Source: Maribacter ulvicola
Lineage (GTDB): Bacteria > Bacteroidota > Bacteroidia > Flavobacteriales > Flavobacteriaceae
DNA: 64,000 nucleotides
Assembly: GCF_900155985.1 (NCBI RefSeq)
Contig: NZ_FTMA01000010.1
Location: 62,001 to 126,000, forward strand
Direction of reading: 5' to 3'
Made by a program: the position numbers and the translations under genes. Of the stretch, positions 1 through 64,000 are shown piece after piece. Each line of letters begins with the position of its first letter. Position 1 is the first letter of the stretch. The notes beneath the pieces were generated by a model. The model searched no databases. It was given only the letters and a program-made list of their open reading frames with translations, and was not told the DNA's origin.

Positions 1-2112
1 AGAATAAAGGGGTGCTTCTAAAATTGCAGTATCATCATACAAATGTCCAGCTTCAACAACCTTACCGTCAATCAATAAATCTAAAAAAATAGGTTTAGGT
101 GGTATTTTATTTAGTGTAAAATCATCAGGATTAAAATAATTTACACCGGCCGTACCTCCAAAAAAAAGAGTACCGTCTTTAGTTTTCCATTTTGCATTCT
201 TTCTAAACTTTCCTTTTAAAACCCCGTCATAGGTAGAATAATTGGTAAAGGTTTCTGTAGCAATATTAAATTCTGAAAAGCCAGTATTTGTAGCAATCCA
301 TAAATCTCCTTCATCATCTTCTAATATGGCATTTATTTCGTTATCGGACAAGCCATCTGTTTCAGTGTAATTCTGAAAATAATACCCCCCCTTAATATCT
401 TTATTTCCGTCTTCTTTCAAAAGGTTTAACCCGGCAGCAGAGGTACCAAACCAAACACGTTGTTTAGCATCCTCATAGATAACAAAAACCTCGTCATTAC
501 TAATTGATCCAAAATCAGAAGGATCGTGTTTAAACCTAAGAAAACGCTTACTGGATCCATTTTCTTTCAATAATGCCAATCCTCCTTCATTTGTACCGAT
601 CCATATTCTATTCTTGCTGTCTTCAAACACTGATTGAATATCATTTGAAGGCAATGAGTTGGTATTTAATTTAGAGTAACTAAAATTTTCAAATGTATTT
701 TCTTCATCATTTTGTTCATCCAATAACGACAATCCTCTTCCTGTACCAAACCACATTCTTCCCAAATGATCTTCTAATATACTACGTACCGATGAAGAGG
801 CTATACTTGTTTCTTGGTTTTCTTCTTGTAGAAAATGAGTGAAAACCTTCTCTCCTTTTTTTATAACAAAAAGGCCATTGCTCATGGTCGCTATCCATAG
901 CCTCTCTTTTGAATCTCGATACACGCTTGTGATATAATCTGAATTAAGGCTCTGAGAACCATTCTTACCCATATCTATATGGGTGATTTTTGGATCGGAG
1001 TATCCTTCTTCAAATTTAACATGATCAATACCCTCTCGGGTTCCAATCCAAAAGATATTATTAATATCCTGAAATAAGGTCTGTACAAAATTACTTCGCA
1101 AGCTGTTTTTATTACCAGGCAGGTGAATTAAACTTTTGAATCTATGCCGCGTAAAGTCATAAAAGTCCAATCCTTCTTGGGTACCTACCCAAACGATACC
1201 TTCATTATCTACATAAACATCATAAACATCATTACTACTTATAGACTGATGGCTCTCAGGGTTAGATTGATAAGACTTAAATTCACCTGTTGTTCTTGAG
1301 TACTTTAGCAGACCGTCACCATAGCTACCAAAGAAAATATCTCCGTCATTATTTTGAGACATGCTGTTTAATGATTTGGCACGATAAATTTCAATAAACC
1401 TATCTCTCTCTGATTGGTACCTATAAATTACCGATCCAATAGTAATCCACACTTCACCATAGGTATTGGTTAAAATTTCATCTAACCCATAAGAATCAAA
1501 TGCACCTAAGCCATAAGTTTTTATAATAAGCGAATTTTCAAAATCATAAAGCAACAATCCTTTATCTGTTCCTATCCAATAAGTGTTGTCATAACCTTTT
1601 GCTATAGCGGCTATTTTATAATCTTCCAATACTTGGGTAATTTCTAAAGAAAGGTTATCAATTATAAAATTTTTCTTCTCCGTAGAGACCCAAACAAGAT
1701 TTGAACCATCACAGTATAGCTGTTGTATACTATTAGTACCTATAAGCTCAAAAATATCTGGTGTCTGAACAACCTCAAGTGTAGCCGTATTAATTACGCT
1801 TAGCCCTGTGACAGTACCCACCCATAATTTATCTTTAGAAGTAGCAAGAGTGTATATTTTATCCCCAATAATAGACGTTTCATCGTCTGGTAAATTTTTA
1901 AATATTTTGAATCTATAACCATCATAACGGCTTAGTCCGTTCTGTGTTCCAAACCAGAGAAAACCTTTGTCATCTTTAACGATTTTCCTAACTTCATTAT
2001 GTGAAAGCCCATCGACAGTGGTTAAATGCTGAAAATGGTATTCTTGAGACCAACAAATAGGTGGTGCCAATAAAACAATAATTAGGGAAACATAAATTTT
2101 TAGCATTTTCAT
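1..2112 (-). CDS. Two-component regulator propeller sensor protein, N-terminal part (cut by window edge)
   Basis: The frame is open for 704 codons from an ATG at 2112 and runs out of the window, so the C-terminus is missing. The first ~23 residues form a signal peptide ending near CWSQ. What follows is a series of repeats of the form GLSxNxVxxIxxDxxGxxWxGTxxGL, the two-component regulator propeller (PF07494) of Bacteroidota hybrid sensors; at least ten can be read. Near the window edge the sequence (GGTAGVNYFNP, then PPKPIFLDLLIDG) resembles the start of the Y_Y_Y domain that follows the propellers. In this family the domains that usually come next are a membrane helix, a histidine kinase, a receiver and an AraC-type helix-turn-helix; none of these is visible here, so the full architecture is inference. 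Such proteins usually sense polysaccharide fragments in the periplasm. The ligand cannot be told. Confidence 0.85.
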   Translation of the reverse strand, partial: MKMLKIYVSLIIVLLAPPICWSQEYHFQHLTTVDGLSHNEVRKIVKDDKGFLWFGTQNGLSRYDGYRFKIFKNLPDDETSIIGDKIYTLATSKDKLWVGTVTGLSVINTATLEVVQTPDIFELIGTNSIQQLYCDGSNLVWVSTEKKNFIIDNLSLEITQVLEDYKIAAIAKGYDNTYWIGTDKGLLLYDFENSLIIKTYGLGAFDSYGLDEILTNTYGEVWITIGSVIYRYQSERDRFIEIYRAKSLNSMSQNNDGDIFFGSYGDGLLKYSRTTGEFKSYQSNPESHQSISSNDVYDVYVDNEGIVWVGTQEGLDFYDFTRHRFKSLIHLPGNKNSLRSNFVQTLFQDINNIFWIGTREGIDHVKFEEGYSDPKITHIDMGKNGSQSLNSDYITSVYRDSKERLWIATMSNGLFVIKKGEKVFTHFLQEENQETSIASSSVRSILEDHLGRMWFGTGRGLSLLDEQNDEENTFENFSYSKLNTNSLPSNDIQSVFEDSKNRIWIGTNEGGLALLKENGSSKRFLRFKHDPSDFGSISNDEVFVIYEDAKQRVWFGTSAAGLNLLKEDGNKDIKGGYYFQNYTETDGLSDNEINAILEDDEGDLWIATNTGFSEFNIATETFTNYSTYDGVLKGKFRKNAKWKTKDGTLFFGGTAGVNYFNPDDFTLNKIPPKPIFLDLLIDGKVVEAGHLYDDTAILEAPLYS

Positions 2113-2904
2113 ATAAACAATTGTAAAAACAATATACAATTTGTATTACATTTTCAAAATAACAGATGCTTAAATATCATCTAATTAATTACTCCTAATT
2201 AAAATGGGCTCACCTTTAAAAACTATCAGCGATAACAAATTAGGTGGTCATAAATTCATTAAAAGTCTGCCCTTTTGATTCCTCGTTAAAATTGAGAAAC
2301 CTACTCCTTGAACAAAATTACAGTTAGCTGTATTCTTAGAAATGAATTTAGACCAGGAACCATTGTAGTTATTAACCTGAACACCGTTCATAGTACAAAC
2401 ATATGGTTCTTTACTTTCACTACCAATAGTAAAATTAACACCAACGGTACCGCTTACCGCATGAAATATTCTCAAAACCTTACGATGATAAAAAGCCTGC
2501 CAGACAGGTGTTTTAAAGAGCAAAGGAAAGAGCATATACAGCCTATCTTGCGCATTTTGGATTAGTTCATAATACTCAGTAAAATAAATAAGAGAGGCTT
2601 AAAAGCTAGTAAGGTTATGCGCTTATTGATAATCATCTACAACCTGCCTGTATAAGTGACTAATAATTAATAAATAAGATAAAAAAAAAAAAAAAACTCT
2701 TACCCTTGTTGCATTTGTATAGAAAGTACTAATCAACATTTATTAGGTGCTTTGGTAAAACATCATATATTAATCGTCAACTTTTAAAGTGGTACGGAAA
2801 AACCCAGTATAAAGAGGATGTTATGTGTTCGTTAATTGAGCAATCAGTGGCTTCGGCAGTATTTATTGCTATTGTTCTTCCATTTTATTTAATTCAAAAC
2901 TAAA
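2113..2904. other. Intergenic region, about 790 bases, no convincing gene
   Basis: No gene is called between the sensor and the P-type ATPase. An 18-base A-run lies near 2680-2697. A 95-codon frame on the minus strand (2248-2535) and an 85-codon frame on the plus strand overlap each other, and neither has recognisable features. A stop-bounded plus-strand stretch at 2733-2903, without an early ATG, would end in a hydrophobic tail (AVFIAIVLPFYLIQN) and could be the remnant of a membrane protein gene. I cannot identify it. Confidence 0.4.
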
Positions 2905-4854
2905 TTAACTCCAATTCATTTTTTGAAGTCTAATAGCATTTAATATAGCTAAAAATGCTACTCCTACATCAGCAAAAACAGCTTCCCACATTGTAGCGAG
3001 ACCACCAGCACCTAAAATCAAGACAATTGCTTTTACGCCAAAGGCTAAGCCAATATTCTGCCAAACTATTTTTCTAGTAGAACGTCCTATTTTTATTGCT
3101 CTTACCACTTTAGAGGGTTGATCCGTTTGAATAATAATATCAGCAGTTTCAATTGCTACATCGCTTCCTAAACCACCCATGGCAATACCAATATCACTTG
3201 CAGCCAAAACTGGAGCATCATTAATACCATCACCTATAAAAGCTACTTTATTTTTAGGATTTTTCTTTAAAATTTCCACTTCATTCAACTTATCTTCCGG
3301 CAATAAACCACCTTTAGCATTTGCAATACCTAGTTCTTTAGCAACTTGTTGAGTAATGGAATCTTTATCACCAGAAAGCATCATAATATTTTTAACGCCT
3401 ACTTTATGTAAATTTGTAATTGTTTCTTTTGCATCTTCCTTTAATTCATCTGCTATGACTACATAGCCTGCAAATTGATTATCTATTGCAACTAATACTA
3501 TTGATTCTACAATAGATTCGGTTTCTGTTGGAACATCTATAGTATTCGCAGTCATCAAGGCTTTATTTCCTATTAAAACTGGTTTACCATTTACAGTACC
3601 TCTTAATCCTTTTCCTGCAATTTCAGAAACGTCTTGAGCTTCAAAATCTTCTCCTTCTGATTTATACTCTAAAATTGCTTTTGCAATTGGATGTGTTGAT
3701 TGCTCTTCCATCGATATTACGTATTGCATAAACTCGGCTTCTTTCCACCCTATTGCTTTCACTTCTTTAATTTTAAATACACCTTTGGTAACGGTTCCTG
3801 TTTTGTCCATTACTAAAGTATTTATTTTGGTCATTGCATCTAAAAATGAAGCTCCTTTGAATAATATTCCGTTTTTTGAAGCTGCTCCCAATCCTCCGAA
3901 ATATCCTAATGGAATTGATATCACTAACGCACAAGGGCAAGATATTACCAAGAAAATCAATGCTCTATACAACCAATCTCTAAACACATAATCCTCTACA
4001 AAAAAGTAAGGTAGGAAAGTAACTCCAATAGCTAAAAACACAACAATTGGGGTATATATCCGCGCAAACTGTCTAATAAATAATTCTGTTTTAGATTTAC
4101 GCGCTGTTGCATTCTGAACCAAGTCTAATATTCTTGCAATAGAACTGTCTTCAAACCTACTGGTTACCTCTACTTGAATGACATTTTCTAAATTGATACT
4201 GCCTGCGTAAACCTTGGTTTCTTTTAGAATGTAATCTGGTTTACTCTCCCCTGTTAACGCTGCGGTATTCAAAGATGCTTTTTCGGATAACAAAATACCA
4301 TCTAAAGGAATTTTTTCACCTACACGAATTTGAATCTTTTCACCAATGTTTACGTCTTCTGGTGTCACACTTTTATAATCACCCTCTCGAAATACATGAG
4401 CTTCTTTGGGTCTAACATCTAACAAGGCTTTTATATTGCCTTTTGCACGCTTAACAGCAGCATCTTGAAATAATTCACCTACTGCATAAAATAGCATTAC
4501 TGCAACACCTTCAGGGTATTCGCCTATAACAAATGCTCCAATTGTTGCAATAGACATTAAAAAAAACTCTGTAAAAACATCTCCTGTTTTAATACTATGC
4601 CAACCCTCTTTTACCACAGGGATTCCTACAGGCAAATATGCAATGCTGTACCAAGTTATACGAATGCCATCTTTAAAGAATAAAACATCAAAAAAATCTA
4701 AACCTATACCTATAATGAGCATTACAAAACTGATTACTGCAGGTAGATATGTTTTAAATGCTGTTCCATTACCGTGATTGTGACCACCATTGTGCTTATG
4801 TTTTTCTTTAGATCCTGTATGTAATTCCCTTAAATTAACTTTCTTTTTTTTCAT
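2905..4854 (-). CDS. Heavy-metal P1B-type ATPase (Zn/Cd/Co exporting type)
   Basis: ATP-driven inner-membrane exporter of divalent metal. At 649 residues it is slightly short because the N-terminus has no CxxC metal-binding domain; instead residues 16-29 form a His/Asn/Gly-rich tail. Visible motifs are TGES (201-204, actuator), the membrane CPC (306-308), phosphorylation site DKTGT (350-354), the HP motif of P1B pumps (STHPIA), and GDGINDAP in the hinge. A Lys in GVKAIVL and an Asp in FADVGVA near the C-terminus are the pair typical of the ZntA/CadA group (P1B-2), so Zn/Cd is more likely than Cu. It lies 419 bases downstream of the Fur-family gene, on the same strand as the RND efflux operon, and would move cytoplasmic metal to the periplasm for the RND system to expel. 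A 37-codon frame overlaps its start by 4 bases. Confidence 0.93.
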   Translation of the reverse strand: MKKKKVNLRELHTGSKEKHKHNGGHNHGNGTAFKTYLPAVISFVMLIIGIGLDFFDVLFFKDGIRITWYSIAYLPVGIPVVKEGWHSIKTGDVFTEFFLMSIATIGAFVIGEYPEGVAVMLFYAVGELFQDAAVKRAKGNIKALLDVRPKEAHVFREGDYKSVTPEDVNIGEKIQIRVGEKIPLDGILLSEKASLNTAALTGESKPDYILKETKVYAGSINLENVIQVEVTSRFEDSSIARILDLVQNATARKSKTELFIRQFARIYTPIVVFLAIGVTFLPYFFVEDYVFRDWLYRALIFLVISCPCALVISIPLGYFGGLGAASKNGILFKGASFLDAMTKINTLVMDKTGTVTKGVFKIKEVKAIGWKEAEFMQYVISMEEQSTHPIAKAILEYKSEGEDFEAQDVSEIAGKGLRGTVNGKPVLIGNKALMTANTIDVPTETESIVESIVLVAIDNQFAGYVVIADELKEDAKETITNLHKVGVKNIMMLSGDKDSITQQVAKELGIANAKGGLLPEDKLNEVEILKKNPKNKVAFIGDGINDAPVLAASDIGIAMGGLGSDVAIETADIIIQTDQPSKVVRAIKIGRSTRKIVWQNIGLAFGVKAIVLILGAGGLATMWEAVFADVGVAFLAILNAIRLQKMNWS

Positions 4855-4964
4855 TTTATATCTAATGATTTTTCAACATTATTTGGAATGGGCATACCTA
4901 TTAATGATAGCACACTTGCACCATCTGTATTACCAGGAGGAAAATAATTTATTATATACATCAT
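4851..4964 (-). CDS. Possible 37-residue leader ORF overlapping the P-type ATPase start
   Basis: A short frame starts at ATG 4964 (a second ATG follows at once) just after a GGAGG sequence. Its TGA stop overlaps the ATPase ATG (ATGA), the layout of translational coupling. The peptide begins MMYIINYFPPGNT and ends EKSLDIK. It has no metal-binding cluster and I recognise no family. It could be a coupled leader peptide or a chance frame. Codon use cannot settle this at such a length. Confidence 0.3.
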   Translation of the reverse strand: MMYIINYFPPGNTDGASVLSLIGMPIPNNVEKSLDIK

Positions 4965-5273
4965 ACCTCCTATAAATCATCTAATGAATTGAATCAGCAC
5001 TACTTTAGACTCTTTTGTATACATGTAATAATCCCCATTGACCAATGTAAATATTTAGATGCTATAGGTTAAAACCACCTTATTTTCGCCCCACGTTCTA
5101 AATGATACCACCCTATTTTATACAATAAACTAATTAGATCACAACTTATAGTCCTAGCTTGTTCCTATTGTTGTTTGTAAACTTAAAATGAATCTAAACT
5201 TCAACATAAAATTCTTATTTTCAACTATTTAAATTTTATATAATTTAATATTACGTGTAACGGAAGTACTTTT
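4965..5273. other. Intergenic region between the Fur-family gene and the P-type ATPase
   Basis: About 310 bases without a supportable gene. The P-type ATPase may have its own promoter here rather than depend only on the RND operon. I saw no strong hairpin with a T-run to separate the two units. Confidence 0.4.
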
Positions 5274-5687
5274 TTACCTATTACACTTATCGCAAACTCC
5301 CTTAACAACTAAGTTTACATTTTCGGAAACAAATCCATCCGGTACTTTCATTTGGGGAATTTTATGTTCTTTTAAACAAATGGTTTCGTTACAGTTATTA
5401 CAATGAAAATGTAAATGCAAATCGTTATTTAAATCATAATTAGACCCCTTGTCACATAACGCATATTTTGTATTACCTGTACCATCATCTATTTGATGAA
5501 CAATATCATTTTCCTCAAAAGTTTTTATTGTTCTATATAACGTAGTCCTATCCGCCTTTTCAAAGGCATTTTCAATATCACTTAAAGTTACGGCTACATT
5601 TCTTGCTGCAAGAAACTTATAAATTAATAAACGCATTGCAGTAACCCGAATTTTTTTGGACTCTAATACTTGTGCTATTATTTCCAT
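5274..5687 (-). CDS. Fur-family metal-responsive transcriptional repressor
   Basis: A 137-residue protein of the ferric/zinc uptake regulator family (PF01475). The N-terminal winged helix (residues ~1-80) contains the recognition segment DRTTLYRTIKTF. The dimer domain has a His-rich stretch HLHFHC (91-96) and two cysteine pairs, C96/C99 and C132/C135, which make up the structural zinc site of Zur/Fur/PerR proteins. It starts 2 bases after the stop of the HlyD gene, so it is the last gene of the RND operon. Placement inside an efflux operon suggests it senses the exported metal, probably zinc, and controls this locus. The sensed metal is inferred from context only, and iron or peroxide sensing cannot be ruled out. 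Confidence 0.85.
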   Translation of the reverse strand: MEIIAQVLESKKIRVTAMRLLIYKFLAARNVAVTLSDIENAFEKADRTTLYRTIKTFEENDIVHQIDDGTGNTKYALCDKGSNYDLNNDLHLHFHCNNCNETICLKEHKIPQMKVPDGFVSENVNLVVKGVCDKCNR

Positions 5688-5689
5688 AA

Positions 5690-6877
5690 TTAATGTGCGT
5701 GCTCTGCTTCCCCTTTTTTCATTTCTGCGTTAAGGTAATACGCATTATTATATGCGAATTGTGTTTTATTATCAATGCTATCAGTAAATTGAACCGAGAT
5801 CCATTGACTATCTTTAGAACCTAATAAAACTTCAATTGGCTTAAAACTCCAATCGTTATTTCCTTTTACTACAGAAAATACATAAAACCTATCGCCTTCT
5901 TTAATAATAGCACTTTCTGGTAATGCTTTTGCTTCATTATTTTCCACTTGTATTTTACCTTTTATATACATTCCTGGAATTAAGTTGCCTTTTTTATTCT
6001 CTATTTCTGCGTGAACGTGAACTGCTTTAGGGGTATCTTCAAAGGTTTTACCAACAGAATAGATTTCAGCGGTAAGTTCTGTATCTGGTATTGATTGTAC
6101 TATAAAATTTACTTTTTGACCTTTCTGTACTTTATAAACATCTTTTTCAAAGACCATTAAATCTGCGTGTACGTGATGTGTGTTCACTATTTCAAATAAT
6201 TCGGTTTGGGGTTCTACATATTGGCCTGTTTTAACTTCAACCTTTTGCACAAAGCCCTCTATTGGGCTGCGCAATGCAATACGTTGTGCTATGGTACCGT
6301 TACGAACTGAAACTGTATTAATATTCAATAATTGCAATTGTGCTTCTAAACCATTTACCATTGCTTTTGACACTTGATATTCTGCTTCTACCTTTTGAAA
6401 ATTAGCACCGGAACCTACACCTGCTTCGTATAACTTTTGTTGTCGTTCATAATTCTTTTTCAAAAAATTACTATTGCTATAAGCGTTTAAGTAATTGGTT
6501 TGTGCTTGTATAATATTTGGATGCGATAGATAAGCGACTACCTGACCTTTATTGACTTTATCACCTTCAATAACTTCAATTGAAACAACATTAGCACCAA
6601 TAACGGTAGTTATTGCCGCTTCGTTTTGTGGCGGCACTTCTAACGTTCCATTTGCTTCTACATAACCACTCATATTGCGCAATGTCAACGTATCTATTTT
6701 CATTTTTAACGCATCAAATTGTTGCTGAGAAAGCATTACCTCTTCACTTTCATTCTGTGTTTCATTAATTTCTGTTTTCTGTTCTTTATTATGAGAATGA
6801 TTATCCTTGTTTCCGCAAGCTGATACAAAAGTGACCAACACCATTACGGTAAGAATTTTATATATATTATTTTTCAT
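5690..6877 (-). CDS. HlyD/CzcB-family periplasmic adaptor of RND metal efflux (lipoprotein)
   Basis: A 395-residue membrane fusion protein linking the RND pump to the outer-membrane channel. The signal peptide ends in a lipobox (FVSAC, Cys near 21), followed by a His-containing stretch (DNHSHNKEQ). A split biotinyl-lipoyl domain is seen as VVSIEVIEGDKVNKGQVVAYL and, after an alpha-helical hairpin (~residues 115-185), as LRSPIEGFVQKVEVKTGQYV. The beta-barrel domain follows. The C-terminus ends EAEHAH, again possibly metal-binding. The gene starts 4 bases after the RND stop and ends 2 bases before the Fur-family start, so all three are surely cotranscribed. Paralogue of the adaptor at 43306-44448. 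Confidence 0.93.
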   Translation of the reverse strand: MKNNIYKILTVMVLVTFVSACGNKDNHSHNKEQKTEINETQNESEEVMLSQQQFDALKMKIDTLTLRNMSGYVEANGTLEVPPQNEAAITTVIGANVVSIEVIEGDKVNKGQVVAYLSHPNIIQAQTNYLNAYSNSNFLKKNYERQQKLYEAGVGSGANFQKVEAEYQVSKAMVNGLEAQLQLLNINTVSVRNGTIAQRIALRSPIEGFVQKVEVKTGQYVEPQTELFEIVNTHHVHADLMVFEKDVYKVQKGQKVNFIVQSIPDTELTAEIYSVGKTFEDTPKAVHVHAEIENKKGNLIPGMYIKGKIQVENNEAKALPESAIIKEGDRFYVFSVVKGNNDWSFKPIEVLLGSKDSQWISVQFTDSIDNKTQFAYNNAYYLNAEMKKGEAEHAH

Positions 6878-6881
6878 TGTT

Positions 6882-9800
6882 TTATTGATTAAAATATTGT
6901 AATTGAAATGTGCTTTCTAAATAATTTACTAATGCTGTTTGTGCATCCAATTGAGATTGAATGGCTTCTTTTATCAACTGCGTAAATGCAGTATAATCTA
7001 TTTCACCTTCTTTGTATGCCAACAATGCGCCTGTTTTTTGTTCTTTTGTTAATGGTAAAACTTGTTCTTTGTAGAACTCCCAAGATGTTTTCCATTTCCT
7101 ATAATTTTCTTTAGCCTGAACGAACCTTGATTGTACTTCCTGTCTTTTGAACGCTTTATTGGTTTCTGCTTTTTGTTTATCAATTCTGGCGCTTTTAATT
7201 TGTGCCTTGTTAGCACCTGATAAAAACGGAATGGAAACTCCTGCTTGATAGGTGTAAAACCCTGAATTGCCATTTACTTTTTGTAAACCACCTTGAAGAT
7301 TAAACTTTGGCAAATTATCTGCTTTTGCAGCTTTGTATTTGAATTCAGCTTCATTTACCATATTCTGTGATATACTGTACAATGGGTGGACTTCAACATT
7401 AAACGTTTTCATATCTATATCTACGGTTGCATCAAATTCATTTGAAACCGTATAAATAGCATCAGAAACCAACCATAAATTGAATTGCTGTATGGCAATT
7501 AAGTAATCACTATAGGCTTGGGTCTTTTTATTCTGAATTTGAAAAGCTTGATTTTTAGCAGCCGAGTATTCTAACTTGGAAATAGCTTCTACTTCATAAT
7601 TTATAGTTACCGCTTGTTCAAATTTGGAATAAATGGAATCTAGTTCTTTATATAAATCATAGTTCCTTTTCATTTGATAACACTTAGACCAAGCCTTTTT
7701 TACTTCCAATTCTAATTCTAATTCCGAAAGTTGAAACGCTTTCTGTGCCAATTGAATACGTTGTTCTTGTAACTTCTTTTTAGAACCTATACCAAATACA
7801 TCAATATTAGATTGACTCATACCAATGGTGGTATAAATGCCACTACCATTATCAATTTCTTCACCACCTGTAAAAACCTGTGTTGTTCCAAAGTCATAGA
7901 CAGTCGCTTTTAATTGTTCTTGTTTCGTAATTTCCAATTGCTGTTGTTTGAGTATAGGATAATTACTTTTTGAGAGTTTTATAGCTTCCTGTAATGAAAT
8001 TTCGGGAATGGTATCGTTTATCTCTTGTGCATTACTTTGTGTTGTAAAACCGAATAGCAAAAGAAATACTACTGTTGCCGTAACCAACTTTTTATTCGGT
8101 TTAAAACTAAATGATTTGTTTTCTACCCAATGGTATAAAATAGGTAATACAAATAATGTTAGCAAAGTAGATGTTAACAGCCCCCCAATCACTACAGTTG
8201 CCAAAGGTCGTTGCACTTCTGCACCTGCTGATGATGAAATAGCCATTGGTAAAAAACCTAATACATCTGTAAAAGCGGTTAGCATAATAGGTCTAATTCT
8301 GCGTTTAGTGCCATCTATTATTCTATCTTTTAAATTGGTTACCCCTTCGTCTTTTAATTCATTTAGTCCGCTTATCATTACCAACCCATTAAGAACCGCT
8401 ACACCAAACAACACAATAAAACCAACACCTGCCGAAATACTAAATGGCATATCACGCAACCACAAGGCCACTACACCCCCAATGGTTGCCATTGGGATAG
8501 CTATATAAATCATTAAGGTTTGTGGTAAAGATTTTAATGCAAAGTATATAAGAACAAATATGAGCAGCAATGCAATAGGCACAACAGTTTGTAGACGGTT
8601 GCTGGCACGCTCTAAATTCTCGAATGCACCGCCATAGCGAATAAAATAACCCGAAGGTAACTCCAGTTGTGCATCTAATTTTGATTTAATTTCTGCAACC
8701 AATGATTTTACATCACGCCCCCTAACATTGACACCTACATAGGTTCTTCTGTTGGTATTGTCTCTACTAATTTGCATAGGACCTGCTTTGTAGCTTACCT
8801 CTGCAATTTCACGTAAGGGAATTTGAGCACCTGAAGGTAAATTGATATATAGATTTTGAAGATCTGAAATATCCTTTCGGTTTTGGGCATTTAAACGCAC
8901 TACAAGATCAAAGCGTTTCTCTCCTTCAAAAATGACCCCTGCCGTACCCCCTGCAAATGCAGCTTGTACGGTTCTGTTTAGCGCATTTATTTGAAGTCCA
9001 TATTGTGACAGTTTATTTCTATTGTAATTAATGGTCATTTGTGGCAAACCTGTGGTGGCTTCTGCTTTCATATCGCCAATGCCTTCTGTACCTGCTATAA
9101 TTTTAGATATTTCTTCAGCTTTTTGAGATAGAATGTCAATATCTTCACCATAGAGTTTTATGGCTATATCTTCACGTACACCTTCAAGCAACTCATTAAA
9201 ACGCATTTCAATAGGCTGGGTAAATTCATAATTAACGCCAGGAACCATTTCAACCGCTTCTTTCATTGCCTCTATCAATTCATCTTTTGTCTCTGCCGTA
9301 GCCCATTCACTTTTAGGTTTAAGAATCACAAATACATCGGCTATATCCATTGGCATAGGGTCCGTTGGAATTTCGGCAACACCAATACGACTCACAATTT
9401 TATCGACCTCTGGAAATTTAGCTTTTACTATTTGCTCTATTTTAGTAGTAGTTTCAATAGTTTCTGTAAGTGAGCTACCCGGTTTTAAGATGGCATGAAA
9501 TGCAATATCACCTTCATCTAATTGCGGAATGAACTCACCACCCATTCGTGAAAACATTAATACCGTTATCCCAAACAGCACAATTGCAATACCAATTACC
9601 CACTTTCCTTTTTGTAATGCGTTTACCAATAAGGGTTCATATCTTTCTTCACACCAATTCACCAATTTATCTCCATAGGATTTTTTATCGTTCTTTGGTG
9701 CCCTTAAGAATAAAGCTGACATCATTGGCACATAGGTTAAGCAAAGTACCATGGCACCAATCATGGCAAAAATAAAAGTCAAGGCCATTGGCTTAAACAT

Positions 9801-11216
9801 CTTTCCTTCAATACCTTCTAAAGCCAAAATGGGTAGAAAAACGATAAGGATTATTAACTGACCAAAAAAAGCAGCGTTCATCATCTTTTTTGAAGCATTA
9901 GAAGTTACTTTATCCCTTTCCTTGGACGTAAGCTGTTTTCTTTTCAAAACTTGCGACATAATAAGAAAGACAGTGCTTTCTACAATAATTACAGCACCAT
10001 CTACAATGATTCCGAAATCTATAGCGCCTAAACTCATTAAGTTAACCCATACATCAAAAACATTCATTAAAATAAAAGCGAATAATAAGGATAATGGAAT
10101 AGTAGAAGCTACTATTAACCCTCCGCGCCAGTTGCCTAACAAAAAGACCAATACAAAGATGACGATCAATGCACCTTCAATAAGATTGGTGGTTACTGTA
10201 GAGGTCGTTTCCCCAATTAACTTGCTTCGATCTAATAATGGCTCAATAATAACACCTTCTGGTAATGACTTTTCAATTTGGGTCATTCGCTCTTTTACGT
10301 TTGCAATAACATCATTGGAATTTGCTCCTTTTAACATCATTACCAAACCACCTACAACTTCACCTTCTCCATCTTGAGTTAATGCACCATAACGAATTGC
10401 CGAACCGAATTGTACCGTAGCAATATCTCCAATAGTTACGGGAACGTTATTAAGATTTTTGACTGTGATTTTCTTAATATCCTCTAAACTTCGTGCCAAA
10501 CCTTCACCACGAATAAAATTGGCTTGATGGTTTTTTTCAATATATGCGCCACCTGTATTCTGATTATTAGCCTCCAGTGCATTAAACACATCTGTAATGG
10601 TAAGGCCAATAGCGTTTAAATCGTTAGGATCAACAGCTACTTCATATTGTTTTATTTTACCGCCAATAGCATTCACTTCTACCACACCCGGAACCATTGC
10701 CATTTGGCGTTGTACAATCCAATCTTGCATTGTACGTAAATCTGCAATGCTATATATAGCTTTAAACTCTGGCGCTACTTTTAAGGTGTATTGGTATATC
10801 TCCCCTAAACCTGAAGAGATAGGTCCCATTGCAGGCTCGCCAAATCCACTTGGAATTTGCTCTTTTACCTCGTTTAGCTTTTCCGCTACTAATTGTCGAG
10901 GTAGATAGGTACCCATATCATCGTCAAATACTATAGTTACGACAGATAAACCAAAACGGGAAATTGATCTTATTTCCTTCACATTGGGAAGATTACTCAT
11001 TGCTACCTCAATAGGATAGGTTATAATCTGCTCAATATCTTCAGTACCTAAATTGGGGGATTGTGTTATAACCTGTACTTGGTTATTGGTAATGTCCGGA
11101 ACAGCATCTATTGGTACTTTGGTCATACTCCAAATACCTGCTCCAATTATGGTAAGCGTAAGCAAACCAATAATAAATTTGTTATTGATTGAAAAATCAA
11201 TGATTTTATTAATCAT
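6882..11216 (-). CDS. CzcA/CusA-type RND metal efflux pump fused to a TolC-like outer-membrane factor
   Basis: At 1444 residues this is ~400 longer than a normal HME-RND pump (about 1040). Residues 1 to ~1040 are a full RND protein: N-terminal membrane helix, periplasmic porter domains with PNLGTEDIEQIITYPIE, and a TM4 motif DFGIIVDGAVIIVE (400-413) typical of divalent-cation (Co/Zn/Cd) pumps rather than the Cu/Ag group. Residues ~1065-1444 are an outer-membrane efflux protein (PF02321) with long helical segments, equivalent to CzcC. Between them, residues ~1045-1064 form a hydrophobic stretch after lysines, ending SNAQ/E, which looks like an internal signal peptide with a signal peptidase I site. 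The pump is therefore likely made as one chain and perhaps cleaved. The genes for the adaptor and regulator follow directly. A close relative lies at 44459-48796. Confidence 0.92.
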   Translation of the reverse strand: MINKIIDFSINNKFIIGLLTLTIIGAGIWSMTKVPIDAVPDITNNQVQVITQSPNLGTEDIEQIITYPIEVAMSNLPNVKEIRSISRFGLSVVTIVFDDDMGTYLPRQLVAEKLNEVKEQIPSGFGEPAMGPISSGLGEIYQYTLKVAPEFKAIYSIADLRTMQDWIVQRQMAMVPGVVEVNAIGGKIKQYEVAVDPNDLNAIGLTITDVFNALEANNQNTGGAYIEKNHQANFIRGEGLARSLEDIKKITVKNLNNVPVTIGDIATVQFGSAIRYGALTQDGEGEVVGGLVMMLKGANSNDVIANVKERMTQIEKSLPEGVIIEPLLDRSKLIGETTSTVTTNLIEGALIVIFVLVFLLGNWRGGLIVASTIPLSLLFAFILMNVFDVWVNLMSLGAIDFGIIVDGAVIIVESTVFLIMSQVLKRKQLTSKERDKVTSNASKKMMNAAFFGQLIILIVFLPILALEGIEGKMFKPMALTFIFAMIGAMVLCLTYVPMMSALFLRAPKNDKKSYGDKLVNWCEERYEPLLVNALQKGKWVIGIAIVLFGITVLMFSRMGGEFIPQLDEGDIAFHAILKPGSSLTETIETTTKIEQIVKAKFPEVDKIVSRIGVAEIPTDPMPMDIADVFVILKPKSEWATAETKDELIEAMKEAVEMVPGVNYEFTQPIEMRFNELLEGVREDIAIKLYGEDIDILSQKAEEISKIIAGTEGIGDMKAEATTGLPQMTINYNRNKLSQYGLQINALNRTVQAAFAGGTAGVIFEGEKRFDLVVRLNAQNRKDISDLQNLYINLPSGAQIPLREIAEVSYKAGPMQISRDNTNRRTYVGVNVRGRDVKSLVAEIKSKLDAQLELPSGYFIRYGGAFENLERASNRLQTVVPIALLLIFVLIYFALKSLPQTLMIYIAIPMATIGGVVALWLRDMPFSISAGVGFIVLFGVAVLNGLVMISGLNELKDEGVTNLKDRIIDGTKRRIRPIMLTAFTDVLGFLPMAISSSAGAEVQRPLATVVIGGLLTSTLLTLFVLPILYHWVENKSFSFKPNKKLVTATVVFLLLFGFTTQSNAQEINDTIPEISLQEAIKLSKSNYPILKQQQLEITKQEQLKATVYDFGTTQVFTGGEEIDNGSGIYTTIGMSQSNIDVFGIGSKKKLQEQRIQLAQKAFQLSELELELEVKKAWSKCYQMKRNYDLYKELDSIYSKFEQAVTINYEVEAISKLEYSAAKNQAFQIQNKKTQAYSDYLIAIQQFNLWLVSDAIYTVSNEFDATVDIDMKTFNVEVHPLYSISQNMVNEAEFKYKAAKADNLPKFNLQGGLQKVNGNSGFYTYQAGVSIPFLSGANKAQIKSARIDKQKAETNKAFKRQEVQSRFVQAKENYRKWKTSWEFYKEQVLPLTKEQKTGALLAYKEGEIDYTAFTQLIKEAIQSQLDAQTALVNYLESTFQLQYFNQ

Positions 11217-11306
11217 ATAAAATATATTAATTCAGTTAAAAAAAGTATATGCCTTACAAAAAGTAAAAGCATTCTAAAAAGGATATACCTATCCTATAAA
11301 ACTGAA

Positions 11307-11618
11307 TTAAACTTGTGGCGGTTGCCAAATGTTGGAATAAAAATCAAACCTATAAATCGACTGGTAGTTAGTCGTTAAAAATGTTGATATATTTGAGTGA
11401 AAATTGAATTCAAATGAGATTAGGGGTTCATAAGTGATTGAAATACCACAGCAACTACAAACACAAGTAATTGGACAAGAATCGTCATTATCCTCTTGAT
11501 GATTATGGTCTACGCTTAATTCTTCCCATTGTTGATCTTCAAAATTTTGACCATCAGAGCATGGCTTTGCGGTCAAAGTCAACATCAGAACTGCCAGAAT
11601 AAAGCTTAAAAAATTCAT
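11307..11618 (-). CDS. Small secreted acidic/His/Cys protein heading the RND operon (DUF6660-like)
   Basis: A protein of 103 residues when started at ATG 11618, where a clean signal peptide (MNFLSFILAVLMLTLTAKPC) begins; a start 10 codons upstream is possible but spoils the signal. The mature part has an acidic and His segment (DHNHQEDNDD), a cysteine cluster (CPITCVCSCCG), and ends IWQPPQV. It matches what I know as DUF6660, small proteins found ahead of metal efflux genes in Bacteroidota, but this is from memory. It lies 90 bases upstream of the RND gene on the same strand. The composition suggests periplasmic metal binding. The protein at 48876-49277 sits in the same place in the second locus and ends ILQPPRVS. 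Confidence 0.7.
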   Translation of the reverse strand: MNFLSFILAVLMLTLTAKPCSDGQNFEDQQWEELSVDHNHQEDNDDSCPITCVCSCCGISITYEPLISFEFNFHSNISTFLTTNYQSIYRFDFYSNIWQPPQV

Positions 11619-11648
11619 CTTTACAAAGATATCAAAAACTAAATGCAA

Positions 11649-12354
11649 TGGCTGTGCAAACTTTTTGTCAATGAATTCTATAGTGCATAAATAATGCGTA
11701 ACACGTTTTATATTTTAATGTTCCTAATAACGGACAGCTTTGCTATCTATCGTTTAAATGTTTGTATATACCTATACACTAAAGACTGTAGTTAAGCATA
11801 ACATCTTTTAATAAAAATCATCAGCGTCATAGAACAAGTTTAAAATCATTAAAAATATAATCGTAGACTTCAAGTTTTAGTCTTCCTTATTGGTATTTAA
11901 CTTGTTGCTTCCTATCAAATTACAATAATAATTAAATAGATAATTACAAACCTCATCTAAATAACTATTAAGAATTCTGAATATTTGACTTGTACATCTA
12001 ACTCCATATTTATGACCCTATCCATCAGAAGTTGAAATTCTCATTTTAAACAAACATCTGTCCATGACTATTTAACATAATTCTAGCATAAGGTAATCTA
12101 TATATTGTTCTTAACTCTAGAAAACAAATCTTAGAAGAGAATACTCAATGTTATGATGTCCTCAGAAGACATCTTTTAGCTGCCATTTATTTTATTTTCA
12201 AATGAAGGTCTGATCACATTTAAAAATACATGTATTAGATCAATACATGTAGCATCTCAACAAATTGGTCAATTTTTTACAGCTTTAAATTTATTGACCG
12301 ATTTATTAGCGCTTTTATGGGGAATAAATGCTTCAATCAGCTATGTCTATATAC
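11649..12354. other. Intergenic region upstream of the metal operon
   Basis: About 700 bases without a supportable gene. It must hold the promoter and operator of the metal operon. A perfect inverted repeat TACATGTATT/AATACATGTA (12227-12236 and 12242-12251, 5-base spacer) is visible but lies ~600 bases from the operon start. A weaker hairpin GATGTC/GACATC followed by TTTT is at 12155-12177. I assign no role to either. Confidence 0.4.
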
Positions 12355-12390
12355 AAAAAACACTGATAATCCGCAGATTATCAGTGTTTT
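12355..12390 (-). terminator. Intrinsic terminator downstream of tRNA-Pro
   Basis: A perfect 15-base stem (12357-12371 with 12376-12390) with a 4-base loop. Read on the minus strand the 3' arm ends in TTTTTT. It lies 26 bases beyond the 3' end of the tRNA gene, in the right place to end its transcript. Confidence 0.85.
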
Positions 12391-12416
12391 CTAATTATTA
12401 CCTATTTCTAGGTTCG

Positions 12417-12490
12417 TCGGGATGACAGGATTTGAACCTGCGACCACTCGACCCCCAGCCGAGTGCGCTACCGGACTGCGCTACATCCCG
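12417..12490 (-). tRNA. tRNA-Pro (anticodon GGG)
   Basis: Read on the minus strand, the 74-base gene folds as a cloverleaf. The acceptor arms CGGGATG/CATCCCG pair perfectly, the D-arm has GCGC/GCGC, the anticodon stem is CTCGG/TCGAG around loop CTGGGGG (anticodon GGG), and the T-arm is GCAGG/CCTGT around TTCAAAT. The discriminator base is A and the 3' CCA is not encoded. A strong hairpin terminator follows. Confidence 0.95.
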
Positions 12491-12667
12491 AAATTTCAAT
12501 GGAAAAAAATCCCCATAAATACTCTATAGTTTTTCAATCGCTTAAGATTCACTGTAGTCCAATTTATCATGAGTGCAGTAGAAGGGCTATATCCCAAAAA
12601 ATTTCGATTGCAAAAATAGAGAAGTTCAGCATATTAAAATCTTTTTTTTTGCTAAAAATTAAATAAG

Positions 12668-13576
12668 TTATCTCAAAGAGGCTATCCAGTCTATCATACG
12701 ATCACCCCAATCTTTCAAATGCCCATCATGTAAACCCAATCCAAATCCGTGACCGCCTTTTGGATAAATGTGCATGGTTGCTGAAATACCCTTTTCCTTA
12801 ACGGCCGTGTAGAACAACAAACTATTTTCTACCGGTACAACGGTGTCATCGGTAGCATGCATTAAAAACGTTGCGGGTGTTAACTCGGTAACTTGCTTAT
12901 CATTTGAAAAATAATCGACCAAGTCCTCTGAAGGATTCTCCCCTATCAAATTTTCCTTTGTTCCTTGGTGCGTTATTTCCCCGAAAGAAATTACAGGATA
13001 ACCCAATGCCATAAAATCTGGTCTTGCGCTCACCGCATCATAACTATCAATTGGTTCATAGACTTTTTCATTAAAGTGGGTCCCTAAAGTAGCTGCTAAA
13101 TGACCTCCCGCAGAGAAACCAATCACCCCAATTTTATCTGGCCTTACATTAAAATGTTCCGCATTGCTACGAACTAGTCTAACCGCTCTTTGAGCATCTA
13201 TAAGTGGCACGAACTTTTTATTGGTCTGCGAAACATCTGACGGTAAACGATATTTCACCACCATTGCTGCAATCCCCTTAGTGTTAAAGAATTTTGCTAT
13301 ATCCGTACCTTCCCAATCATAGGCTAATATGCGATAGCCACCTCCGGGAAAAATTAGAACCGCCTCTCCGGTTGCATTTAATTTTGATGGTAAATACACC
13401 TCAATAGTTGGCTTTTGAACCTTACTAATTCGTAAAATTTCATTTTGTTCATGTAATTCCTTTTCTACACTATTTAAATGATTAGGAATATTATCCTTAG
13501 GCCACAAAGGCATAATGGTATCTTGACCAGCTATTTTAACAGATACGAGGAACATAAATAATAGTATATTTTTCAT
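12668..13576 (-). CDS. Secreted alpha/beta-hydrolase (acetyl-xylan-esterase-like)
   Basis: A 302-residue hydrolase with a signal peptide (cleavage near AGQD, residue ~17). The oxyanion motif reads FPGGGY, the nucleophile elbow is GFSAGG, the acid is in HATDDTVVP and the His in GGHGFG. This arrangement is that of the esterase/lipase group (PF20434/PF07859) often annotated as acetyl-xylan esterase or endo-1,4-beta-xylanase B in Bacteroidota. It probably removes acetyl groups from plant or algal sugars in the periplasm, which would fit the xylose genes nearby. It starts 12 bases after the dipeptidase gene on the same strand, so the two are probably cotranscribed. The substrate is inference. Confidence 0.82.
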   Translation of the reverse strand: MKNILLFMFLVSVKIAGQDTIMPLWPKDNIPNHLNSVEKELHEQNEILRISKVQKPTIEVYLPSKLNATGEAVLIFPGGGYRILAYDWEGTDIAKFFNTKGIAAMVVKYRLPSDVSQTNKKFVPLIDAQRAVRLVRSNAEHFNVRPDKIGVIGFSAGGHLAATLGTHFNEKVYEPIDSYDAVSARPDFMALGYPVISFGEITHQGTKENLIGENPSEDLVDYFSNDKQVTELTPATFLMHATDDTVVPVENSLLFYTAVKEKGISATMHIYPKGGHGFGLGLHDGHLKDWGDRMIDWIASLR

Positions 13577-13588
13577 CTCACTTATTTC

Positions 13589-14329
13589 TTAATCACAATC
13601 CCATTTAAAATTCGCTATGGGGTCATGCGATGCCCCTTGTAAATTATAATGCCACCACTCTGTTCTAGTTGACCAGAAGCCATATTTTTCCATGGTCTCT
13701 TTCAATAGTTTTCTATTATCCAGTATTTCCTGTGGTAGATCGAAATTATCATGATAGGCCAGTTTACCAAAGAAATCAAAATCTGATGGCATTTTTACTT
13801 CATTGCCATCCAAAGTAACCAAAGTAATGTCTACTGCCCCACCTTTGTTGTGAATAGAACCCTTTACAGGGTTTGCTACGTACTGCGGGTTAGGTACTAT
13901 TTTCCACATTTTATACTGTACAGAATTAGGTCTGTAACAATCATAGAATTTTATCTTTACCCCGTGCTTTTTAAATTCTTCATTTGCCTTTAGTAAAGCC
14001 TTTACCGTTTTTGCCCTGGTATAGCATTCCCCGCACTCATACACCTTTTCTTTTAAAAAATTATTTTTAGTAGCATATCTTAGATCATACGCAAAGCCAT
14101 CACTATAGTCTGCCAAACGAACAAATGTGGTATCCGCAACATTTTCCAAACTTTTAAAAACAGGTTTTTCTACCTTGGGTTCCATGATAGAATCTAAGAC
14201 TACCTCCTGTAAAGATGGGTTTTCTTTAGGTATTTCTTTTTTTGAAGTTTCTGTTTTACAACTTAATACGACCATTAAACTGCAAAATAAAATGGGCAAT
14301 ATAACTACATAGTAAAGTATTTTTTTCAT
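13589..14329 (-). CDS. VanX-type D-alanyl-D-alanine dipeptidase (M15D), lipoprotein
   Basis: A 246-residue peptidase with a lipoprotein signal (LSC, Cys near residue 24), so anchored outside the cytoplasm. The catalytic zinc motif SxHxxGxAxD is seen as SIHNKGGAVD and the second motif ExxWH as EWWHYNL, both diagnostic of the VanX/DdpX family (PF01427). It would cut D-Ala-D-Ala or similar dipeptides released from cell wall. As a stand-alone gene it is far more likely to serve peptidoglycan recycling than vancomycin resistance, since no vanHA-like genes are present. It precedes the esterase gene by 12 bases. Confidence 0.9.
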   Translation of the reverse strand: MKKILYYVVILPILFCSLMVVLSCKTETSKKEIPKENPSLQEVVLDSIMEPKVEKPVFKSLENVADTTFVRLADYSDGFAYDLRYATKNNFLKEKVYECGECYTRAKTVKALLKANEEFKKHGVKIKFYDCYRPNSVQYKMWKIVPNPQYVANPVKGSIHNKGGAVDITLVTLDGNEVKMPSDFDFFGKLAYHDNFDLPQEILDNRKLLKETMEKYGFWSTRTEWWHYNLQGASHDPIANFKWDCD

Positions 14330-14441
14330 TTATATTTGATTAAGACTTGGGTCTTTAAACTTAAAATAAACCATTAGCATTCTAAACATTTATAGCAATA
14401 TAATAATAAAACACTTTAATTATTATATCATTGAATAGCAT

Positions 14442-14475
14442 AAAAAACCTCCTACTTACTTATAAATAGGAGGTT
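14442..14475 (-). terminator. Intrinsic terminator after the GMC/TIM-barrel operon
   Basis: Stem AACCTCCTA/TAGGAGGTT (14446-14454 with 14467-14475) with a 12-base loop. On the minus strand a T-run follows the 3' arm. It sits 25 bases downstream of the TIM-barrel stop and separates that operon from the dipeptidase/esterase pair. Confidence 0.8.
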
Positions 14476-14499
14476 ATATACCAAAAATAATATTTGGTT

Positions 14500-15321
14500 T
14501 TACTTCAAATTCTTTAAGTATTCCAAGCTCTTAGGGACTTGGGTAACTACGTTTTTAGATTCATCTTCTATAAACATATATTCTATACCTAATTTTTTAG
14601 CCTCAGCGACTACACCGGCAATATCTATTTGTCCCGTTCCTAATACAACATTAGTATCATCTTCTTCATGACCTGTATTATTACCTTCAACATCTTTATC
14701 CATATCCTTAAGATGTAAAAGTGTAATTTTCTTTGGATATTTTTTCAATAATGCCAAGGGATCGGCACCACCATGTTGTGCCCAGAAAACATCTAATTCA
14801 AAGGTAAAATCTGTTGCATTTTCAGCCATATAATCAAATAAAGTACCATTTTTATAAGGTCTGAATTCATATCCATGAGGGTGATATGCTAAAACGAGTC
14901 CGTTTTTACTTAAAATCTTACCTGCTTTATTAAAAACTTCCGTGGCGTATTTAGTTTCCTCCAGAGCCCATTTGTTATTATCATGAGGTACCCATGCACA
15001 CATTACATATGTAGCTCCAAAATCTTTCGCATTTTTAATAACTTTTTCCACATCATTTTCCAAATCAGCAAATTCAGCACCTACACTGACCACTTCTAAG
15101 TCATAGTTAGCTAATAAACCCTTAAATTCTTTCAGTGGCATATCATAGGTTTCCCCACCTTCAATTTTGGTTATTCCCCATTCATTAATCAATCCTAGGG
15201 TGTTAGATACATCCATTTTAAACTGATTCCTTAGGCTGTACAATTGTAAGCCAATCTCTTGGGCCTGAACTAAAAAACCACTACCCAAAAGGGTAGCGGC
15301 AACTATTACTTTTTTTATCAT
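14500..15321 (-). CDS. Periplasmic sugar-isomerase/epimerase-like TIM-barrel protein
   Basis: A 273-residue protein of the xylose isomerase-like TIM-barrel family (PF01261). An N-terminal signal peptide ends VQAQE (residue ~21). Metal-ligand-like residues occur in the expected order: a His in YHPHGYEF, Glu/Asp in FELDVFW, His in LLHLKDMD, and Glu in FIEDES near the end. Secreted members of this family in Bacteroidota often occur with GMC or Gfo/Idh/MocA oxidoreductases in pathways where a sugar is oxidised to a 3-keto sugar before further attack. Here it follows the GMC/subunit 3 pair by 11 bases, so it is the last gene of their operon. The exact substrate is unknown. Confidence 0.85.
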   Translation of the reverse strand: MIKKVIVAATLLGSGFLVQAQEIGLQLYSLRNQFKMDVSNTLGLINEWGITKIEGGETYDMPLKEFKGLLANYDLEVVSVGAEFADLENDVEKVIKNAKDFGATYVMCAWVPHDNNKWALEETKYATEVFNKAGKILSKNGLVLAYHPHGYEFRPYKNGTLFDYMAENATDFTFELDVFWAQHGGADPLALLKKYPKKITLLHLKDMDKDVEGNNTGHEEDDTNVVLGTGQIDIAGVVAEAKKLGIEYMFIEDESKNVVTQVPKSLEYLKNLK

Positions 15322-15332
15322 TATGATGTAAT

Positions 15333-16058
15333 TTACGTGAGTAAATTTCCTTCGTCATCCCATTCTGCTATAACATTACGTTGGCTTTGATCTACACATT
15401 TTGCTATCCATTCTGGATCATAGGCAACACCATGTTGGTCCAATACATCTTGCGGCACACCGTCCCAAACATTTGGTGAATTTCCTTTATAACCCAAATC
15501 AGCAATACCTACTTTTGAGGTATAGTAACCAGTTACGGTCAAGCCACGCATGGTATAGAAAAATTGAATTTCCAAGGGTTGTTCACTTAAAGGCTTCTCT
15601 GTATCATGCCAGCAAATTTCATCGCAAATTTGTTTTTTCTGTGCTAAGGTAGCCGACTTAAATTCTGTGCCAAATTCAGTATTACTTTTATGATCAAGCC
15701 ACATTAGACCACCTAATAAGGTAGGGGCCATATCTGGAATATCCTTGCCCATAAACTCTACAAGCTCTGGTACTTCTGCCTCTATAGGGCCACCATGTGG
15801 TTCCTTTGGAGGTAAAATAACAACGCTTAAAGCCGCAATTGTTTCCATTTCATGCTCGTTAAACAATTGCTCGGCATTCAATTTTTCTATGCGGTCCAAC
15901 TCTGCCGGTGTTCTTCCAAAATATTTTTCACTAGTCGTTGCAATGGCTTCATCTACTGTTTCGCCATTTTCTGTCTTACAGGAATTGAAGACTAGCCCAG
16001 AGGTTGCCGCAGCACCACCAAGTATTAAAGTTTGTAAACTCTTTCTTCTATCCATCAT
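15333..16058 (-). CDS. Gluconate 2-dehydrogenase subunit 3-like small subunit with Tat signal
   Basis: A 241-residue protein of family PF13618, the small subunit of periplasmic FAD sugar dehydrogenases. The N-terminus carries a twin-arginine motif (DRRKSLQTLILGG) followed by a lipobox-like NSC, so it is probably a Tat-exported lipoprotein. In related FAD-dependent dehydrogenases the small subunit provides the Tat signal for the catalytic subunit, which has none; that fits here because the GMC protein lacks a signal. It starts directly after the GMC stop. No dedicated cytochrome c subunit gene follows, so the electron acceptor is unknown. Confidence 0.87.
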   Translation of the reverse strand: MMDRRKSLQTLILGGAAATSGLVFNSCKTENGETVDEAIATTSEKYFGRTPAELDRIEKLNAEQLFNEHEMETIAALSVVILPPKEPHGGPIEAEVPELVEFMGKDIPDMAPTLLGGLMWLDHKSNTEFGTEFKSATLAQKKQICDEICWHDTEKPLSEQPLEIQFFYTMRGLTVTGYYTSKVGIADLGYKGNSPNVWDGVPQDVLDQHGVAYDPEWIAKCVDQSQRNVIAEWDDEGNLLT

Positions 16059-17780
16059 CTAAATATTTTGTGCCTTTAATTGTTCAATGATATAGTCCGA
16101 TGCCCTCCATGAAAGCGCCATAATCGTCCAAGTACAGTTCTTATCTGCCTGAGATACAAATACCCCTGCATCTACAATAAATACATTATCCGCATCATGC
16201 AACTGCTGAAACTTATTCGTTACTGACGTTTTTGGATCATCTCCCATTCTTGTAGTACCCACTTCATGAATAATCTCACCTGGTTTGTGCAGACCGTAAT
16301 CTTGCTCTTTCCCTGGTTTTTCTCCTAAATAGTGACCGCCCATGTTATGAATAATCTCTTCGAAAGTATCATGCATATGCTTTGCTTGATTTTTTTCATA
16401 CTGAGACCATTTGTAGTTGAACTTCAATACCGGAATACCATATTCATCTACCGTAGTAGGATCTATTTCGCAATAATTATCCTTAACTGCCAAACCTTCT
16501 CCACGACCACCAAAACCTATTACTGACCCATAATATTTTTTAACATCGTCACGTAGGCTTTCACCATATCCTCCAGATTTTAATCCGAAGTATTTATTCA
16601 TGGCATTTGGATCCCAGCCAAAACCGTAGTTTGGTTGGCTCATACCACCCCAAACCTCAATATGATATCCTCTTGGGAAATCTAGTTTTGAATTATCGCC
16701 CCACCATGGTGAATATACATGCATTCCTCCTACACCATCTTCATTATAAGAGGTTTTTCTATTCATTAAACCAGGGATAACCCCTGCAGCACTTGCTCCA
16801 GTAGAATCATGCAAATAACGACCAACAAGATCACTACTGTTCCCCAGTCCGTTAGGATGCTGCTTACTCTTAGAATTTAAAAGGATACGGGCAGAACTAC
16901 AAGCAGATGCAGCCAATACTACCACTTTACCTCTAAGTGTATATTCTTTTCTATCTTCTTTGTTGATATATGATACGCCCGTTGCTTTACCTTCTTCGTT
17001 GGTAAGAACTTCACGTACCATTGAATTCACGAACAATTTCACCTGACCACCACTCTTTTGAGCTGGAAAAATTAAACAACTACCTGCTGAAAAATCGGCA
17101 TATATTTGACATGATCGCCCACATTGTCCGCAATAGAAACAAACTCCACGGTCTTCATTAATTCTTTTGGTCAACATGGAAAGCCTACCCGGTATAACCG
17201 GTATGTTAGCCTTCTTAGCACCATTGATATAAAATAGTTCGTGCAATCTTGGTTTCGGGGGAGGAAGAAAGAATCCATCAGGATCATTTTCTCTACCTTC
17301 ATTGGTACCAAAAACACCAATTAATTTGTCTAATTTATCGTAATATGGTTTAACATCCTCATACCCTATTGGCCAGTCGTCTCCATGACCATCACGAGTT
17401 TTTCCTTTAAAATCCTTAGGACCAAAACGTAAAGAAATACGACCCCAGTGATTAGTACGACCACCAAGCATTCTTGCACGCCACCATCTAAATTCAGTTC
17501 CTTCTGCATGTGTATATGGTTCTCCATCTACTTCCCAATCTCCCCATGACATATCCCACTCACCAAATGCTCGTGTAGTTCCTGCTCCCCTTCTTGGAGA
17601 ATCGTATGGTTGCTTTAATTGCGTCATGGTCTTTGGATCAGCTGGATCAAAAAACGGACCCGCTTCTACAACAGCTACATTTAAACCTGCATCTGCCAAT
17701 TGTTTGGTAGCCATACCACCACCAGCTCCTGAACCTACGATGATAACATCAAAGATTTCTGAAGATTCTTTTATCTGCAT
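16059..17780 (-). CDS. GMC-family FAD oxidoreductase (sugar dehydrogenase catalytic subunit)
   Basis: A 573-residue flavoprotein. The FAD-binding loop is VIIVGSGAGGGMA at the N-terminus, the GMC signature region contains LGGRTNHWG, and the C-terminal domain has HEVGTTRMGDDP and ends with NCTWTIMALSWRA, all typical of the gluconate 2-dehydrogenase/glucoside 3-dehydrogenase branch. A cluster CFYCGQCGRSCQ near residue 210 suggests an iron-sulfur site, as in related FAD-dependent dehydrogenases. It has no signal peptide and is probably exported folded with its Tat-bearing partner, encoded with zero spacing downstream. The role would be oxidation of a sugar or glycoside in the periplasm. First gene of a three-gene operon. 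Confidence 0.9.
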   Translation of the reverse strand: MQIKESSEIFDVIIVGSGAGGGMATKQLADAGLNVAVVEAGPFFDPADPKTMTQLKQPYDSPRRGAGTTRAFGEWDMSWGDWEVDGEPYTHAEGTEFRWWRARMLGGRTNHWGRISLRFGPKDFKGKTRDGHGDDWPIGYEDVKPYYDKLDKLIGVFGTNEGRENDPDGFFLPPPKPRLHELFYINGAKKANIPVIPGRLSMLTKRINEDRGVCFYCGQCGRSCQIYADFSAGSCLIFPAQKSGGQVKLFVNSMVREVLTNEEGKATGVSYINKEDRKEYTLRGKVVVLAASACSSARILLNSKSKQHPNGLGNSSDLVGRYLHDSTGASAAGVIPGLMNRKTSYNEDGVGGMHVYSPWWGDNSKLDFPRGYHIEVWGGMSQPNYGFGWDPNAMNKYFGLKSGGYGESLRDDVKKYYGSVIGFGGRGEGLAVKDNYCEIDPTTVDEYGIPVLKFNYKWSQYEKNQAKHMHDTFEEIIHNMGGHYLGEKPGKEQDYGLHKPGEIIHEVGTTRMGDDPKTSVTNKFQQLHDADNVFIVDAGVFVSQADKNCTWTIMALSWRASDYIIEQLKAQNI

Positions 17781-18204
17781 AATTCGAAATTAGTTATTGC
17801 CTACAATTTAACTATTTAATAAAACAAGAACCCGTGTTTTTAGCTGAATAACATTGGCTACTGGATGGACGGATATTTTTTACGCACATTTGTCCGTTCT
17901 TTACAACTTTAGTACTAACCCATAAACGCAGAAGTTGGTAGCACCAATTTACAGAATAAAATACCAAGGTCTATTCTCTTCCCCCAACGTCTAAACACTT
18001 TCAATTTTCTTACTTCTTTTGAGCTTTATGTTCTTACTTCAAACTTGCTTTAATAGAAAAACAAGGCTTTTTTTTATTTAAAAAATAGTACATTAAACCC
18101 TTAAAATAGTATCAAATACATAATTATTAGATGTTTTCTTAAATTATTCTTTGTATTAACTTCAATATTAATGATAGTTACAATCTTTTTAAACTCTATT
18201 GATC
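17781..18204. other. Divergent intergenic region between GMC operon and Gfo/Idh/MocA gene
   Basis: About 420 bases between divergent start codons, so it should contain two promoters. I see AT-rich sequence but no clear operator or leader ORF. The plus-strand gene is started at ATG 18205, because it follows a TTG two codons upstream and begins the Tat signal region properly. Confidence 0.4.
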
Positions 18205-19592
18205 ATGCCTAACCAACCACAAGCTTTAAAACGAAGAACTTTTATTAAAGGAACATCGGCAACGTTACTATTTACTACTTTACCCTCTTATGCTTTTCAA
18301 TTTTTCGCAGATGAGCAACCTAAAAAAGTAGCGCTCATTGGCACGGGATGGTATGGCACGGGCGATCTATTACGGCTCATACAAATTGCAAATATTGAAG
18401 TAGTTTCGCTTTGCGATGTGGATAAAAACCAATTGAATACTGCTGCCCAATTAGTAGCTGAACGACAGAAAAATGGCAAAAAACCGCAACTATACACTGA
18501 TTATAGAACCATGCTGCAAAAGCATAGGCTAGATATTGTTCTTATAGGCACTCCTGATCATTGGCACGCATTAACTTGCATTGCCGCTATAAAATCTGGT
18601 GCTCATGTGTATGTTCAAAAACCTAGTAGTGTTGATGTTATGGAAGGCGAAGCCATGGTTGCCGCAGCTAAAAAATATAACAAAGTGGTACAAGTGGGTA
18701 CCCAACGTAAAAGTACCCCGCATTTAATTGAAGCTAAAAAACAGATTGTTGATAAGGGATTATTGGGCACTATTGGCCACGTAGATATGTGCTGTTATTA
18801 CCACATGCGCGCCAATGGAAATCCGCCTGAACAAAAAGTACCGGATTTTTTTGATTATGAAATGTGGACTGGACCCGCTCCTATGAGACCATACGATGGT
18901 TTACCGCACAAAAGATGGTGGAGAACTTTCCGGGAATATGGAAATGGAATTACAGGAGATATGTGCGTACACATGCTGGATACCGTTCGCTGGATACCGT
19001 TCGCTGGATGCTTGGCTTGGGATGGCCCAAACGTATTAGTTCCGAAGGGGGAATTTATGTTCAGAAAGGTGGGAAATCTAATATATCCGATACGCAATCT
19101 GCAGTGTTTGAATATGATGAAATCAACTGTAATTGGCAACATAGAACTTGGGGAAACCCTGATGATCCAGAATACCCATGGGCATTTAAAATCTATGGAG
19201 AAAAAGGTGTTCTAAAAGGCGACGTGATGAAAGCAGAATTTGTTCCTGTAGATGGTAGTGAAACCATTCGTTTTAATGTGTTGTACGAGAAAGAAAAATA
19301 TCCTGAAGATAGTACTGAAAAAGATATTGAATTGCATGCTGCACCTGCTACACGCAGACATATGATTAATTTTTTAAATGCAATAAAAAATAATACCAAA
19401 CCTATTGCCGATATTGAACAAGGTCATATTTCTTCAGCCAGTTGTATCTTGGCAAATCTTTCTATGGACTTAAAAAGACCTTTAATCTACGACCCAAAAA
19501 CTAGAACGGTTCTGAACGATCCTGAAGCCACTGCCCTGTTACAACGAGAATATCGGGGGCAATGGAATCATCCGCACCCAGATACCGTATAA
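18205..19592 (+). pseudogene. Gfo/Idh/MocA-family oxidoreductase, frameshifted by a 14-bp tandem duplication
   Basis: The gene starts with a Tat signal (RRTFIKGTSATLLF) and a Rossmann domain (KVALIGTGWYGTGDLL; EKP-like segment VYVQKPSSVD), as in periplasmic Gfo/Idh/MocA dehydrogenases of sugar pathways. Around codon 260 the frame breaks. The 14 bases ctggataccgttcg occur at 18976-18989 and again at 18990-19003, directly repeated. Removing one copy joins the upstream frame to a frame that stays open to a TAA at 19592, through ISDTQSAVFEYDE and a normal C-terminus; the joined product would be about 457 residues. As written, the upstream frame reads into an unrelated tail and stops at 19215. Either the gene is inactivated, the repeat varies between cells, or the duplication is an assembly error. 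It ends 2 bases from the convergent lacI-type gene. Confidence 0.85.
18976..19009 (+). repeat. 14-bp tandem repeat, two full copies plus 6 bases
   Basis: Unit ctggataccgttcg at 18976-18989 and 18990-19003, followed by ctggat. The unit length is not a multiple of three, so one copy more or less switches the reading frame of the surrounding oxidoreductase gene. Confidence 0.97.
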
Positions 19593-19594
19593 AT

Positions 19595-20611
19595 TTATTG
19601 TAGTTTTTTAGTAGAATCCCTAACCAACAAACTAGTTTTCACCATTTTAGTCTCATAAGGCAACCCGGGATTCTTAATTCTATTGATCAACAATTTGGCA
19701 GTTTGCTCTCCAATATATTTTCCATGCTGACTAACCATGGTCAATGAAGGAGTAACATATTTAGACAGTTGCCCATTTGTAAAACCAATTATAGAAATAT
19801 CATTGGGAACATTATAACCTCTTGCCTTTACCACTTCTAAAACTTGAACAGCAATCAGTTCATCAATCCCAATAATACCTTCAATGGTTTTATAGTTCAA
19901 AAGAAACGACATCAATAAATCTAAGTCATCTTTTACGGTAAAATTGATGATCAATTTAGGATCGAACGGAATCTCAAATTCCTCTAATGCTTTTTTGTAT
20001 CCTAGCAATCTTAATTTACCTACACTTGAGCTAGAAATAGGATTTACCACCGCAATATTTTTACAACCGATATTAATTAAGTATTTAGTGATTTTATAAC
20101 CTGCCTCAAAATCATCTACCACCACTTTATCGCATTGCACGTTCTCCGAAACCCTATCAAAAAGTACTACGGGTATATCATTATTAATAACATCTATTAA
20201 TGCATCATGCTGATCTTCATTCTGGCTTTCTTCTGCCAAGGACATAATAACGCCATCAACCGTACCGGCATCAAAAAACTCTAGCGTCTTTGTTTCTTTT
20301 GCCTTAGACTCGTTACTAATGCAACTAATAATATTATAACCACTCTCGTTAGCCACCTTCTCAATACCATATAAAACCTGAACAAAAAAGTAGTTGAGAA
20401 TATTAGGTACAACTACGCCTATAGTTTTAGTGCTTTTGTTCAATAAATTAAGCGCCAATCTATTAGGTTTGTAATGCTTTTCTTTTGCGTACGCCTGAAT
20501 CTTTAACTTTAGGTCATTGCTAATCTCGTAACTATCATTTATCGCTTTAGAAACGGTAGAGATAGAAACACCAAAATGCCCGGCAATATCCTTTAAGGTT
20601 ACTTTTTTCAT
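19595..20611 (-). CDS. LacI-family transcriptional regulator
   Basis: A 338-residue repressor/activator. The N-terminal helix-turn-helix is VTLKDIAGHFGVSISTVSKA with the hinge YKPNRLALNL, and the rest is a periplasmic-binding-protein-like ligand domain (KTIGVVVPN, ending with the typical VSQHGKYIGEQTAKLL region). It lies between a broken sugar oxidoreductase gene and the xylA-xylB pair, all in sugar metabolism, so it probably controls the xylose genes or the oxidoreductase and answers to a sugar. An inverted repeat just upstream of xylB is a candidate operator. It has its own transcription start region after a strong terminator. Confidence 0.92.
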   Translation of the reverse strand: MKKVTLKDIAGHFGVSISTVSKAINDSYEISNDLKLKIQAYAKEKHYKPNRLALNLLNKSTKTIGVVVPNILNYFFVQVLYGIEKVANESGYNIISCISNESKAKETKTLEFFDAGTVDGVIMSLAEESQNEDQHDALIDVINNDIPVVLFDRVSENVQCDKVVVDDFEAGYKITKYLINIGCKNIAVVNPISSSSVGKLRLLGYKKALEEFEIPFDPKLIINFTVKDDLDLLMSFLLNYKTIEGIIGIDELIAVQVLEVVKARGYNVPNDISIIGFTNGQLSKYVTPSLTMVSQHGKYIGEQTAKLLINRIKNPGLPYETKMVKTSLLVRDSTKKLQ

Positions 20612-20667
20612 AATTTATACTGCAAAAGAACATATTTAAATTGACATTTAATTTATACTTAAAAATC

Positions 20668-20702
20668 AAAATGTCCCTAAGGTAAAAACCTAGGGACATT
20701 TT
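20668..20702 (-). terminator. Terminator between xylA and the lacI-type gene
   Basis: Stem AAAATGTCCCTA/TAGGGACATTTT, extended by a few more pairs after a one-base bulge. It lies in the 151-base gap downstream of xylA (minus strand) and upstream of the lacI-type start. A second, imperfect hairpin containing AGTCC/GGACT lies at 20724-20756. Confidence 0.75.
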
Positions 20703-20762
20703 GACTCCTATTTTATAAGTATTAGTCCCTAAAAAGCCATGATACTTTTAGGACTAAAAGAT

Positions 20763-22079
20763 TTAGATGTATTGATTAATGATGTTCTCAAACAATTCTT
20801 GCTTACCACTCTGTAATTCTAACTCACCATTTTCTTTAGCGATGTTATAAAGATCAGTCATATCTAACTTACCATTTTCAAAATCTTTTCCTTTGCCAGC
20901 ATCAAAAGAACTGTATCTGTTTTCACGTAACTTATTGTAAGATGATGACGCAATAATTTTGTCTGCAGTAATCAATGCTCTTGCAAAAGTATCCGCACCA
21001 CCAATATGCGCATGGAATACATCTTCTAAGTCCGTACTATTTCTTCTTATTTTGGCGTCAAAGTTCACTCCGCCACCTTGCAATCCGCCTGCTGCCAAGA
21101 ATACCAACATAGCTTCTGTAGTTTCTTGAATGTTGTTAGGGAATTGATCGGTATCCCAACCGTTTTGGTAATCTCCCCGGTTGGCATCCATACTACCCAA
21201 CATACCTGCTTTTGCAGCAACGGCAATTTCATGTTGAAATGTATGTTGTGCCAATGTAGCGTGGTTCACCTCTATATTCATTTTAAAATCTTTCTCTAAA
21301 CCGTATTCTTTCAAGAACCCAATTGCGGTAGCACAATCAAAATCATACTGATGCTTCATTGGTTCCATTGGTTTTGGCTCAATAAAGAAATTTCCTTTAA
21401 ACCCTTGACTACGCGCATAATCTCTTGCCATAGTCAAAAACTGCCCCATGTGATCAACTTCGCGACCTAAATCTGTATTCAATAAAGACATATATCCTTC
21501 TCTACCTCCCCAGAAAACGTAGTTCTCACCACCTAAAGCGATGGTGGCATCTAAAGCCAATTTAATTTGCCCACCTGCTCTTGCCAATACGTTAAAATCC
21601 GGATTGGTAGCCGCACCGTTCATATATCTTGGGTTCGAGAAACAATTAGCCGTACCCCAAAGTAATTTCTTACCAGATTCTTTTTGCTTCTCTTTTAAGT
21701 AATCTGTAATCGTTGCCAATCTCTTTTCAGATGCTGCAAAAGTTGGTGCTTCTTGAATTAAATCGAAATCATGAAAACAGTAATAATCAAATCCTATTTT
21801 GTCAAAAAATTCAAACGCAGCATCTGCTTTATCCTTAGCTGCTTGTACGGCATCAGAAGATTTATCCCACTCAAAATTCTGTGTTCCGGGACCAAATGGA
21901 TCAGAACCTTGACCACAGAAAGTATGCCAGTACGCTGTTGAAAACTTAAAGTGTTCACGCATGGTTTTACCCGCTATTACTTGATCCGGGTTGTAGTATT
22001 TAAAGGCTAACGGATTATCAGATTCCTTTCCTTCAAACTTAATTTTGTCAATTCCTTTAAAATATTCCTTGTTTGCCAT
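20763..22079 (-). CDS. xylA: Xylose isomerase
   Basis: Cytoplasmic enzyme converting D-xylose to D-xylulose. The length of 438 residues is that of the class II family. Signatures seen are [12 protein letters not shown] (with the catalytic region), a metal-ligand Glu in [27 protein letters not shown] and GSMDANRGD. The gene starts 10 bases after the stop of the xylulokinase gene, giving an operon xylB-xylA on the minus strand. No xylose transporter lies in the window. Confidence 0.98.
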
Positions 22080-22089
22080 TATGGTAATT

Positions 22090-23577
22090 TTATAAGTTGT
22101 TCAATATTAATTCTAATTCTTTTTTCCAAGTGGCATAGGCTTCTTGGTAGGTTATTTTATCTTTTTTTGGACTAAATGTCATTACGTAATCATTATCCAA
22201 AATTGCCTTTCCAAATGCTTCAAAATCACCCTTATGAAGATTTGCCGCTCTTGCCGCACCAATTGCTCCCGTAGTATCATAGATTTCAATATCGTACCCT
22301 ATTAATGTAGATACTGTATTGGAGAAAATTTCTGAACGGAACAGGTTGTCATTACCTGCACGCATCACATTTACTTCTATTCCGTCAGATTCCATGATTT
22401 CCATTCCGTACACAAATGAAAAAGCAATGCCTTCTAGCGCTGCACGACATAAATGCCCTTTACCATGATTATTTAAATTTAGGTTGAGAATTCTTGTTCC
22501 CACTTCTTTGCTTAGCAACATTCTTTCTGCTCCGTTACCAAACGGAATCATAGCTACACCGTCTGACCCAACAGGTATCTCATTTGCCAATCTATTCATT
22601 TCCTCATACGATGTTACACCAAGGTTATTCAATAACCACCGGTATTGAATTCCAGCTCCATTGATACAAAGTAATTTTCCTATTCTAGTGAGTTTTCCCG
22701 GGGAATAATTTACATGTGCAAAGTTGTTTACACGAGAACTTTCCTTTACAGAAAGATGCTCTGTTACAGCATAAACGACCCCAGATGTGCCCCCAGTCGC
22801 AGCAACTTCACCAGGGTTAAACACATTCAACGTCAACGCGTTATTTGGCTGATCTCCTGCTCTATATAATATTGGTGTATCTATGGAAAGTCCGCTTTCG
22901 GTTGCTCCTTTTTCATTAACTGTGGACTGAACGGAGAACGTATCTACAATATCTGGAATCATGTCTTTTTCCAAACCGTAATGTTCTAATATCAAATTGG
23001 CTATATTGTCTTTTTGGAAATCCCATAAAATACCTTCTGACAAACCTGATACCGTTGTGTTCACTACTCCAGATAACTTATATGCGATATAATCACCCGG
23101 AAGCATCATTTTATAAATCTTCGCGTAAATTTCAGGTTCATTTTCTTTCACCCATTTTAGCTTAGATGCCGTAAAGTTTGATGGTGAATTCAGTAGTTGG
23201 GTATCACAAGTTTGTGCTCCAATTTCTTTATAGGCCGCTTGACCAATGCCCACTGCCCTGCTATCACACCAAATGATAGATTTTCTTAAAGGATTCCCTT
23301 CTTTATCAATAAGCACTAGACCGTGCATCTGATATGAAATTCCAATACCTGTAATATCAGATTTACTAATATTTTCTTGTACACATAATTTTGCTATGCC
23401 AATACAAACATAGTTCCACCAATCTTCTGGACTTTGCTCTGCCCAACCATTTTTAACTGCTTCCATAGACATTTCTGTCTCAGGCTCAGTAACCACCCCA
23501 ACACTCTTTCCTGTTAAAGCATTTACCAAAGCAACCTTAATAGATGAACTGCCGATGTCTAATCCTAAATGGTACAT
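22090..23577 (-). CDS. xylB: Xylulokinase
   Basis: A 495-residue FGGY-family kinase that phosphorylates D-xylulose from the neighbouring isomerase. The N-terminal phosphate-binding motif is [13 protein letters not shown]. The sugar-binding region has [12 protein letters not shown] and [13 protein letters not shown]. The C-terminal domain contains [13 protein letters not shown] and [11 protein letters not shown]. It is the first gene of the xylB-xylA operon. An inverted repeat TTGGTTTA/TAAACCAA lies 13-39 bases before its start and overlaps a TATTTTTG sequence that fits the Bacteroidota -7 promoter element, so repression by the LacI-type protein is plausible. Confidence 0.96.
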
Positions 23578-23589
23578 AAATAGTATATA

Positions 23590-23616
23590 TTGGTTTACTG
23601 TAATAAGTTAAACCAA
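23590..23616 (-). promoter_or_regulatory. Candidate operator/promoter of xylBA
   Basis: An 8-base inverted repeat TTGGTTTA/TAAACCAA separated by 11 bases (23590-23597 and 23609-23616), directly before the xylB start. On the minus strand TATTTTTG (23621-23614) matches the TAnnTTTG -7 element of Bacteroidota promoters and overlaps the outer arm. I see no TTG at the expected -33 distance. Confidence 0.5.
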
Positions 23617-23800
23617 AAATAGTTACTATACCGACCATTAAATATGCACACCAAGAAATAGATATACCACAAAATCTATGCGTATAATACAAAAAATACA
23701 AACACACTGACAATCAATTGATTACATACTTTTTTTTATCTAATATATTTCCGAAAGGGTTTTCGTATTACCCTTACATTCCATACACATGAATTTGCTT

Positions 23801-24442
23801 TTAATACTGCTCTAGCTGATTCTGTAATTGTTCTATTTTAGAAAGTGCCTCTGATTTTGAGTTTACATCTAACTTCAAATAAATATTCTGAATATGAAAA
23901 TTTACGGCACTAGGTGTCACAAATAACTTTTTAGCAATCATTTTATAAGTCGCTCCTTGACATAGAAAGTCCACAATCTGATTCTCTCTTTCCGAGAAAA
24001 AGGCAAATGTCTTTCTATGAAAATTGCTAATGATTTTCTTTACAATATCATTGCTCATAGCGGCACCTTCTGTTTCTATACTCCGCAATGCATGTTCCAA
24101 TTTATCCAAGGTCAAAGGTTTTGTCAAATAACCGTTCGCTCCTTTTTTAAAAGCATTTTTTATAATGTCAAAATCATTGATTTCACTGAACATTATAATT
24201 TTTACTTCCCAATCTTTTTTCTTGAAAAGCTTAATGGCGTCTACCCCGTTCATATCATCTAAATCAATTTCAGACAGTACAATTTGTGGTCTGGTAAACT
24301 TGTAATCTTTAATGGCATCTTTGGCAGATGTGTAGCTGCCTACCACTTCATAACCATCAATATCTTCGAAGTGATTTTTATACACAGAATGTAATGAACT
24401 ATCTTTTTCTAATACTATTATTCTAATACTTGAATTTTTCAT
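23801..24442 (-). CDS. LuxR/NarL-type response regulator with atypical receiver
   Basis: A 213-residue protein when started at ATG 24442 (two earlier in-frame ATGs exist, up to 24472). Residues ~5-120 form a receiver domain and the C-terminus is a GerE-type helix-turn-helix (FFSERENQIVDFL then YKMIAKKLFVTPSAVNFHIQNI). In the receiver the conserved phospho-accepting Asp is replaced: aligned on MNG, the segment IVLSEIDLDDMNG has Glu58 where NarL has Asp. The first acidic pair is EK instead of DD. The Lys of GYLTKP and a Ser in the Thr/Ser position remain. It may therefore act without phosphorylation or be in a constant active-like state. No histidine kinase gene is adjacent. A perfect palindrome lies ~50 bases upstream. 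Confidence 0.88.
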   Translation of the reverse strand: MKNSSIRIIVLEKDSSLHSVYKNHFEDIDGYEVVGSYTSAKDAIKDYKFTRPQIVLSEIDLDDMNGVDAIKLFKKKDWEVKIIMFSEINDFDIIKNAFKKGANGYLTKPLTLDKLEHALRSIETEGAAMSNDIVKKIISNFHRKTFAFFSERENQIVDFLCQGATYKMIAKKLFVTPSAVNFHIQNIYLKLDVNSKSEALSKIEQLQNQLEQY

Positions 24443-24490
24443 AATCTCCATAGTTTTTTTTGAAGCTATCATTCTGAAAAACAGAATAAT

Positions 24491-24504
24491 AACTAACGTT
24501 AGTT
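24491..24504. promoter_or_regulatory. Perfect 14-bp palindrome upstream of the response regulator
   Basis: AACTAACGTTAGTT is its own reverse complement. It lies 49 bases before the chosen start codon of the LuxR-type regulator, a usual place for an operator, so self-regulation is possible. No second copy was noticed in the window. Confidence 0.45.
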
Positions 24505-25023
24505 TTGAGTAACTTCAAGTGCCTTTTGCAAGACTGAAATAACTAAACAATAGCTATGTTTTAGGAACGAATAGTCTATACCATACGTTCTTTTTACATT
24601 AAAAATTGGCAAATATTGCCCCAGAAGAACAGCCTAAATTTAGACCGTACTTCGCTATTGTTCAATTAAAAATTAAATCAAAAACGGATAACCGTTAATG
24701 GATCAATTCGTAAAACTGAGGCGTTTGCCTAACTTTGGATTAATGAGATTTCGAAATTCTAAAAAGATAGAAATCTTGTGTAGAAAAAAATGAGTTTTGA
24801 AACTGGAATTTAGTAGGTAAAATTCATTCATAATGTGGGGGGGGATTTGGGGTTATACAATTGGGTTTGAATCTATTTCATGATCGAAATATATATATTT
24901 ATGTAATATACCCGTTGAAAACATCAGAATTTTCGTTCAAATACCTCCTTTTATAAAAAAATAAGGTAATTCATCGATAGTCAACATAAAGTTAAAACCG
25001 AGAATCACCACCAGTGTAAACAA
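24505..25023. other. Intergenic region upstream of the response regulator
   Basis: About 520 bases without a supportable gene. It holds an 8-base G-run near 24837 and AT-rich sequence. The reading frames are short and interrupted on both strands. Confidence 0.4.
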
Positions 25024-25077
25024 TAAAATAAAGGAGGGGCCCCAGTTATCCCCCCGGATAACACCCCTCCTTTTATT
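25024..25077 (-). terminator. Strong compound hairpin terminator after the PorP/SprF gene
   Basis: An outer stem AAAGGAGGGG/CCCCTCCTTT (25030-25039 with 25064-25073) encloses an inner stem GTTATCC/GGATAAC with a C-rich loop. Outside the stem are AATAAA on one side and TTTTATT on the other, so it can act on both strands. It lies 46 bases downstream of the PorP/SprF-family stop. Confidence 0.85.
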
Positions 25078-25122
25078 GACAATTCAAATCAACCATAAAA
25101 CCGATTAATAGTTTTTAATCCA

Positions 25123-26913
25123 TTACTCGATACTTATATAATCATCCTCAAAAGTATTAGATGCAGTTGCCGTAGCTTCGTTTACTTGCATGATCCATTT
25201 CTCTTGATCGTATTTTCCGTTCAAATCTGTACTTGCCGCCATTTGGGCTTCATTTTTATAATCGTAATCTGCCAAGTATACATAGTACAAACCATTTTCT
25301 TTATTGTAAAATTGTTTTGGATCTAAACCTTTCTCCCTAAGATCCTTCATAAAAGCATTCATATACTTTGTTTGGCTGTATACATTTGCAATTACATAAT
25401 ACCCAGAGTTCATATCTATAACATCAGAATCTACCAACATCTTTACTGGCATCTTTTTAAAGTTATCTTTTGTAGCTGGAAATTCTTTGAAATTTGCTCT
25501 TCTTGAAGAAGAAGTTGTTGCTGTCTTTGACGCTGACGATGTTGCTGTTGCTGATGCCGTTGCAAATGCATCTGCAGGTTCCGTAACAAAATCCATTGCA
25601 TCATCTTTTAAATCATTAGCTGCATATGATGTGTTTTCCTGTACACTAAAGTCTTGTAAAGAGCTTTTTATCGTTGTATCAATATCATTACGTAGCATTC
25701 TTACAATCAGCTCAAATCGTTCTTCAAATGCAGCGATTCTTTCTATTTCTATAGAGTCTTGACGCAGAATCAATTCATCTAAAATAATTTTGTTCTCATA
25801 TGCTAAACTACTTTCTGATACAGGTGCAGTAGCATTTATGGATGCTTCTTGTTTTTTACGCCCAGATTTTCTTGCATTATCCCGTTCTTCAATTAAGTGG
25901 GCAATCTGCTCTTCATAATTACGTACAATGTTATCTATTTGATTGTCTGATGAATTATCTGCTACAGAGATAGCCAAATCATCATCTTTGAACTTGTAAG
26001 CTAATGTAATCTCATGATTCCATCCAAGGTTTGCATCTTCACTAGATAAATCTTTCTCCATTAAATAACCTAATGACATTTTTTCACTTAGGTTAAATCC
26101 TACACCGGCCGCTACTCCATACTCTTCATCTACCGTAGTTTGTAACCAACCATATTTAGGCATGTCTAATAATAAAGACCCAAAGTAGTATAAGCTACCA
26201 TCATAATTCTGACCTACTTGTGCCATTGGCATTAAACGAGCATTTTCAAAAAGACCTCTAGAATGCTCAAAAGCGTGCGTATACTGTACCGATGCCTTTA
26301 CACTCTTGGTAGACAATTCGGTCAAAAATTCATTTGTTGTTTGATTGTATTTTAAAAGATCCTCTGCATACAGACCAAAATCGAAGCTACCTAACGATAG
26401 GTTGATACCTGGTTGAACGGCAATTTTACTTTCTTTTCTTGCATCTGCCAATTGTGGATCGTCTTCTGCAGCAACAATTCTATTTTTGTCCAAACCTTGA
26501 TTAAAGTATGTTACATTAGTACCAAACGTTAATACAGATTTCTCTCCTAAACGTACTGCAGATGCGTAGTTGGCATTGAATCCAAATTCTTGAACTACAC
26601 CAGACCATTGACTATAAACACCTATTCCTACTGCGGTGTGGTCATTTAACTTGTTACTAAAACCCAGAAAATAATTTTGACTATTATCATCAAAGGTCGC
26701 ATATTGATTTCTATGTAGAATGTTTAAATAAGACTTGTTTTCCCGTACCAATGAAAACGTGGGGTTTATAAAAAACCTGTTGAAGAATAATTGATTGTGG
26801 TAGGTACTACTAGATCCTAAGTTTGCATTGGTTTCTTGACCTTTTGCTGTTTGGACAAGAGCCAATAAGAATAAAGCAATAAGTAAACTATTGATTTTAT
26901 ACGGACTTTCCAT
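25123..26913 (-). CDS. PorP/SprF-family type IX secretion protein with C-terminal SPOR-like domain
   Basis: A 596-residue outer-membrane protein. A signal peptide (ending near AKGQE) is followed by a PorP/SprF beta-barrel (PF11751; HNQLFFNRFFINPTFSL, then regular strands to about residue 315). Residues ~320-440 are charged and helical, likely coiled coil, and ~450-475 are an Ala/Thr/Ser-rich linker. The last ~100 residues (GYYVIANVYSQTKYMNAFMK onward) resemble a SPOR domain, which binds peptidoglycan stripped of side chains. SprF/PorP proteins help bring type IX cargo to the surface. The SPOR-like tail would tie the barrel to the wall. It follows a PD40 protein by 65 bases. No large adhesin gene is next to the pair. 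Confidence 0.87.
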   Translation of the reverse strand: MESPYKINSLLIALFLLALVQTAKGQETNANLGSSSTYHNQLFFNRFFINPTFSLVRENKSYLNILHRNQYATFDDNSQNYFLGFSNKLNDHTAVGIGVYSQWSGVVQEFGFNANYASAVRLGEKSVLTFGTNVTYFNQGLDKNRIVAAEDDPQLADARKESKIAVQPGINLSLGSFDFGLYAEDLLKYNQTTNEFLTELSTKSVKASVQYTHAFEHSRGLFENARLMPMAQVGQNYDGSLYYFGSLLLDMPKYGWLQTTVDEEYGVAAGVGFNLSEKMSLGYLMEKDLSSEDANLGWNHEITLAYKFKDDDLAISVADNSSDNQIDNIVRNYEEQIAHLIEERDNARKSGRKKQEASINATAPVSESSLAYENKIILDELILRQDSIEIERIAAFEERFELIVRMLRNDIDTTIKSSLQDFSVQENTSYAANDLKDDAMDFVTEPADAFATASATATSSASKTATTSSSRRANFKEFPATKDNFKKMPVKMLVDSDVIDMNSGYYVIANVYSQTKYMNAFMKDLREKGLDPKQFYNKENGLYYVYLADYDYKNEAQMAASTDLNGKYDQEKWIMQVNEATATASNTFEDDYISIE

Positions 26914-26978
26914 AACGATTGATTTTAACGATTAAATTTGAATTTGTCTATGAATTGGGGGAAATGAATAATGGGTGG

Positions 26979-28202
26979 TTATTCATCTTCAAATACAGAA
27001 CTGGAATACTGCGTCTGTCTTTCTGAGTTGAATGCTTCTAAGAAGCGATCATCTCTATCTTTATCATTTATAGGCTTATCGTTTAAGTTAAAAGCTACAT
27101 TCTGTGTATGCTTCCCTTTTGCCATTCTATTTGATACTACGTAACCAGAACCATCGCCCTGCAATAGGTTCACGGAATATTCATCATAGGAACTATTTAT
27201 TGTGTTGCCCATGTTTACCGTAAGACCAACACTACGTTGACCAACTTCTACCATATACACATCTAAACCTCCGTAACCTTCTCTACCGTCTGAAGCAAAA
27301 ACCAAGCTACCGTTAGAAATTGGATTTGGGTGCACATCATTCTTTGCCGTATTTACTTTTGAGCCCAAGTTCTTAGCTTGACCTAACATTCCGTTTTTTT
27401 GAATAGTAGCTACGTAAATATCATATTCTCCGTAGGTGCCTGGCATGTTAGATGCAAAAAATAAACGACTACCATCTGGCGAAACTGCAGGGTGCTTGGC
27501 AGAATAATCTCCGGGGCATACGGCCACTTCCGTAATCTTTTTCCACTGACCACCTACTCTATCGGCTTTATAAATTTTGTGTATTTCTTTTTTTTTAGAG
27601 AACATACCGGTAACCGGCTTGCGGTACGTAGTCTTACTATAGTATGCCGTGTTACCACCATTGGTCAATGCAACCGGAGCGGCATACTCACCCGTAGTTT
27701 TTAACGGACTAGCATGGTTAGATGCCAACTCTTTTTGACTACCTTGATCGTTCCACGGTAAAAAATTTCTTCCATGATTAGATGTTAAACGAGACGGCAT
27801 AGTACTTGTCATCTTATAATCATCTTTCACTAATTCTGTCCAATTTTCATCTGCAATTTCATTCTGGACTTCTTTGCCTAATTGAGATACCGCATGATCA
27901 AATCTTTTCTGATAGCTTCTTTTTAAAGTACCATCTTCAGAGATCTCCATAAGTCTACCATACCAGTATAACGCATTCGCATATTTTTTCGTTAGAAAAT
28001 TAGCATTACCTAAATCTTCAAAGATTTCTTTATCAGAAAAACCAAGTGTCTTTAGTTTGTTATAATTCTCTGTACGATTGACTACTTCAGTAACCTTTCT
28101 TTGTTGAAAACTGGTACCGTTGTCATTGTAGGCCAAATCTTGGCAATAACCCATGGTTGCCATACAAGCAAATAAAATGCTCATTTTAATTGAATTGTTC
28201 AT
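26979..28202 (-). CDS. PD40/WD40-like beta-propeller protein paired with PorP/SprF (PorE-like without OmpA domain)
   Basis: A 407-residue secreted protein (signal ending GYCQD). Residues ~45-110 look like tetratricopeptide helices (IFEDLGNANFLTKKYANALYWYGRLMEI region). A propeller follows from ~200 with PD40-type repeats, for example HPAVSPDGSRLFFASN and HPNPISNGSLVFASDG. This order (TPR, PD40) is that of PorE-like proteins of the type IX system, but the OmpA-type peptidoglycan-binding domain normally at their C-terminus is absent; the protein ends after ~60 polar residues. The SPOR-like domain of the neighbouring PorP/SprF protein may supply the wall contact instead. The two genes form an operon. 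Confidence 0.8.
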   Translation of the reverse strand: MNNSIKMSILFACMATMGYCQDLAYNDNGTSFQQRKVTEVVNRTENYNKLKTLGFSDKEIFEDLGNANFLTKKYANALYWYGRLMEISEDGTLKRSYQKRFDHAVSQLGKEVQNEIADENWTELVKDDYKMTSTMPSRLTSNHGRNFLPWNDQGSQKELASNHASPLKTTGEYAAPVALTNGGNTAYYSKTTYRKPVTGMFSKKKEIHKIYKADRVGGQWKKITEVAVCPGDYSAKHPAVSPDGSRLFFASNMPGTYGEYDIYVATIQKNGMLGQAKNLGSKVNTAKNDVHPNPISNGSLVFASDGREGYGGLDVYMVEVGQRSVGLTVNMGNTINSSYDEYSVNLLQGDGSGYVVSNRMAKGKHTQNVAFNLNDKPINDKDRDDRFLEAFNSERQTQYSSSVFEDE

Positions 28203-28359
28203 ATTACTAGATTTTGGGGATTAATACTTCAAAGGTCTAGTAATCCATTCAATTAGTTATTAATAAAAATTCATAGGTTTTATAATAATCTGTAAATCAA
28301 CCTGTTTAATTAACTTATGTTAAGTACTGTAAATCAATAAGTTAACGCTAATAAACTAA

Positions 28360-28503
28360 TTATTTTGATACCTGTTTGTTTTTTTTCTTTTCTGAATAAT
28401 AGGTATAGCCCAAATAAGCCAGTTGCAACCCTACAGCTGCCATTTTCAATTTTTTACTTCTTACTAACATTTTTACTACTCCAAATAATGGTGATAAACT
28501 CAT
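28360..28503 (-). CDS. Small membrane protein, 47 residues
   Basis: ATG at 28503, stop at 28360. The product begins MSLSPLFGVVKMLVRSKK, has one hydrophobic stretch (MAAVGLQLAYLGYTYYS) and ends in a Lys-rich tail (EKKKNKQVSK). The shape is that of a small inner-membrane protein with basic ends. No family is recognised. It lies divergent to the DUF2383 gene, with 239 bases between the two start codons. Confidence 0.55.
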   Translation of the reverse strand: MSLSPLFGVVKMLVRSKKLKMAAVGLQLAYLGYTYYSEKKKNKQVSK

Positions 28504-28742
28504 AATCTTTTTTTTTAGTCCACTCTAAAATAACAGGAACTTACTTTAAGGGTTGACTCTATCCGCTGAAAATGTTGGCCAATTACTTTCCCTAAGGCTA
28601 CTATTCATTAGGTATTTTGGTTTGTTGAATACAGCAAAACTACTATGGTATATAGTCAAGGTAACTTACCTAATACAAGTACCTTGGAAACAACATAGAA
28701 TTTTTTAATCATAGGTATAACAGCCTAATAACACATAATTAT

Positions 28743-29195
28743 ATGAATACCGATATAAAGAAAATTGAAGATAGCCTTAAGGACTTGGTCAGTAAAAATG
28801 AGGATGCCATTAAGGGTTTTGAAAAAGCAGCTGAAAATGCCAAACAAGTAGGTATTAAAAGTTACTTTGAAAAAAAAGTTGTGGATCGCATGCAGTTCTT
28901 AAGAGAATTAAGGGCATCTGTACCAGAATTAGATTTGGGAAGAGTTGAAATTGAAGGTAGCGCTGCCGGTACTTTGCATAGAACATGGATGGATGTTAAG
29001 GCATTCTTTGCAGAAGATAATGACGAGGCAATGTTAGAAGAAGCTGTAAGAGGTGATAAAGCGGCAATTAATGACTATGGTAATGCTTTAGCAGAAACTA
29101 TGATGCCTCCTCGTTTAAAAGAAGTCATCAGAGCACAGAAGGAAAGTTTACAAAATGACCTGGAAACTTCTGAGATACTAGAAAATCATAAATAA
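28743..29195 (+). CDS. PA2169/DUF2383-family four-helix-bundle protein
   Basis: A 150-residue, strongly helical acidic protein without signal or membrane segment. The sequence pattern (SLKDLVSKNEDAIKGFEKAA at the N-terminus, LEEAVRGDKAAINDYGNAL later) matches the PA2169/DUF2383 family (PF09537), which is ferritin-like in fold. Members are commonly induced under stress; their reaction is not known. It is a single-gene unit with a strong terminator directly downstream. The nearby ribosome hibernation gene is also a stress gene. Confidence 0.88.
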   Translation: MNTDIKKIEDSLKDLVSKNEDAIKGFEKAAENAKQVGIKSYFEKKVVDRMQFLRELRASVPELDLGRVEIEGSAAGTLHRTWMDVKAFFAEDNDEAMLEEAVRGDKAAINDYGNALAETMMPPRLKEVIRAQKESLQNDLETSEILENHK

Positions 29196-29213
29196 AAATT
29201 ATTACCAAAACTT

Positions 29214-29246
29214 AAAGCCCTTGTAAACTACAAGGGCTTTTTTTAT
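29214..29246 (+). terminator. Intrinsic terminator after the DUF2383 gene
   Basis: Stem AAAGCCCTTGTA/TACAAGGGCTTT (29214-29225 with 29229-29240), 3-base loop, followed by a T-rich tail. It starts 19 bases after the stop. Confidence 0.93.
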
Positions 29247-29257
29247 TCAAATTTAAC

Positions 29258-29362
29258 CTATATCTTATTTCTTTGGGCAAATCTTGACTGTTTAGCCCGC
29301 TTTTGCTTCAACCAATTCGTATAGAATTTTTTACCAAAATAAAGTATCAATGCTTTTTTCAT
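29258..29362 (-). CDS. Possible 34-residue basic protein downstream of the hibernation factor
   Basis: ATG at 29362, TAG at 29258-29260. The peptide begins MKKALILYFGKKFYTNW and is rich in Lys/Arg/Gln (KQKRAKQSRFAQRNKI). It begins 9 bases after the stop of the RaiA/HPF-type gene on the same strand, so cotranscription is likely if the gene is real. No family is recognised. The size alone makes it uncertain. Confidence 0.35.
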   Translation of the reverse strand: MKKALILYFGKKFYTNWLKQKRAKQSRFAQRNKI

Positions 29363-29371
29363 AATTGTGTA

Positions 29372-29674
29372 TTAATAGGCTGTCATCTTATCTTTTCTCT
29401 TTTTCAGTTGCCTTTCCAATTCACTGACCGATTCAATAACCGACTCTTCAAAATTTTCATTACTTGCTTCAGCGAAAATTCTTGGACCTGGTAGACTTAA
29501 ACGAATGTTACAAATCATACCTGTTTCATCAGACGAGGTGTTTTCTTGTTTTAAAAATACATCTGCTCTAATAATGTCATTGAACTTCTGGTGAAGTCTA
29601 TTCAACTTCTCTTCTGCAAAACTTTCTAATCTTTGACTAGCGGTAACGCCGTCATATTCATATATAATGTCCAT
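29372..29674 (-). CDS. Ribosome hibernation promoting factor/RaiA family (short form)
   Basis: A 100-residue protein with the fold-defining pattern of PF02482: an N-terminal strand (MDIIYEYDGV), a helix (SQRLESFAEEKLNRL), strands around IRADVFLKQ and MICNIRLSLPGP, and a C-terminal helix (ESVIESVSELERQLKKRKDK). It binds the small ribosomal subunit and holds ribosomes inactive in stationary phase or starvation. The C-terminal dimerisation domain of long HPF is absent, so it is the short form. It sits beside other stress-type genes. Confidence 0.88.
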   Translation of the reverse strand: MDIIYEYDGVTASQRLESFAEEKLNRLHQKFNDIIRADVFLKQENTSSDETGMICNIRLSLPGPRIFAEASNENFEESVIESVSELERQLKKRKDKMTAY

Positions 29675-29697
29675 ATTTTTTGTTTTAATTTAAAATA

Positions 29698-29725
29698 GAG
29701 GCACAACTCCAGTAAGTTTTGCCTC
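29698..29725 (-). terminator. Probable terminator after the VOC gene
   Basis: Stem GAGGCA/TGCCTC with a 16-base loop, followed on the minus strand by TATTTTAA. It lies between the VOC stop and the hibernation factor start. Another hairpin ATTACTC/GAGTAAT is at 29758-29777, directly after the VOC stop. Confidence 0.5.
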
Positions 29726-29777
29726 GCTATTTTAATATACTATATCTAGAAGTTTTAATTACTCCATAAAGAGTAAT

Positions 29778-30176
29778 CTACTTATCTACATTTACCATCC
29801 ATCCTATTCCAAAACGGTCTGTACATCTACCAAAATGTCCCCATTCACGTTCTCTAAATTCGTGATGTACTTGACCGCCACTAGACAAATCGCTAAACAA
29901 TTGCTTTCCTTCATTCAAGTCATCCAAATCAACGCTCATGTTAATTTGGTTACCACTGTTCAATGGCGTATCTGGCGCAGCATCATAGGCCATAAAATGT
30001 ACTCCACTACCTTTTAATTCTGCGTGTTGCAATTTTTGGCGAAAAGACGAAGGAACATCAATTTTCTTATCCTCATAGGTTTGTTTGTTTTTGATGTCTG
30101 CGTTAAACAATTTTGCGTAGAAGTTCAAAGCTTCTTGACAATTGCCGTTAAAGGCTAAATATGCTTGTATTTTCAT
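29778..30176 (-). CDS. VOC-family protein (PhnB-like)
   Basis: A 132-residue cytoplasmic protein of the vicinal oxygen chelate superfamily, PhnB/glyoxalase-like group (PF06983). It begins IQAYLAFNGNCQEALNFYAK and has the typical second half (EREWGHFGRCTDRFGIGWMV). Proteins of this group are common single genes of unknown substrate; some resemble 3-demethylubiquinone methyltransferase-like proteins in older annotation. Nothing in the context points to a function. Confidence 0.85.
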   Translation of the reverse strand: MKIQAYLAFNGNCQEALNFYAKLFNADIKNKQTYEDKKIDVPSSFRQKLQHAELKGSGVHFMAYDAAPDTPLNSGNQINMSVDLDDLNEGKQLFSDLSSGGQVHHEFREREWGHFGRCTDRFGIGWMVNVDK

Positions 30177-30259
30177 GATATTTTGTTTTTTTACAATGTA
30201 CCCAATACCTCATATTTGCCTTGTCTTAAAAGACTTAGTTATTAATGCATTTCAAAATA

Positions 30260-31729
30260 CTATTCTAGCACAATCTTCTGATCATCTATAAATTGAAAAA
30301 ACGATAATTTTTCATTTGAACCTGTAAATATTAAATTGGTAGATAGCTCAAAAAGATGTGCTTCGGTTTCAAAAAAGTGCATCATATAACCCGCGGTATT
30401 TACAAAAGCTACATACTCCCCAATTGCCGGTAATCTTGGCAGAGTCATTTTTCGTTTTAACAATACATCTCTTTCCAAACAATAAGCTCCTGTAAAAAAT
30501 ACATCTACATTTTCGTTTTCTTCAACTTCAGAATTGTACAGCATAAATGGGTCTAATAGAAAATCTGCGCTAGAGCTCATCATTTGGCTCATGTTCATTT
30601 CTAACCCAACCAGCCACTGCCCTTTGGCATCTTTTTTTCTGTGGATGACCTTCGCAACCGTCATACCTACTTGATCCAAAAGTGATCTACCGGGTTCAAT
30701 ACGGATTTCAATATCATTTTCCCTTAATAATGATGCAACCGATAACCCAGATGCATCATCCATATAATCTAGCACCTCTTTTATAAATGAACCTTTGTTT
30801 ATTTTATTGAAAAACGGGTAGGTATTCAGCTTACCTCTCAACTTGCCTTCTTCTAGTCTAAAACCTAGACCATTATCGTTGAATGTAATATTATTGCTCT
30901 GCTCTACAACTGCCTTCTTTAAATTTTCATTGAAGGCCAACCACTCTTTTTCTTCTTCTAGATAATTCATCAAAATTCCTCCGCCTATATCTATGAACGA
31001 GACAGGATATCCTTTTTCTTTCAAAGTTGAAATAATGTTTATACTTGCTATTAAACTTACACTTCGCTGCTGCGTAGAATACCCATCTAAATGAAAATGT
31101 AATCCTGTTACCGCTAACATATCAAAGGTTTTATGTTCACCAACATATGAGGATACAAAATCGATTACATCATCCACATCAAAACCAAAACGACTGTACA
31201 GTTTTTCTTCGTCAACCTCAAAGCCACTAATTCTAAAACCTACATTTGCCTTCTTACCCATTCTTTTGGCAACTGCCTGTGTTAACACACATTCATCTTC
31301 GTTGTCCAAAATAATGGGCACTCCTTTTTCTATGGCCAATTCTATTTGAGGTGTTGTTTTTATCGCTGCCGTCAATACCAAATTCTTAGCATTTCCGCCC
31401 AATGCTAAAGACTGTTCCAATTCTTTTAAACTAGCAGTATCTACACCTATACTAGATGCAAATGCTTGTTTTACCAAGCCTTTAGATTTGTTAGCCTTTC
31501 TGGCGTAAAAGATTCTGTATTTTAATCCGTAAGATTCAAAAACCTGTTTGTAGTTTTCGCAATTCTGATTGAATGATGGTAAATGATGTATGTTTATGGG
31601 CGAACCATAGCGCTCAACCAGACCTTTAACAACAGCTTGATCATTAAATAGTTCATGCATCCAACCAGAGGTCTTTGGAGTCAGTTGATATTTAGGCTTT
31701 CCTTTACAATACATTTTCTTCTCTTTCAT
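30260..31729 (-). CDS. PLP-dependent type III (ornithine/diaminopimelate-like) decarboxylase
   Basis: A 489-residue enzyme when started at ATG 31729, which overlaps the end of the upstream gene by 26 bases; a longer frame to 31858 would add residues encoded entirely within that gene and is unlikely. Fold-type III features seen: the PLP-lysine motif RIFYARKANKSKG, LHFHLDGYS, the phosphate-binding DIGGGI, EPGR with substrate/PLP contacts, and near the C-terminus the CLERD and AGYMM pieces of the partner-subunit active site. The closest known context is SbnH, the decarboxylase of staphyloferrin B biosynthesis, because an SbnA-like gene lies in the same operon. Substrate unknown; diaminopimelate for lysine synthesis is the alternative, made less likely by the cassette. 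Confidence 0.85.
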   Translation of the reverse strand: MKEKKMYCKGKPKYQLTPKTSGWMHELFNDQAVVKGLVERYGSPINIHHLPSFNQNCENYKQVFESYGLKYRIFYARKANKSKGLVKQAFASSIGVDTASLKELEQSLALGGNAKNLVLTAAIKTTPQIELAIEKGVPIILDNEDECVLTQAVAKRMGKKANVGFRISGFEVDEEKLYSRFGFDVDDVIDFVSSYVGEHKTFDMLAVTGLHFHLDGYSTQQRSVSLIASINIISTLKEKGYPVSFIDIGGGILMNYLEEEKEWLAFNENLKKAVVEQSNNITFNDNGLGFRLEEGKLRGKLNTYPFFNKINKGSFIKEVLDYMDDASGLSVASLLRENDIEIRIEPGRSLLDQVGMTVAKVIHRKKDAKGQWLVGLEMNMSQMMSSSADFLLDPFMLYNSEVEENENVDVFFTGAYCLERDVLLKRKMTLPRLPAIGEYVAFVNTAGYMMHFFETEAHLFELSTNLIFTGSNEKLSFFQFIDDQKIVLE

Positions 31730-33521
31730 AGTTTTCAGTGCTTCCGTCTTTCTTATTAATTGCCTCACAGGTAGCTTTTGCCCAAACAGTTGCAAAATCG
31801 TTTCGGGTTCTTGACAACGTATCATTGTCACAAGTGATGCCTTCTGTAGGGGTTCCATAAAAAGAAATAGTAGTGTTTATAGTACCGTCTTCATTTATGG
31901 CATTCCCATCTTTATTAATTGCTACACAGCCAGGTTTATAACCTGCCTTTAATTTATTTTCAAATTCACGGATAAGTCCGTTCTTTAATAAATTCTGATA
32001 TAACTCATTTTCAAATTCGCCTTCCTTTGCTCTTGAAATAGTTGCGTTTATACTATAATTTATATCGGTTTCTTTTCCGTTTTCTAAGTATAGACTAAAA
32101 TTGTTTTTAGATTCGTTTCTAGTAATACTTGCAGATTTAACATAGGTAAAATCTAAAATACCTGCTTTACACAGAGCCAATATTTTTTGCATGTTCTTAA
32201 CTGGCGGACCGTATGATAGGCGATTGAACAAGCCAAAATAATACGAATCAAACTTCTTATGCGAAACCGCATCCAAGCCTCCAAAACTATAGAGTTCATT
32301 AAAAATAGGACTTATTTTACGCCATGTAGCTACGGCTGCCATGAACGGACTTTTATCTTCACCTGCTTTAGCTTCATCAATTAAGAATTGGATGTAAACT
32401 TGTATTACAACTGTTGATAATACGGACTCATCCCTAAACGGATTGATTATAGTCTCCCAATTAAAAACCGGACATTCAGGATAATCTTCATGAAAATATT
32501 GCACCTGATTTTCCATAACCGTAAAATCATCATCAAAATAAAATTGATGACCATAATTCTTAAACAATACACTGTAGTACGTAAAATAAAATTCTTTCTT
32601 AATCAAAGGCAATATCGTACAACTAAAACTAATAGGTCTATTTTGTTTTAATTCTGCTATAACCGCTTCGGTAAAAAAATACAATTGGGCATCTGATGTA
32701 GGTGAGCCGTTTCTTGGAACCATGGGCAAACCTGTTCTTGAAAACGGATAAATTTTGTAAGGCTCTTCTCCCGATGAAAAATATTTTAAAACGCCCTTAT
32801 CATTCTTCTTAAATTTACCTCCCTTGCCCTCTGTCAACGCTAAAATTGCATCTATAGCTGTTAGCCCAAAACCTTTTATAGCAACCAAAGATGCTGCTGA
32901 TACAGATTTTAATTTTTCATTGGTAGGATATATAAAATCAATCCTATTACCAAAAGTTTCACTAATAGGTTTTTGAGCTTTAAAGGAATGGTGACCCGTT
33001 GTAAAAAGAATATTATTACAGGCAACAATATCTTGTTCCCCGGTTTTCCTATCCGTATAAAACACGTGGTAATCTTCGTTTTGCTGTATCATATTGGTCA
33101 CCCTACCAATGTGGGCAACTACCACTACATTCTTTGGTAATTGTTCTAACACCATTTGATAACAATCTGATAAATAACCACCTACAAGAGACCTAGGTGC
33201 ATATTTTCCCGGAGCCGCATTGGCATGACCTTTTGCCGTCAACCACGTTACAAAATCCGGTGTTGCACTAGCCATTGAAAAAGGCTCTTGTACTACCCAA
33301 CTATTGATATTACGGTTGGCATAATTCATTATTAGATACGCTGGCTGGTCTGTTCTATATACATCGCCAGATGCCAAAAATGCCGTAGTATTGAATATAT
33401 GAATTTGTATCGTACTTGAAACTTTAGCTTCATTTAAATACGCTACCAATCTTTCAAAACCGTAAAATCCCTTAGGTCCAAAACCTATAATACCAACCTT
33501 ATATGTATTATTGTCATTCAT
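31704..33521 (-). CDS. FAD/NAD(P)-binding protein (PF13454-type) of a small biosynthetic cassette
   Basis: A 605-residue cytoplasmic protein. The N-terminus carries a dinucleotide-binding loop VGIIGFGPKGFYGFERL, and the region up to ~200 (NNILFTTGHHSF) matches the FAD-NAD(P)-binding family PF13454. The rest has a second nucleotide-binding-like part (VAIKGFGLTAIDAILAL) and a long C-terminal region I cannot assign. It begins 3 bases after the stop of the SbnA-like gene and overlaps the decarboxylase gene, so the three are translated as one unit. In the siderophore Sbn pathway the step after SbnA is carried out by SbnB, an unrelated NAD enzyme; here this flavoprotein holds that place. Function unknown. 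Confidence 0.8.
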   Translation of the reverse strand: MNDNNTYKVGIIGFGPKGFYGFERLVAYLNEAKVSSTIQIHIFNTTAFLASGDVYRTDQPAYLIMNYANRNINSWVVQEPFSMASATPDFVTWLTAKGHANAAPGKYAPRSLVGGYLSDCYQMVLEQLPKNVVVVAHIGRVTNMIQQNEDYHVFYTDRKTGEQDIVACNNILFTTGHHSFKAQKPISETFGNRIDFIYPTNEKLKSVSAASLVAIKGFGLTAIDAILALTEGKGGKFKKNDKGVLKYFSSGEEPYKIYPFSRTGLPMVPRNGSPTSDAQLYFFTEAVIAELKQNRPISFSCTILPLIKKEFYFTYYSVLFKNYGHQFYFDDDFTVMENQVQYFHEDYPECPVFNWETIINPFRDESVLSTVVIQVYIQFLIDEAKAGEDKSPFMAAVATWRKISPIFNELYSFGGLDAVSHKKFDSYYFGLFNRLSYGPPVKNMQKILALCKAGILDFTYVKSASITRNESKNNFSLYLENGKETDINYSINATISRAKEGEFENELYQNLLKNGLIREFENKLKAGYKPGCVAINKDGNAINEDGTINTTISFYGTPTEGITCDNDTLSRTRNDFATVWAKATCEAINKKDGSTENYEREENVL

Positions 33522-33524
33522 ATA

Positions 33525-34553
33525 TTATGCTACCTGCCAACCTCCTAACGGCGTAAAAGCGTTTCTACTTTCCGGTAATTCCTTTAGCAACCAGTCTTGA
33601 TCGTAAATAGTATCTAAATAGCGTTCACCCCGATCACATAAGAACAAAGCACAATTACTCCCCGCTTCTATTTTTTTGCTGTACTTATTAACGGCACTGA
33701 TCATACCGCCAGAAGAACCTCCACATAAAATAGATTCATTTTCCAACAACGACCAACAGCCTCTTGCACAATCCACATCATCAACATATACATGATCGTG
33801 AATCTTGTTAATGTTTAAAAATTGAGAAGGTACACCTGCCCCATGACCCGGAATTAATCGCTTTAAAGGCGGACCACCAAAAAGCACACTACCCACCGCA
33901 TCTACAGCTATAATTTTAGTATTTAGATTATGTTCAACGATATAATCTGCACAGCCCATTAATGTACCGCACGTGCTTGTAGCAACAAATAGGTAATCTA
34001 ATTTACCATGTAGTGCATCCATAATTTCCGTCATGGTTTGATGATGCGTTAACGGATTATCTTGATTGCCATATTGATTGGACCAAAAGCTATTGGGAAT
34101 TGTATCTAGCAAATGTTGTACTTTTTCTAAACGTGCACCTAAATAACCTCCATCGTCTTTTGGTTTGGTTACCTTTTCTATACGTACACCGTAAGTTCTA
34201 AGAATCTTTTCTGTATGTGAATTCAATTTTGGATCTACCACCACAATTAAATGAAGTCCAAAATGCAGACAAACTTGTGCTAAACCTACGGCCATATTGC
34301 CAGAGCTAGACTCTACAACCGTATCTCCCTTTTTTATTTTACCTTCATCTAAAGCTTTTTGGATCATAAATAAGGAAGTCCTGTCCTTTATACTTCCGGC
34401 AGGGTTTGCGGCTTCTAACTTACCAAAGAGCTTATAATTGCTGTTCTTATTGATATTAGAAAGTTTTATTAAAGGTGTTTTACCAACGGTATCTATAATT
34501 GATTTAGAAATTGAGGTGGCTATATTTTGGGTAATCATATGTTTTATTTTCAT
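33525..34553 (-). CDS. SbnA-like PLP-dependent cysteine-synthase-family enzyme
   Basis: A 342-residue fold-type II PLP enzyme (PF00291). The PLP lysine is in AGSIKDRTS, the phosphate/substrate loop is ESSSGNMAVGLA, and the cofactor-phosphate glycine loop is TSTCGTLMG. The sequence ends like the 2,3-diaminopropionate-synthesis protein SbnA and unlike plain cysteine synthase (for example GPPLKRLIPGHGAG and LCDRGERYLD). SbnA joins O-phosphoserine and glutamate. ATG 34538 is an alternative start. It is first in a three-gene operon with a flavoprotein and a decarboxylase. Cysteine synthase is the alternative but the context argues against it. Confidence 0.82.
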   Translation of the reverse strand: MKIKHMITQNIATSISKSIIDTVGKTPLIKLSNINKNSNYKLFGKLEAANPAGSIKDRTSLFMIQKALDEGKIKKGDTVVESSSGNMAVGLAQVCLHFGLHLIVVVDPKLNSHTEKILRTYGVRIEKVTKPKDDGGYLGARLEKVQHLLDTIPNSFWSNQYGNQDNPLTHHQTMTEIMDALHGKLDYLFVATSTCGTLMGCADYIVEHNLNTKIIAVDAVGSVLFGGPPLKRLIPGHGAGVPSQFLNINKIHDHVYVDDVDCARGCWSLLENESILCGGSSGGMISAVNKYSKKIEAGSNCALFLCDRGERYLDTIYDQDWLLKELPESRNAFTPLGGWQVA

Positions 34554-34880
34554 CCAAATGCCGTCAAAAACAATTGGTTATTTACTATAGATAAAAATAT
34601 ATTGATGAACACTCTTACAATATCACGATAGATAAATTAAATAACTCTTTCCGTTTATAAGTTAAAAAGCAGCAGTGATAAGGGTCAAAACCTATCTAAA
34701 TTGAATTGTATTTATCAATTATTTAGAAAATGGATAAATTCTTTAGACATTGATCCAATAGCGCTATTTTAGATGTCAAAGTTTAGCAACGTAAACTTTA
34801 AGAGTATTTGTTGCCAAATCAATCAAATAAATCTAAAAAAATCCCTAATTTCAAGCAACTCAATCAAATAGCAAAAACGA
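34554..34880. other. Divergent intergenic region between the PLP cassette and the molybdenum hydroxylase genes
   Basis: 327 bases between divergent starts, AT-rich, expected to hold both promoters. No operator or RNA structure could be supported. Confidence 0.4.
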
Positions 34881-35345
34881 ATGGCAAATTTCAGTGTAAA
34901 AGTTAATGGAGAAATTAAAGATATAGATGTAGACCCCTCTACACCAATGCTTTGGGTATTACGAGATCATTTAAAATTAGTAGGCACAAAATTTGGCTGC
35001 GGTATTGCACAATGTGGCGCATGTACGGTTCACTTAGGTGATAATGCAGTACGTTCATGCCAGCTGCCGATCTCTGCCGTTGGTGAGCAATCTATTACTA
35101 CCATTGAAGGACTTTCAGAAAACGGAGATCACCCAGTACAAAAGGCGTGGTTAGAAGAAGATGTGTACCAGTGTGGGTATTGCCAAGCCGGACAAATAAT
35201 GAACGCCAGTGCATTTTTAAAACGAAATCCTAATCCTACGGACACTGAAATTGAAGATGCTATGAACGGTAATATCTGTCGTTGTGGCACGTATACGCGA
35301 ATAAAGAAAGCAATTAAAAATGCTTCAAGTATTTCTAACGCGTAA
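34881..35345 (+). CDS. Molybdenum hydroxylase [2Fe-2S] subunit (IorA-like)
   Basis: A 154-residue ferredoxin-like subunit of the xanthine dehydrogenase family. The first cluster ligands are in [16 protein letters not shown] with the fourth Cys in VRSCQLP. The second cluster is CGYCQAGQ and CRCGTY in the helical C-terminal domain. There is no signal peptide. It passes electrons from the molybdopterin subunit encoded 46 bases downstream. The pairing matches isoquinoline 1-oxidoreductase alpha/beta type enzymes, which lack a separate FAD subunit. Physiological substrate unknown. Confidence 0.95.
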
Positions 35346-35391
35346 TTATAACCCCAAAATTTGGGGATTTTAACCTTCAAAAAAGATACAA

Positions 35392-37596
35392 ATGACACTC
35401 ATTAAAACAACATATAATAGACGTTCTTTTTTAAAAAGTAGTACACTTGCAGGTGGCGGTATGATTTTAGGATTCAGCTGGTTGGCTTCTTGCAAACCCA
35501 GCCCTGAACAAGTTAGCAACATACCAAAAGAATGGTTTGACATCAATGCTTTTCTAAAAATTGGTGATAATGGTACGGTAACGATCATGTCTCCAAACCC
35601 AGAAATTGGACAGAATGTAAAAACGTCTATGCCCATGATCGTTGCCGATGAACTTGGTGTAGATTGGAAAAATGTAATTGTAGAACAGGCTCCTTTAAAT
35701 ACAGATATTTTTCAAAGACAATTAGCAGGTGGTAGCCAATCTATCCGTGCTGGTTGGTCAGGACTAAGAATGGCCGGTGCTACTGCCAGACATATGTTAG
35801 TGGCTGCAGCTGCCGATACTTGGCAGGTTAATGCTTCTGAAATTACCGTGGACAACGGAGTTATTAGTCACGCAACATCTAACAATTCTGCCGGTTTCGG
35901 TGACATGGCTTCAAAAGCTGCAACAATGTCTATTCCCGAAGAGGTTCAACTGAAAGAAACCGCTGATTTTAGTATTATAGGGACAGATAAAAGAAACGTG
36001 GACGGACCAAATATTGTTACCGGTAAACCTTTGTTCGGTATAGATATTCAAGAGGAAGGAATGATGATCGCCATGATCGTGCATCCGCCTGCTTTTGGAT
36101 TGACCTATAAATCTATGAATGCCAATGCTATAAAATCTATGCCCGGTATTAAAGATGTTTTTCCTATTGATGTTTATAAAGACGATACAGAAAGGCAATG
36201 GTCAGATGCTGGTTCTATTGACAAATTAGTTGCCATTGTTGGCGAAAGTACTTGGCAATGTATGCAAGCTAAAAAGGCTTTAAACGTGGAATGGGAAGAA
36301 ACATCCGCTTTAGAAAGTACCAAAGGGCATGATGAAGCGTTGACAAAATTAATGAATACATCTTCTAAAGAACCTGCGCGTAAAGATGGTAATGTGGCCA
36401 GTGCATTTAAAAAAGCCAATCAAATAATAGAACGTACGTATAGTGCTCCATTTTTGGCACACAATACCATGGAACCTATGAACTTTTATGCAGATGTAAC
36501 CGCTGAAAGAGCTTTGTTCAACGGACCTATACAGACTCCGGAGTTTTTAGAAAAAACCTTGGCATCCAGATTAGGTATGCCAGTGGAGAAAATTGATATA
36601 AAAATGAGCCGTATGGGTGGCGGATTTGGTCGTCGTCTCTATGGTACTTTTGGCGTAGAAGCTGCGGTGATTTCGCAACATATGCAAGCTCCCATAAAGT
36701 TGGTGTACACTCGTGAAGATGACATGACCCAAGGCACCTACCGCCCTACCTATAAAGTAAAGTATAAGGCGGGGCTAGATAAAGAAGGAAACTTAATTGC
36801 CTGGCATGTAAAAGGTGCAGGATCCAATGATGATCTACTTTTTGAAAATAGATTTCCGGCAGGAGCAGTAGATAATTATTTGGCAGAAAAATTTAGTTTA
36901 GAAACCAATGTTACTACAGGGGCATGGCGCGCGCCACGTTCTAACTTTGTTGCTGGTGCCGAACAAGCATTTTTAGATGAAGTTGCCGAAGCAGCAGGGA
37001 AAGACCCAATTGAATTTAGATTGGAATTGTTTGATAGGGCGATAAAAAACCCGGTTGGCAATCCTGAAAAAAATGACTATGATCCAGTGCGGTATGCGGG
37101 CGTTTTAAAATTAGTAAGAGATAAAGCAGATTGGGACGGCAGTCAGAAAAACGGAACTGCAAGAGGAGTTTCTGCATACTACTGCCATAACTCTTATGTG
37201 GCACAAGTTCTGGACCTGAACAATGATTCAAAATCACCTAAGGTAGATAAGGTATGGTGTGCCGTAGATTGCGGAATAGTCATTAACCCTATGGCTGCAA
37301 AAAATCAAATTGAAGGCGGTATCATTGACGGTATAGGTCACGCTACTTACAGTGAAATGACATTTAAAGACGGGCAGCCACAACACAAAAATTTTGATAC
37401 CTATCGCTTAATAAGACATAAAGAAGCACCTAAGAAAATAGAAACTTATTTTGTAGATAACGGTATTGACCCAACCGGATTAGGAGAACCATCTTTACCA
37501 CCAATAATCGGTGCCCTTGCAAATGCCCTCTATAAATCTACAGGTCAAAGACATTATAAACAACCGTTCATTACAGAAAAACCTGTAATAGGTTAA
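35392..37596 (+). CDS. Molybdopterin-binding aldehyde/isoquinoline oxidoreductase large subunit (IorB-like), Tat-exported
   Basis: A 734-residue catalytic subunit. A Tat signal (RRSFLKSSTLAGG) followed by a lipobox-like ASC puts the complex in the periplasm, carrying the signal-less FeS subunit with it. The molybdopterin-contact motif is GGGFGRRLYGTFGVEAA, and the catalytic Glu lies in GLGEPSLPP near the C-terminus. IorB-type proteins oxidise aldehydes or N-heterocycles. A cytochrome c subunit that often completes such complexes is not encoded here. The operon ends at a bidirectional terminator shared with the DUF6268 gene. Confidence 0.93.
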   Translation: MTLIKTTYNRRSFLKSSTLAGGGMILGFSWLASCKPSPEQVSNIPKEWFDINAFLKIGDNGTVTIMSPNPEIGQNVKTSMPMIVADELGVDWKNVIVEQAPLNTDIFQRQLAGGSQSIRAGWSGLRMAGATARHMLVAAAADTWQVNASEITVDNGVISHATSNNSAGFGDMASKAATMSIPEEVQLKETADFSIIGTDKRNVDGPNIVTGKPLFGIDIQEEGMMIAMIVHPPAFGLTYKSMNANAIKSMPGIKDVFPIDVYKDDTERQWSDAGSIDKLVAIVGESTWQCMQAKKALNVEWEETSALESTKGHDEALTKLMNTSSKEPARKDGNVASAFKKANQIIERTYSAPFLAHNTMEPMNFYADVTAERALFNGPIQTPEFLEKTLASRLGMPVEKIDIKMSRMGGGFGRRLYGTFGVEAAVISQHMQAPIKLVYTREDDMTQGTYRPTYKVKYKAGLDKEGNLIAWHVKGAGSNDDLLFENRFPAGAVDNYLAEKFSLETNVTTGAWRAPRSNFVAGAEQAFLDEVAEAAGKDPIEFRLELFDRAIKNPVGNPEKNDYDPVRYAGVLKLVRDKADWDGSQKNGTARGVSAYYCHNSYVAQVLDLNNDSKSPKVDKVWCAVDCGIVINPMAAKNQIEGGIIDGIGHATYSEMTFKDGQPQHKNFDTYRLIRHKEAPKKIETYFVDNGIDPTGLGEPSLPPIIGALANALYKSTGQRHYKQPFITEKPVIG

Positions 37597-37620
37597 GGTC
37601 CTTATGCTATTGTAGAATGG

Positions 37621-37651
37621 AAACGCCGTAATTTAAGATTGCGGCGTTTTT
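37621..37651. terminator. Bidirectional intrinsic terminator between convergent genes
   Basis: Stem AAACGCCG/CGGCGTTT with AA/TT closing pairs, flanked by T-rich sequence on both strands. It lies 24 bases after the molybdenum hydroxylase stop and just downstream of the DUF6268 gene. Confidence 0.85.
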
Positions 37652-37666
37652 AATATATAGCCTTAA

Positions 37667-38545
37667 TTATATTTTAAACCTTAATACTGCCCTAAAATAA
37701 CTTCTAGAATCATTGTCTATAGTAAGCAAGGTGTTATTTCTACCATCTTTTAATTTATTATTTAGATTAAAATTATATGCGGCGCGTAAATCTAATTGTA
37801 AGTGATCGGTAAAATGAAACTCATATTGCAAACCACCGTTGACCAAAGACATGTTTATTAGTTCAGCGTATTCATTACCGTTCACCAAAGCGCCATTTTG
37901 AATATTTGAAGTAAAACCATCTAATTGTGCGTATAATTTAAAACGATGCCTATCTGATAGATGATATTGTAAATTAGTCTTAGGAATACCAATATTAAAT
38001 GACCAATCTGGTCTAAATTTCTCATAATAGCTAATGAATGGTAGCGGAAATACGTACCCCCTATTTTGAGAATAAGATAAACCAAGTATTAAACGAGAAG
38101 GTTTATCTGTATAGTTTTCAAATTTCTTAATAAAAACCACATCTCCTGAAAACACCAAATCATTCGCATTTAAAGTTTTAGCAGCATTATTAGTACTTAT
38201 ACCCGGTTGAAATCTCACTCCTAATCTCCATCCTTTTTTTAAGGGTTTTGTAAATCCAATAGTGAAATCTAAAAGTTTAAAATCATTTAATAACTCCCTA
38301 TCAAAAGGCAACATATCATCTTTAAACCTCAGGTGAACATTACTATAATCTACCCCTAAAAACAAATACTGTCCTTCTTTGTTGAGTTTTAAAGGATAAT
38401 TGAAGAGAAAACGTGACCTCGTATATTCCACATCTGATCCTTTATTGGGTATATATGTAAAATCTAGGCGCGCTAAATCACTTAATTGCGCATGTGAGGC
38501 AATGCTATATGTGATGAAAAAAAATAAAAATAATCTAACTCGCAT
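37667..38545 (-). CDS. DUF6268-family outer-membrane beta-barrel protein
   Basis: A 292-residue protein from ATG 38545, where the signal peptide MRVRLFLFFFITYSIASHAQ begins; an upstream extension to 38698 would run into the mqo gene and break the signal. The mature part alternates hydrophobic and polar residues in short strands, has the aromatic belt pattern of small outer-membrane barrels, and ends AVLRFKI, a typical barrel terminus. It matches the Bacteroidota DUF6268 family by memory. The role is unknown. It lies 109 bases downstream of mqo. Confidence 0.75.
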   Translation of the reverse strand: MRVRLFLFFFITYSIASHAQLSDLARLDFTYIPNKGSDVEYTRSRFLFNYPLKLNKEGQYLFLGVDYSNVHLRFKDDMLPFDRELLNDFKLLDFTIGFTKPLKKGWRLGVRFQPGISTNNAAKTLNANDLVFSGDVVFIKKFENYTDKPSRLILGLSYSQNRGYVFPLPFISYYEKFRPDWSFNIGIPKTNLQYHLSDRHRFKLYAQLDGFTSNIQNGALVNGNEYAELINMSLVNGGLQYEFHFTDHLQLDLRAAYNFNLNNKLKDGRNNTLLTIDNDSRSYFRAVLRFKI

Positions 38546-38654
38546 CTTTTGTTTATGGTTTGTGTACTGAAAAAAGGGTAATGCAAGTACTGTATTTTTA
38601 TTGTACTGATTTAGTGATAATAAGCATAAAATTGACTTAAATAAAATGGCGCGA

Positions 38655-40133
38655 TTATAATTCAAGAATTCTGGTAACTCTTTTAAGCTCTGTATCAAAC
38701 ATATTTTTAGTGATCTTTTTCTTATAAAAAGGAACCATTTTATTCAATTGTGTTTTCCCTGTTTTTGATGTTATTAATTCAGGATATATTTTATCAAGCA
38801 CATCTAACATTATTCTTACAGAAGTGGATGCCCCTGGTGACGCACCTAATAGACAGGTAATTCTACCATCTTCACTACTTACTACCTGTGTACCAAACTC
38901 TAACGACCCTCCTTCAAAATCATCTTTCTTAATGGTCTGAACCCGCTGGCCTGCAACTACTATCTCCCAATCTTCGTTCTTGGCATCTTTAACGAATTCT
39001 CGGAGCGATTTCATTCGATCATCAAAACTCATGGCCACTTGTTCTATCAAATATTTTGTCAATGGTAGATTATGCCAAAATACACCCCACATAGCTGGTA
39101 TATTATTGAAGTTGATAGACTTGAACAAATCTAAATATGAACCTTCTTTTAAAAACTTAGGACTAAATCCTGCAAACGGTCCAAACAACAATTCTCTTTT
39201 TCCGTTAATATAACGTGTATCTAAATGCGGTACCGACATTGGTGGATCACCCATACCCGCTTTACTATACACCTTTGCATTATGCTGATCAATTATATCT
39301 TTATTTTTACATACCAACCACTCACCGCTTACAGGAAAGCCACCATAACCATCTTTTTCTTCTATTTCTACTTTTTGCAATAGCAATAAGCTACCACCAC
39401 CAGCGCCTATAAAAACGTGCTCTGCATCTACAGTACTTTTCTTTCCCGTTTTAAGATTTTCCATTTTCACCAACCACTCTTCATCCTGATCAGGGTCAAC
39501 ATCTTCTACTTCAGTATTGAATAGTACTTTGGTATCATACTCTTTTTCTAGGATATCAAATAATTGCGCTGTTAGCGAGCCATAATTCATTTCTGTTCCT
39601 CTATCTATTCTAGAAGCTGCCATAACCTCATCTTCCGTTCTACCGTGCATCATTAACGGAAACCACTCTTTCATCTTTGCAATTTCTGTGGTAAACTCAA
39701 TAGAATCGAACATAAAATGTTCTTTGAAAGCTTTATACCTATTTTGAAGATAATTGGCATTATCTTTCCCTTTTACCCAACTATGATGCGGCACGGGAGT
39801 AATGAATGATCTAGGATCTTTAATTAAACCTTCTTCCACCAAATAAGACCAGTATTGCTTAGAAGTTTCAAATTGGGTACAAATGTCAATTGCCTTTTTT
39901 ATTTCTATTGTCCCATCTTCATTTTCTGGTGCGTAATTTAATTCACATAAAGCAGAGTGTCCAGTGCCGGCATTGTTCCATGCAGCAGAACTTTCCTGTG
40001 CCACCTTATCTAATCGTTCAACAATCAGCACTTTAAGATCTGGTTTTAATTGTTTTACCAATAATGCCAAAGTTGCGCTCATGATACCTGCGCCAACACA
40101 AATAAGGTCATATTCTTTTTTTAATTCCATCAC
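38655..40133 (-). CDS. mqo: Malate:quinone oxidoreductase
   Basis: A 492-residue FAD protein at the inner face of the cytoplasmic membrane that oxidises malate to oxaloacetate and reduces quinone. The FAD loop is DLICVGAGIMSATLALLV. Strong family features include AAWNNAGTGHSALCELNYAP near residue 50, PHHSWVKG, FIGAGGGSLLLLQK, GFPVSGEWL and LLGASPGASTSV. The length fits the family. Flavobacteria use Mqo in the tricarboxylic acid cycle. An in-frame ATG 3 bases downstream (40130) is an alternative start. Confidence 0.97.
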   Translation of the reverse strand: MMELKKEYDLICVGAGIMSATLALLVKQLKPDLKVLIVERLDKVAQESSAAWNNAGTGHSALCELNYAPENEDGTIEIKKAIDICTQFETSKQYWSYLVEEGLIKDPRSFITPVPHHSWVKGKDNANYLQNRYKAFKEHFMFDSIEFTTEIAKMKEWFPLMMHGRTEDEVMAASRIDRGTEMNYGSLTAQLFDILEKEYDTKVLFNTEVEDVDPDQDEEWLVKMENLKTGKKSTVDAEHVFIGAGGGSLLLLQKVEIEEKDGYGGFPVSGEWLVCKNKDIIDQHNAKVYSKAGMGDPPMSVPHLDTRYINGKRELLFGPFAGFSPKFLKEGSYLDLFKSINFNNIPAMWGVFWHNLPLTKYLIEQVAMSFDDRMKSLREFVKDAKNEDWEIVVAGQRVQTIKKDDFEGGSLEFGTQVVSSEDGRITCLLGASPGASTSVRIMLDVLDKIYPELITSKTGKTQLNKMVPFYKKKITKNMFDTELKRVTRILEL

Positions 40134-40191
40134 TGTAAAAAATTATCATTAAAATAGACTTAAAAGTTAGCTATTTGAATTGGCTCATATA

Positions 40192-40226
40192 GAACCATTT
40201 TTAGTCTTAAACATAAAAAATGGTTC
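40192..40226 (-). terminator. Probable terminator after the DUF3570 gene
   Basis: Stem GAACCATTTTT/AAAAATGGTTC (40192-40202 with 40216-40226), 13-base loop. It lies 32 bases downstream of the DUF3570 stop, between it and mqo. The T-run is partly inside the stem, so the call is moderate. Confidence 0.55.
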
Positions 40227-40257
40227 AAAGACTCCTATTTTTTAAGTGTATTACAAA

Positions 40258-41601
40258 CTAGTCCATTACAAACTTAAACCCAGCAGTGATGATGCCGGAA
40301 CTAAAAGTAGTGTTCCTATCATATTTATAGTATTTCAGATCAATACTTTTTAGACCAAATTTCCACATATGCATTTTTGTGAAAATATCTGTGTACGATA
40401 CTCCCATTCCAAATTGATTTGCCGAATATTTAGATAGGTCATAATCAGAAGTATAAAAATTTTCCGTAGACAATGCTTCTTCAAACTTGTAAAAATAATC
40501 TGCTTTGCTTTGCATATAATATCTGTAAGATGGGTAAACCGTAAACCTATTGGATAATTTAATAGGCAGTTCTACACTTGCGGTGTGGGAGTTTATTCCC
40601 CAATCATCAAAATAATATCGGTAGTACGTACGCAAAACAAAAGTCTCGTTTACATACCAATTTAATCTGCCGCCTGCAGCTACCTTAAAACGGGTATTGG
40701 GTAATTGCTCTATAGCATCTGCTAATTGAAAATTCTGAACAAACGAGTCCGCAACATCTGCAAAATATATCCTCTGAAATGGTGTGCTCAGCAACCCTTC
40801 TTGCTGCACAAAATCCAAAGCCAAAGACCCCTGAAGGTTCTTACTAAGAATTTGAGAAAACCCCAACCCTACCGAATATGAATTTCTTGTTTCATCTGTA
40901 AACTTCTCAAAAGTAGGAGTATAGTCGCTATTACCTGTTATGGTTTTGTTGGAAAAAAATCCGTTCTCCAGACCATTTGCACCACTTGCAAAAGGGCGTA
41001 ATTCGGTAGGATAAATAGCTGTCCAAGTGTCTAAAAACATATTTGCATTTATACGAAGTTCTGTATTCTTTTCATTGAACAATTTTGTTAATCCACCGCC
41101 AAAACCAAAAGAAAAATAATCATATTCCGATGATAGCGATAATTTACCTGAGACAATGGTATTTCTATCTTCTGAACTATGACTATATGAGCCTGTCAAA
41201 TTTGTCCATACATCTGATCGAGATGCCCCTGAGCTTGCTACAAAAGGATCCGCTGGTTCATCACCATCAAATGGATCAACATTACTAGAGGATGCAGAAG
41301 TATACGCAGAAACCCCGGCATCTATAGTTAGAACATCGTCATCGCTCAGCGGTACAGACACCACGATAGTACCCGTTACATCAGTTAACTCTTCACTACC
41401 CAAACCTCCACTTACCGCCGCATTATCTCCATCCTGTGCATAATAACTGCTCAAAATATCTATCTCCGTGTTTTCTAGCACCCTTTTCTTATATGAGGTA
41501 GATGCATCTTGGTTTTGCTGAGCATAACCTATACTACAAAGGAAAAGCGCCGCAATTAATAGCCGTGATTTATAACTGTTCATTTGTTTCATCTTTTTCA
41601 T
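40258..41601 (-). CDS. DUF3570 outer-membrane beta-barrel protein
   Basis: A 447-residue protein with a signal peptide (cleavage near GYAQQ, residue ~27) and a long beta-strand-rich barrel ending with an aromatic/hydrophobic C-terminus (TAGFKFVMD). It matches DUF3570 (PF12094). Residues 123-127 read SSGAS (41235-41221). SGA followed by S or T is the core of sites where ApbE attaches FMN, and the flavin transferase gene is in the same operon; flavinylation here is inference. The gene overlaps the DUF4266 stop by one base, showing tight coupling. Last gene of the thioredoxin/ApbE/DUF4266/DUF3570 cassette. Function not established. Confidence 0.86.
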   Translation of the reverse strand: MKKMKQMNSYKSRLLIAALFLCSIGYAQQNQDASTSYKKRVLENTEIDILSSYYAQDGDNAAVSGGLGSEELTDVTGTIVVSVPLSDDDVLTIDAGVSAYTSASSSNVDPFDGDEPADPFVASSGASRSDVWTNLTGSYSHSSEDRNTIVSGKLSLSSEYDYFSFGFGGGLTKLFNEKNTELRINANMFLDTWTAIYPTELRPFASGANGLENGFFSNKTITGNSDYTPTFEKFTDETRNSYSVGLGFSQILSKNLQGSLALDFVQQEGLLSTPFQRIYFADVADSFVQNFQLADAIEQLPNTRFKVAAGGRLNWYVNETFVLRTYYRYYFDDWGINSHTASVELPIKLSNRFTVYPSYRYYMQSKADYFYKFEEALSTENFYTSDYDLSKYSANQFGMGVSYTDIFTKMHMWKFGLKSIDLKYYKYDRNTTFSSGIITAGFKFVMD

Positions 41602-41813
41602 TAATTACAACCGCAACCACCACCTGTTCTACCACCATTAGCGCCAACTGCCGCCTCTCTATAAGAATGCATGGTACTAACGTTTCTATCGCATTGTTTA
41701 TCCTGCAATGTCATATCCGGGTCGTTAATATTCATTTTATCATACTCCTTCAACACTGTACAGCTACTACCAAAAGTTGCCAATAAAGCCACTATTAAAA
41801 CTTTCTTTATCAT
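41601..41813 (-). CDS. DUF4266 small lipoprotein with GGGCGCN C-terminus
   Basis: A 70-residue lipoprotein: signal MIKKVLIVALLATFGSSC with Cys18 as the lipid site. The short mature part contains DPDMTLQDKQC and ends GGRTGGGCGCN, the hallmark of DUF4266 (PF14086). The two C-terminal cysteines in a Gly-rich tail could bind a metal or a cofactor, or be a substrate of the neighbouring thioredoxin. Its start overlaps the apbE stop by 4 bases and its stop overlaps the DUF3570 start, so the three are translationally coupled. Function unknown. Confidence 0.87.
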   Translation of the reverse strand: MIKKVLIVALLATFGSSCTVLKEYDKMNINDPDMTLQDKQCDRNVSTMHSYREAAVGANGGRTGGGCGCN

Positions 41814-42790
41814 GATTTTGATATTTCAATATTTTTTGATGTAAAGATGTTGCCTTTATCGTCTATGATAATACACGCTATATTCGGCAACTGTTCTATT
41901 CGGTTCAGTCCAACTTCTTTTCCCATGACAAATACCGATGTTGCCAAGGCATCTGCCAATTCTGCTTTGGGAGCAAAAACGGTAACGCTAATAATACCTG
42001 TTACAGGGTAACCACTACGAGGATCAATGATATGGGAAAACCTTGTATCCTTGAAGGTAACGTACTTTTCATAGTTTCCTGAAGTAACCACTGCCCCATT
42101 GGTTATTGGTAACAAAGCAAAGACCTTATTCTTATCCATAGGGTTGGTAATGGCCACCTGCCACTCTTTACCATTAGGTTGTTTTCCCCAGGTATTCATG
42201 TCACCAGATGCATTTATGATGCCCGCTACTACGCCTTTAGATTTTAACAACTCTTTTGCCCTATCTGCTGCATAGCCCTTGCCAATGGCTCCAAAACCAA
42301 TTTTCATACCTACTAACTTCAGGAAGACCGTACGGTTTTCTTTATCTAATATGATATTTTGATAACCTACTTTAGAAACAGATGTTTTTATCGTAGCTTC
42401 TGTTGGCATTGCAGTCATACTACCATCAAACTTCCAGATTTTATCCATAGATGCATAACTGATATCAAAAGCACCGTCTGTTAGCTTAGAAATGCCAATT
42501 CCCCTTTGTATCAAATTGAACAATTCTGCATTAACTTTTACAGGTTTCACTCCTGCATTTCTATTAATTTCCGATGTCTGTGAATTTAAATCCCAAGAAG
42601 AAATCAACTTCTCTATTCTTGCTATTTCATTGATAGCCAAACTAATATACGAATTTCCTTCAACAGGATCTTTAGCTACGACAGTAATATCAAAACGGCT
42701 ACCCATTAATTTAATGGTGCGCTTATATGGTTGTTGGGCAAATAGTTGCCCAACAACACATAGCATTAGTATGAGAAGTAGTTTCTTCAA
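41810..42790 (-). CDS. apbE: FAD:protein FMN transferase (ApbE)
   Basis: A 326-residue secreted enzyme (signal ending LFAQQ). It transfers FMN from FAD to a Thr/Ser on target proteins outside the cytoplasm and needs Mg2+. Family signatures seen: LMGSRFDITV at the N-terminus, FGAIGKGYAADRA, NASGDMNTWG, HIIDPRSGYPV and ADALATSVFVMG. It starts one base after the thioredoxin stop. The usual targets (NqrB/C, RnfG, FMN-binding domain proteins) are not encoded in the window, so the target is either elsewhere or in this cassette. Confidence 0.96.
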   Translation of the reverse strand: MKKLLLILMLCVVGQLFAQQPYKRTIKLMGSRFDITVVAKDPVEGNSYISLAINEIARIEKLISSWDLNSQTSEINRNAGVKPVKVNAELFNLIQRGIGISKLTDGAFDISYASMDKIWKFDGSMTAMPTEATIKTSVSKVGYQNIILDKENRTVFLKLVGMKIGFGAIGKGYAADRAKELLKSKGVVAGIINASGDMNTWGKQPNGKEWQVAITNPMDKNKVFALLPITNGAVVTSGNYEKYVTFKDTRFSHIIDPRSGYPVTGIISVTVFAPKAELADALATSVFVMGKEVGLNRIEQLPNIACIIIDDKGNIFTSKNIEISKS

Positions 42791-42791
42791 G

Positions 42792-43232
42792 CTATTTTAT
42801 GAAAGCATTTAATTCAGCAATGTATTCTTTTGGTGAACGTTTTTTATAACTGGTTGCTCCATATACTTTTCCATCCGCATTCATCACTACAACAAATGGG
42901 AATATACCTTGCCTATTGTACTTTTCTGCCAAGGCTTTATTTTTATTCAATTGCTCTTTTGGTAACGCATTCCTCTTTCTTCTTGGAAAATCTGCTTGCA
43001 GCATTACGTAATGCTTTTCAGCATATTCTTTAAACTCATTGGTAGACCACACGGCTCTATCTAACTTAATACATGGCGCACACCAATCTGATCCTTGAAA
43101 CACTATTATTAATGGCTTATTTTCTGAAGTAGCAATAGAACTGGCTTCCGTAAAATCTGTATGCCATTCTTGGGCCGTTGCAGAACCCAAGCCTAGCACA
43201 GAAAGCAACATAAACACTATAAATTTCTTCAT
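42792..43232 (-). CDS. Periplasmic thioredoxin-family protein
   Basis: A 146-residue protein with signal peptide (ending ATAQE) and a thioredoxin-like fold (PF13899). The active site reads GSDWCAPCIKL, a CxxC in the expected place, and the cis-Pro region is GIFPFVVVM. First gene of the ApbE cassette, 73 bases downstream of the HlyD-type adaptor of the second metal operon. It could keep the cysteines of the DUF4266 lipoprotein reduced or help insert a cofactor; this is inference from the neighbourhood. Confidence 0.88.
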   Translation of the reverse strand: MKKFIVFMLLSVLGLGSATAQEWHTDFTEASSIATSENKPLIIVFQGSDWCAPCIKLDRAVWSTNEFKEYAEKHYVMLQADFPRRKRNALPKEQLNKNKALAEKYNRQGIFPFVVVMNADGKVYGATSYKKRSPKEYIAELNAFIK

Positions 43233-43305
43233 CCTTTTTTTATTTGACCGACCTATAATGATTTAATACATATACTTACGCTCTAATTCTATACTCTCTT
43301 TTAAA

Positions 43306-44448
43306 CTACTCTCCTATCAGGCTAAACGCACCTTTGGTTAAAAATTGTGTTTCTTGTTTAAAAGTCGATGAATTACTGACCCAACTCTTATTTTCATAAC
43401 TACCCAAGATGTTGACAGGTATTTGCTTAAAATAATAAATGTCTCCTTTTCTCTCCTCTAATAGGAGCACAAACGACTCATTATTTACCTCTACAATAGC
43501 ATCTGAAGGTAACGAAATCTGTGTTGATTTTTCTATAATGATATTTGCTTCAACAAACATACCGGTAAGAAAATTAGCCTGTTCTTCATTCTCTATATGT
43601 GCATGGACCTTTATCGTCCTATTTTGACCTATTGATGTACCTACCAAATAGACCTCTGCCCTATAGGTTTCTTTAGAAGCTTCTGGAATTCTAAATTCCA
43701 CTACCTGTCCTTTTTCTATTTTCATGATATCTTTTTCAAAAACCGAAAGTTCTAGGTGTATATGATCATTATTAATAATCTCCATGATTGAGGTAGCGGG
43801 AGAAACATACGTACCTTTTGAAATATTTACACTTGTTATACTACCGCCAATTGGGGCATAAATAGTGGCTACTGAATTTATATTACCCTTTTCTACTTGA
43901 TCGGGTGATATGTGTAGCATTCTCAATTGTTTTTTGAGTCCGTTATATCTTGCTATCCCAGTATTGTAATCGCTCTCTGCTTTTAAAAAGCTTTTCTGAG
44001 AACTAATGTTTTCCGCTACCATTGTTTGCTGACGCTCGTATTCTGCTTTTAAATAACTTAACTGCCCATTAACCTCCATATACTGTTGTTGTAAGGTTAC
44101 AAACTCCGGATTTTCTATTGTTACCAATAATTGCCCTTTACGGACCTTATCACCGACCAATAAAGGGGTAGTCTTAATATAACCGCCCATGGTAGCACTC
44201 ACTACCGCCCTATTTTCCGGTGGCACATCTATCATGCCCGCTGTTGTTACTATTACCGGAAAATCACTTTCTGCCATTTTACCCAAACTCATTTTACTTT
44301 GGTTGAATTGTTGTTGAGTAATTTTAATACGGTCATCTGTATTAGCTTCTAATGCGGTGCTATCATTCGTTTTGTTTTCCTGATTTCCACAACTTAAAAT
44401 AATTGCGAAAATGAAAATCGTTGTTATGTTGTATATATATTTTTGCAT
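43306..44448 (-). CDS. HlyD/CzcB-family periplasmic adaptor, second locus (lipoprotein)
   Basis: A 380-residue membrane fusion protein with a lipobox (IILSC, Cys ~20). The two lipoyl halves are seen in IKTTPLLVGDKVRKGQLLVTI and IYAPIGGSITSVNISKGTYV, separated by a helical hairpin (~110-170). It has no His-rich ends, unlike the paralogue at 5690-6877. It starts 10 bases after the RND-OMF stop. It joins the RND pump to the outer-membrane channel. The next genes on the strand are the thioredoxin/ApbE cassette. Confidence 0.92.
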   Translation of the reverse strand: MQKYIYNITTIFIFAIILSCGNQENKTNDSTALEANTDDRIKITQQQFNQSKMSLGKMAESDFPVIVTTAGMIDVPPENRAVVSATMGGYIKTTPLLVGDKVRKGQLLVTIENPEFVTLQQQYMEVNGQLSYLKAEYERQQTMVAENISSQKSFLKAESDYNTGIARYNGLKKQLRMLHISPDQVEKGNINSVATIYAPIGGSITSVNISKGTYVSPATSIMEIINNDHIHLELSVFEKDIMKIEKGQVVEFRIPEASKETYRAEVYLVGTSIGQNRTIKVHAHIENEEQANFLTGMFVEANIIIEKSTQISLPSDAIVEVNNESFVLLLEERKGDIYYFKQIPVNILGSYENKSWVSNSSTFKQETQFLTKGAFSLIGE

Positions 44449-44458
44449 GATGCCCTAT

Positions 44459-47400
44459 TTATAATGTTATGAAATTAATGTCTGCAGCAGTTTCGTTATA
44501 CGCTTTTAGCTGATCTAGATATCCCAATTTTATATCATATGCGCTTTCTAAACTTTGTAGGTATTGATAGAAATCTATCTCCCCATTTTTAAAGCTAATG
44601 TTGGCGGTCTTCAATATTTCGTCTGCCAGTTCTGCGCCTTCGTTCTCATAATAATTTAATGAGTTTTGAATTTGTACAATTTGTTGTGTTAAAATATATT
44701 GTTTGGACTTTATTTGAATTTTATATGCGACCGACTCCGTTACCGCTCTTTCTTTTGCAATTTTAGATGCCTTAATCCTAGAAGTATTTCCACTGAAGAA
44801 TAGCGGAATCTTGAGTCCTAATTGATAACCAAAAAGAGTGTTGTTCAATTCTGAGTTTGATCCCTGAAAATAGGCTAAACTTATATCTGGTAGCAGCTGC
44901 TGTTTTTCTAAGTTGCTTTCTGCAGCCAGCAATTGCCTGTTATTTTCATAATAGACCAACTCAGGACTAGCGTCTAAGTTTACATCTTGTATGACAATTT
45001 TCAAGTTCATTTCTTCGGCAAGAACCAAACTATCTTCTACCTGAATTAATTGCACCAAATTAGCATATATAGTTGCTACATGTTGCATGGCTTGCTGATA
45101 GTCTAAACTGATTTGTCGTTGTTTAGAGGCCGCCGTAATTTTCTCTAAGTAATTGGTTTCTCCTAATTCAAATTTTCTAGCTGCTACCTTAGAAAAATTG
45201 GCATATAAACTATCTAACCGTTTATATACCCTAACCTTCTCTCTTGCAATTTGATATTCATAATACCTCCTTGTTACTTCTTTGGTTAACGCCTTACGCT
45301 GAATATCATATTCACTTTGTGCCAAACCAGCCTGTAGGTTGTTCACCTTTTTTTCAGAAAAATAAGTTGTTGGAAAACGAAAATCTTGTTGAACCCCAAA
45401 TACCTTTAATGGCACATTGTTGATGGCAAGATTATTTTCATCGTATTCATAATACACATGCGTTTTATCAAAACTAAAAGCATTAGAAATTAGTGCTTTA
45501 GATTCATTAACTTTCAACTGACCGGCTTTTAAACCCATATTATTTTCAATGGCCAAGGAAATTAATACATCAAGATTTTGACTTTTTGATTCTTGTGCCG
45601 AAGTCCCAATAGATATAAGCAATGCTATAAAAACAATACCATTTTGTAACGTTGTTTTTGGTATTGGCTTTCTTGAATTGTCATGACTTGCAAACATAGA
45701 ATATAGCACTGGTAAAACTACCAAAGTCAATATAGTTGCCGTAAAGAGACCACCTATAACCACCGTTGCCAAAGGTCGCTGCACTTCTGCACCGGCATTG
45801 GTTGATATTGCCATGGGCAAGAAACCAAGTGCTGCGGCAGATGCTGTTAACAACACTGCCCGCAACCGATCTTTTGCACCTTGTTTTATTAAGTCATCTA
45901 AACTATGAAAAGAATTCTTTTTCAACTCCTTAAAATGTTCTATCAGAACAATACCATTTAATACAGCTATACCAAAAAGTGCTATAAAACCTACTCCCGC
46001 AGAAATACTGAACGGTAAGTCCCGTACCCATAAAAGAAAAACTCCCCCAACAGCCGCTAACGGAATAGCGGAATAGATCATAAGAGCTTCTTTTACCGAT
46101 TTAAATGCAAAATATAGCAACACAAAAATGAGCGCTAATGCTATAGGTACCGCTATCAATAGTCGGTCTCGGGCACTTTGTAGATTTTCAAACTGACCGC
46201 CATAGGTGATGGTATATCCTGCTGGTAATTTTACCTTTTCATTGATTAATCCCTGAATATCGTCTACAACTGATTGCAAATCGCGATTACGGACATTTAC
46301 GCCTACTACCGTTCTTCTTTGGGTATCATCTCTAGAGATTTTTGCCGCACCTTTTTTATACGTAATATCTGCCAATTCACTTAACGGGATTTTTCCTCCG
46401 TTGGGCAAATCAACATACAGGTTTTTAAGATCATCAATATCTTGTCGTTTTGCTTTATCTAAACGCACCACTACATCAAATCGCTTTTCACCTTCAAAAA
46501 CATTACCGGCAGTTTTACCGGCAAAACCCATAGAAACCATATCATTTAGATCCTGAATATTTAAACCGAAGCGGGCAATTTTTGCACGATCATAATCAAC
46601 ACTCATTTCGGGCAAACCGGCTATTTTTTCTACACTAATATCTGCAGCTCCTTCAACATCTTTTATCAACGCCCCAATCTCATTGCCTTTTTTAGCCAAT
46701 ACATCTAAATCCGGACCAAAAATCTTTATAGCTATATCTGCTCTAACGCCTGTAATTAATTCATTAAAACGCATTTCTATGGGTTGTGTAAATTCTACCT
46801 CCATCCCCGGAATAATGGCTAGTGCCTCTTTAAATTTATCGGCTAACTCGTCTTTAGATTTTGCACTTGTCCACTCCCCTTTGGGTGCCAATTTAATAAT
46901 GACATCACTTTCTTCCATTGACATGGGATCCGTGGGCACTTCGGCAGCACCTATTCTAGTGACCACTTGCTGAACCTCTGGAAAATTATGGAGTAAAATT
47001 TTCTCGATCTCGGTAGTAATCTCAACAGTTTTACTTAATGAAGTTCCTGTTTTTAAAACGGGCTGTATTACAAAATCGCCTTCATCTAACGTTGGTACAA
47101 ACTCACTACCCATAGCTGCGTATAAAAATATTGCCAACATCAGTAGCATAGATGCAACCCCTAAAACTATTTTTTTACTTTGCAATGCCCAATTTATAAT
47201 AGGCTCATATTTCTTGACCAACCATTTCATTAAACGAACAGCTATATTTTTGTCCAATTCCTTTGATGGTTTTAGAAAAACTGATGCCGCTACGGGAACA
47301 TAGGTAAAACATAAAATCATGGCCCCAACTAACGCAAAACTGAAGGTCAATGCCATAGGCTTGAACATTTTACCTTCTACACCACTTAATGAAAGAATAG

Positions 47401-48796
47401 GAATAAAAACAATTAATATGATCAACTGCCCAAAAATGGCAGAATTCATCATTTTAGATGCACCGTTAAACGTAATCTTATCTTTTAAATGTTGTTGTTC
47501 TACTTTGGGCAAACCATTTATTTCGTGCTGTTTTCGCGTAATTTCAAAAGCTATAAACTCTACAATAATGACGGCGCCGTCTATGATAATACCAAAATCA
47601 ATAGCTCCCAAACTCATTAAATTGGCATCTACGCCAAATATGTACATAAGTGACAAGGCAAAAAGAAGACACAAGGGTATTACAGATCCCACTACCAAAC
47701 CTGACCTAAAATTACCTAACAACAATACCACTACAAAAATGACAATTAGGCATCCTAAAATTAAGTTCTCACTTACCGTAAAGGTGGTTTTTGCAATAAG
47801 TTCGCTACGTTCTAAAAACGGATTAATATAAACACCCTTGGGCAACGAAGTGGAAATTTCGGCAATACGTTCTTTAACCGCTTCTATTACTTTTTTAGAG
47901 TTTGCATCTTTCAACATCATCACTTGCCCTAAGACTTTCTCGCCTTCACCATTACCTGTAATAGCACCAAAACGGACAGCACTACCAAAGTCAACAGTTG
48001 CTATATCTTTAATATAAATGGGTAGGCCGTCTTTATTAGAAATAACAATATTCTTGATATCCTCAAGAGAAGAGACCAACCCATCTCCACGAATAAAAAA
48101 AGCTTGGTTTACCTTTTCTATATACCCACCTCCCGATACACTGTTATTAGTTTCCAAAGCCTTAAAAACATCACTTGTAGTGATATTCATAGCATTTAGC
48201 TTTTGGGTATTTATGGCCACTTCGTATTGTTTTAGAAATCCGCCCCAAGTGTTCACCTCAACTACACCTGGTATACCGGACAATTGTCTTTTTACGATCC
48301 AATCTTGTATGGTTCTCAATTCCGTAGTGGAATACTCATTTTTATATGCTGGTTTCACCTCCAATATGTATTGATAGATTTCTCCTAGTCCGGTGGTAAT
48401 AGGTCCCATTTGTGGAGTACCAAAACCTGCGGGTATCTTCTCTGATGCAGAAGCTATTTTCTCGGCAATAAGTTGCCTTGGCAAATAGGTGCCTAAATCA
48501 TCATCAAAAACGATAGTAACCACAGACAAACCAAACTTAGATACCGAACGTATTTCTTTGACACCGGGTAAATTCGCCATTTCTAACTCTACCGGATATG
48601 TGATAAATTGCTCCATATCTAGGGTTGATAAATTACGTGATGTAGTAATTACCTGAACCTGGTTATTGGTTACATCTGGCACAGCACCAATAGGTATTTG
48701 TGAAAGTGCAAATAAACCGTACCCAATAATAAATACGGTAAATAGAAGAACAATAAGCTTATTCTTTAAGCTGAAATTAATGATATTTGATAGCAT
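44459..48796 (-). CDS. Second CzcA/CusA-type RND pump fused to a TolC-like outer-membrane factor
   Basis: A 1445-residue paralogue of the protein at 6882-11216. The RND part (to ~1045) has the same TM4 motif with DFGIIIDGAVIIVEF, placing it in the divalent-cation group. The last ~377 residues are an outer-membrane efflux protein (helical stretches such as RREYEYQ-type segments and YYENNRQLLAAESNLEKQQ). The junction, residues ~1050-1068, has a basic residue, a hydrophobic core (FIALLISI) and GTSAQ/E, a signal-peptidase-I-like site, as in the first copy. The RND part would pump metal, the OMF part would carry it through the outer membrane. The metal may differ from that of the first locus because no regulator or P-type ATPase gene is attached. 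Confidence 0.91.
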   Translation of the reverse strand: MLSNIINFSLKNKLIVLLFTVFIIGYGLFALSQIPIGAVPDVTNNQVQVITTSRNLSTLDMEQFITYPVELEMANLPGVKEIRSVSKFGLSVVTIVFDDDLGTYLPRQLIAEKIASASEKIPAGFGTPQMGPITTGLGEIYQYILEVKPAYKNEYSTTELRTIQDWIVKRQLSGIPGVVEVNTWGGFLKQYEVAINTQKLNAMNITTSDVFKALETNNSVSGGGYIEKVNQAFFIRGDGLVSSLEDIKNIVISNKDGLPIYIKDIATVDFGSAVRFGAITGNGEGEKVLGQVMMLKDANSKKVIEAVKERIAEISTSLPKGVYINPFLERSELIAKTTFTVSENLILGCLIVIFVVVLLLGNFRSGLVVGSVIPLCLLFALSLMYIFGVDANLMSLGAIDFGIIIDGAVIIVEFIAFEITRKQHEINGLPKVEQQHLKDKITFNGASKMMNSAIFGQLIILIVFIPILSLSGVEGKMFKPMALTFSFALVGAMILCFTYVPVAASVFLKPSKELDKNIAVRLMKWLVKKYEPIINWALQSKKIVLGVASMLLMLAIFLYAAMGSEFVPTLDEGDFVIQPVLKTGTSLSKTVEITTEIEKILLHNFPEVQQVVTRIGAAEVPTDPMSMEESDVIIKLAPKGEWTSAKSKDELADKFKEALAIIPGMEVEFTQPIEMRFNELITGVRADIAIKIFGPDLDVLAKKGNEIGALIKDVEGAADISVEKIAGLPEMSVDYDRAKIARFGLNIQDLNDMVSMGFAGKTAGNVFEGEKRFDVVVRLDKAKRQDIDDLKNLYVDLPNGGKIPLSELADITYKKGAAKISRDDTQRRTVVGVNVRNRDLQSVVDDIQGLINEKVKLPAGYTITYGGQFENLQSARDRLLIAVPIALALIFVLLYFAFKSVKEALMIYSAIPLAAVGGVFLLWVRDLPFSISAGVGFIALFGIAVLNGIVLIEHFKELKKNSFHSLDDLIKQGAKDRLRAVLLTASAAALGFLPMAISTNAGAEVQRPLATVVIGGLFTATILTLVVLPVLYSMFASHDNSRKPIPKTTLQNGIVFIALLISIGTSAQESKSQNLDVLISLAIENNMGLKAGQLKVNESKALISNAFSFDKTHVYYEYDENNLAINNVPLKVFGVQQDFRFPTTYFSEKKVNNLQAGLAQSEYDIQRKALTKEVTRRYYEYQIAREKVRVYKRLDSLYANFSKVAARKFELGETNYLEKITAASKQRQISLDYQQAMQHVATIYANLVQLIQVEDSLVLAEEMNLKIVIQDVNLDASPELVYYENNRQLLAAESNLEKQQLLPDISLAYFQGSNSELNNTLFGYQLGLKIPLFFSGNTSRIKASKIAKERAVTESVAYKIQIKSKQYILTQQIVQIQNSLNYYENEGAELADEILKTANISFKNGEIDFYQYLQSLESAYDIKLGYLDQLKAYNETAADINFITL

Positions 48797-48875
48797 TTTT
48801 TCATATAAATCAATGTGAATCGCTCCTACTCAATGACATGAGTATGAACTAAAAAAATTTAAAAAATTGATTGTA

Positions 48876-49277
48876 TTATGAAACGCGCGGCGGCTGTAAA
48901 ATGCCTTGTGAGTGTAAGGATGAAGAAGGTGCTTGGTAATAAAAATTACCGTCTGAATTCTCTAAAATTTGTACTTCGTTTAATTCTGATTTGTAAGTAT
49001 TCAAGAATACATCGGCAATAGAAATATGTGATGCACCGCTATGATTAAAAGGGAGTTTTTCGTGATCTTTCTTTTCCTCTTGATGATCGCGTTGATGATC
49101 TGCTTTCAATTCACCATAATGTTTAGAAAGAAAAACTATTACATTATCACCATATTGCATATTATGAAATTGGGCGTGCTCGATCAATTCATCTAACTGA
49201 ACAATATCATCATAATGCACACCTAAGCTTTGTAGCATGATGATCGATGATAACAGTATGGAAAACAGTTTGTTCAC
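48876..49277 (-). CDS. Small secreted His/Asp-rich protein heading the second RND operon
   Basis: A 133-residue protein with a signal peptide (MNKLFSILLSSIIMLQSLG). The mature part is rich in His, Asp, Glu and Lys (for example HYGELKADHQRDHQEEKKDH), which suggests metal binding. It ends ILQPPRVS. The protein at 11307-11618 ends IWQPPQV and has the same place ahead of an RND-OMF gene, though the middles differ. The start lies 79 bases before the RND-OMF gene. No family is firmly recognised. Confidence 0.75.
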   Translation of the reverse strand: MNKLFSILLSSIIMLQSLGVHYDDIVQLDELIEHAQFHNMQYGDNVIVFLSKHYGELKADHQRDHQEEKKDHEKLPFNHSGASHISIADVFLNTYKSELNEVQILENSDGNFYYQAPSSSLHSQGILQPPRVS

Positions 49278-49362
49278 GATAGTAAAATTAATAAAATTAT
49301 TAGTTCATATTATTTAAATTCACTTTAAACTAAATTGGGTTCAGCATTAAGAAACATTTATT

Positions 49363-50316
49363 TTATGGATTATGGGTTAAGTGATACACATCTCTAAACA
49401 CTGAAACAACCTTTCCTTCATCATACGTTTCTAAATCATATCTAATTCTAAGTTTTGTTCCTAATGGTGCATAATAATAAACTACCCAGGCGTCTGCTTC
49501 TCCCAACCCAATGCATCCATTTGAATAGGCCCTTCCTAATGTTTTTGGATTTGTAGTAGGATGAATCATCTGTCCATTTCTAATAGAATTGATTTCTGTT
49601 TCTATCCAAGGTATTTGTGGCATCATGGTTGTTTTACCATCGTCTCGTTTAGTAACATAAAAACGTTTTCCATTTACGGGATTATAAAAATCTGGATGCT
49701 TTGCGTGCCTTACTATTGTTCCCTTTCCTGTTTTTGTCCTTAAATCTGTTACGCGATCTCCAAACTTTAGATAGCGTTCCCTATATTGTCCTACCCTGAC
49801 CGGAAACGTATGCAACAAAACAGAATCTTGATAGATACGTAGTTTATATTCTGGTATGTTCACATCAATTTCAGTAGTTGCAAATTCTTCTAAAATTTTA
49901 CATGCAATTAATGAATCAGGTATTATTAGCTCACTCCCTTTTGGCAATACTATCATCTGCTTTTGGTCATAAACAAAAGAATCTCTTGCTATCATTCTAT
50001 AGTAATCTGTATTTGCCAAAGTATCCAATATCCAAGGATTATTTCGTACCAATACATGTTCAGATAATGAATAAGGCACTAGCGTATCATATCTTTTAAC
50101 CACAGAATCCATAAATTGAAAATACCGTTCTACCTTAATATTTTTCAAAATTTCTATGTGTTTCATCTTCTTCACCTCTGTTTTACTTGGTAATAACATA
50201 CTAGTATTACCAGTTTTAAGAGATCCCATATCATTCTCCTTCTTAAATTGACAAGAACTTAAGAGCACAGCTGTCAAAACAAAAAAGATTACTTTTATAC
50301 TATTAATTTTTAACAT
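49363..50316 (-). CDS. L,D-transpeptidase (YkuD family), lipoprotein
   Basis: A 317-residue lipoprotein (LLSSC, Cys ~22) with a C-terminal YkuD domain (PF03734). The catalytic segment reads MIHPTTNPKTLGRAYSNGC, giving the conserved His and the SxGC nucleophile Cys, followed by IGLGEADAW. The domain begins near residue 150 (EYKLRIYQDSVLLHTFPVRVG). Such enzymes make 3-3 cross-links in peptidoglycan or attach proteins to it. The gene is 45 bases downstream of the LOG-family gene on the same strand. Confidence 0.93.
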   Translation of the reverse strand: MLKINSIKVIFFVLTAVLLSSCQFKKENDMGSLKTGNTSMLLPSKTEVKKMKHIEILKNIKVERYFQFMDSVVKRYDTLVPYSLSEHVLVRNNPWILDTLANTDYYRMIARDSFVYDQKQMIVLPKGSELIIPDSLIACKILEEFATTEIDVNIPEYKLRIYQDSVLLHTFPVRVGQYRERYLKFGDRVTDLRTKTGKGTIVRHAKHPDFYNPVNGKRFYVTKRDDGKTTMMPQIPWIETEINSIRNGQMIHPTTNPKTLGRAYSNGCIGLGEADAWVVYYYAPLGTKLRIRYDLETYDEGKVVSVFRDVYHLTHNP

Positions 50317-50361
50317 GTTACATTACTTTTTTAACCAAAAGTTTAGGAACCCTTGTTATGC

Positions 50362-51129
50362 TTACATAGACCTAACTTGCTTTTTTTCACCAAACCACCA
50401 CTTGGTTCGCATTGGTTTTTTAATGAGTTTAAATCTTTTGACCGCATGTTCCTTAAGATGTTCTTTCATTTCTTCAACTGAATCGGTTAGAAACATTAAT
50501 TCCATATCCTTTTTAGAAATACTTTCATTTTCTGCCATCGTCTGTACGTGATGGTATAATTCTTTATGATATTCTTTTCCAAAAATGACTACAGGAAAGT
50601 CTTGTATCATTTTAGTCTGTATTAAAGTAACTGCCTCAAAAAGTTCGTCTAAGGTACCAATGCCACCAGGCAATACTACAAAGGCAAAAGAGTACTTGAG
50701 CAATAAGAATTTTCTAATGAAGAAATAAGGAATATTAATCCATTTATGTAAATATGGGTTGGGCTTTTGTTCATGAGGCAGTATAATATTACAACCAATT
50801 GAATAGCCATTATTAAGGTAAGCCCCTTTATTGGCAGCCTCCATAATTCCTGGTCCCCCACCTGTCATTACTGCAAAGCCCATTTCAGATAATGCTTTAC
50901 CTACTTCTACAGCTTGTTTATAATACAGATTGTCCTCTTTAAAACGGGCAGATCCAAATACCGTAACGCAAGGACCTATAAAATGTAATTTCCTAAATGC
51001 CCTAATAAACTGATATTGTACCTTAAACGTAAACCATAGTTCTTTAACTCTGCTGCGTGGACCATCTAAAAAGGCACGCTCCTCACTTAAAAAGAAAGAG
51101 TTCGTATCTGTATTTGTTTGGTTCTGCAT
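50362..51129 (-). CDS. LOG-family protein (TIGR00730, nucleotide phosphoribohydrolase)
   Basis: A 255-residue protein of the lysine-decarboxylase-like/LOG family (PF03641). The diagnostic motifs are GGGPGIMEAANKGA and PGGIGTLDELFEA, which bind the ribose-phosphate and provide catalytic Arg/Glu. Known members cleave nucleoside 5'-monophosphates to a base and ribose phosphate. Earlier lysine decarboxylase labels are wrong for this family. A palindrome AAAATGA...TCATTTT lies 54 bases upstream of the start, in the divergent region shared with pta. Confidence 0.93.
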   Translation of the reverse strand: MQNQTNTDTNSFFLSEERAFLDGPRSRVKELWFTFKVQYQFIRAFRKLHFIGPCVTVFGSARFKEDNLYYKQAVEVGKALSEMGFAVMTGGGPGIMEAANKGAYLNNGYSIGCNIILPHEQKPNPYLHKWINIPYFFIRKFLLLKYSFAFVVLPGGIGTLDELFEAVTLIQTKMIQDFPVVIFGKEYHKELYHHVQTMAENESISKKDMELMFLTDSVEEMKEHLKEHAVKRFKLIKKPMRTKWWFGEKKQVRSM

Positions 51130-51440
51130 TTGCTGTTCTTAAGTAATAACAGAATCAAATGTAGTTCTTGCCACTAACGCTGAAAATGATATATGTCATT
51201 TTTAAACCTTCCTACCATGTCTATTTTTGCACTTTATATACAAACCAAAGGTTTTACTTGTATCTTTAAGAACAACTGGCATTCACACTTTAAAAAAATA
51301 TTAAGGAGAAATATATGGGCATAAACCACTTTTACAACCTAATACTTATCAACTTCAAACTACAGTGTCAGCTTTTCATATAGCAAAAGTGAATCCTTCA
51401 AGAACCCTATAAATTTGTTAATCACTAATTCCTTATACAC
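51130..51440. other. Divergent intergenic region between LOG gene and pta
   Basis: 311 bases. It contains the palindrome at 51183-51202 and otherwise AT-rich sequence. No leader ORF is supported. Confidence 0.5.
51183..51202. promoter_or_regulatory. Crp/Fnr-like palindrome between LOG gene and pta
   Basis: AAAATGATATATGTCATTTT is symmetric except for one pair. Its core ATGAT-ATAT-GTCAT fits TGAY-N4-RTCA, the spacing of Crp/Fnr-family operators. Two more sites with the same outer bases occur at 54795-54812 and 57150-57163. Confidence 0.5.
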
Positions 51441-53534
51441 GTGAGTAAAGCCATATATATTGTTACAACAGAACCCAATAGCGGAAAATCGATAATTTCA
51501 CTAGGTCTAATGCAACTTCTATTAGGCAGGACTGCCAAAGTTGGCTATTTCAGACCTATTATTGACGATGTCCCCAAAGGTAAAACTGACAACCATATTG
51601 ACACTGTTTTAAGCTACTTCAACGTAGATATGAAACCAGAAGAAGCCTTTGCATATACGCGTAGCCAGGTGGTACAATTAAAAAACCAAGATAAGGACGA
51701 TGAAATTGTAGGTCACATTATACACAAGTATAAAACTATTGAAAACAAGTTTGATTTTGTGTTGGTCGAAGGAACCGATTTTTCTGGAGAGGGCGCAATA
51801 ATTGAATGGGATATTAACGTTCTTATCGCAAAAAACTTAGGAATACCCGCCGTAATTTTAGCAAGTGGAAAAAATAAGACTTTAGATGAATTGATAGGAA
51901 ATCTTTATATGGCCTATGATTCTTTTAAAGAAAAAGGTGTAGATGTGTTATTAATAGTAGCCAATAAAGTACAACCGGAAAATATAACTATTGTATCTAA
52001 CGGATTAAAAGAAAAACTACCTAATGATGTTTTAGTAGGCACCATTCCATTAAATCCTATTTTAGGTAGTCCAACATTAAAAGAGATTGCACAAGAATTA
52101 GATGCTAAAGTGCTTTTTGGTGAAGATTACATCAACAACCAAGTAGGCAGTTTTAGTGTAGGTGCCATGCAATTGCGTAATTACATAACACATTTAAAAG
52201 ATAATAGTCTTGTGATTACACCTGGTGACCGTGCCGATATTATTTTAGGGGCATTACAGGCTAATATATCAACAAACTACCCTAGCCTTTCCGGTATTGT
52301 TTTAACTGGAGGTCTATTACCGGAAGAGTCTATTATAAAACTGATAGAAGGTCTTTCAGATATTATTCCTATTCTATCGGTTGCAAGAGGTACATTTAAC
52401 GTTACCAACAAAATAGGTATCATAAGACCACGTATATATGCCGAAAACACAGAAAAAATACAGACCTCTATACAAGAGTTTGAAAAACATATCCCTACTA
52501 AAGAGTTGGCTGAACGCTTAATCACTTTTAAAGCCAAGGGCATAACCCCTAGAATGTTTCAATATAACCTTCTGCAGAAAGCTACTTCTTCCAAAAAGCA
52601 TATTGTTCTTCCCGAAGGTTCAGATGAACGTATTTTAATGGCGACCAAAATGCTGATCGATACCAATGCTGTTACCATTACTCTTTTGGGGAACAAAGAA
52701 CAGATTACCTCTAAAATTACAGAACTAGATATTGATCTAGATAGTAATACTATAAACATTATAGACCCTAAAACATCTGATCAGTTTTTAGATTACGCCA
52801 ATACTTTATTTGAATTGCGAAAACATAAAAATGTAAACTTGGCAATGGCCAAAGATTTAATGGAAGATGTATCTTATTATGGTACCATGATGGTGTACAA
52901 AGGGCATGCCGATGGTATGGTATCTGGCGCGGCGCATACTACCCAACACACCATTAGACCGGCGCTCCAGTTCATTAAAACAAAACCAGGGGTATCTATA
53001 GTATCTTCTATATTTTTCATGTGCCTGCCCAATAGGGTTACTGTTTTTGGAGATTGCGCCATTAATCCTAATCCTAATTCTGAACAATTATCTGAAATAG
53101 CAATTTCTTCTGCCGCTACAAGTGCCGCATTTGGTATTGAACCAAAAATAGCCATGCTTTCATACTCTTCTGGAGCTTCTGGTATTGGTGAAGATGTTGA
53201 TAGGGTTAGAAAAGCTACAGAAATTATAAAAGTAAAAAGACCAGATCTTAAAGTTGAAGGTCCTATACAATATGATGCAGCGGTAGATGCTAAAGTAGGA
53301 CTAAGTAAATTACCAGATTCTGAGGTAGCCGGGCAAGCTAGCGTGTTTATATTTCCTGACTTAAATACAGGTAACAATACCTATAAAGCCGTACAAAGGG
53401 AAACAGGCGCCTTAGCAATTGGACCAATGTTACAAGGTCTTAACAAGCCTGTTAATGATCTAAGCCGTGGCTGTACCGTAGATGACATTTTCAATACCGT
53501 CATAATAACCGCTATCCAAGCACAAGGATTATAA
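51441..53534 (+). CDS. pta: Phosphate acetyltransferase
   Basis: A 697-residue long-form enzyme that interconverts acetyl-CoA and acetyl phosphate. The N-terminal part (to ~220) is the P-loop-like BioD-type domain (TTEPNSGKSIISLGL), the middle (~220-335) the DRTGG domain (ITPGDRADIILG), and the C-terminal ~330 residues the catalytic PTA_PTB domain (VLPEGSDERI; GMVSGAAHTT; SYSSGASG). The start at GTG 51441 is the first in frame after an AT-rich region. It is followed after 9 bases by ackA, giving the acetate pathway that makes ATP from acetyl-CoA during overflow or oxygen-limited metabolism. Confidence 0.96.
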   Translation: MSKAIYIVTTEPNSGKSIISLGLMQLLLGRTAKVGYFRPIIDDVPKGKTDNHIDTVLSYFNVDMKPEEAFAYTRSQVVQLKNQDKDDEIVGHIIHKYKTIENKFDFVLVEGTDFSGEGAIIEWDINVLIAKNLGIPAVILASGKNKTLDELIGNLYMAYDSFKEKGVDVLLIVANKVQPENITIVSNGLKEKLPNDVLVGTIPLNPILGSPTLKEIAQELDAKVLFGEDYINNQVGSFSVGAMQLRNYITHLKDNSLVITPGDRADIILGALQANISTNYPSLSGIVLTGGLLPEESIIKLIEGLSDIIPILSVARGTFNVTNKIGIIRPRIYAENTEKIQTSIQEFEKHIPTKELAERLITFKAKGITPRMFQYNLLQKATSSKKHIVLPEGSDERILMATKMLIDTNAVTITLLGNKEQITSKITELDIDLDSNTINIIDPKTSDQFLDYANTLFELRKHKNVNLAMAKDLMEDVSYYGTMMVYKGHADGMVSGAAHTTQHTIRPALQFIKTKPGVSIVSSIFFMCLPNRVTVFGDCAINPNPNSEQLSEIAISSAATSAAFGIEPKIAMLSYSSGASGIGEDVDRVRKATEIIKVKRPDLKVEGPIQYDAAVDAKVGLSKLPDSEVAGQASVFIFPDLNTGNNTYKAVQRETGALAIGPMLQGLNKPVNDLSRGCTVDDIFNTVIITAIQAQGL

Positions 53535-53543
53535 TCTTTTTTT

Positions 53544-54728
53544 ATGAATATACTAATTATCAATTCTGGTAGTTCTTCTATAAAATATCAACTTTTAGAA
53601 ATGCCTTTGGCTAAAATTACTTGCCTGGGTTCCATAGAACGTATTGGTAGTGACGAAGCTATTTCTACTTATAAAACCGATACCCATAAGGTTGAAAAAA
53701 CTTACCCTATTTTAAGCCATAAAGCTGGTCTAGAGCGGATAACATCACTTTTACTTGATTCTGAAACGGGTGTTATTAATAGCACCGAAGATATTGATGC
53801 CATTGGGCACCGTGTGGTACATGGTGGTAGTAATTATACTGAAACAACTTTAGTTACCGAAGAGGTAAAGACAAAGATCAAAAGTCTCTCCCCCCTAGCT
53901 CCATTGCACAATCCTGCAAATCTAGAAGGTATTTTAATGGCTGAAGAAATATTTGATTCCGCTAAACAAATGATTGTTTTTGATACCGCCTTTCACGGTA
54001 CCATACCTGTTACAGCAAAAAAGTATGCCCTGCCTAATGAACTATTTGAAGATAAAAGAATTCAAGCATATGGTTTTCATGGTACCAGCCATAAGTATGT
54101 TTCGGAAAAAGCAAATGAATACCTGAACAAAAAGCATACAAAACTTATTTCTATTCATTTAGGAAACGGATGTAGTATTACCGCTATAAAAGATGGCAAA
54201 AGTGTTGATCACAGTATGGGGTTTGCACCGTCTAACGGACTAGTTATGGGCACACGTAGTGGTGATATTGACCACTCCATCATTTTTTATATGGTAAATA
54301 CACTTGGTTATAGTTTAGATAAAGTAAACGAACTTTTAAATAAGAAAAGTGGCATGCTTGGCCTTACAGGCTTTAACGATCTAAGAGATATTGAGGAAGA
54401 AGCCGGAAAAGGAAACGCACAATGCATACTTGCCCTTGAAATGAATGCGTATCGAATTAAAAAATACATAGGTGCATATACAGCATCTATGAACGGGTTA
54501 GACGCTATTATCTTCACTGCCGGTATTGGAGAAAATTCAAGCTTAATGCGTCAACTAATATGCAAGGATTTGGAGTATTTTAATATTTACATTGATGATT
54601 CAAAAAACGAATTAAGAGCATCTACCTTACGTGAAATTAATACCAAAGGTGCCAAGGTCAAACTTTTAGTTATCCCAACCAATGAAGAATTGGAAATAGC
54701 CAAACAGGTTTATAAACTACTAACATAA
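53544..54728 (+). CDS. ackA: Acetate kinase
   Basis: A 394-residue enzyme of the ASKHA fold. It makes ATP and acetate from acetyl phosphate. Family signatures are the N-terminal ILIINSGSSSIKYQLLEM and the second motif HVVHGG-like region (IGHRVVHGGSNYTE); also FDTAFHGTIP, YGFHGTSHKYVS, LGNGCSITAI and TAGIGENSS near the C-terminus. It is cotranscribed with pta. Confidence 0.97.
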   Translation: MNILIINSGSSSIKYQLLEMPLAKITCLGSIERIGSDEAISTYKTDTHKVEKTYPILSHKAGLERITSLLLDSETGVINSTEDIDAIGHRVVHGGSNYTETTLVTEEVKTKIKSLSPLAPLHNPANLEGILMAEEIFDSAKQMIVFDTAFHGTIPVTAKKYALPNELFEDKRIQAYGFHGTSHKYVSEKANEYLNKKHTKLISIHLGNGCSITAIKDGKSVDHSMGFAPSNGLVMGTRSGDIDHSIIFYMVNTLGYSLDKVNELLNKKSGMLGLTGFNDLRDIEEEAGKGNAQCILALEMNAYRIKKYIGAYTASMNGLDAIIFTAGIGENSSLMRQLICKDLEYFNIYIDDSKNELRASTLREINTKGAKVKLLVIPTNEELEIAKQVYKLLT

Positions 54729-54794
54729 CTTACTTCTTATCTATACAAAATCATAAATAACCTCTATTATTTAAAAACAAATTTTAATTTTCAT

Positions 54795-54812
54795 ATATGA
54801 CTTAAATCATAT
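54795..54812. promoter_or_regulatory. Crp/Fnr-like palindrome upstream of ytxH-type gene
   Basis: ATATGACTTAAATCATAT is symmetric except for one pair, with core ATGAC-TTAA-ATCAT. It lies 62 bases before the YtxH-type start and shares its form with the sites at 51183-51202 and 57150-57163. Confidence 0.5.
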
Positions 54813-54873
54813 GTAAAACGAGCATAAGTGTTTAATTTTAAGTGTATTTTTTTCATAAACACTTAAATTCAAT

Positions 54874-55206
54874 ATGATGCAAAACGATAATGGAAACACT
54901 TTACTGGCGCTGTTAACAGGAGCTGCAATTGGAGCCGCAATAGGCATTTTATACGCACCTGATAAAGGAATTGAAACCCGTCATAAAATCAAAAGAAAAG
55001 TTGAAGATACCAGTCATGAAATTGCTGAAAGGGTTTCTCACGCAAAAGATGAGCTTACCAAAACTGCAAACGAGCAGAAAGATGCTTTTGATAAGAAATT
55101 AGACGAAGCTATATCTACTATGAGCTACAAAGCTGACGACATCATAGCTAAGCTAGAACAAAAACTAGAAGACTTAAAAGCAAAAAACGCTCAACTACAT
55201 AAATAG
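54874..55206 (+). CDS. YtxH-domain protein
   Basis: A 110-residue protein of the YtxH family (PF12732). A single N-terminal membrane segment (LLALLTGAAIGAAIGILYAP) is followed by DKGIETRHKIKRK and a long charged, amphipathic helix. Members are stress-linked envelope proteins of unknown mechanism. First of three closely spaced small genes, with 5 bases to the next. Confidence 0.9.
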   Translation: MMQNDNGNTLLALLTGAAIGAAIGILYAPDKGIETRHKIKRKVEDTSHEIAERVSHAKDELTKTANEQKDAFDKKLDEAISTMSYKADDIIAKLEQKLEDLKAKNAQLHK

Positions 55207-55211
55207 CAATT

Positions 55212-55556
55212 ATGGCTTTTGAAGAATTAAAAAATGACCTCATAGGTATAAAAACCGATATGGGGTCATATTTAGAGCATAGCAATGAGTATTATAGACT
55301 TAAAATATTTAAGGTCTTATCAAAAAATACTACCGGTATATTAAAGCTTCTCTTAATAGGCATAAGTAGCCTGTTTGCATTATTATTCTTGTCATTTGCT
55401 GCTTGTTTGTGGCTATCTGAACTAATGAACAGTTACTTTATTGGCTTTATAATAGTAGCTGGGTTCTATATTATTTTAGCTATTATGCTCTATATATTTA
55501 GAGAACAGCTAAACAAACCTGTACTTAAAAAATTATCTAAATATTATTTTGACTGA
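55212..55556 (+). CDS. Phage-holin-family/DUF1469-like small membrane protein
   Basis: A 114-residue protein with two strong hydrophobic segments (LLLIGISSLFALLFLSFAAC and FIGFIIVAGFYIILAIMLYI), preceded by a charged N-terminal helix and followed by a basic tail. The layout fits the Actinobacterial holin-X/DUF1469 family that often accompanies YtxH genes; here it is a host membrane protein, not a phage lysis gene. Its TGA overlaps the ATG of the next gene. Confidence 0.78.
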   Translation: MAFEELKNDLIGIKTDMGSYLEHSNEYYRLKIFKVLSKNTTGILKLLLIGISSLFALLFLSFAACLWLSELMNSYFIGFIIVAGFYIILAIMLYIFREQLNKPVLKKLSKYYFD

Positions 55557-55819
55557 TGAGCAAGCAATACCATTCTTTTAAGGAAATAGATGAGCGCTTG
55601 AAAGTTCTTGATCTTCAACGGCAAATTGACCAAGAAAGTATTAAATTACAGTTTAACAGCGCAAAAAAAGATGTAATTCCATATCAATTAAGACAGGGAT
55701 TAGGAGCTTCTTTTATTCAAAAAGGAACTATAAAAAGTGTAGTACTCACTTTTCTTTCCGGCAAACTACTTGACTTTATAAAAAGTAAACGCAAGTCTAG
55801 AAATAAAGAGGCTTCATAA
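55556..55819 (+). CDS. Small protein of unknown function in YtxH/holin operon
   Basis: An 87-residue protein starting at the overlapping TGATG, so translationally coupled to the holin-type gene. The N-terminal half is charged and helical (FKEIDERLKVLDLQRQIDQE). It is followed by a short hydrophobic stretch (GTIKSVVLTFLSGKLLDF) and a basic tail. I do not recognise the family for certain (a DUF6327-like assignment is possible). It completes a three-gene envelope module. Confidence 0.75.
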   Translation: MSKQYHSFKEIDERLKVLDLQRQIDQESIKLQFNSAKKDVIPYQLRQGLGASFIQKGTIKSVVLTFLSGKLLDFIKSKRKSRNKEAS

Positions 55820-56017
55820 AGCTTTGTATACATTGTACAGCATACCATCATTGTTATAAAAACCATAATGTCTTAATATGCATGCTCAATTCTGCAGAAA
55901 AGTATAGCATTAAATTTGTTATGCAGCGGTGCTTGATCATTAACATAATTTAAATCAGCACTTCTTTTAAGAAATCTATTCAACCTACAACAAACCTCTT
56001 GATTTCTAGCATTATAC

Positions 56018-57103
56018 TTATTTTAATACCGTTTTTAATAGAATAAACTCGTTTATATTCGTGGTATCGATCGCTCCAAACAGACGTCCGTTCTCAACTA
56101 CTGGATAAAAGTTATTCTTTTCATTCCCTATCATTTCTAATGCTTTTAAAATCTCCATATTGACATCTACGGTCTTAAATTTCCGTTGCATAATATCTCC
56201 TATTATCATAGTGGGAGTTTTTACATTTTTTATAATATCTTTCTGTGATAACACACCTATAATTTTGCCTTCTTCGGTTACTACAAAATCCTTTTCTGTT
56301 CCTGCCAGTAAAATATCAATAGCCTCTTGTATGGTATTTTTGGAATGTAATTTTGTAATATTGGTTAGGGTTGCCTCTCTTACTAAATGCCCTTTTAGTA
56401 CATTTCTCTGTTTCACCGATTGATTTTCACTGTAGGCTCCAAAGAAGATAAAAAACGCAATGAGAATCAAAAACGGATTAAAGAAAAGTCCTAGAATAAA
56501 AAATACAAAAGCCAACCCCTGACCTAAATTTGCTGCAATGTCCGTTGCCCTTAACCTTCCTAACCTGAAGGACAAAAGCGCCCTTAACACCCTACCCCCA
56601 TCCATAGGAAAAGCAGGAATCAAATTAAATAATACCAACATTACATTGGCTACAAATAAATAAAACAAAAAGTTCTGTAAGGTTGTTTCATACAGTATTT
56701 CTTCTAAAACGATAGCATCGAAATTAAAATAACTTTTTACTGGCACAAATAGAAAAAGTAACATAGCTATGGCAACGTTAACTAAAGGCCCTGCCAATGC
56801 TATAAGTAGTTCTTGAATAGGTTTTTCTGGCATCTTTTCAAGCGTAGCAACACCGCCAATGGGTAATAACAAGATATTTTTTGTCTCTACACCAAATTTT
56901 TTCGCAGTTAACGCATGCCCTAATTCATGAAGAACAACACATAGAAATAACACTACAATCAAGGCTTCATTCAGCAGAATCCTATGCAGACCACTGCCTT
57001 TTTGTATTTCTAAAAATGCAACCCAAATAAGCAACAATGTAAATGTCCAATGAATTTGAATTTTAATACCAGATACACTACCAATTTTAAAAACACCTTT
57101 CAT
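56018..57103 (-). CDS. Site-2 protease (M50) with two CBS domains
   Basis: A 361-residue membrane metalloprotease when started at ATG 57103; starts to 57163 in frame would overlap the palindrome at 57150-57163 and are less likely. The zinc motif is HELGH in VVLHELGHALTAKKFG, and the second ligand region is IPAFPMDGGRVL. About five or six hydrophobic segments lie in residues ~10-220. Two CBS domains (~225-355) would bind adenylates and sense energy charge. Similar S2P-CBS proteins belong to hypoxia/dormancy genes in other bacteria. It is divergent from the PfkB gene. The substrate, typically an anti-sigma factor, is not known. Confidence 0.92.
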   Translation of the reverse strand: MKGVFKIGSVSGIKIQIHWTFTLLLIWVAFLEIQKGSGLHRILLNEALIVVLFLCVVLHELGHALTAKKFGVETKNILLLPIGGVATLEKMPEKPIQELLIALAGPLVNVAIAMLLFLFVPVKSYFNFDAIVLEEILYETTLQNFLFYLFVANVMLVLFNLIPAFPMDGGRVLRALLSFRLGRLRATDIAANLGQGLAFVFFILGLFFNPFLILIAFFIFFGAYSENQSVKQRNVLKGHLVREATLTNITKLHSKNTIQEAIDILLAGTEKDFVVTEEGKIIGVLSQKDIIKNVKTPTMIIGDIMQRKFKTVDVNMEILKALEMIGNEKNNFYPVVENGRLFGAIDTTNINEFILLKTVLK

Positions 57104-57149
57104 AACCATTTCTTTTACACTAAGATATTCTAGAACCTGATTACCGACA

Positions 57150-57163
57150 ATGATATTGGTCAT
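57150..57163. promoter_or_regulatory. Crp/Fnr-like palindrome between S2P and pfkB genes
   Basis: ATGATATTGGTCAT (core ATGAT-ATTG-GTCAT) lies 47 bases before the S2P start and 57 bases before the pfkB start. Its outer ten bases match the other two sites. Just downstream ATCAAAT/ATTTGAT (57178-57194) forms a separate inverted repeat, and TACATTTG within it fits the TAnnTTTG -7 element for the pfkB side. Confidence 0.5.
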
Positions 57164-57219
57164 GGCTACAGTAGATACATCAAATTACATTTGATATTAG
57201 ATATGTATTACAATTTATC

Positions 57220-58155
57220 ATGAACAAAATCATAACACTTACCGTAAACCCTGCAATTGATAAAAGCACTACCGTTGCCGGTATAAAACCTAATAGTAAA
57301 TTACGTTGTAATACACCCGTATACGAGCCTGGCGGTGGCGGTATAAATGTTTCTCGCGTTATTCAAGAGCTTGGTGGCACCTCTTTATGTATGTATATGT
57401 CCGGAGGACCTACCGGTGAACTCCTACAGCAGCAATTATCAGACATGAGTATTACACAAGAAATAATACCTATATCTGGATGGGTACGTGAAAATCTTGC
57501 GGTGACAGATACTAAAAATAATGCGCAATACCGGTTTGGAATGCCAGGACCCACAATTTTGGAAAACGAATGGAAAAAAGCCCTAAAACAAGTGGACGGT
57601 ATACTTTCTGCAAATGATTTCTTAGTTGCCAGTGGTAGTTTGTGCCCCGGTATGCCAATCAATTTTTTTGCACAAGTCTCTAAAATAGCTAGAAAAAACA
57701 ATGCTAAATTTATCTTAGACACATCTGGTGAACCTTTGATAAAAGGGGCTGAAGAAGGTGTGTTTTTATTGAAGCCCAACCTCGGTGAACTGGCTACCTT
57801 ATGTGGAATAGAAGAAATATCCTATGCGGAACTTGAAGCTATCGCCAAGAATTATTTAAAGAACAATCCATGTGAAATATTAGTAATTTCAATGGGACCA
57901 AAAGGTGCTATGATTGTTGCCAACAATGAAATTAATCATATAAAAGCCCCTATAGTTTTTCAAAAAAGTACCATTGGTGCAGGCGATAGTATGGTGGCTG
58001 GTATGGTACATGCCTTATTGAACGGCAAATCTATAAAAGAAATGAGTGCCTACGGTGTAGCATGTGGAACTGCTGCGACTATGACCCAAGGTACACAATT
58101 ATGTAAAAGGAACGATGTAAATGAGTTAAATAGCTGGATTCTTAAAAATTCTTAG
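57220..58155 (+). CDS. PfkB-family hexose-phosphate kinase (1-phosphofructokinase/6-phosphofructokinase II type)
   Basis: A 311-residue sugar kinase of the ribokinase fold. The N-terminal ITLTVNPAIDKSTTV and GGGGINVSRVIQELGG are the signatures of E. coli PfkB/FruK-type enzymes, and the ATP site with catalytic Asp is STIGAGDSMVAGMVHAL. It phosphorylates fructose 6-phosphate or fructose 1-phosphate; 6-phosphofructokinase is favoured because no fructose transport genes are near. It sits in the acetate/protease neighbourhood. Confidence 0.9.
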   Translation: MNKIITLTVNPAIDKSTTVAGIKPNSKLRCNTPVYEPGGGGINVSRVIQELGGTSLCMYMSGGPTGELLQQQLSDMSITQEIIPISGWVRENLAVTDTKNNAQYRFGMPGPTILENEWKKALKQVDGILSANDFLVASGSLCPGMPINFFAQVSKIARKNNAKFILDTSGEPLIKGAEEGVFLLKPNLGELATLCGIEEISYAELEAIAKNYLKNNPCEILVISMGPKGAMIVANNEINHIKAPIVFQKSTIGAGDSMVAGMVHALLNGKSIKEMSAYGVACGTAATMTQGTQLCKRNDVNELNSWILKNS

Positions 58156-58205
58156 TCTCATTTTTTTAAGAACATGAAACTATAAACTACAACTGAGAAT
58201 AAAAA

Positions 58206-58252
58206 AAATCTGGTGCTTAAACAAACATTACCTGTTTGTTAAAACACCAGAT
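58206..58252 (-). terminator. Long hairpin terminator after nrdA
   Basis: A near-perfect 20-base stem (AATCTGGTG ... CACCAGATT outside, AACAAAC/GTTTGTT inside) around a 7-base loop. On the minus strand the 3' arm runs into TTTTTTTT. It lies 37 bases downstream of nrdA and also faces the convergent PfkB gene. Confidence 0.93.
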
Positions 58253-58288
58253 TCTTAAAACTTAATACTATTCTAGTTCAGTAAAGGC

Positions 58289-60085
58289 CTATGCCTCACA
58301 ACTAGCACAATCTTTCTTTTGTTTGAACTTTTGGGCTGCGTTCATACTATGTTGATAGTACAACGACTTCAACCCTAATTTCCATGCTGTCACATGAATT
58401 TTATTGATTTCTTTTACCGGCATATCTGGGTGAACAATGATATTTACCGACTGACCTTGATCAATATGGTTTTGTCTGTTCGCTGCTTGATAGATAATAT
58501 CCATCTGATCGATTTCCGAGTATGTTTTGAATACATCTTTTTCAAGTTCTGAAAGGAAGTCTAAATGTTGTACAGACCCATCAAAATCTCTAATACTACG
58601 CCATACTTCTGTAGTGTTCATGCCTTTATCTTCTAAAAGCTCTACTAAGAACGGGTTTCTAATCGTAGTTTTCACCTTGGCGATATCCTTTACATAAGTA
58701 TTGGACCAAATAGGCTCAATACCCTGTGATACTTGACCCAAAATAAATGCAGATGATGTAGTTGGTGCTATTGCGTTCAACGTAGCATTTCTTCTGCCAA
58801 ATCCTTTCAATACTTCTGGTTCACCAAATTTATCAGCCAACGCTTCTGAAGCACTGTAAGATTTATCTTTTATGGTTTTGAATATTTCACTATTTAAATT
58901 GTATGCTTCTTGACTATTGAAAGGCAACATTTTAGATTGCAATAATGAATGCCATCCTAATACTCCTAAACCTAAAGCACGGTTGTCTTTTGCGAAGTTA
59001 TACGCACGCTCCATAAACATGAAGGTTTGGCGGTCTTCACGACTTTCTGAATCACGGTATGCTTCTAACTTCTCACAGAATTCAGTAATAACAGCATCTA
59101 AAAAGAATACCATTGTTTCTACTGCATCCGTATCTTTCCATTTATCATAATGAAGAACGTTTACAGAAGATAATACACAAACAAATGACCACTCATCACT
59201 TGATGGTAACATAATTTCCGTACACAGGTTACTTGCATGAATTTTGTGTCCTTTTTCTTTGTACACATCAGCAGCACCGTTATTAGCATTATCCTTAAAG
59301 AAAATGTACGGATATCCCATTTCACCTCTTCTTTGTAATACTTTTGCCCAGATAGAACGCTTTTCATTATCGCCATCTACCATTTCTTGCATCCACTCAT
59401 TGGTAACGGTTACACCATGTGTAAGCTCTTGAATAGGGTTACCTTCTGTACCTATTTCCAAAAATTCTTTAATATCTGCATGCTCTACCGGTAAATATGG
59501 CGAAAAACGACCACGACGAACAGATCCTTGACTTACAACATCTACCATAGATTCAAAAAGCTGCATAATATGTACCGCTCCTGAAGCTTTTCCATTGTTC
59601 TTTACCTCTGCTCCCCTATGTCTAATATTACCAAAATAACCAGATGTACCACCACCTAATTTAGACATCATTCCTACTTCTGACTGTGTATACAAAATGT
59701 TACCCATATCATCAGATATGTTTGAACCAAAACAGCTAATTGGCAACCCTCTTTCTTTTCCGAAATTAGACCACACCGGTGATGCCAACGAGTAAAAACC
59801 TTCACTCATATAACCGTAGAACTTGTCTGAAAAACCAGGCATGTCCAATATTTTTTCTGCTCTATCGGCAATTTCGCGAATACGTGTTTCTGCTGAAACT
59901 CCTGGTGATAAATAACCAGAACCTAAAAAGTTACGGCTATCTTCATTTAACCATTTAAAACCTTCTCCTTTATCTTCTTGTAGGTTTTTAAGCGCTTCTT
60001 TTCTAGCTTGTACCAGTTCATTAGAACCATTCAATTTTACTTCTTCTTGTATGCTAGTCTCTAAATTAATTTTTGAATCGTTCAT
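58289..60085 (-). CDS. nrdA: Class I ribonucleotide reductase large subunit without ATP-cone
   Basis: A 598-residue catalytic subunit that reduces ribonucleoside diphosphates. It is shorter than the usual ~760 because the N-terminal ATP-cone is missing, while the paired NrdB carries one. Catalytic residues are visible: C118 (in PISCFGSN), N286, C288 and E290 (in SNLCTEI), and C303 (in SFVCVLSS) as the second disulfide Cys. The C-terminus ends CASCEA, the pair that passes electrons from thioredoxin. The gene starts directly after the nrdB stop. Confidence 0.95.
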   Translation of the reverse strand: MNDSKINLETSIQEEVKLNGSNELVQARKEALKNLQEDKGEGFKWLNEDSRNFLGSGYLSPGVSAETRIREIADRAEKILDMPGFSDKFYGYMSEGFYSLASPVWSNFGKERGLPISCFGSNISDDMGNILYTQSEVGMMSKLGGGTSGYFGNIRHRGAEVKNNGKASGAVHIMQLFESMVDVVSQGSVRRGRFSPYLPVEHADIKEFLEIGTEGNPIQELTHGVTVTNEWMQEMVDGDNEKRSIWAKVLQRRGEMGYPYIFFKDNANNGAADVYKEKGHKIHASNLCTEIMLPSSDEWSFVCVLSSVNVLHYDKWKDTDAVETMVFFLDAVITEFCEKLEAYRDSESREDRQTFMFMERAYNFAKDNRALGLGVLGWHSLLQSKMLPFNSQEAYNLNSEIFKTIKDKSYSASEALADKFGEPEVLKGFGRRNATLNAIAPTTSSAFILGQVSQGIEPIWSNTYVKDIAKVKTTIRNPFLVELLEDKGMNTTEVWRSIRDFDGSVQHLDFLSELEKDVFKTYSEIDQMDIIYQAANRQNHIDQGQSVNIIVHPDMPVKEINKIHVTAWKLGLKSLYYQHSMNAAQKFKQKKDCASCEA

Positions 60086-61360
60086 TTAAAATAAGTCGTC
60101 ACTGGTTATACTTTGTGTTCTTTTGCTATAATTGATAGAGCGTTTTACGAAGAAATCGCCGTGTTTGGTTCCAATAATTTCATCATCGAACCATTCTGTT
60201 TGCGATAGTAATTCTTCGTCTACCTCAAATGTTTTTTCGATTCCAATACTTTCTATAGAATCGTTAAATCTCTTTTTAATGAATTCTTTTACTAATTTCT
60301 TAGGTAAAAAATCAATTTCACCTGCTTCAAAAATCCAATCTATAATATCACTTTCCGATATAAATGCCTCTTTACACATTTCTTGTACAGAACCATGAAA
60401 TTCTTTATTGAACCATGTTGGGTTTTCATTTTTAATAATATTTATGATATCAATACCAAAATCACCGTGAATCTGTTCTTCTTTAGAAGTAGCCTCAACA
60501 ACATTAGAGATACCTTTAAACATGTTCTTGTGCTTATTAAAGGCCATGATGATCAAGAACTGAGAAAATAAAGACACATGCTCAATAAATAAAGAGAACA
60601 GCAAAACAGATTCTGCATATTCTTGATTATTCTCACTCTTAGAGTTTTTTAGAGCCGTCTCCAAGTAATGCACCCTTTTCATGATTACAGGTTTCTTCTT
60701 CAAGTTTTTAAACTCTTCGTTCAATCCTAATATTTCTAACAAGTGCGAATACGCATCATGATGTCTTACTTCACTTTCTGCAAAAGTTGCACCTACAGAA
60801 CCTATTTCCGGCTTAGGCATTTTGTGGTAGATATCTCCCCAAAAGCTTTTTACCGCAACCTCTATTTGAGAAATTGCCAACATGGTGTTCTTTATTGCAT
60901 TTCTTTCAATATCGGTCAAACCTGTTTTAAAATCCTGAATATCACTTGTAAAGTTAAACTCTGTATGAATCCAATATGAATGACGTATTGCCGATACATA
61001 TTCATATAATGCAGGGTATTCGTAAGGCTTTAGATTTACCCGTTTTTCAAAAACATTAGACTTTCTTCTTTGTGCCTGTTCATTTCGATAAAGGATGTAT
61101 CCTTTAGCTACATCGAAATAACCACCCTCCATTAATTTATTTTCAACAAAATCTTGGACCTCCTCTACTGTAGGAATATAATTATCATCTGCCTGCTTTC
61201 TTTCTAAAAGTGCTAAATGAACATTATTAGATATGATTTCAGCTTCGCTGGGACCTCCATGCTCAACAGCTGTCATAGCCTTTAAAATGGCATTTGTTAT
61301 CTTGTGTAAATGAAAGGGTTTTGTTGAAAAATCCCTTTTAATGACTTCTGTGATTTTCAT
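60086..61360 (-). CDS. nrdB: Ribonucleotide reductase radical-generating subunit with N-terminal ATP-cone
   Basis: A 424-residue protein. Residues ~1-92 are an ATP-cone (ITEVIKRDFSTKPFHLHKIT start; VQDFVENKLMEGGYFDVAKG), the allosteric domain normally on NrdA. Residues ~110-410 are the ferritin-like radical subunit. Metal ligands follow E. coli spacing: E167, E197 and H200, E260, E295 and H298; Tyr204 is at the position of E. coli Tyr122. The arrangement equals the NrdB studied in Leeuwenhoekiella blandensis, where dATP binding to the cone switches the subunit off. Whether the metal site is Fe or Mn cannot be read from sequence. First gene of the operon, with a DnaA box in its leader. Confidence 0.95.
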   Translation of the reverse strand: MKITEVIKRDFSTKPFHLHKITNAILKAMTAVEHGGPSEAEIISNNVHLALLERKQADDNYIPTVEEVQDFVENKLMEGGYFDVAKGYILYRNEQAQRRKSNVFEKRVNLKPYEYPALYEYVSAIRHSYWIHTEFNFTSDIQDFKTGLTDIERNAIKNTMLAISQIEVAVKSFWGDIYHKMPKPEIGSVGATFAESEVRHHDAYSHLLEILGLNEEFKNLKKKPVIMKRVHYLETALKNSKSENNQEYAESVLLFSLFIEHVSLFSQFLIIMAFNKHKNMFKGISNVVEATSKEEQIHGDFGIDIINIIKNENPTWFNKEFHGSVQEMCKEAFISESDIIDWIFEAGEIDFLPKKLVKEFIKKRFNDSIESIGIEKTFEVDEELLSQTEWFDDEIIGTKHGDFFVKRSINYSKRTQSITSDDLF

Positions 61361-61781
61361 GTTAATATAAAGTTAATGATGTGGATAATTAGCGAGGTGT
61401 AAAGTTCGAAAATTAATCATCTTAATTTTACATATACCTCTTTAAGCTTTTAACAGGGTTATCAACAATTTCATTTTTTAAGTAAAATAACTAGTTAATA
61501 ACACCATAAAAGAAAGAATTTAGTCTATTGTAAATCAATTACTTACAGCTACTTTTTTGAATACACGAAAGAAGTAAGCTTAAAGAAATACTTCAGCTAA
61601 AATTTTATAAAATTATTTTTTACCAGGTTTTACATAAGTTATTTTTTAAAATAACCTGCTATGTTCATCGAGGTAAATTTTTGAATAAAATCAGTGTGGT
61701 CTTAAATGGTTTTCGCTCAATCAAATAGCTAAAATCACATTAACTGGTACATGAAATTTTTTACTTAAACCATAACTTTAG
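61361..61781. other. Intergenic region upstream of nrdB
   Basis: 421 bases between the GH85 stop and nrdB start. It contains the two DnaA-type boxes and presumably the nrd promoter. No NrdR-box pair was recognised, and no gene. Confidence 0.45.
61380..61388 (-). promoter_or_regulatory. Perfect DnaA box upstream of nrdB
   Basis: TGTGGATAA is the reverse complement of TTATCCACA, the strongest DnaA box. It lies 19 bases before the nrdB start. A one-mismatch box TTATCAACA is at 61459-61467. In E. coli DnaA controls nrdAB through boxes before the gene, so a similar link is possible. Confidence 0.55.
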
Positions 61782-63695
61782 CTATTGAGATACATTCACC
61801 CTTTTTCGGATTATTTTTCCCTTTGCACCGCCAAAACTTTCAGATTGTACTTCTAAATTAAGCATACCATTTTTTGTAGGAATATGTGATATATAAAAAT
61901 CTTGTGCCGGAGTTTTACCCAACCAGACTCTTTCATTTTTGGCATTTATATAATATAAATTATGATATACGTTCTTTTCAATAGAAGAAAAATGCACATA
62001 TAATTCTACCTTATTTTCTCCTGCAAAGGTTTTAACGGTAAATGATGAAGTTAATGGCCTAGATTCTTTTACGGCATGCATAGATATTTCTCCCAAATAC
62101 ACACTTCCATTTCCTCTTTTATATATCCCTATTTTAGATATAGTTATATTTTTATGTACTGGAATAGTAATTTTATGTTTTCTCCAAGAAGATGAACTAC
62201 TTAAAGGATATGTCAAAACCTCACCATTTGACAATTGAGCGTACACTTCTATAGCCACAGTCCCTATTGTTTTAGAGATTACATTAAGTTTTACATTTTT
62301 ATCCAAATTAATTTTGGTTTTGTACAAAGGAATTTGCGCATCTTCAGTTCCTTCAAACAATAAACTACTACCACCAGTATAACTATCTTCAAAATCAATA
62401 CTGGCTTTTACCTTGGTACTATCTACTTGAAATTGCCATGTTGGTAGCACATCTTGTATACTAAGGTTGTGCCATTCATTTTTTGAGACAGTATTTCCAT
62501 GCTCATTATAAAAATGCCCAAGACCATAATTGAAATTCGTTTTAAAGGGCAATTCGTTGATAACGCTACGCGGTTCAAAATAATCTGCAAAACCCAACCA
62601 TGTACGCGATCCAAATCGTGTTTCTATTGAAGAACCGCCATTCCAAAACTTTTGTTCGTTGGCGTACACATCTGCTGGTGTTTTTGATTCTGATATATCA
62701 AAAGTAGCATTTGACCAATATATTCCAATAGAAGTATTATTTGGTTTTCCATCCTTATATAATGCATCCCATTTTACAGGAGTCTTGTAACTTTTAGATT
62801 GTACATCTATACCTGCGTATAAGTCCCACTCGCTCCTACCCAGCTCCTGCGCCAAAGCTTTGCTATCCTCTAAATTAACTTCGTTATATCTAAAATTGAT
62901 AAAGAAGACATCTGACATACTTTTATCGCCTTTTTGAAAATACATTTGATTATGGTTGTTCAATTCATCTTGCCATATCACCCTTGAATCAGCTATCATA
63001 GCATCATACCATACCAATTTTAATTGCGATTGTGTTCTGTAATAAGATATAAACTGTTGCATCAACGCTCCAACCTCACCATCCAAATCATAGGTTTCTT
63101 GATTTATGAACCATCCATCAAAATTATAGGTATTGGCAACTTCAATAAGTTTATCCGCAACGGGAAAACTACCATCTTCATTTTGCTCCAAAAATTCGTA
63201 CACCCATTCTTCTCTCCCTCCATATACATTAGGCGGAAAAAATACCGTACCTATACTTTTAACTCCGTTCTTATGTGCGGCATCTGTCCAGAAGGCAGTA
63301 GGCGGCACTATGATTCCTTCATTTGATGACCCACCCCATTGCACAAAATAATCTATTTGCTGCCAAAAAGGGAATGCATACTGTTTTACACTAGAAAATC
63401 CCTGCGACGGATGAAAATTGGTGGTATGTGGCGCCATCAACGCTATAATTCCAGGTACCTTCTGTGCATTATCGTTTAAATCTGTAGAATCATTTAAGAA
63501 ACGACTTGCCAACGCTACCTGACTAATATTGAATTTTGCATCAATATCATTGTCCGGACTCCATTTTAAAAGTTCTTTTACAAACCAATATGAAGAATAT
63601 GGCTGGTTTTCTCCATACTTTCCTTCTTGAGCATTAATTTTTGTTAAAAAACACAAGCCCACCAAACACACTAAAATTTCTTTATTCATATTCAT
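61782..63695 (-). CDS. GH85 endo-beta-N-acetylglucosaminidase
   Basis: A 637-residue secreted enzyme from ATG 63695 (another ATG follows at 63689), where a signal peptide ending KINAQE starts; a longer frame adds 19 residues that spoil it. The GH85 domain (~residues 40-350) has the Asn-x-Glu catalytic pair in GWFINQET (N198, E200), with VQWGGSSNEG and YDAMI-type strand features. The C-terminal ~250 residues are beta-rich and probably carbohydrate-binding. It cuts the chitobiose core of N-linked glycans between the two GlcNAc residues. It lies alone without SusC/D genes nearby, but with a truncated plus-strand gene after it. Confidence 0.93.
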   Translation of the reverse strand: MNMNKEILVCLVGLCFLTKINAQEGKYGENQPYSSYWFVKELLKWSPDNDIDAKFNISQVALASRFLNDSTDLNDNAQKVPGIIALMAPHTTNFHPSQGFSSVKQYAFPFWQQIDYFVQWGGSSNEGIIVPPTAFWTDAAHKNGVKSIGTVFFPPNVYGGREEWVYEFLEQNEDGSFPVADKLIEVANTYNFDGWFINQETYDLDGEVGALMQQFISYYRTQSQLKLVWYDAMIADSRVIWQDELNNHNQMYFQKGDKSMSDVFFINFRYNEVNLEDSKALAQELGRSEWDLYAGIDVQSKSYKTPVKWDALYKDGKPNNTSIGIYWSNATFDISESKTPADVYANEQKFWNGGSSIETRFGSRTWLGFADYFEPRSVINELPFKTNFNYGLGHFYNEHGNTVSKNEWHNLSIQDVLPTWQFQVDSTKVKASIDFEDSYTGGSSLLFEGTEDAQIPLYKTKINLDKNVKLNVISKTIGTVAIEVYAQLSNGEVLTYPLSSSSSWRKHKITIPVHKNITISKIGIYKRGNGSVYLGEISMHAVKESRPLTSSFTVKTFAGENKVELYVHFSSIEKNVYHNLYYINAKNERVWLGKTPAQDFYISHIPTKNGMLNLEVQSESFGGAKGKIIRKRVNVSQ

Positions 63696-63820
63696 TTTTA
63701 ATAAAAGATAAAGATTGCTATTTTCTAAGGAACCTACAAAAAGATAGGCCATAACCTTTTCTGTTATTCAAGAGACCATACGTCCAATTTTCAATATTTT
63801 TGTGATAGATACTAAAATAT

Positions 63821-64000
63821 ATGAGCATTGAAGATTTAGTTGGGGAGTATAACATTATCGGCAGTAACCAAGATGCTGAATCGTTTACCTACAAAGGAAC
63901 ACTTCTATTAACTTTAAATTCAAATCAAAGAATTGAAGCAAAATGGACCATCAATCCCGATCAAGAGCAATATGGAACAGGATTCTTTAAAAACAATATT
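63821..64000 (+). CDS. Hypothetical protein, N-terminal 60 residues (cut by window edge)
   Basis: An open frame of 60 codons from ATG 63821 to the end of the window, beginning MSIEDLVGEYNIIGSNQD. It has no signal peptide and looks like the start of a beta-rich domain (YKGTLLLTLNSNQRIEAKW). It is divergent to the GH85 gene. The family cannot be told from this part. Confidence 0.6.
   Translation, partial: MSIEDLVGEYNIIGSNQDAESFTYKGTLLLTLNSNQRIEAKWTINPDQEQYGTGFFKNNI

Follow-up and report, generated by a model that had tools for sequence, protein, structure and literature searches.

What do a flavin-attaching enzyme, a thioredoxin, a small lipoprotein and a barrel protein accomplish together when their genes are packed side by side? 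Such a cassette lies on the minus strand of a 64,000-nucleotide stretch of Maribacter ulvicola DNA (NCBI RefSeq assembly GCF_900155985.1, contig NZ_FTMA01000010.1, positions 62,001 to 126,000; this whole stretch is hereafter called the window). A first-pass annotation, made from the sequence alone, had read it as a candidate envelope flavin-redox system and had called the function of DUF3570 unestablished. The latter no longer holds for flavinylation, since DUF3570 from Chlorobium is flavinylated by ApbE (Meheust et al. 2021 eLife, PMC8238504), although it does hold for the purpose of the protein. The same source describes clusters of ApbE, DUF3570, Thioredoxin_7 and DUF4266, some of which include DsbD while 316 do not.

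A compact and recurrent cassette

Thioredoxin, ApbE, the DUF4266 lipoprotein and DUF3570 follow one another in this order from 43232 to 40258. All four genes that had been described are present, and their products match Thioredoxin_7, ApbE, DUF4266 and DUF3570 above the Pfam cut-offs. The features of the locus are as follows:

44459..48796, minus strand: CusA/CzcA-family RND pump with a fused outer-membrane factor domain, 1445 aa (TIGR00914 above cut-off; OEP at the C-terminus)
43306..44448, minus strand: RND periplasmic adaptor, CusB/CzcB type (RND_mfp above cut-off)
42792..43232, minus strand: Thioredoxin_7-type periplasmic thioredoxin, 146 aa (Pfam PF13899, 3.4e-15)
43085-43071, minus strand: WCAPC of the thioredoxin (sequence)
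41810..42790, minus strand: ApbE, FAD:protein FMN transferase, 326 aa, TTG start (Pfam PF02424, 3.3e-83)
41601..41813, minus strand: DUF4266 lipoprotein, 70 aa (Pfam PF14086, 9.7e-17; alignment A4)
41762-41760, minus strand: lipobox Cys18 of DUF4266
41660-41604, minus strand: tail of DUF4266, R52-N70
41615-41607, minus strand: CGC of DUF4266
40258..41601, minus strand: DUF3570, predicted outer-membrane barrel, 447 aa (Pfam PF12094, 1.9e-44; AlphaFold2; barrel matches)
41290..41301, minus strand: candidate FMN motif 1, TSAS, DUF3570 residues 101-104 (sequence)
41221..41232, minus strand: candidate FMN motif 2, SGAS, DUF3570 residues 124-127 (sequence)

The reported spacing is confirmed: the thioredoxin stop is followed after 1 base by the TTG start of apbE, apbE and DUF4266 overlap by 4 bases, and DUF4266 and DUF3570 by 1 base. 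An in-frame ATG lies 24 bases beyond the TTG, and the 1-base overlap depends on the first of three close DUF3570 ATGs; in five Maribacter loci (L073, L074, L076, L077 and L089) the ORF caller leaves 22-25 bases between DUF4266 and DUF3570. The 4-base apbE/DUF4266 overlap is kept in 60 of the 91 loci with both genes placed. N-terminal signal sequences are recognisable by eye in all four products, with a lipobox Cys in DUF4266, and both the WCAPC of the thioredoxin and the GGGCGCN end of DUF4266 can be seen, as had been noted. The WC..C motif occurs in all 102 placed cassette thioredoxins; the best NCBIfam match of the window's thioredoxin is the disulfide reductase DsbH (1.5e-23, below the cut-off of that family). 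Ending 73 bases upstream of the thioredoxin, the RND adaptor possibly belongs to the same operon.

The gene order is repeated across many Flavobacteriaceae and beyond, and dN/dS is 0.03-0.13 in 11 of 24 cassette gene pairs (dS is at least 1.0 in these, and the ratio is undefined in the other 13). Recurrence of the order and low dN/dS together indicate that the cassette is more than a chance arrangement.

DUF4266 and DUF3570 occur together

Our comparison covers 121 related, and hence not independent, loci: the best 80 of 547 matches to our own DUF3570 alignment, 40 stretches fetched via DUF4266, and the window. The 40 stretches, 9 of them from family f17 and 31 from outside it, were hand-picked from 85 places and contain DUF4266 by construction. 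Nearly all statistics cover Bacteroidota, with a single Vibrio locus.

Among 247 Bacteroidota genomes, DUF4266 and DUF3570 are both present in 69, DUF3570 alone in 2 and DUF4266 alone in none; the two are near-inseparable. DUF4266 was found by HMM beside DUF3570 in 79 of the 80 best DUF3570 matches (of 547), and the remaining locus, L140, has DUF4266 in a reading frame for which no start was called. The first-pass annotation had named neighbourhoods mostly devoid of apbE as evidence against itself, and this objection fails: we find the gene within 3 kb in 75 of these best 80 loci, in 33 of the 40 DUF4266-fetched loci and in the window. A thioredoxin lies within 3 kb in 73 of the best 80. Counting any thioredoxin match within 3 kb, it is missing from 12 of the 121 loci, in some of which the contig ends nearby. 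Four Aquimarina cassettes have no ApbE of their own. Relaxed selection was dropped as the explanation of this loss, since the FMN motifs are kept and each of the three such genomes searched holds two ApbE elsewhere.

Mqo, encoded downstream, was rejected as a cassette member because it is near the cassette in 5 of the 121 loci only (four named Maribacter records and the window). Tblastn against plasmids gave no match for DUF4266 and, for DUF3570, two Hymenobacter and three Vibrio records. The gene names purM, prfA, glnA and pyrF are tentative assignments by recognition.

A predicted barrel with two candidate FMN sites

The AlphaFold2 model of DUF3570 (pLDDT 87.7, pTM 0.81) has 16 main strands by manual count and aligns with the polysaccharide secretin barrel 4y25 (VIA-align Z 21.1, rmsd 3.4 over 255 residues). 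The barrel is modelled with confidence, and the protein has the alternating lumen and lipid faces (face analysis below), the even strand number and, by eye, the signal sequence of an outer-membrane beta barrel. Fold searches with the model returned generic barrels only, and we therefore propose neither a particular barrel relative nor a functional homology.

Whereas DUF3570 as described in PMC8238504 has two [S/T]GA[S/T] motifs, the first motif in the window, TSAS, departs from this form at position 2; the second, SGAS, conforms to it. Residues A103 and S104 are invariant in alignment A3, that of the DUF3570 model, which holds a hand-chosen 60 of the 80 named loci and includes some rows with upstream-extended starts from the ORF caller. 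Exactly two [ST][GS]A[ST] matches are present in DUF3570 of 106 of the 121 loci, the first being [ST]SAS in 101 and [ST]GAS in 5, so that most sampled loci differ from the published motif form. Both candidate motifs fall on one modelled loop, 103-129, where the model is weak (pLDDT 57-75 by block); the topology suggests that this loop may lie on the extracellular side. Faces were assigned from how hydrophobic alternate columns of the alignment used for conservation are, rather than from coordinates, and depth was taken from the topology; on this basis, lumen-facing residues are more conserved than lipid-facing ones (2.55 vs 1.83 bits), and lumen-facing conservation peaks in the extracellular third (3.22 vs 2.27 and 2.18 bits; Spearman -0.51). 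Lipid-facing residues have the opposite depth trend.

A cysteine tail of fixed length

In all 121 DUF4266 matches the Gly-rich tail (alignment A4, 62 sequences), counted from Arg/Lys-Glu to the C-terminus, has 18-19 residues, and both tail cysteines sit at its extreme end. Modelled alone, DUF4266 gave no confident AlphaFold2 fold (pLDDT 56, tail below 50; 63 closely related sequences). A CGC tail of this kind would be more apt for a shuttle than for an aid to folding. If extended, the tail would be about as long as the barrel is high. That DUF4266 is a modified-peptide precursor was considered and rejected, as its recurring annotated neighbours hold no obvious modifying enzyme except ApbE.

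A second cassette with DsbD and a Rieske protein

The same genome carries a second cassette, accompanied by DsbD and a Rieske protein. The ApbE of the window is 80% identical to that of the second cassette and 27% identical to the ApbE beside an FMN_bind (NQR-like) operon. The genome has three DsbD_TM matches, on contigs 5, 2 and 9, one of which adjoins the second cassette; there is no DsbD in the window cluster, and none of the three lies on the window's contig 4. Besides the second-cassette DsbD, the genome encodes one other full-length DsbD. Two loci, L124 and L144, have thioredoxin-ApbE fusions.

The Rieske protein belongs to a subfamily that is linked to cassette-type ApbE in 21 of 23 strong matches. 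Its gene is found in 9 of the 121 cassette loci, most cassettes being without it. In 10 of 21 mapped loci, the present genome included, Rieske-ApbE pairs or similar remnants occur without DUF3570 or DUF4266, and Rieske and ApbE therefore also serve something else. The annotation had the thioredoxin keep the lipoprotein cysteines ready, which is possible; the second-cassette DsbD, the two fusions and the Rieske partner fit better with a line of electron supply.

Metal genes near the cassettes

Of the 121 loci, 20 have a pump closely related to the window's CusA/CzcA-family pump within 9 kb, against roughly 2.5% expected from the five copies in the present genome, and they have it in several different arrangements. 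Since the loci are related, the binomial p for this proximity (computed, moreover, with 22 rather than 20) overstates the significance. Two further loci outside the 20, L045 and L118, have a weaker or partial RND; the L076 pump has no DFG motif, and that of L098 is split over two ORFs. Both cassettes of the present genome are near such a pump, the second one's lying just beyond the fetched stretch (L054) and hence uncounted, and about five in six loci have none within the stretch. We take the pump motif DFGIIIDGAV to mark divalent-metal rather than copper pumps. Recurring neighbour gene clusters include those with VIT1 (9 loci) or ferritin (7 loci, all Aquimarina) as tested representative, and a ZIP together with an iron-dependent repressor is near the cassette in 3 loci (Pfam or by eye).

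Discussion

The reading that we favour, and to which we give about an even chance, is that the cassette makes a flavin-bearing outer-membrane redox protein and feeds it via DsbD, thioredoxin, the CGC tail and FMN. ApbE would attach FMN to Ser/Thr of the DUF3570 SGAS and probably of TSAS too, as the Chlorobium precedent suggests, and the barrel would present its FMN loop extracellularly, as judged from model and topology. Electrons would pass from a DsbD encoded elsewhere in the genome to the periplasmic thioredoxin and on to the C-terminal CGC of DUF4266, which would hand them to the FMN. DUF4266 may be a flexible arm that carries a dithiol and is reserved for DUF3570; at some of the loci single electrons may be given or taken by a Rieske protein. 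The pathway would serve to reduce an acceptor at the outer membrane, probably a metal ion or complex; we guess at a metal because metal-efflux and iron genes recur near cassettes, and this is the weakest step of the explanation.

Published flavinylation, the tie between DUF4266 and DUF3570, the modelled loop, the conserved lumen, DsbD, the fusions, the Rieske linkage and the precedent of Erv2 (below) argue for such an electron supply. Against it stand the lack of DsbD in the window cluster, the TSAS motif, the weakly modelled FMN loop, the Rieske-ApbE remnants, the lack of Rieske in most cassettes, the ApbE-less Aquimarina cassettes and the 12 loci where no thioredoxin lies within 3 kb; furthermore, the thiol donor would be periplasmic and the flavin extracellular, so that the barrel has to be bridged. 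The envelope flavin-redox system first proposed is supported in part: published Chlorobium flavinylation (PMC8238504) and the barrel model speak for its core, an ApbE-made outer-membrane flavoprotein.

The thiol components might instead serve maturation only, with DsbD and thioredoxin keeping the DUF4266 cysteines reduced or undoing wrong disulfides, DUF4266 aiding the folding or insertion of DUF3570, and the flavin receiving its electrons from elsewhere, e.g. from Rieske or a diffusible donor. A dedicated chaperone or subunit could be as strictly bound to DUF3570 as DUF4266 is and, modelled alone, likewise give no confident fold, and some loci do supply a Rieske partner. However, a terminal cysteine pair in a Gly-rich tail of constant length (121/121) suits a shuttle better, Rieske is encoded in only 9 of 121 loci, and we consider this explanation unlikely. 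We also doubt that the CGC tail is a binding site for soft metals, Cu(I) for instance, which would make the cassette an accessory of RND efflux with a flavin that reduces or senses the metal. The excess of pumps nearby, in several arrangements and next to both cassettes of the present genome, and the VIT1, ferritin and ZIP-repressor neighbours point that way, but the loci are related, and in some five of six the stretch holds no pump of this kind. The motif of the pump, moreover, is presumably of the divalent-metal and not the copper type.

The flow could also run in reverse, the flavin taking electrons from envelope thiols to oxygen or another acceptor and the cassette making disulfides. This is the direction in which the C-terminal CXC and flavin of Erv2 operate (PMC4019985), but DsbD is a reductive system (PMC8238504) and the closest NCBIfam family of the thioredoxin, albeit below cut-off, is the disulfide reductase DsbH; we regard this direction as very improbable.

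Electron supply to DUF3570 can be taken one speculative step further, to a proposal that we think rather unlikely to hold in full: DUF3570 and DUF4266 together might conduct electrons through the outer membrane without heme. From the periplasm, the CGC tail would reach into the lumen, swing as a dithiol arm and feed two FMN at the extracellular mouth, joining the thioredoxin/DsbD thiol pool or Rieske to outside acceptors. MtrCAB-type cytochrome conduits pass electrons through a barrel across the outer membrane; they use hemes, whereas the proposed DUF3570 route would use flavin and thiols. If the flavins do face outward and are fed by the CGC lipoprotein, many Bacteroidota would possess a cytochrome-free, thiol-pool-driven outer-membrane electron route.

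With NqrC/RnfG-type FMN_bind flavoproteins the cassette shares the attachment of FMN to Ser/Thr by ApbE, but these are a different family, and the present genome has FMN_bind with its own ApbE separately, on contig 16. In the FAD thiol oxidase Erv2, a C-terminal CXC shuttles electrons between thiol partner and flavin (PMC4019985); the comparison with DUF4266 concerns the way of working, and Erv2 is a eukaryotic FAD enzyme with the shuttle within the same protein. The closest known systems are the DsbD-type clusters of PMC8238504, which likewise combine ApbE, DUF3570, Thioredoxin_7 and a DUF4266 with C-terminal CXC; having no DsbD, the window cluster would belong with the DsbD-free clusters of that paper. 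The terms Rieske, copper, efflux and RND have no occurrence in its main text, and its available part gives no description of the barrel topology of DUF3570. The gene set and the flavinylation of DUF3570 are thus already published, and what is new here is the predicted outward FMN site and the recurring iron-sulfur partner.

Gene order and spacing of the cassette

The cassette in the window comprises four minus-strand genes:

43232 to 40258, minus strand: four-gene cassette, in the order thioredoxin, ApbE, DUF4266, DUF3570
within it, minus strand: thioredoxin, 146 aa, WCAPC
within it, minus strand: ApbE, 326 aa, TTG start
within it, minus strand: DUF4266 lipoprotein, 70 aa, C-terminal GGGCGCN
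within it, minus strand: DUF3570, 447 aa

The close spacing described in the first-pass annotation, with apbE starting one base after the thioredoxin gene and overlapping the DUF4266 gene by 4 bases, was borne out in the window sequence. The apbE/DUF4266 overlap recurs in 60 of the 91 loci where both genes could be placed. The 1-base overlap claimed between the DUF4266 and DUF3570 genes is present in the window, but it depends on start choice and is absent from five near Maribacter loci.

DUF4266 and DUF3570 occur as a pair

DUF4266 was found in 69 and DUF3570 in 71 of 247 Bacteroidota genomes; all 69 fall within the 71, leaving G213 and G225 as the only genomes with DUF3570 alone. We mapped 121 cassette loci: 80 fetched via DUF3570, 40 via DUF4266, and the window. 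Among the 80 DUF3570-fetched loci, DUF4266 was detected by HMM in 79 and in an uncalled frame in the last one, ApbE within 3 kb in 75, thioredoxin in 73 and Rieske within 5 kb in one. The 40 DUF4266-fetched loci contain DUF4266 by construction, together with ApbE (33), thioredoxin (35) and Rieske (8). Since the DUF3570-fetched loci and the genome search suffice alone, the pairing stands without this second set. Judged by its sequences, DUF4266 is very uniform: 116 of 121 hits match the lipobox, 89 have a mature length of 53, and the distance from a conserved Arg/Lys-Glu to the C-terminus is 18 or 19 residues in all 121, with the lipid Cys and the two terminal Cys as the only invariant cysteines among 63 aligned sequences. 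Natural thioredoxin-ApbE fusion proteins (L124 7030-8532 and L144 8349-9716) functionally tie these two genes.

Several loci are atypical. In four Aquimarina loci (L130, L131, L134 and L147) no ApbE lies between thioredoxin and DUF4266, and the candidate FMN motifs of DUF3570 are retained; the three genomes searched (those of L130, L134 and L147) have two ApbE elsewhere. A 112-113 aa protein occupies the expected place of thioredoxin in L121, L132 and L143, with a signal-like start in L121. An otherwise similar cluster on a Vibrio plasmid (L179 6243-11033) has a 154 aa DUF4266 without evident lipobox and an ApbE without evident signal sequence, and is followed, by eye, by a DsbD-like gene.

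A predicted outward-facing site on DUF3570

The AlphaFold2 model of DUF3570 (61 sequences; pLDDT 87.7, pTM 0.81) has 16 main strands between residues 46 and 446 by manual count, and matches outer-membrane barrels in general in fold searches; for DUF4266 alone no confident fold was predicted. Counting strands from a periplasmic N-terminus, loop 103-129 would, like the remaining long loops, lie outside. Both candidate FMN motifs, TSAS (motif 1) and SGAS (motif 2), are placed by the model in or at this loop, one ending strand 3 and the other just before strand 4. Conservation is higher on the lumen-facing than on the lipid-facing side (2.55 vs 1.83, faces assigned by hydrophobicity) and within the lumen is highest in the outer third (3.22, 2.27 and 2.18, depth by topology), the lipid face following the opposite trend, which supports an active site at the outward end.

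Exactly two motif matches are present in 106 loci; 101 of these carry TSAS or SSAS as motif 1, and 92 carry SGAS or TGAS as motif 2. A103 and S104 are invariant in the DUF3570 alignment A3. The flavinylation motif in the passages of PMC8238504 that describe it has Gly at position two, whereas the candidate site TSAS has Ser. The remaining 15 of the 121 loci have 0, 1 or 3 matches, and in three of the zero-match loci (L050, L051 and L056) YASAS and SPSS replace the motifs. In L071, from a genome of family f17, four DUF3570 ORFs lie in one stretch, some with extra flavinylation-like motifs.

A Rieske protein can persist without DUF3570

The genome has two cassettes, and one further full-length DsbD on contig 2:

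L054: cassette 2, in the order thioredoxin, Rieske, ApbE, DUF4266, DUF3570, DsbD

All four Rieske ligands are kept in 8/8 aligned members; a ninth (L050 5753-6211) has lost one, with Ser for the second cluster Cys, and adjoins a DUF3570 without the usual FMN motifs. A search of 149 genomes of the family with this alignment gave 46 places, 23 of them strong (E below 2e-43). In 21 of these 23, a same-strand ApbE match follows downstream at under 0.7 kb, the exceptions being in genomes G353 and G304.

We mapped 21 Rieske loci (L186 and L190-L209). DUF3570 is present in 11; the other ten lack both DUF3570 and the DUF4266 tail, comprising three Rieske-thioredoxin-ApbE, six Rieske-ApbE and one Rieske alone. 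At a site common to L042, L151 and the window's genome (flanking genes 73-93% identical), the latter retains only Rieske and ApbE. Therefore, DUF4266 and DUF3570 are gained or lost jointly, and Rieske and ApbE can outlast both, which disfavours a Rieske protein serving DUF3570 only. The Rieske-ApbE pair at L186 6528-8045 (contig 5 of the same genome, about 1768527-1770044) has neither DUF3570 nor DUF4266, although the site holds all five cassette genes in relatives; it is either a remnant or has a separate function.

Association with metal efflux pumps

Five CusA/CzcA pumps score above cut-off in the genome, one beside the window cassette, where genes for an RND adaptor and the pump end 73 bases upstream, and another preceding cassette 2 by about 6 kb. 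Close relatives of the window pump occur in 20 of 121 loci against a naive expectation of 2.5% within 9 kb, the loci being related and a p value thus untrustworthy; two further loci have other RND hits. Pump and adaptor lie upstream of the cassette in Maribacter types and Echinicola; other loci have two-component genes and pump downstream, and yet others adaptor and pump downstream on the opposite strand. These differing arrangements suggest that the association arose repeatedly. VIT1, ferritin and ZIP genes were also found near cassettes among the tested representatives of gene clusters. Tentatively, a metal would be the acceptor or cargo of the cassette.

Further genes of the window were noted:

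48876-49277, minus strand: 133 aa protein without Pfam family, with a His-containing stretch, preceding the RND pump; neighbour cluster of this type in 13 loci
5274-11216, minus strand: second CusA/CzcA pump, FUR-family regulator and a 395 aa gene that we take to be the pump's adaptor
34881-37596, plus strand: presumed molybdenum hydroxylase-type protein of 734 aa whose start resembles a twin-arginine signal; a 154 aa gene precedes it, and several Maribacter loci have relatives close to the cassette

Discussion

The window cassette is real, conserved and, by its selection pattern, functional. It belongs to a known type, because the gene set already appears in Meheust et al. 2021 (PMC8238504), the one match found in the literature on DUF4266 and DUF3570; the later ApbE papers PMC11334425 and PMC12052999 were not among the matches for these two families. 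No paper combining Rieske, ApbE, thioredoxin and flavin turned up in the literature search. New within the literature searched are the predicted outward-facing redox site, the strict DUF4266/DUF3570 pairing, including the lack of both at remnant sites, the Rieske subfamily, the thioredoxin-ApbE fusions and the RND association, part of which published supplements may hold.

On our best reading, electrons would pass from DsbD to thioredoxin, on to the CGC tail of DUF4266 and then to FMN on DUF3570. The parts of this mechanism observed here are the gene set, its conservation and the barrel model; we infer the order and direction of transfer, the side on which the flavins lie and the acceptor. Flavinylation and the chemistry of the DsbD family are known from other systems. 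The CXC of DUF4266 may cycle, as suggested in the part of Meheust et al. 2021 (PMC8238504) that treats it. In Erv2, as presented in the relevant part of PMC4019985, a C-terminal CXC lies beside the flavin, and the DUF4266 CGC would resemble it in working, not in kinship.
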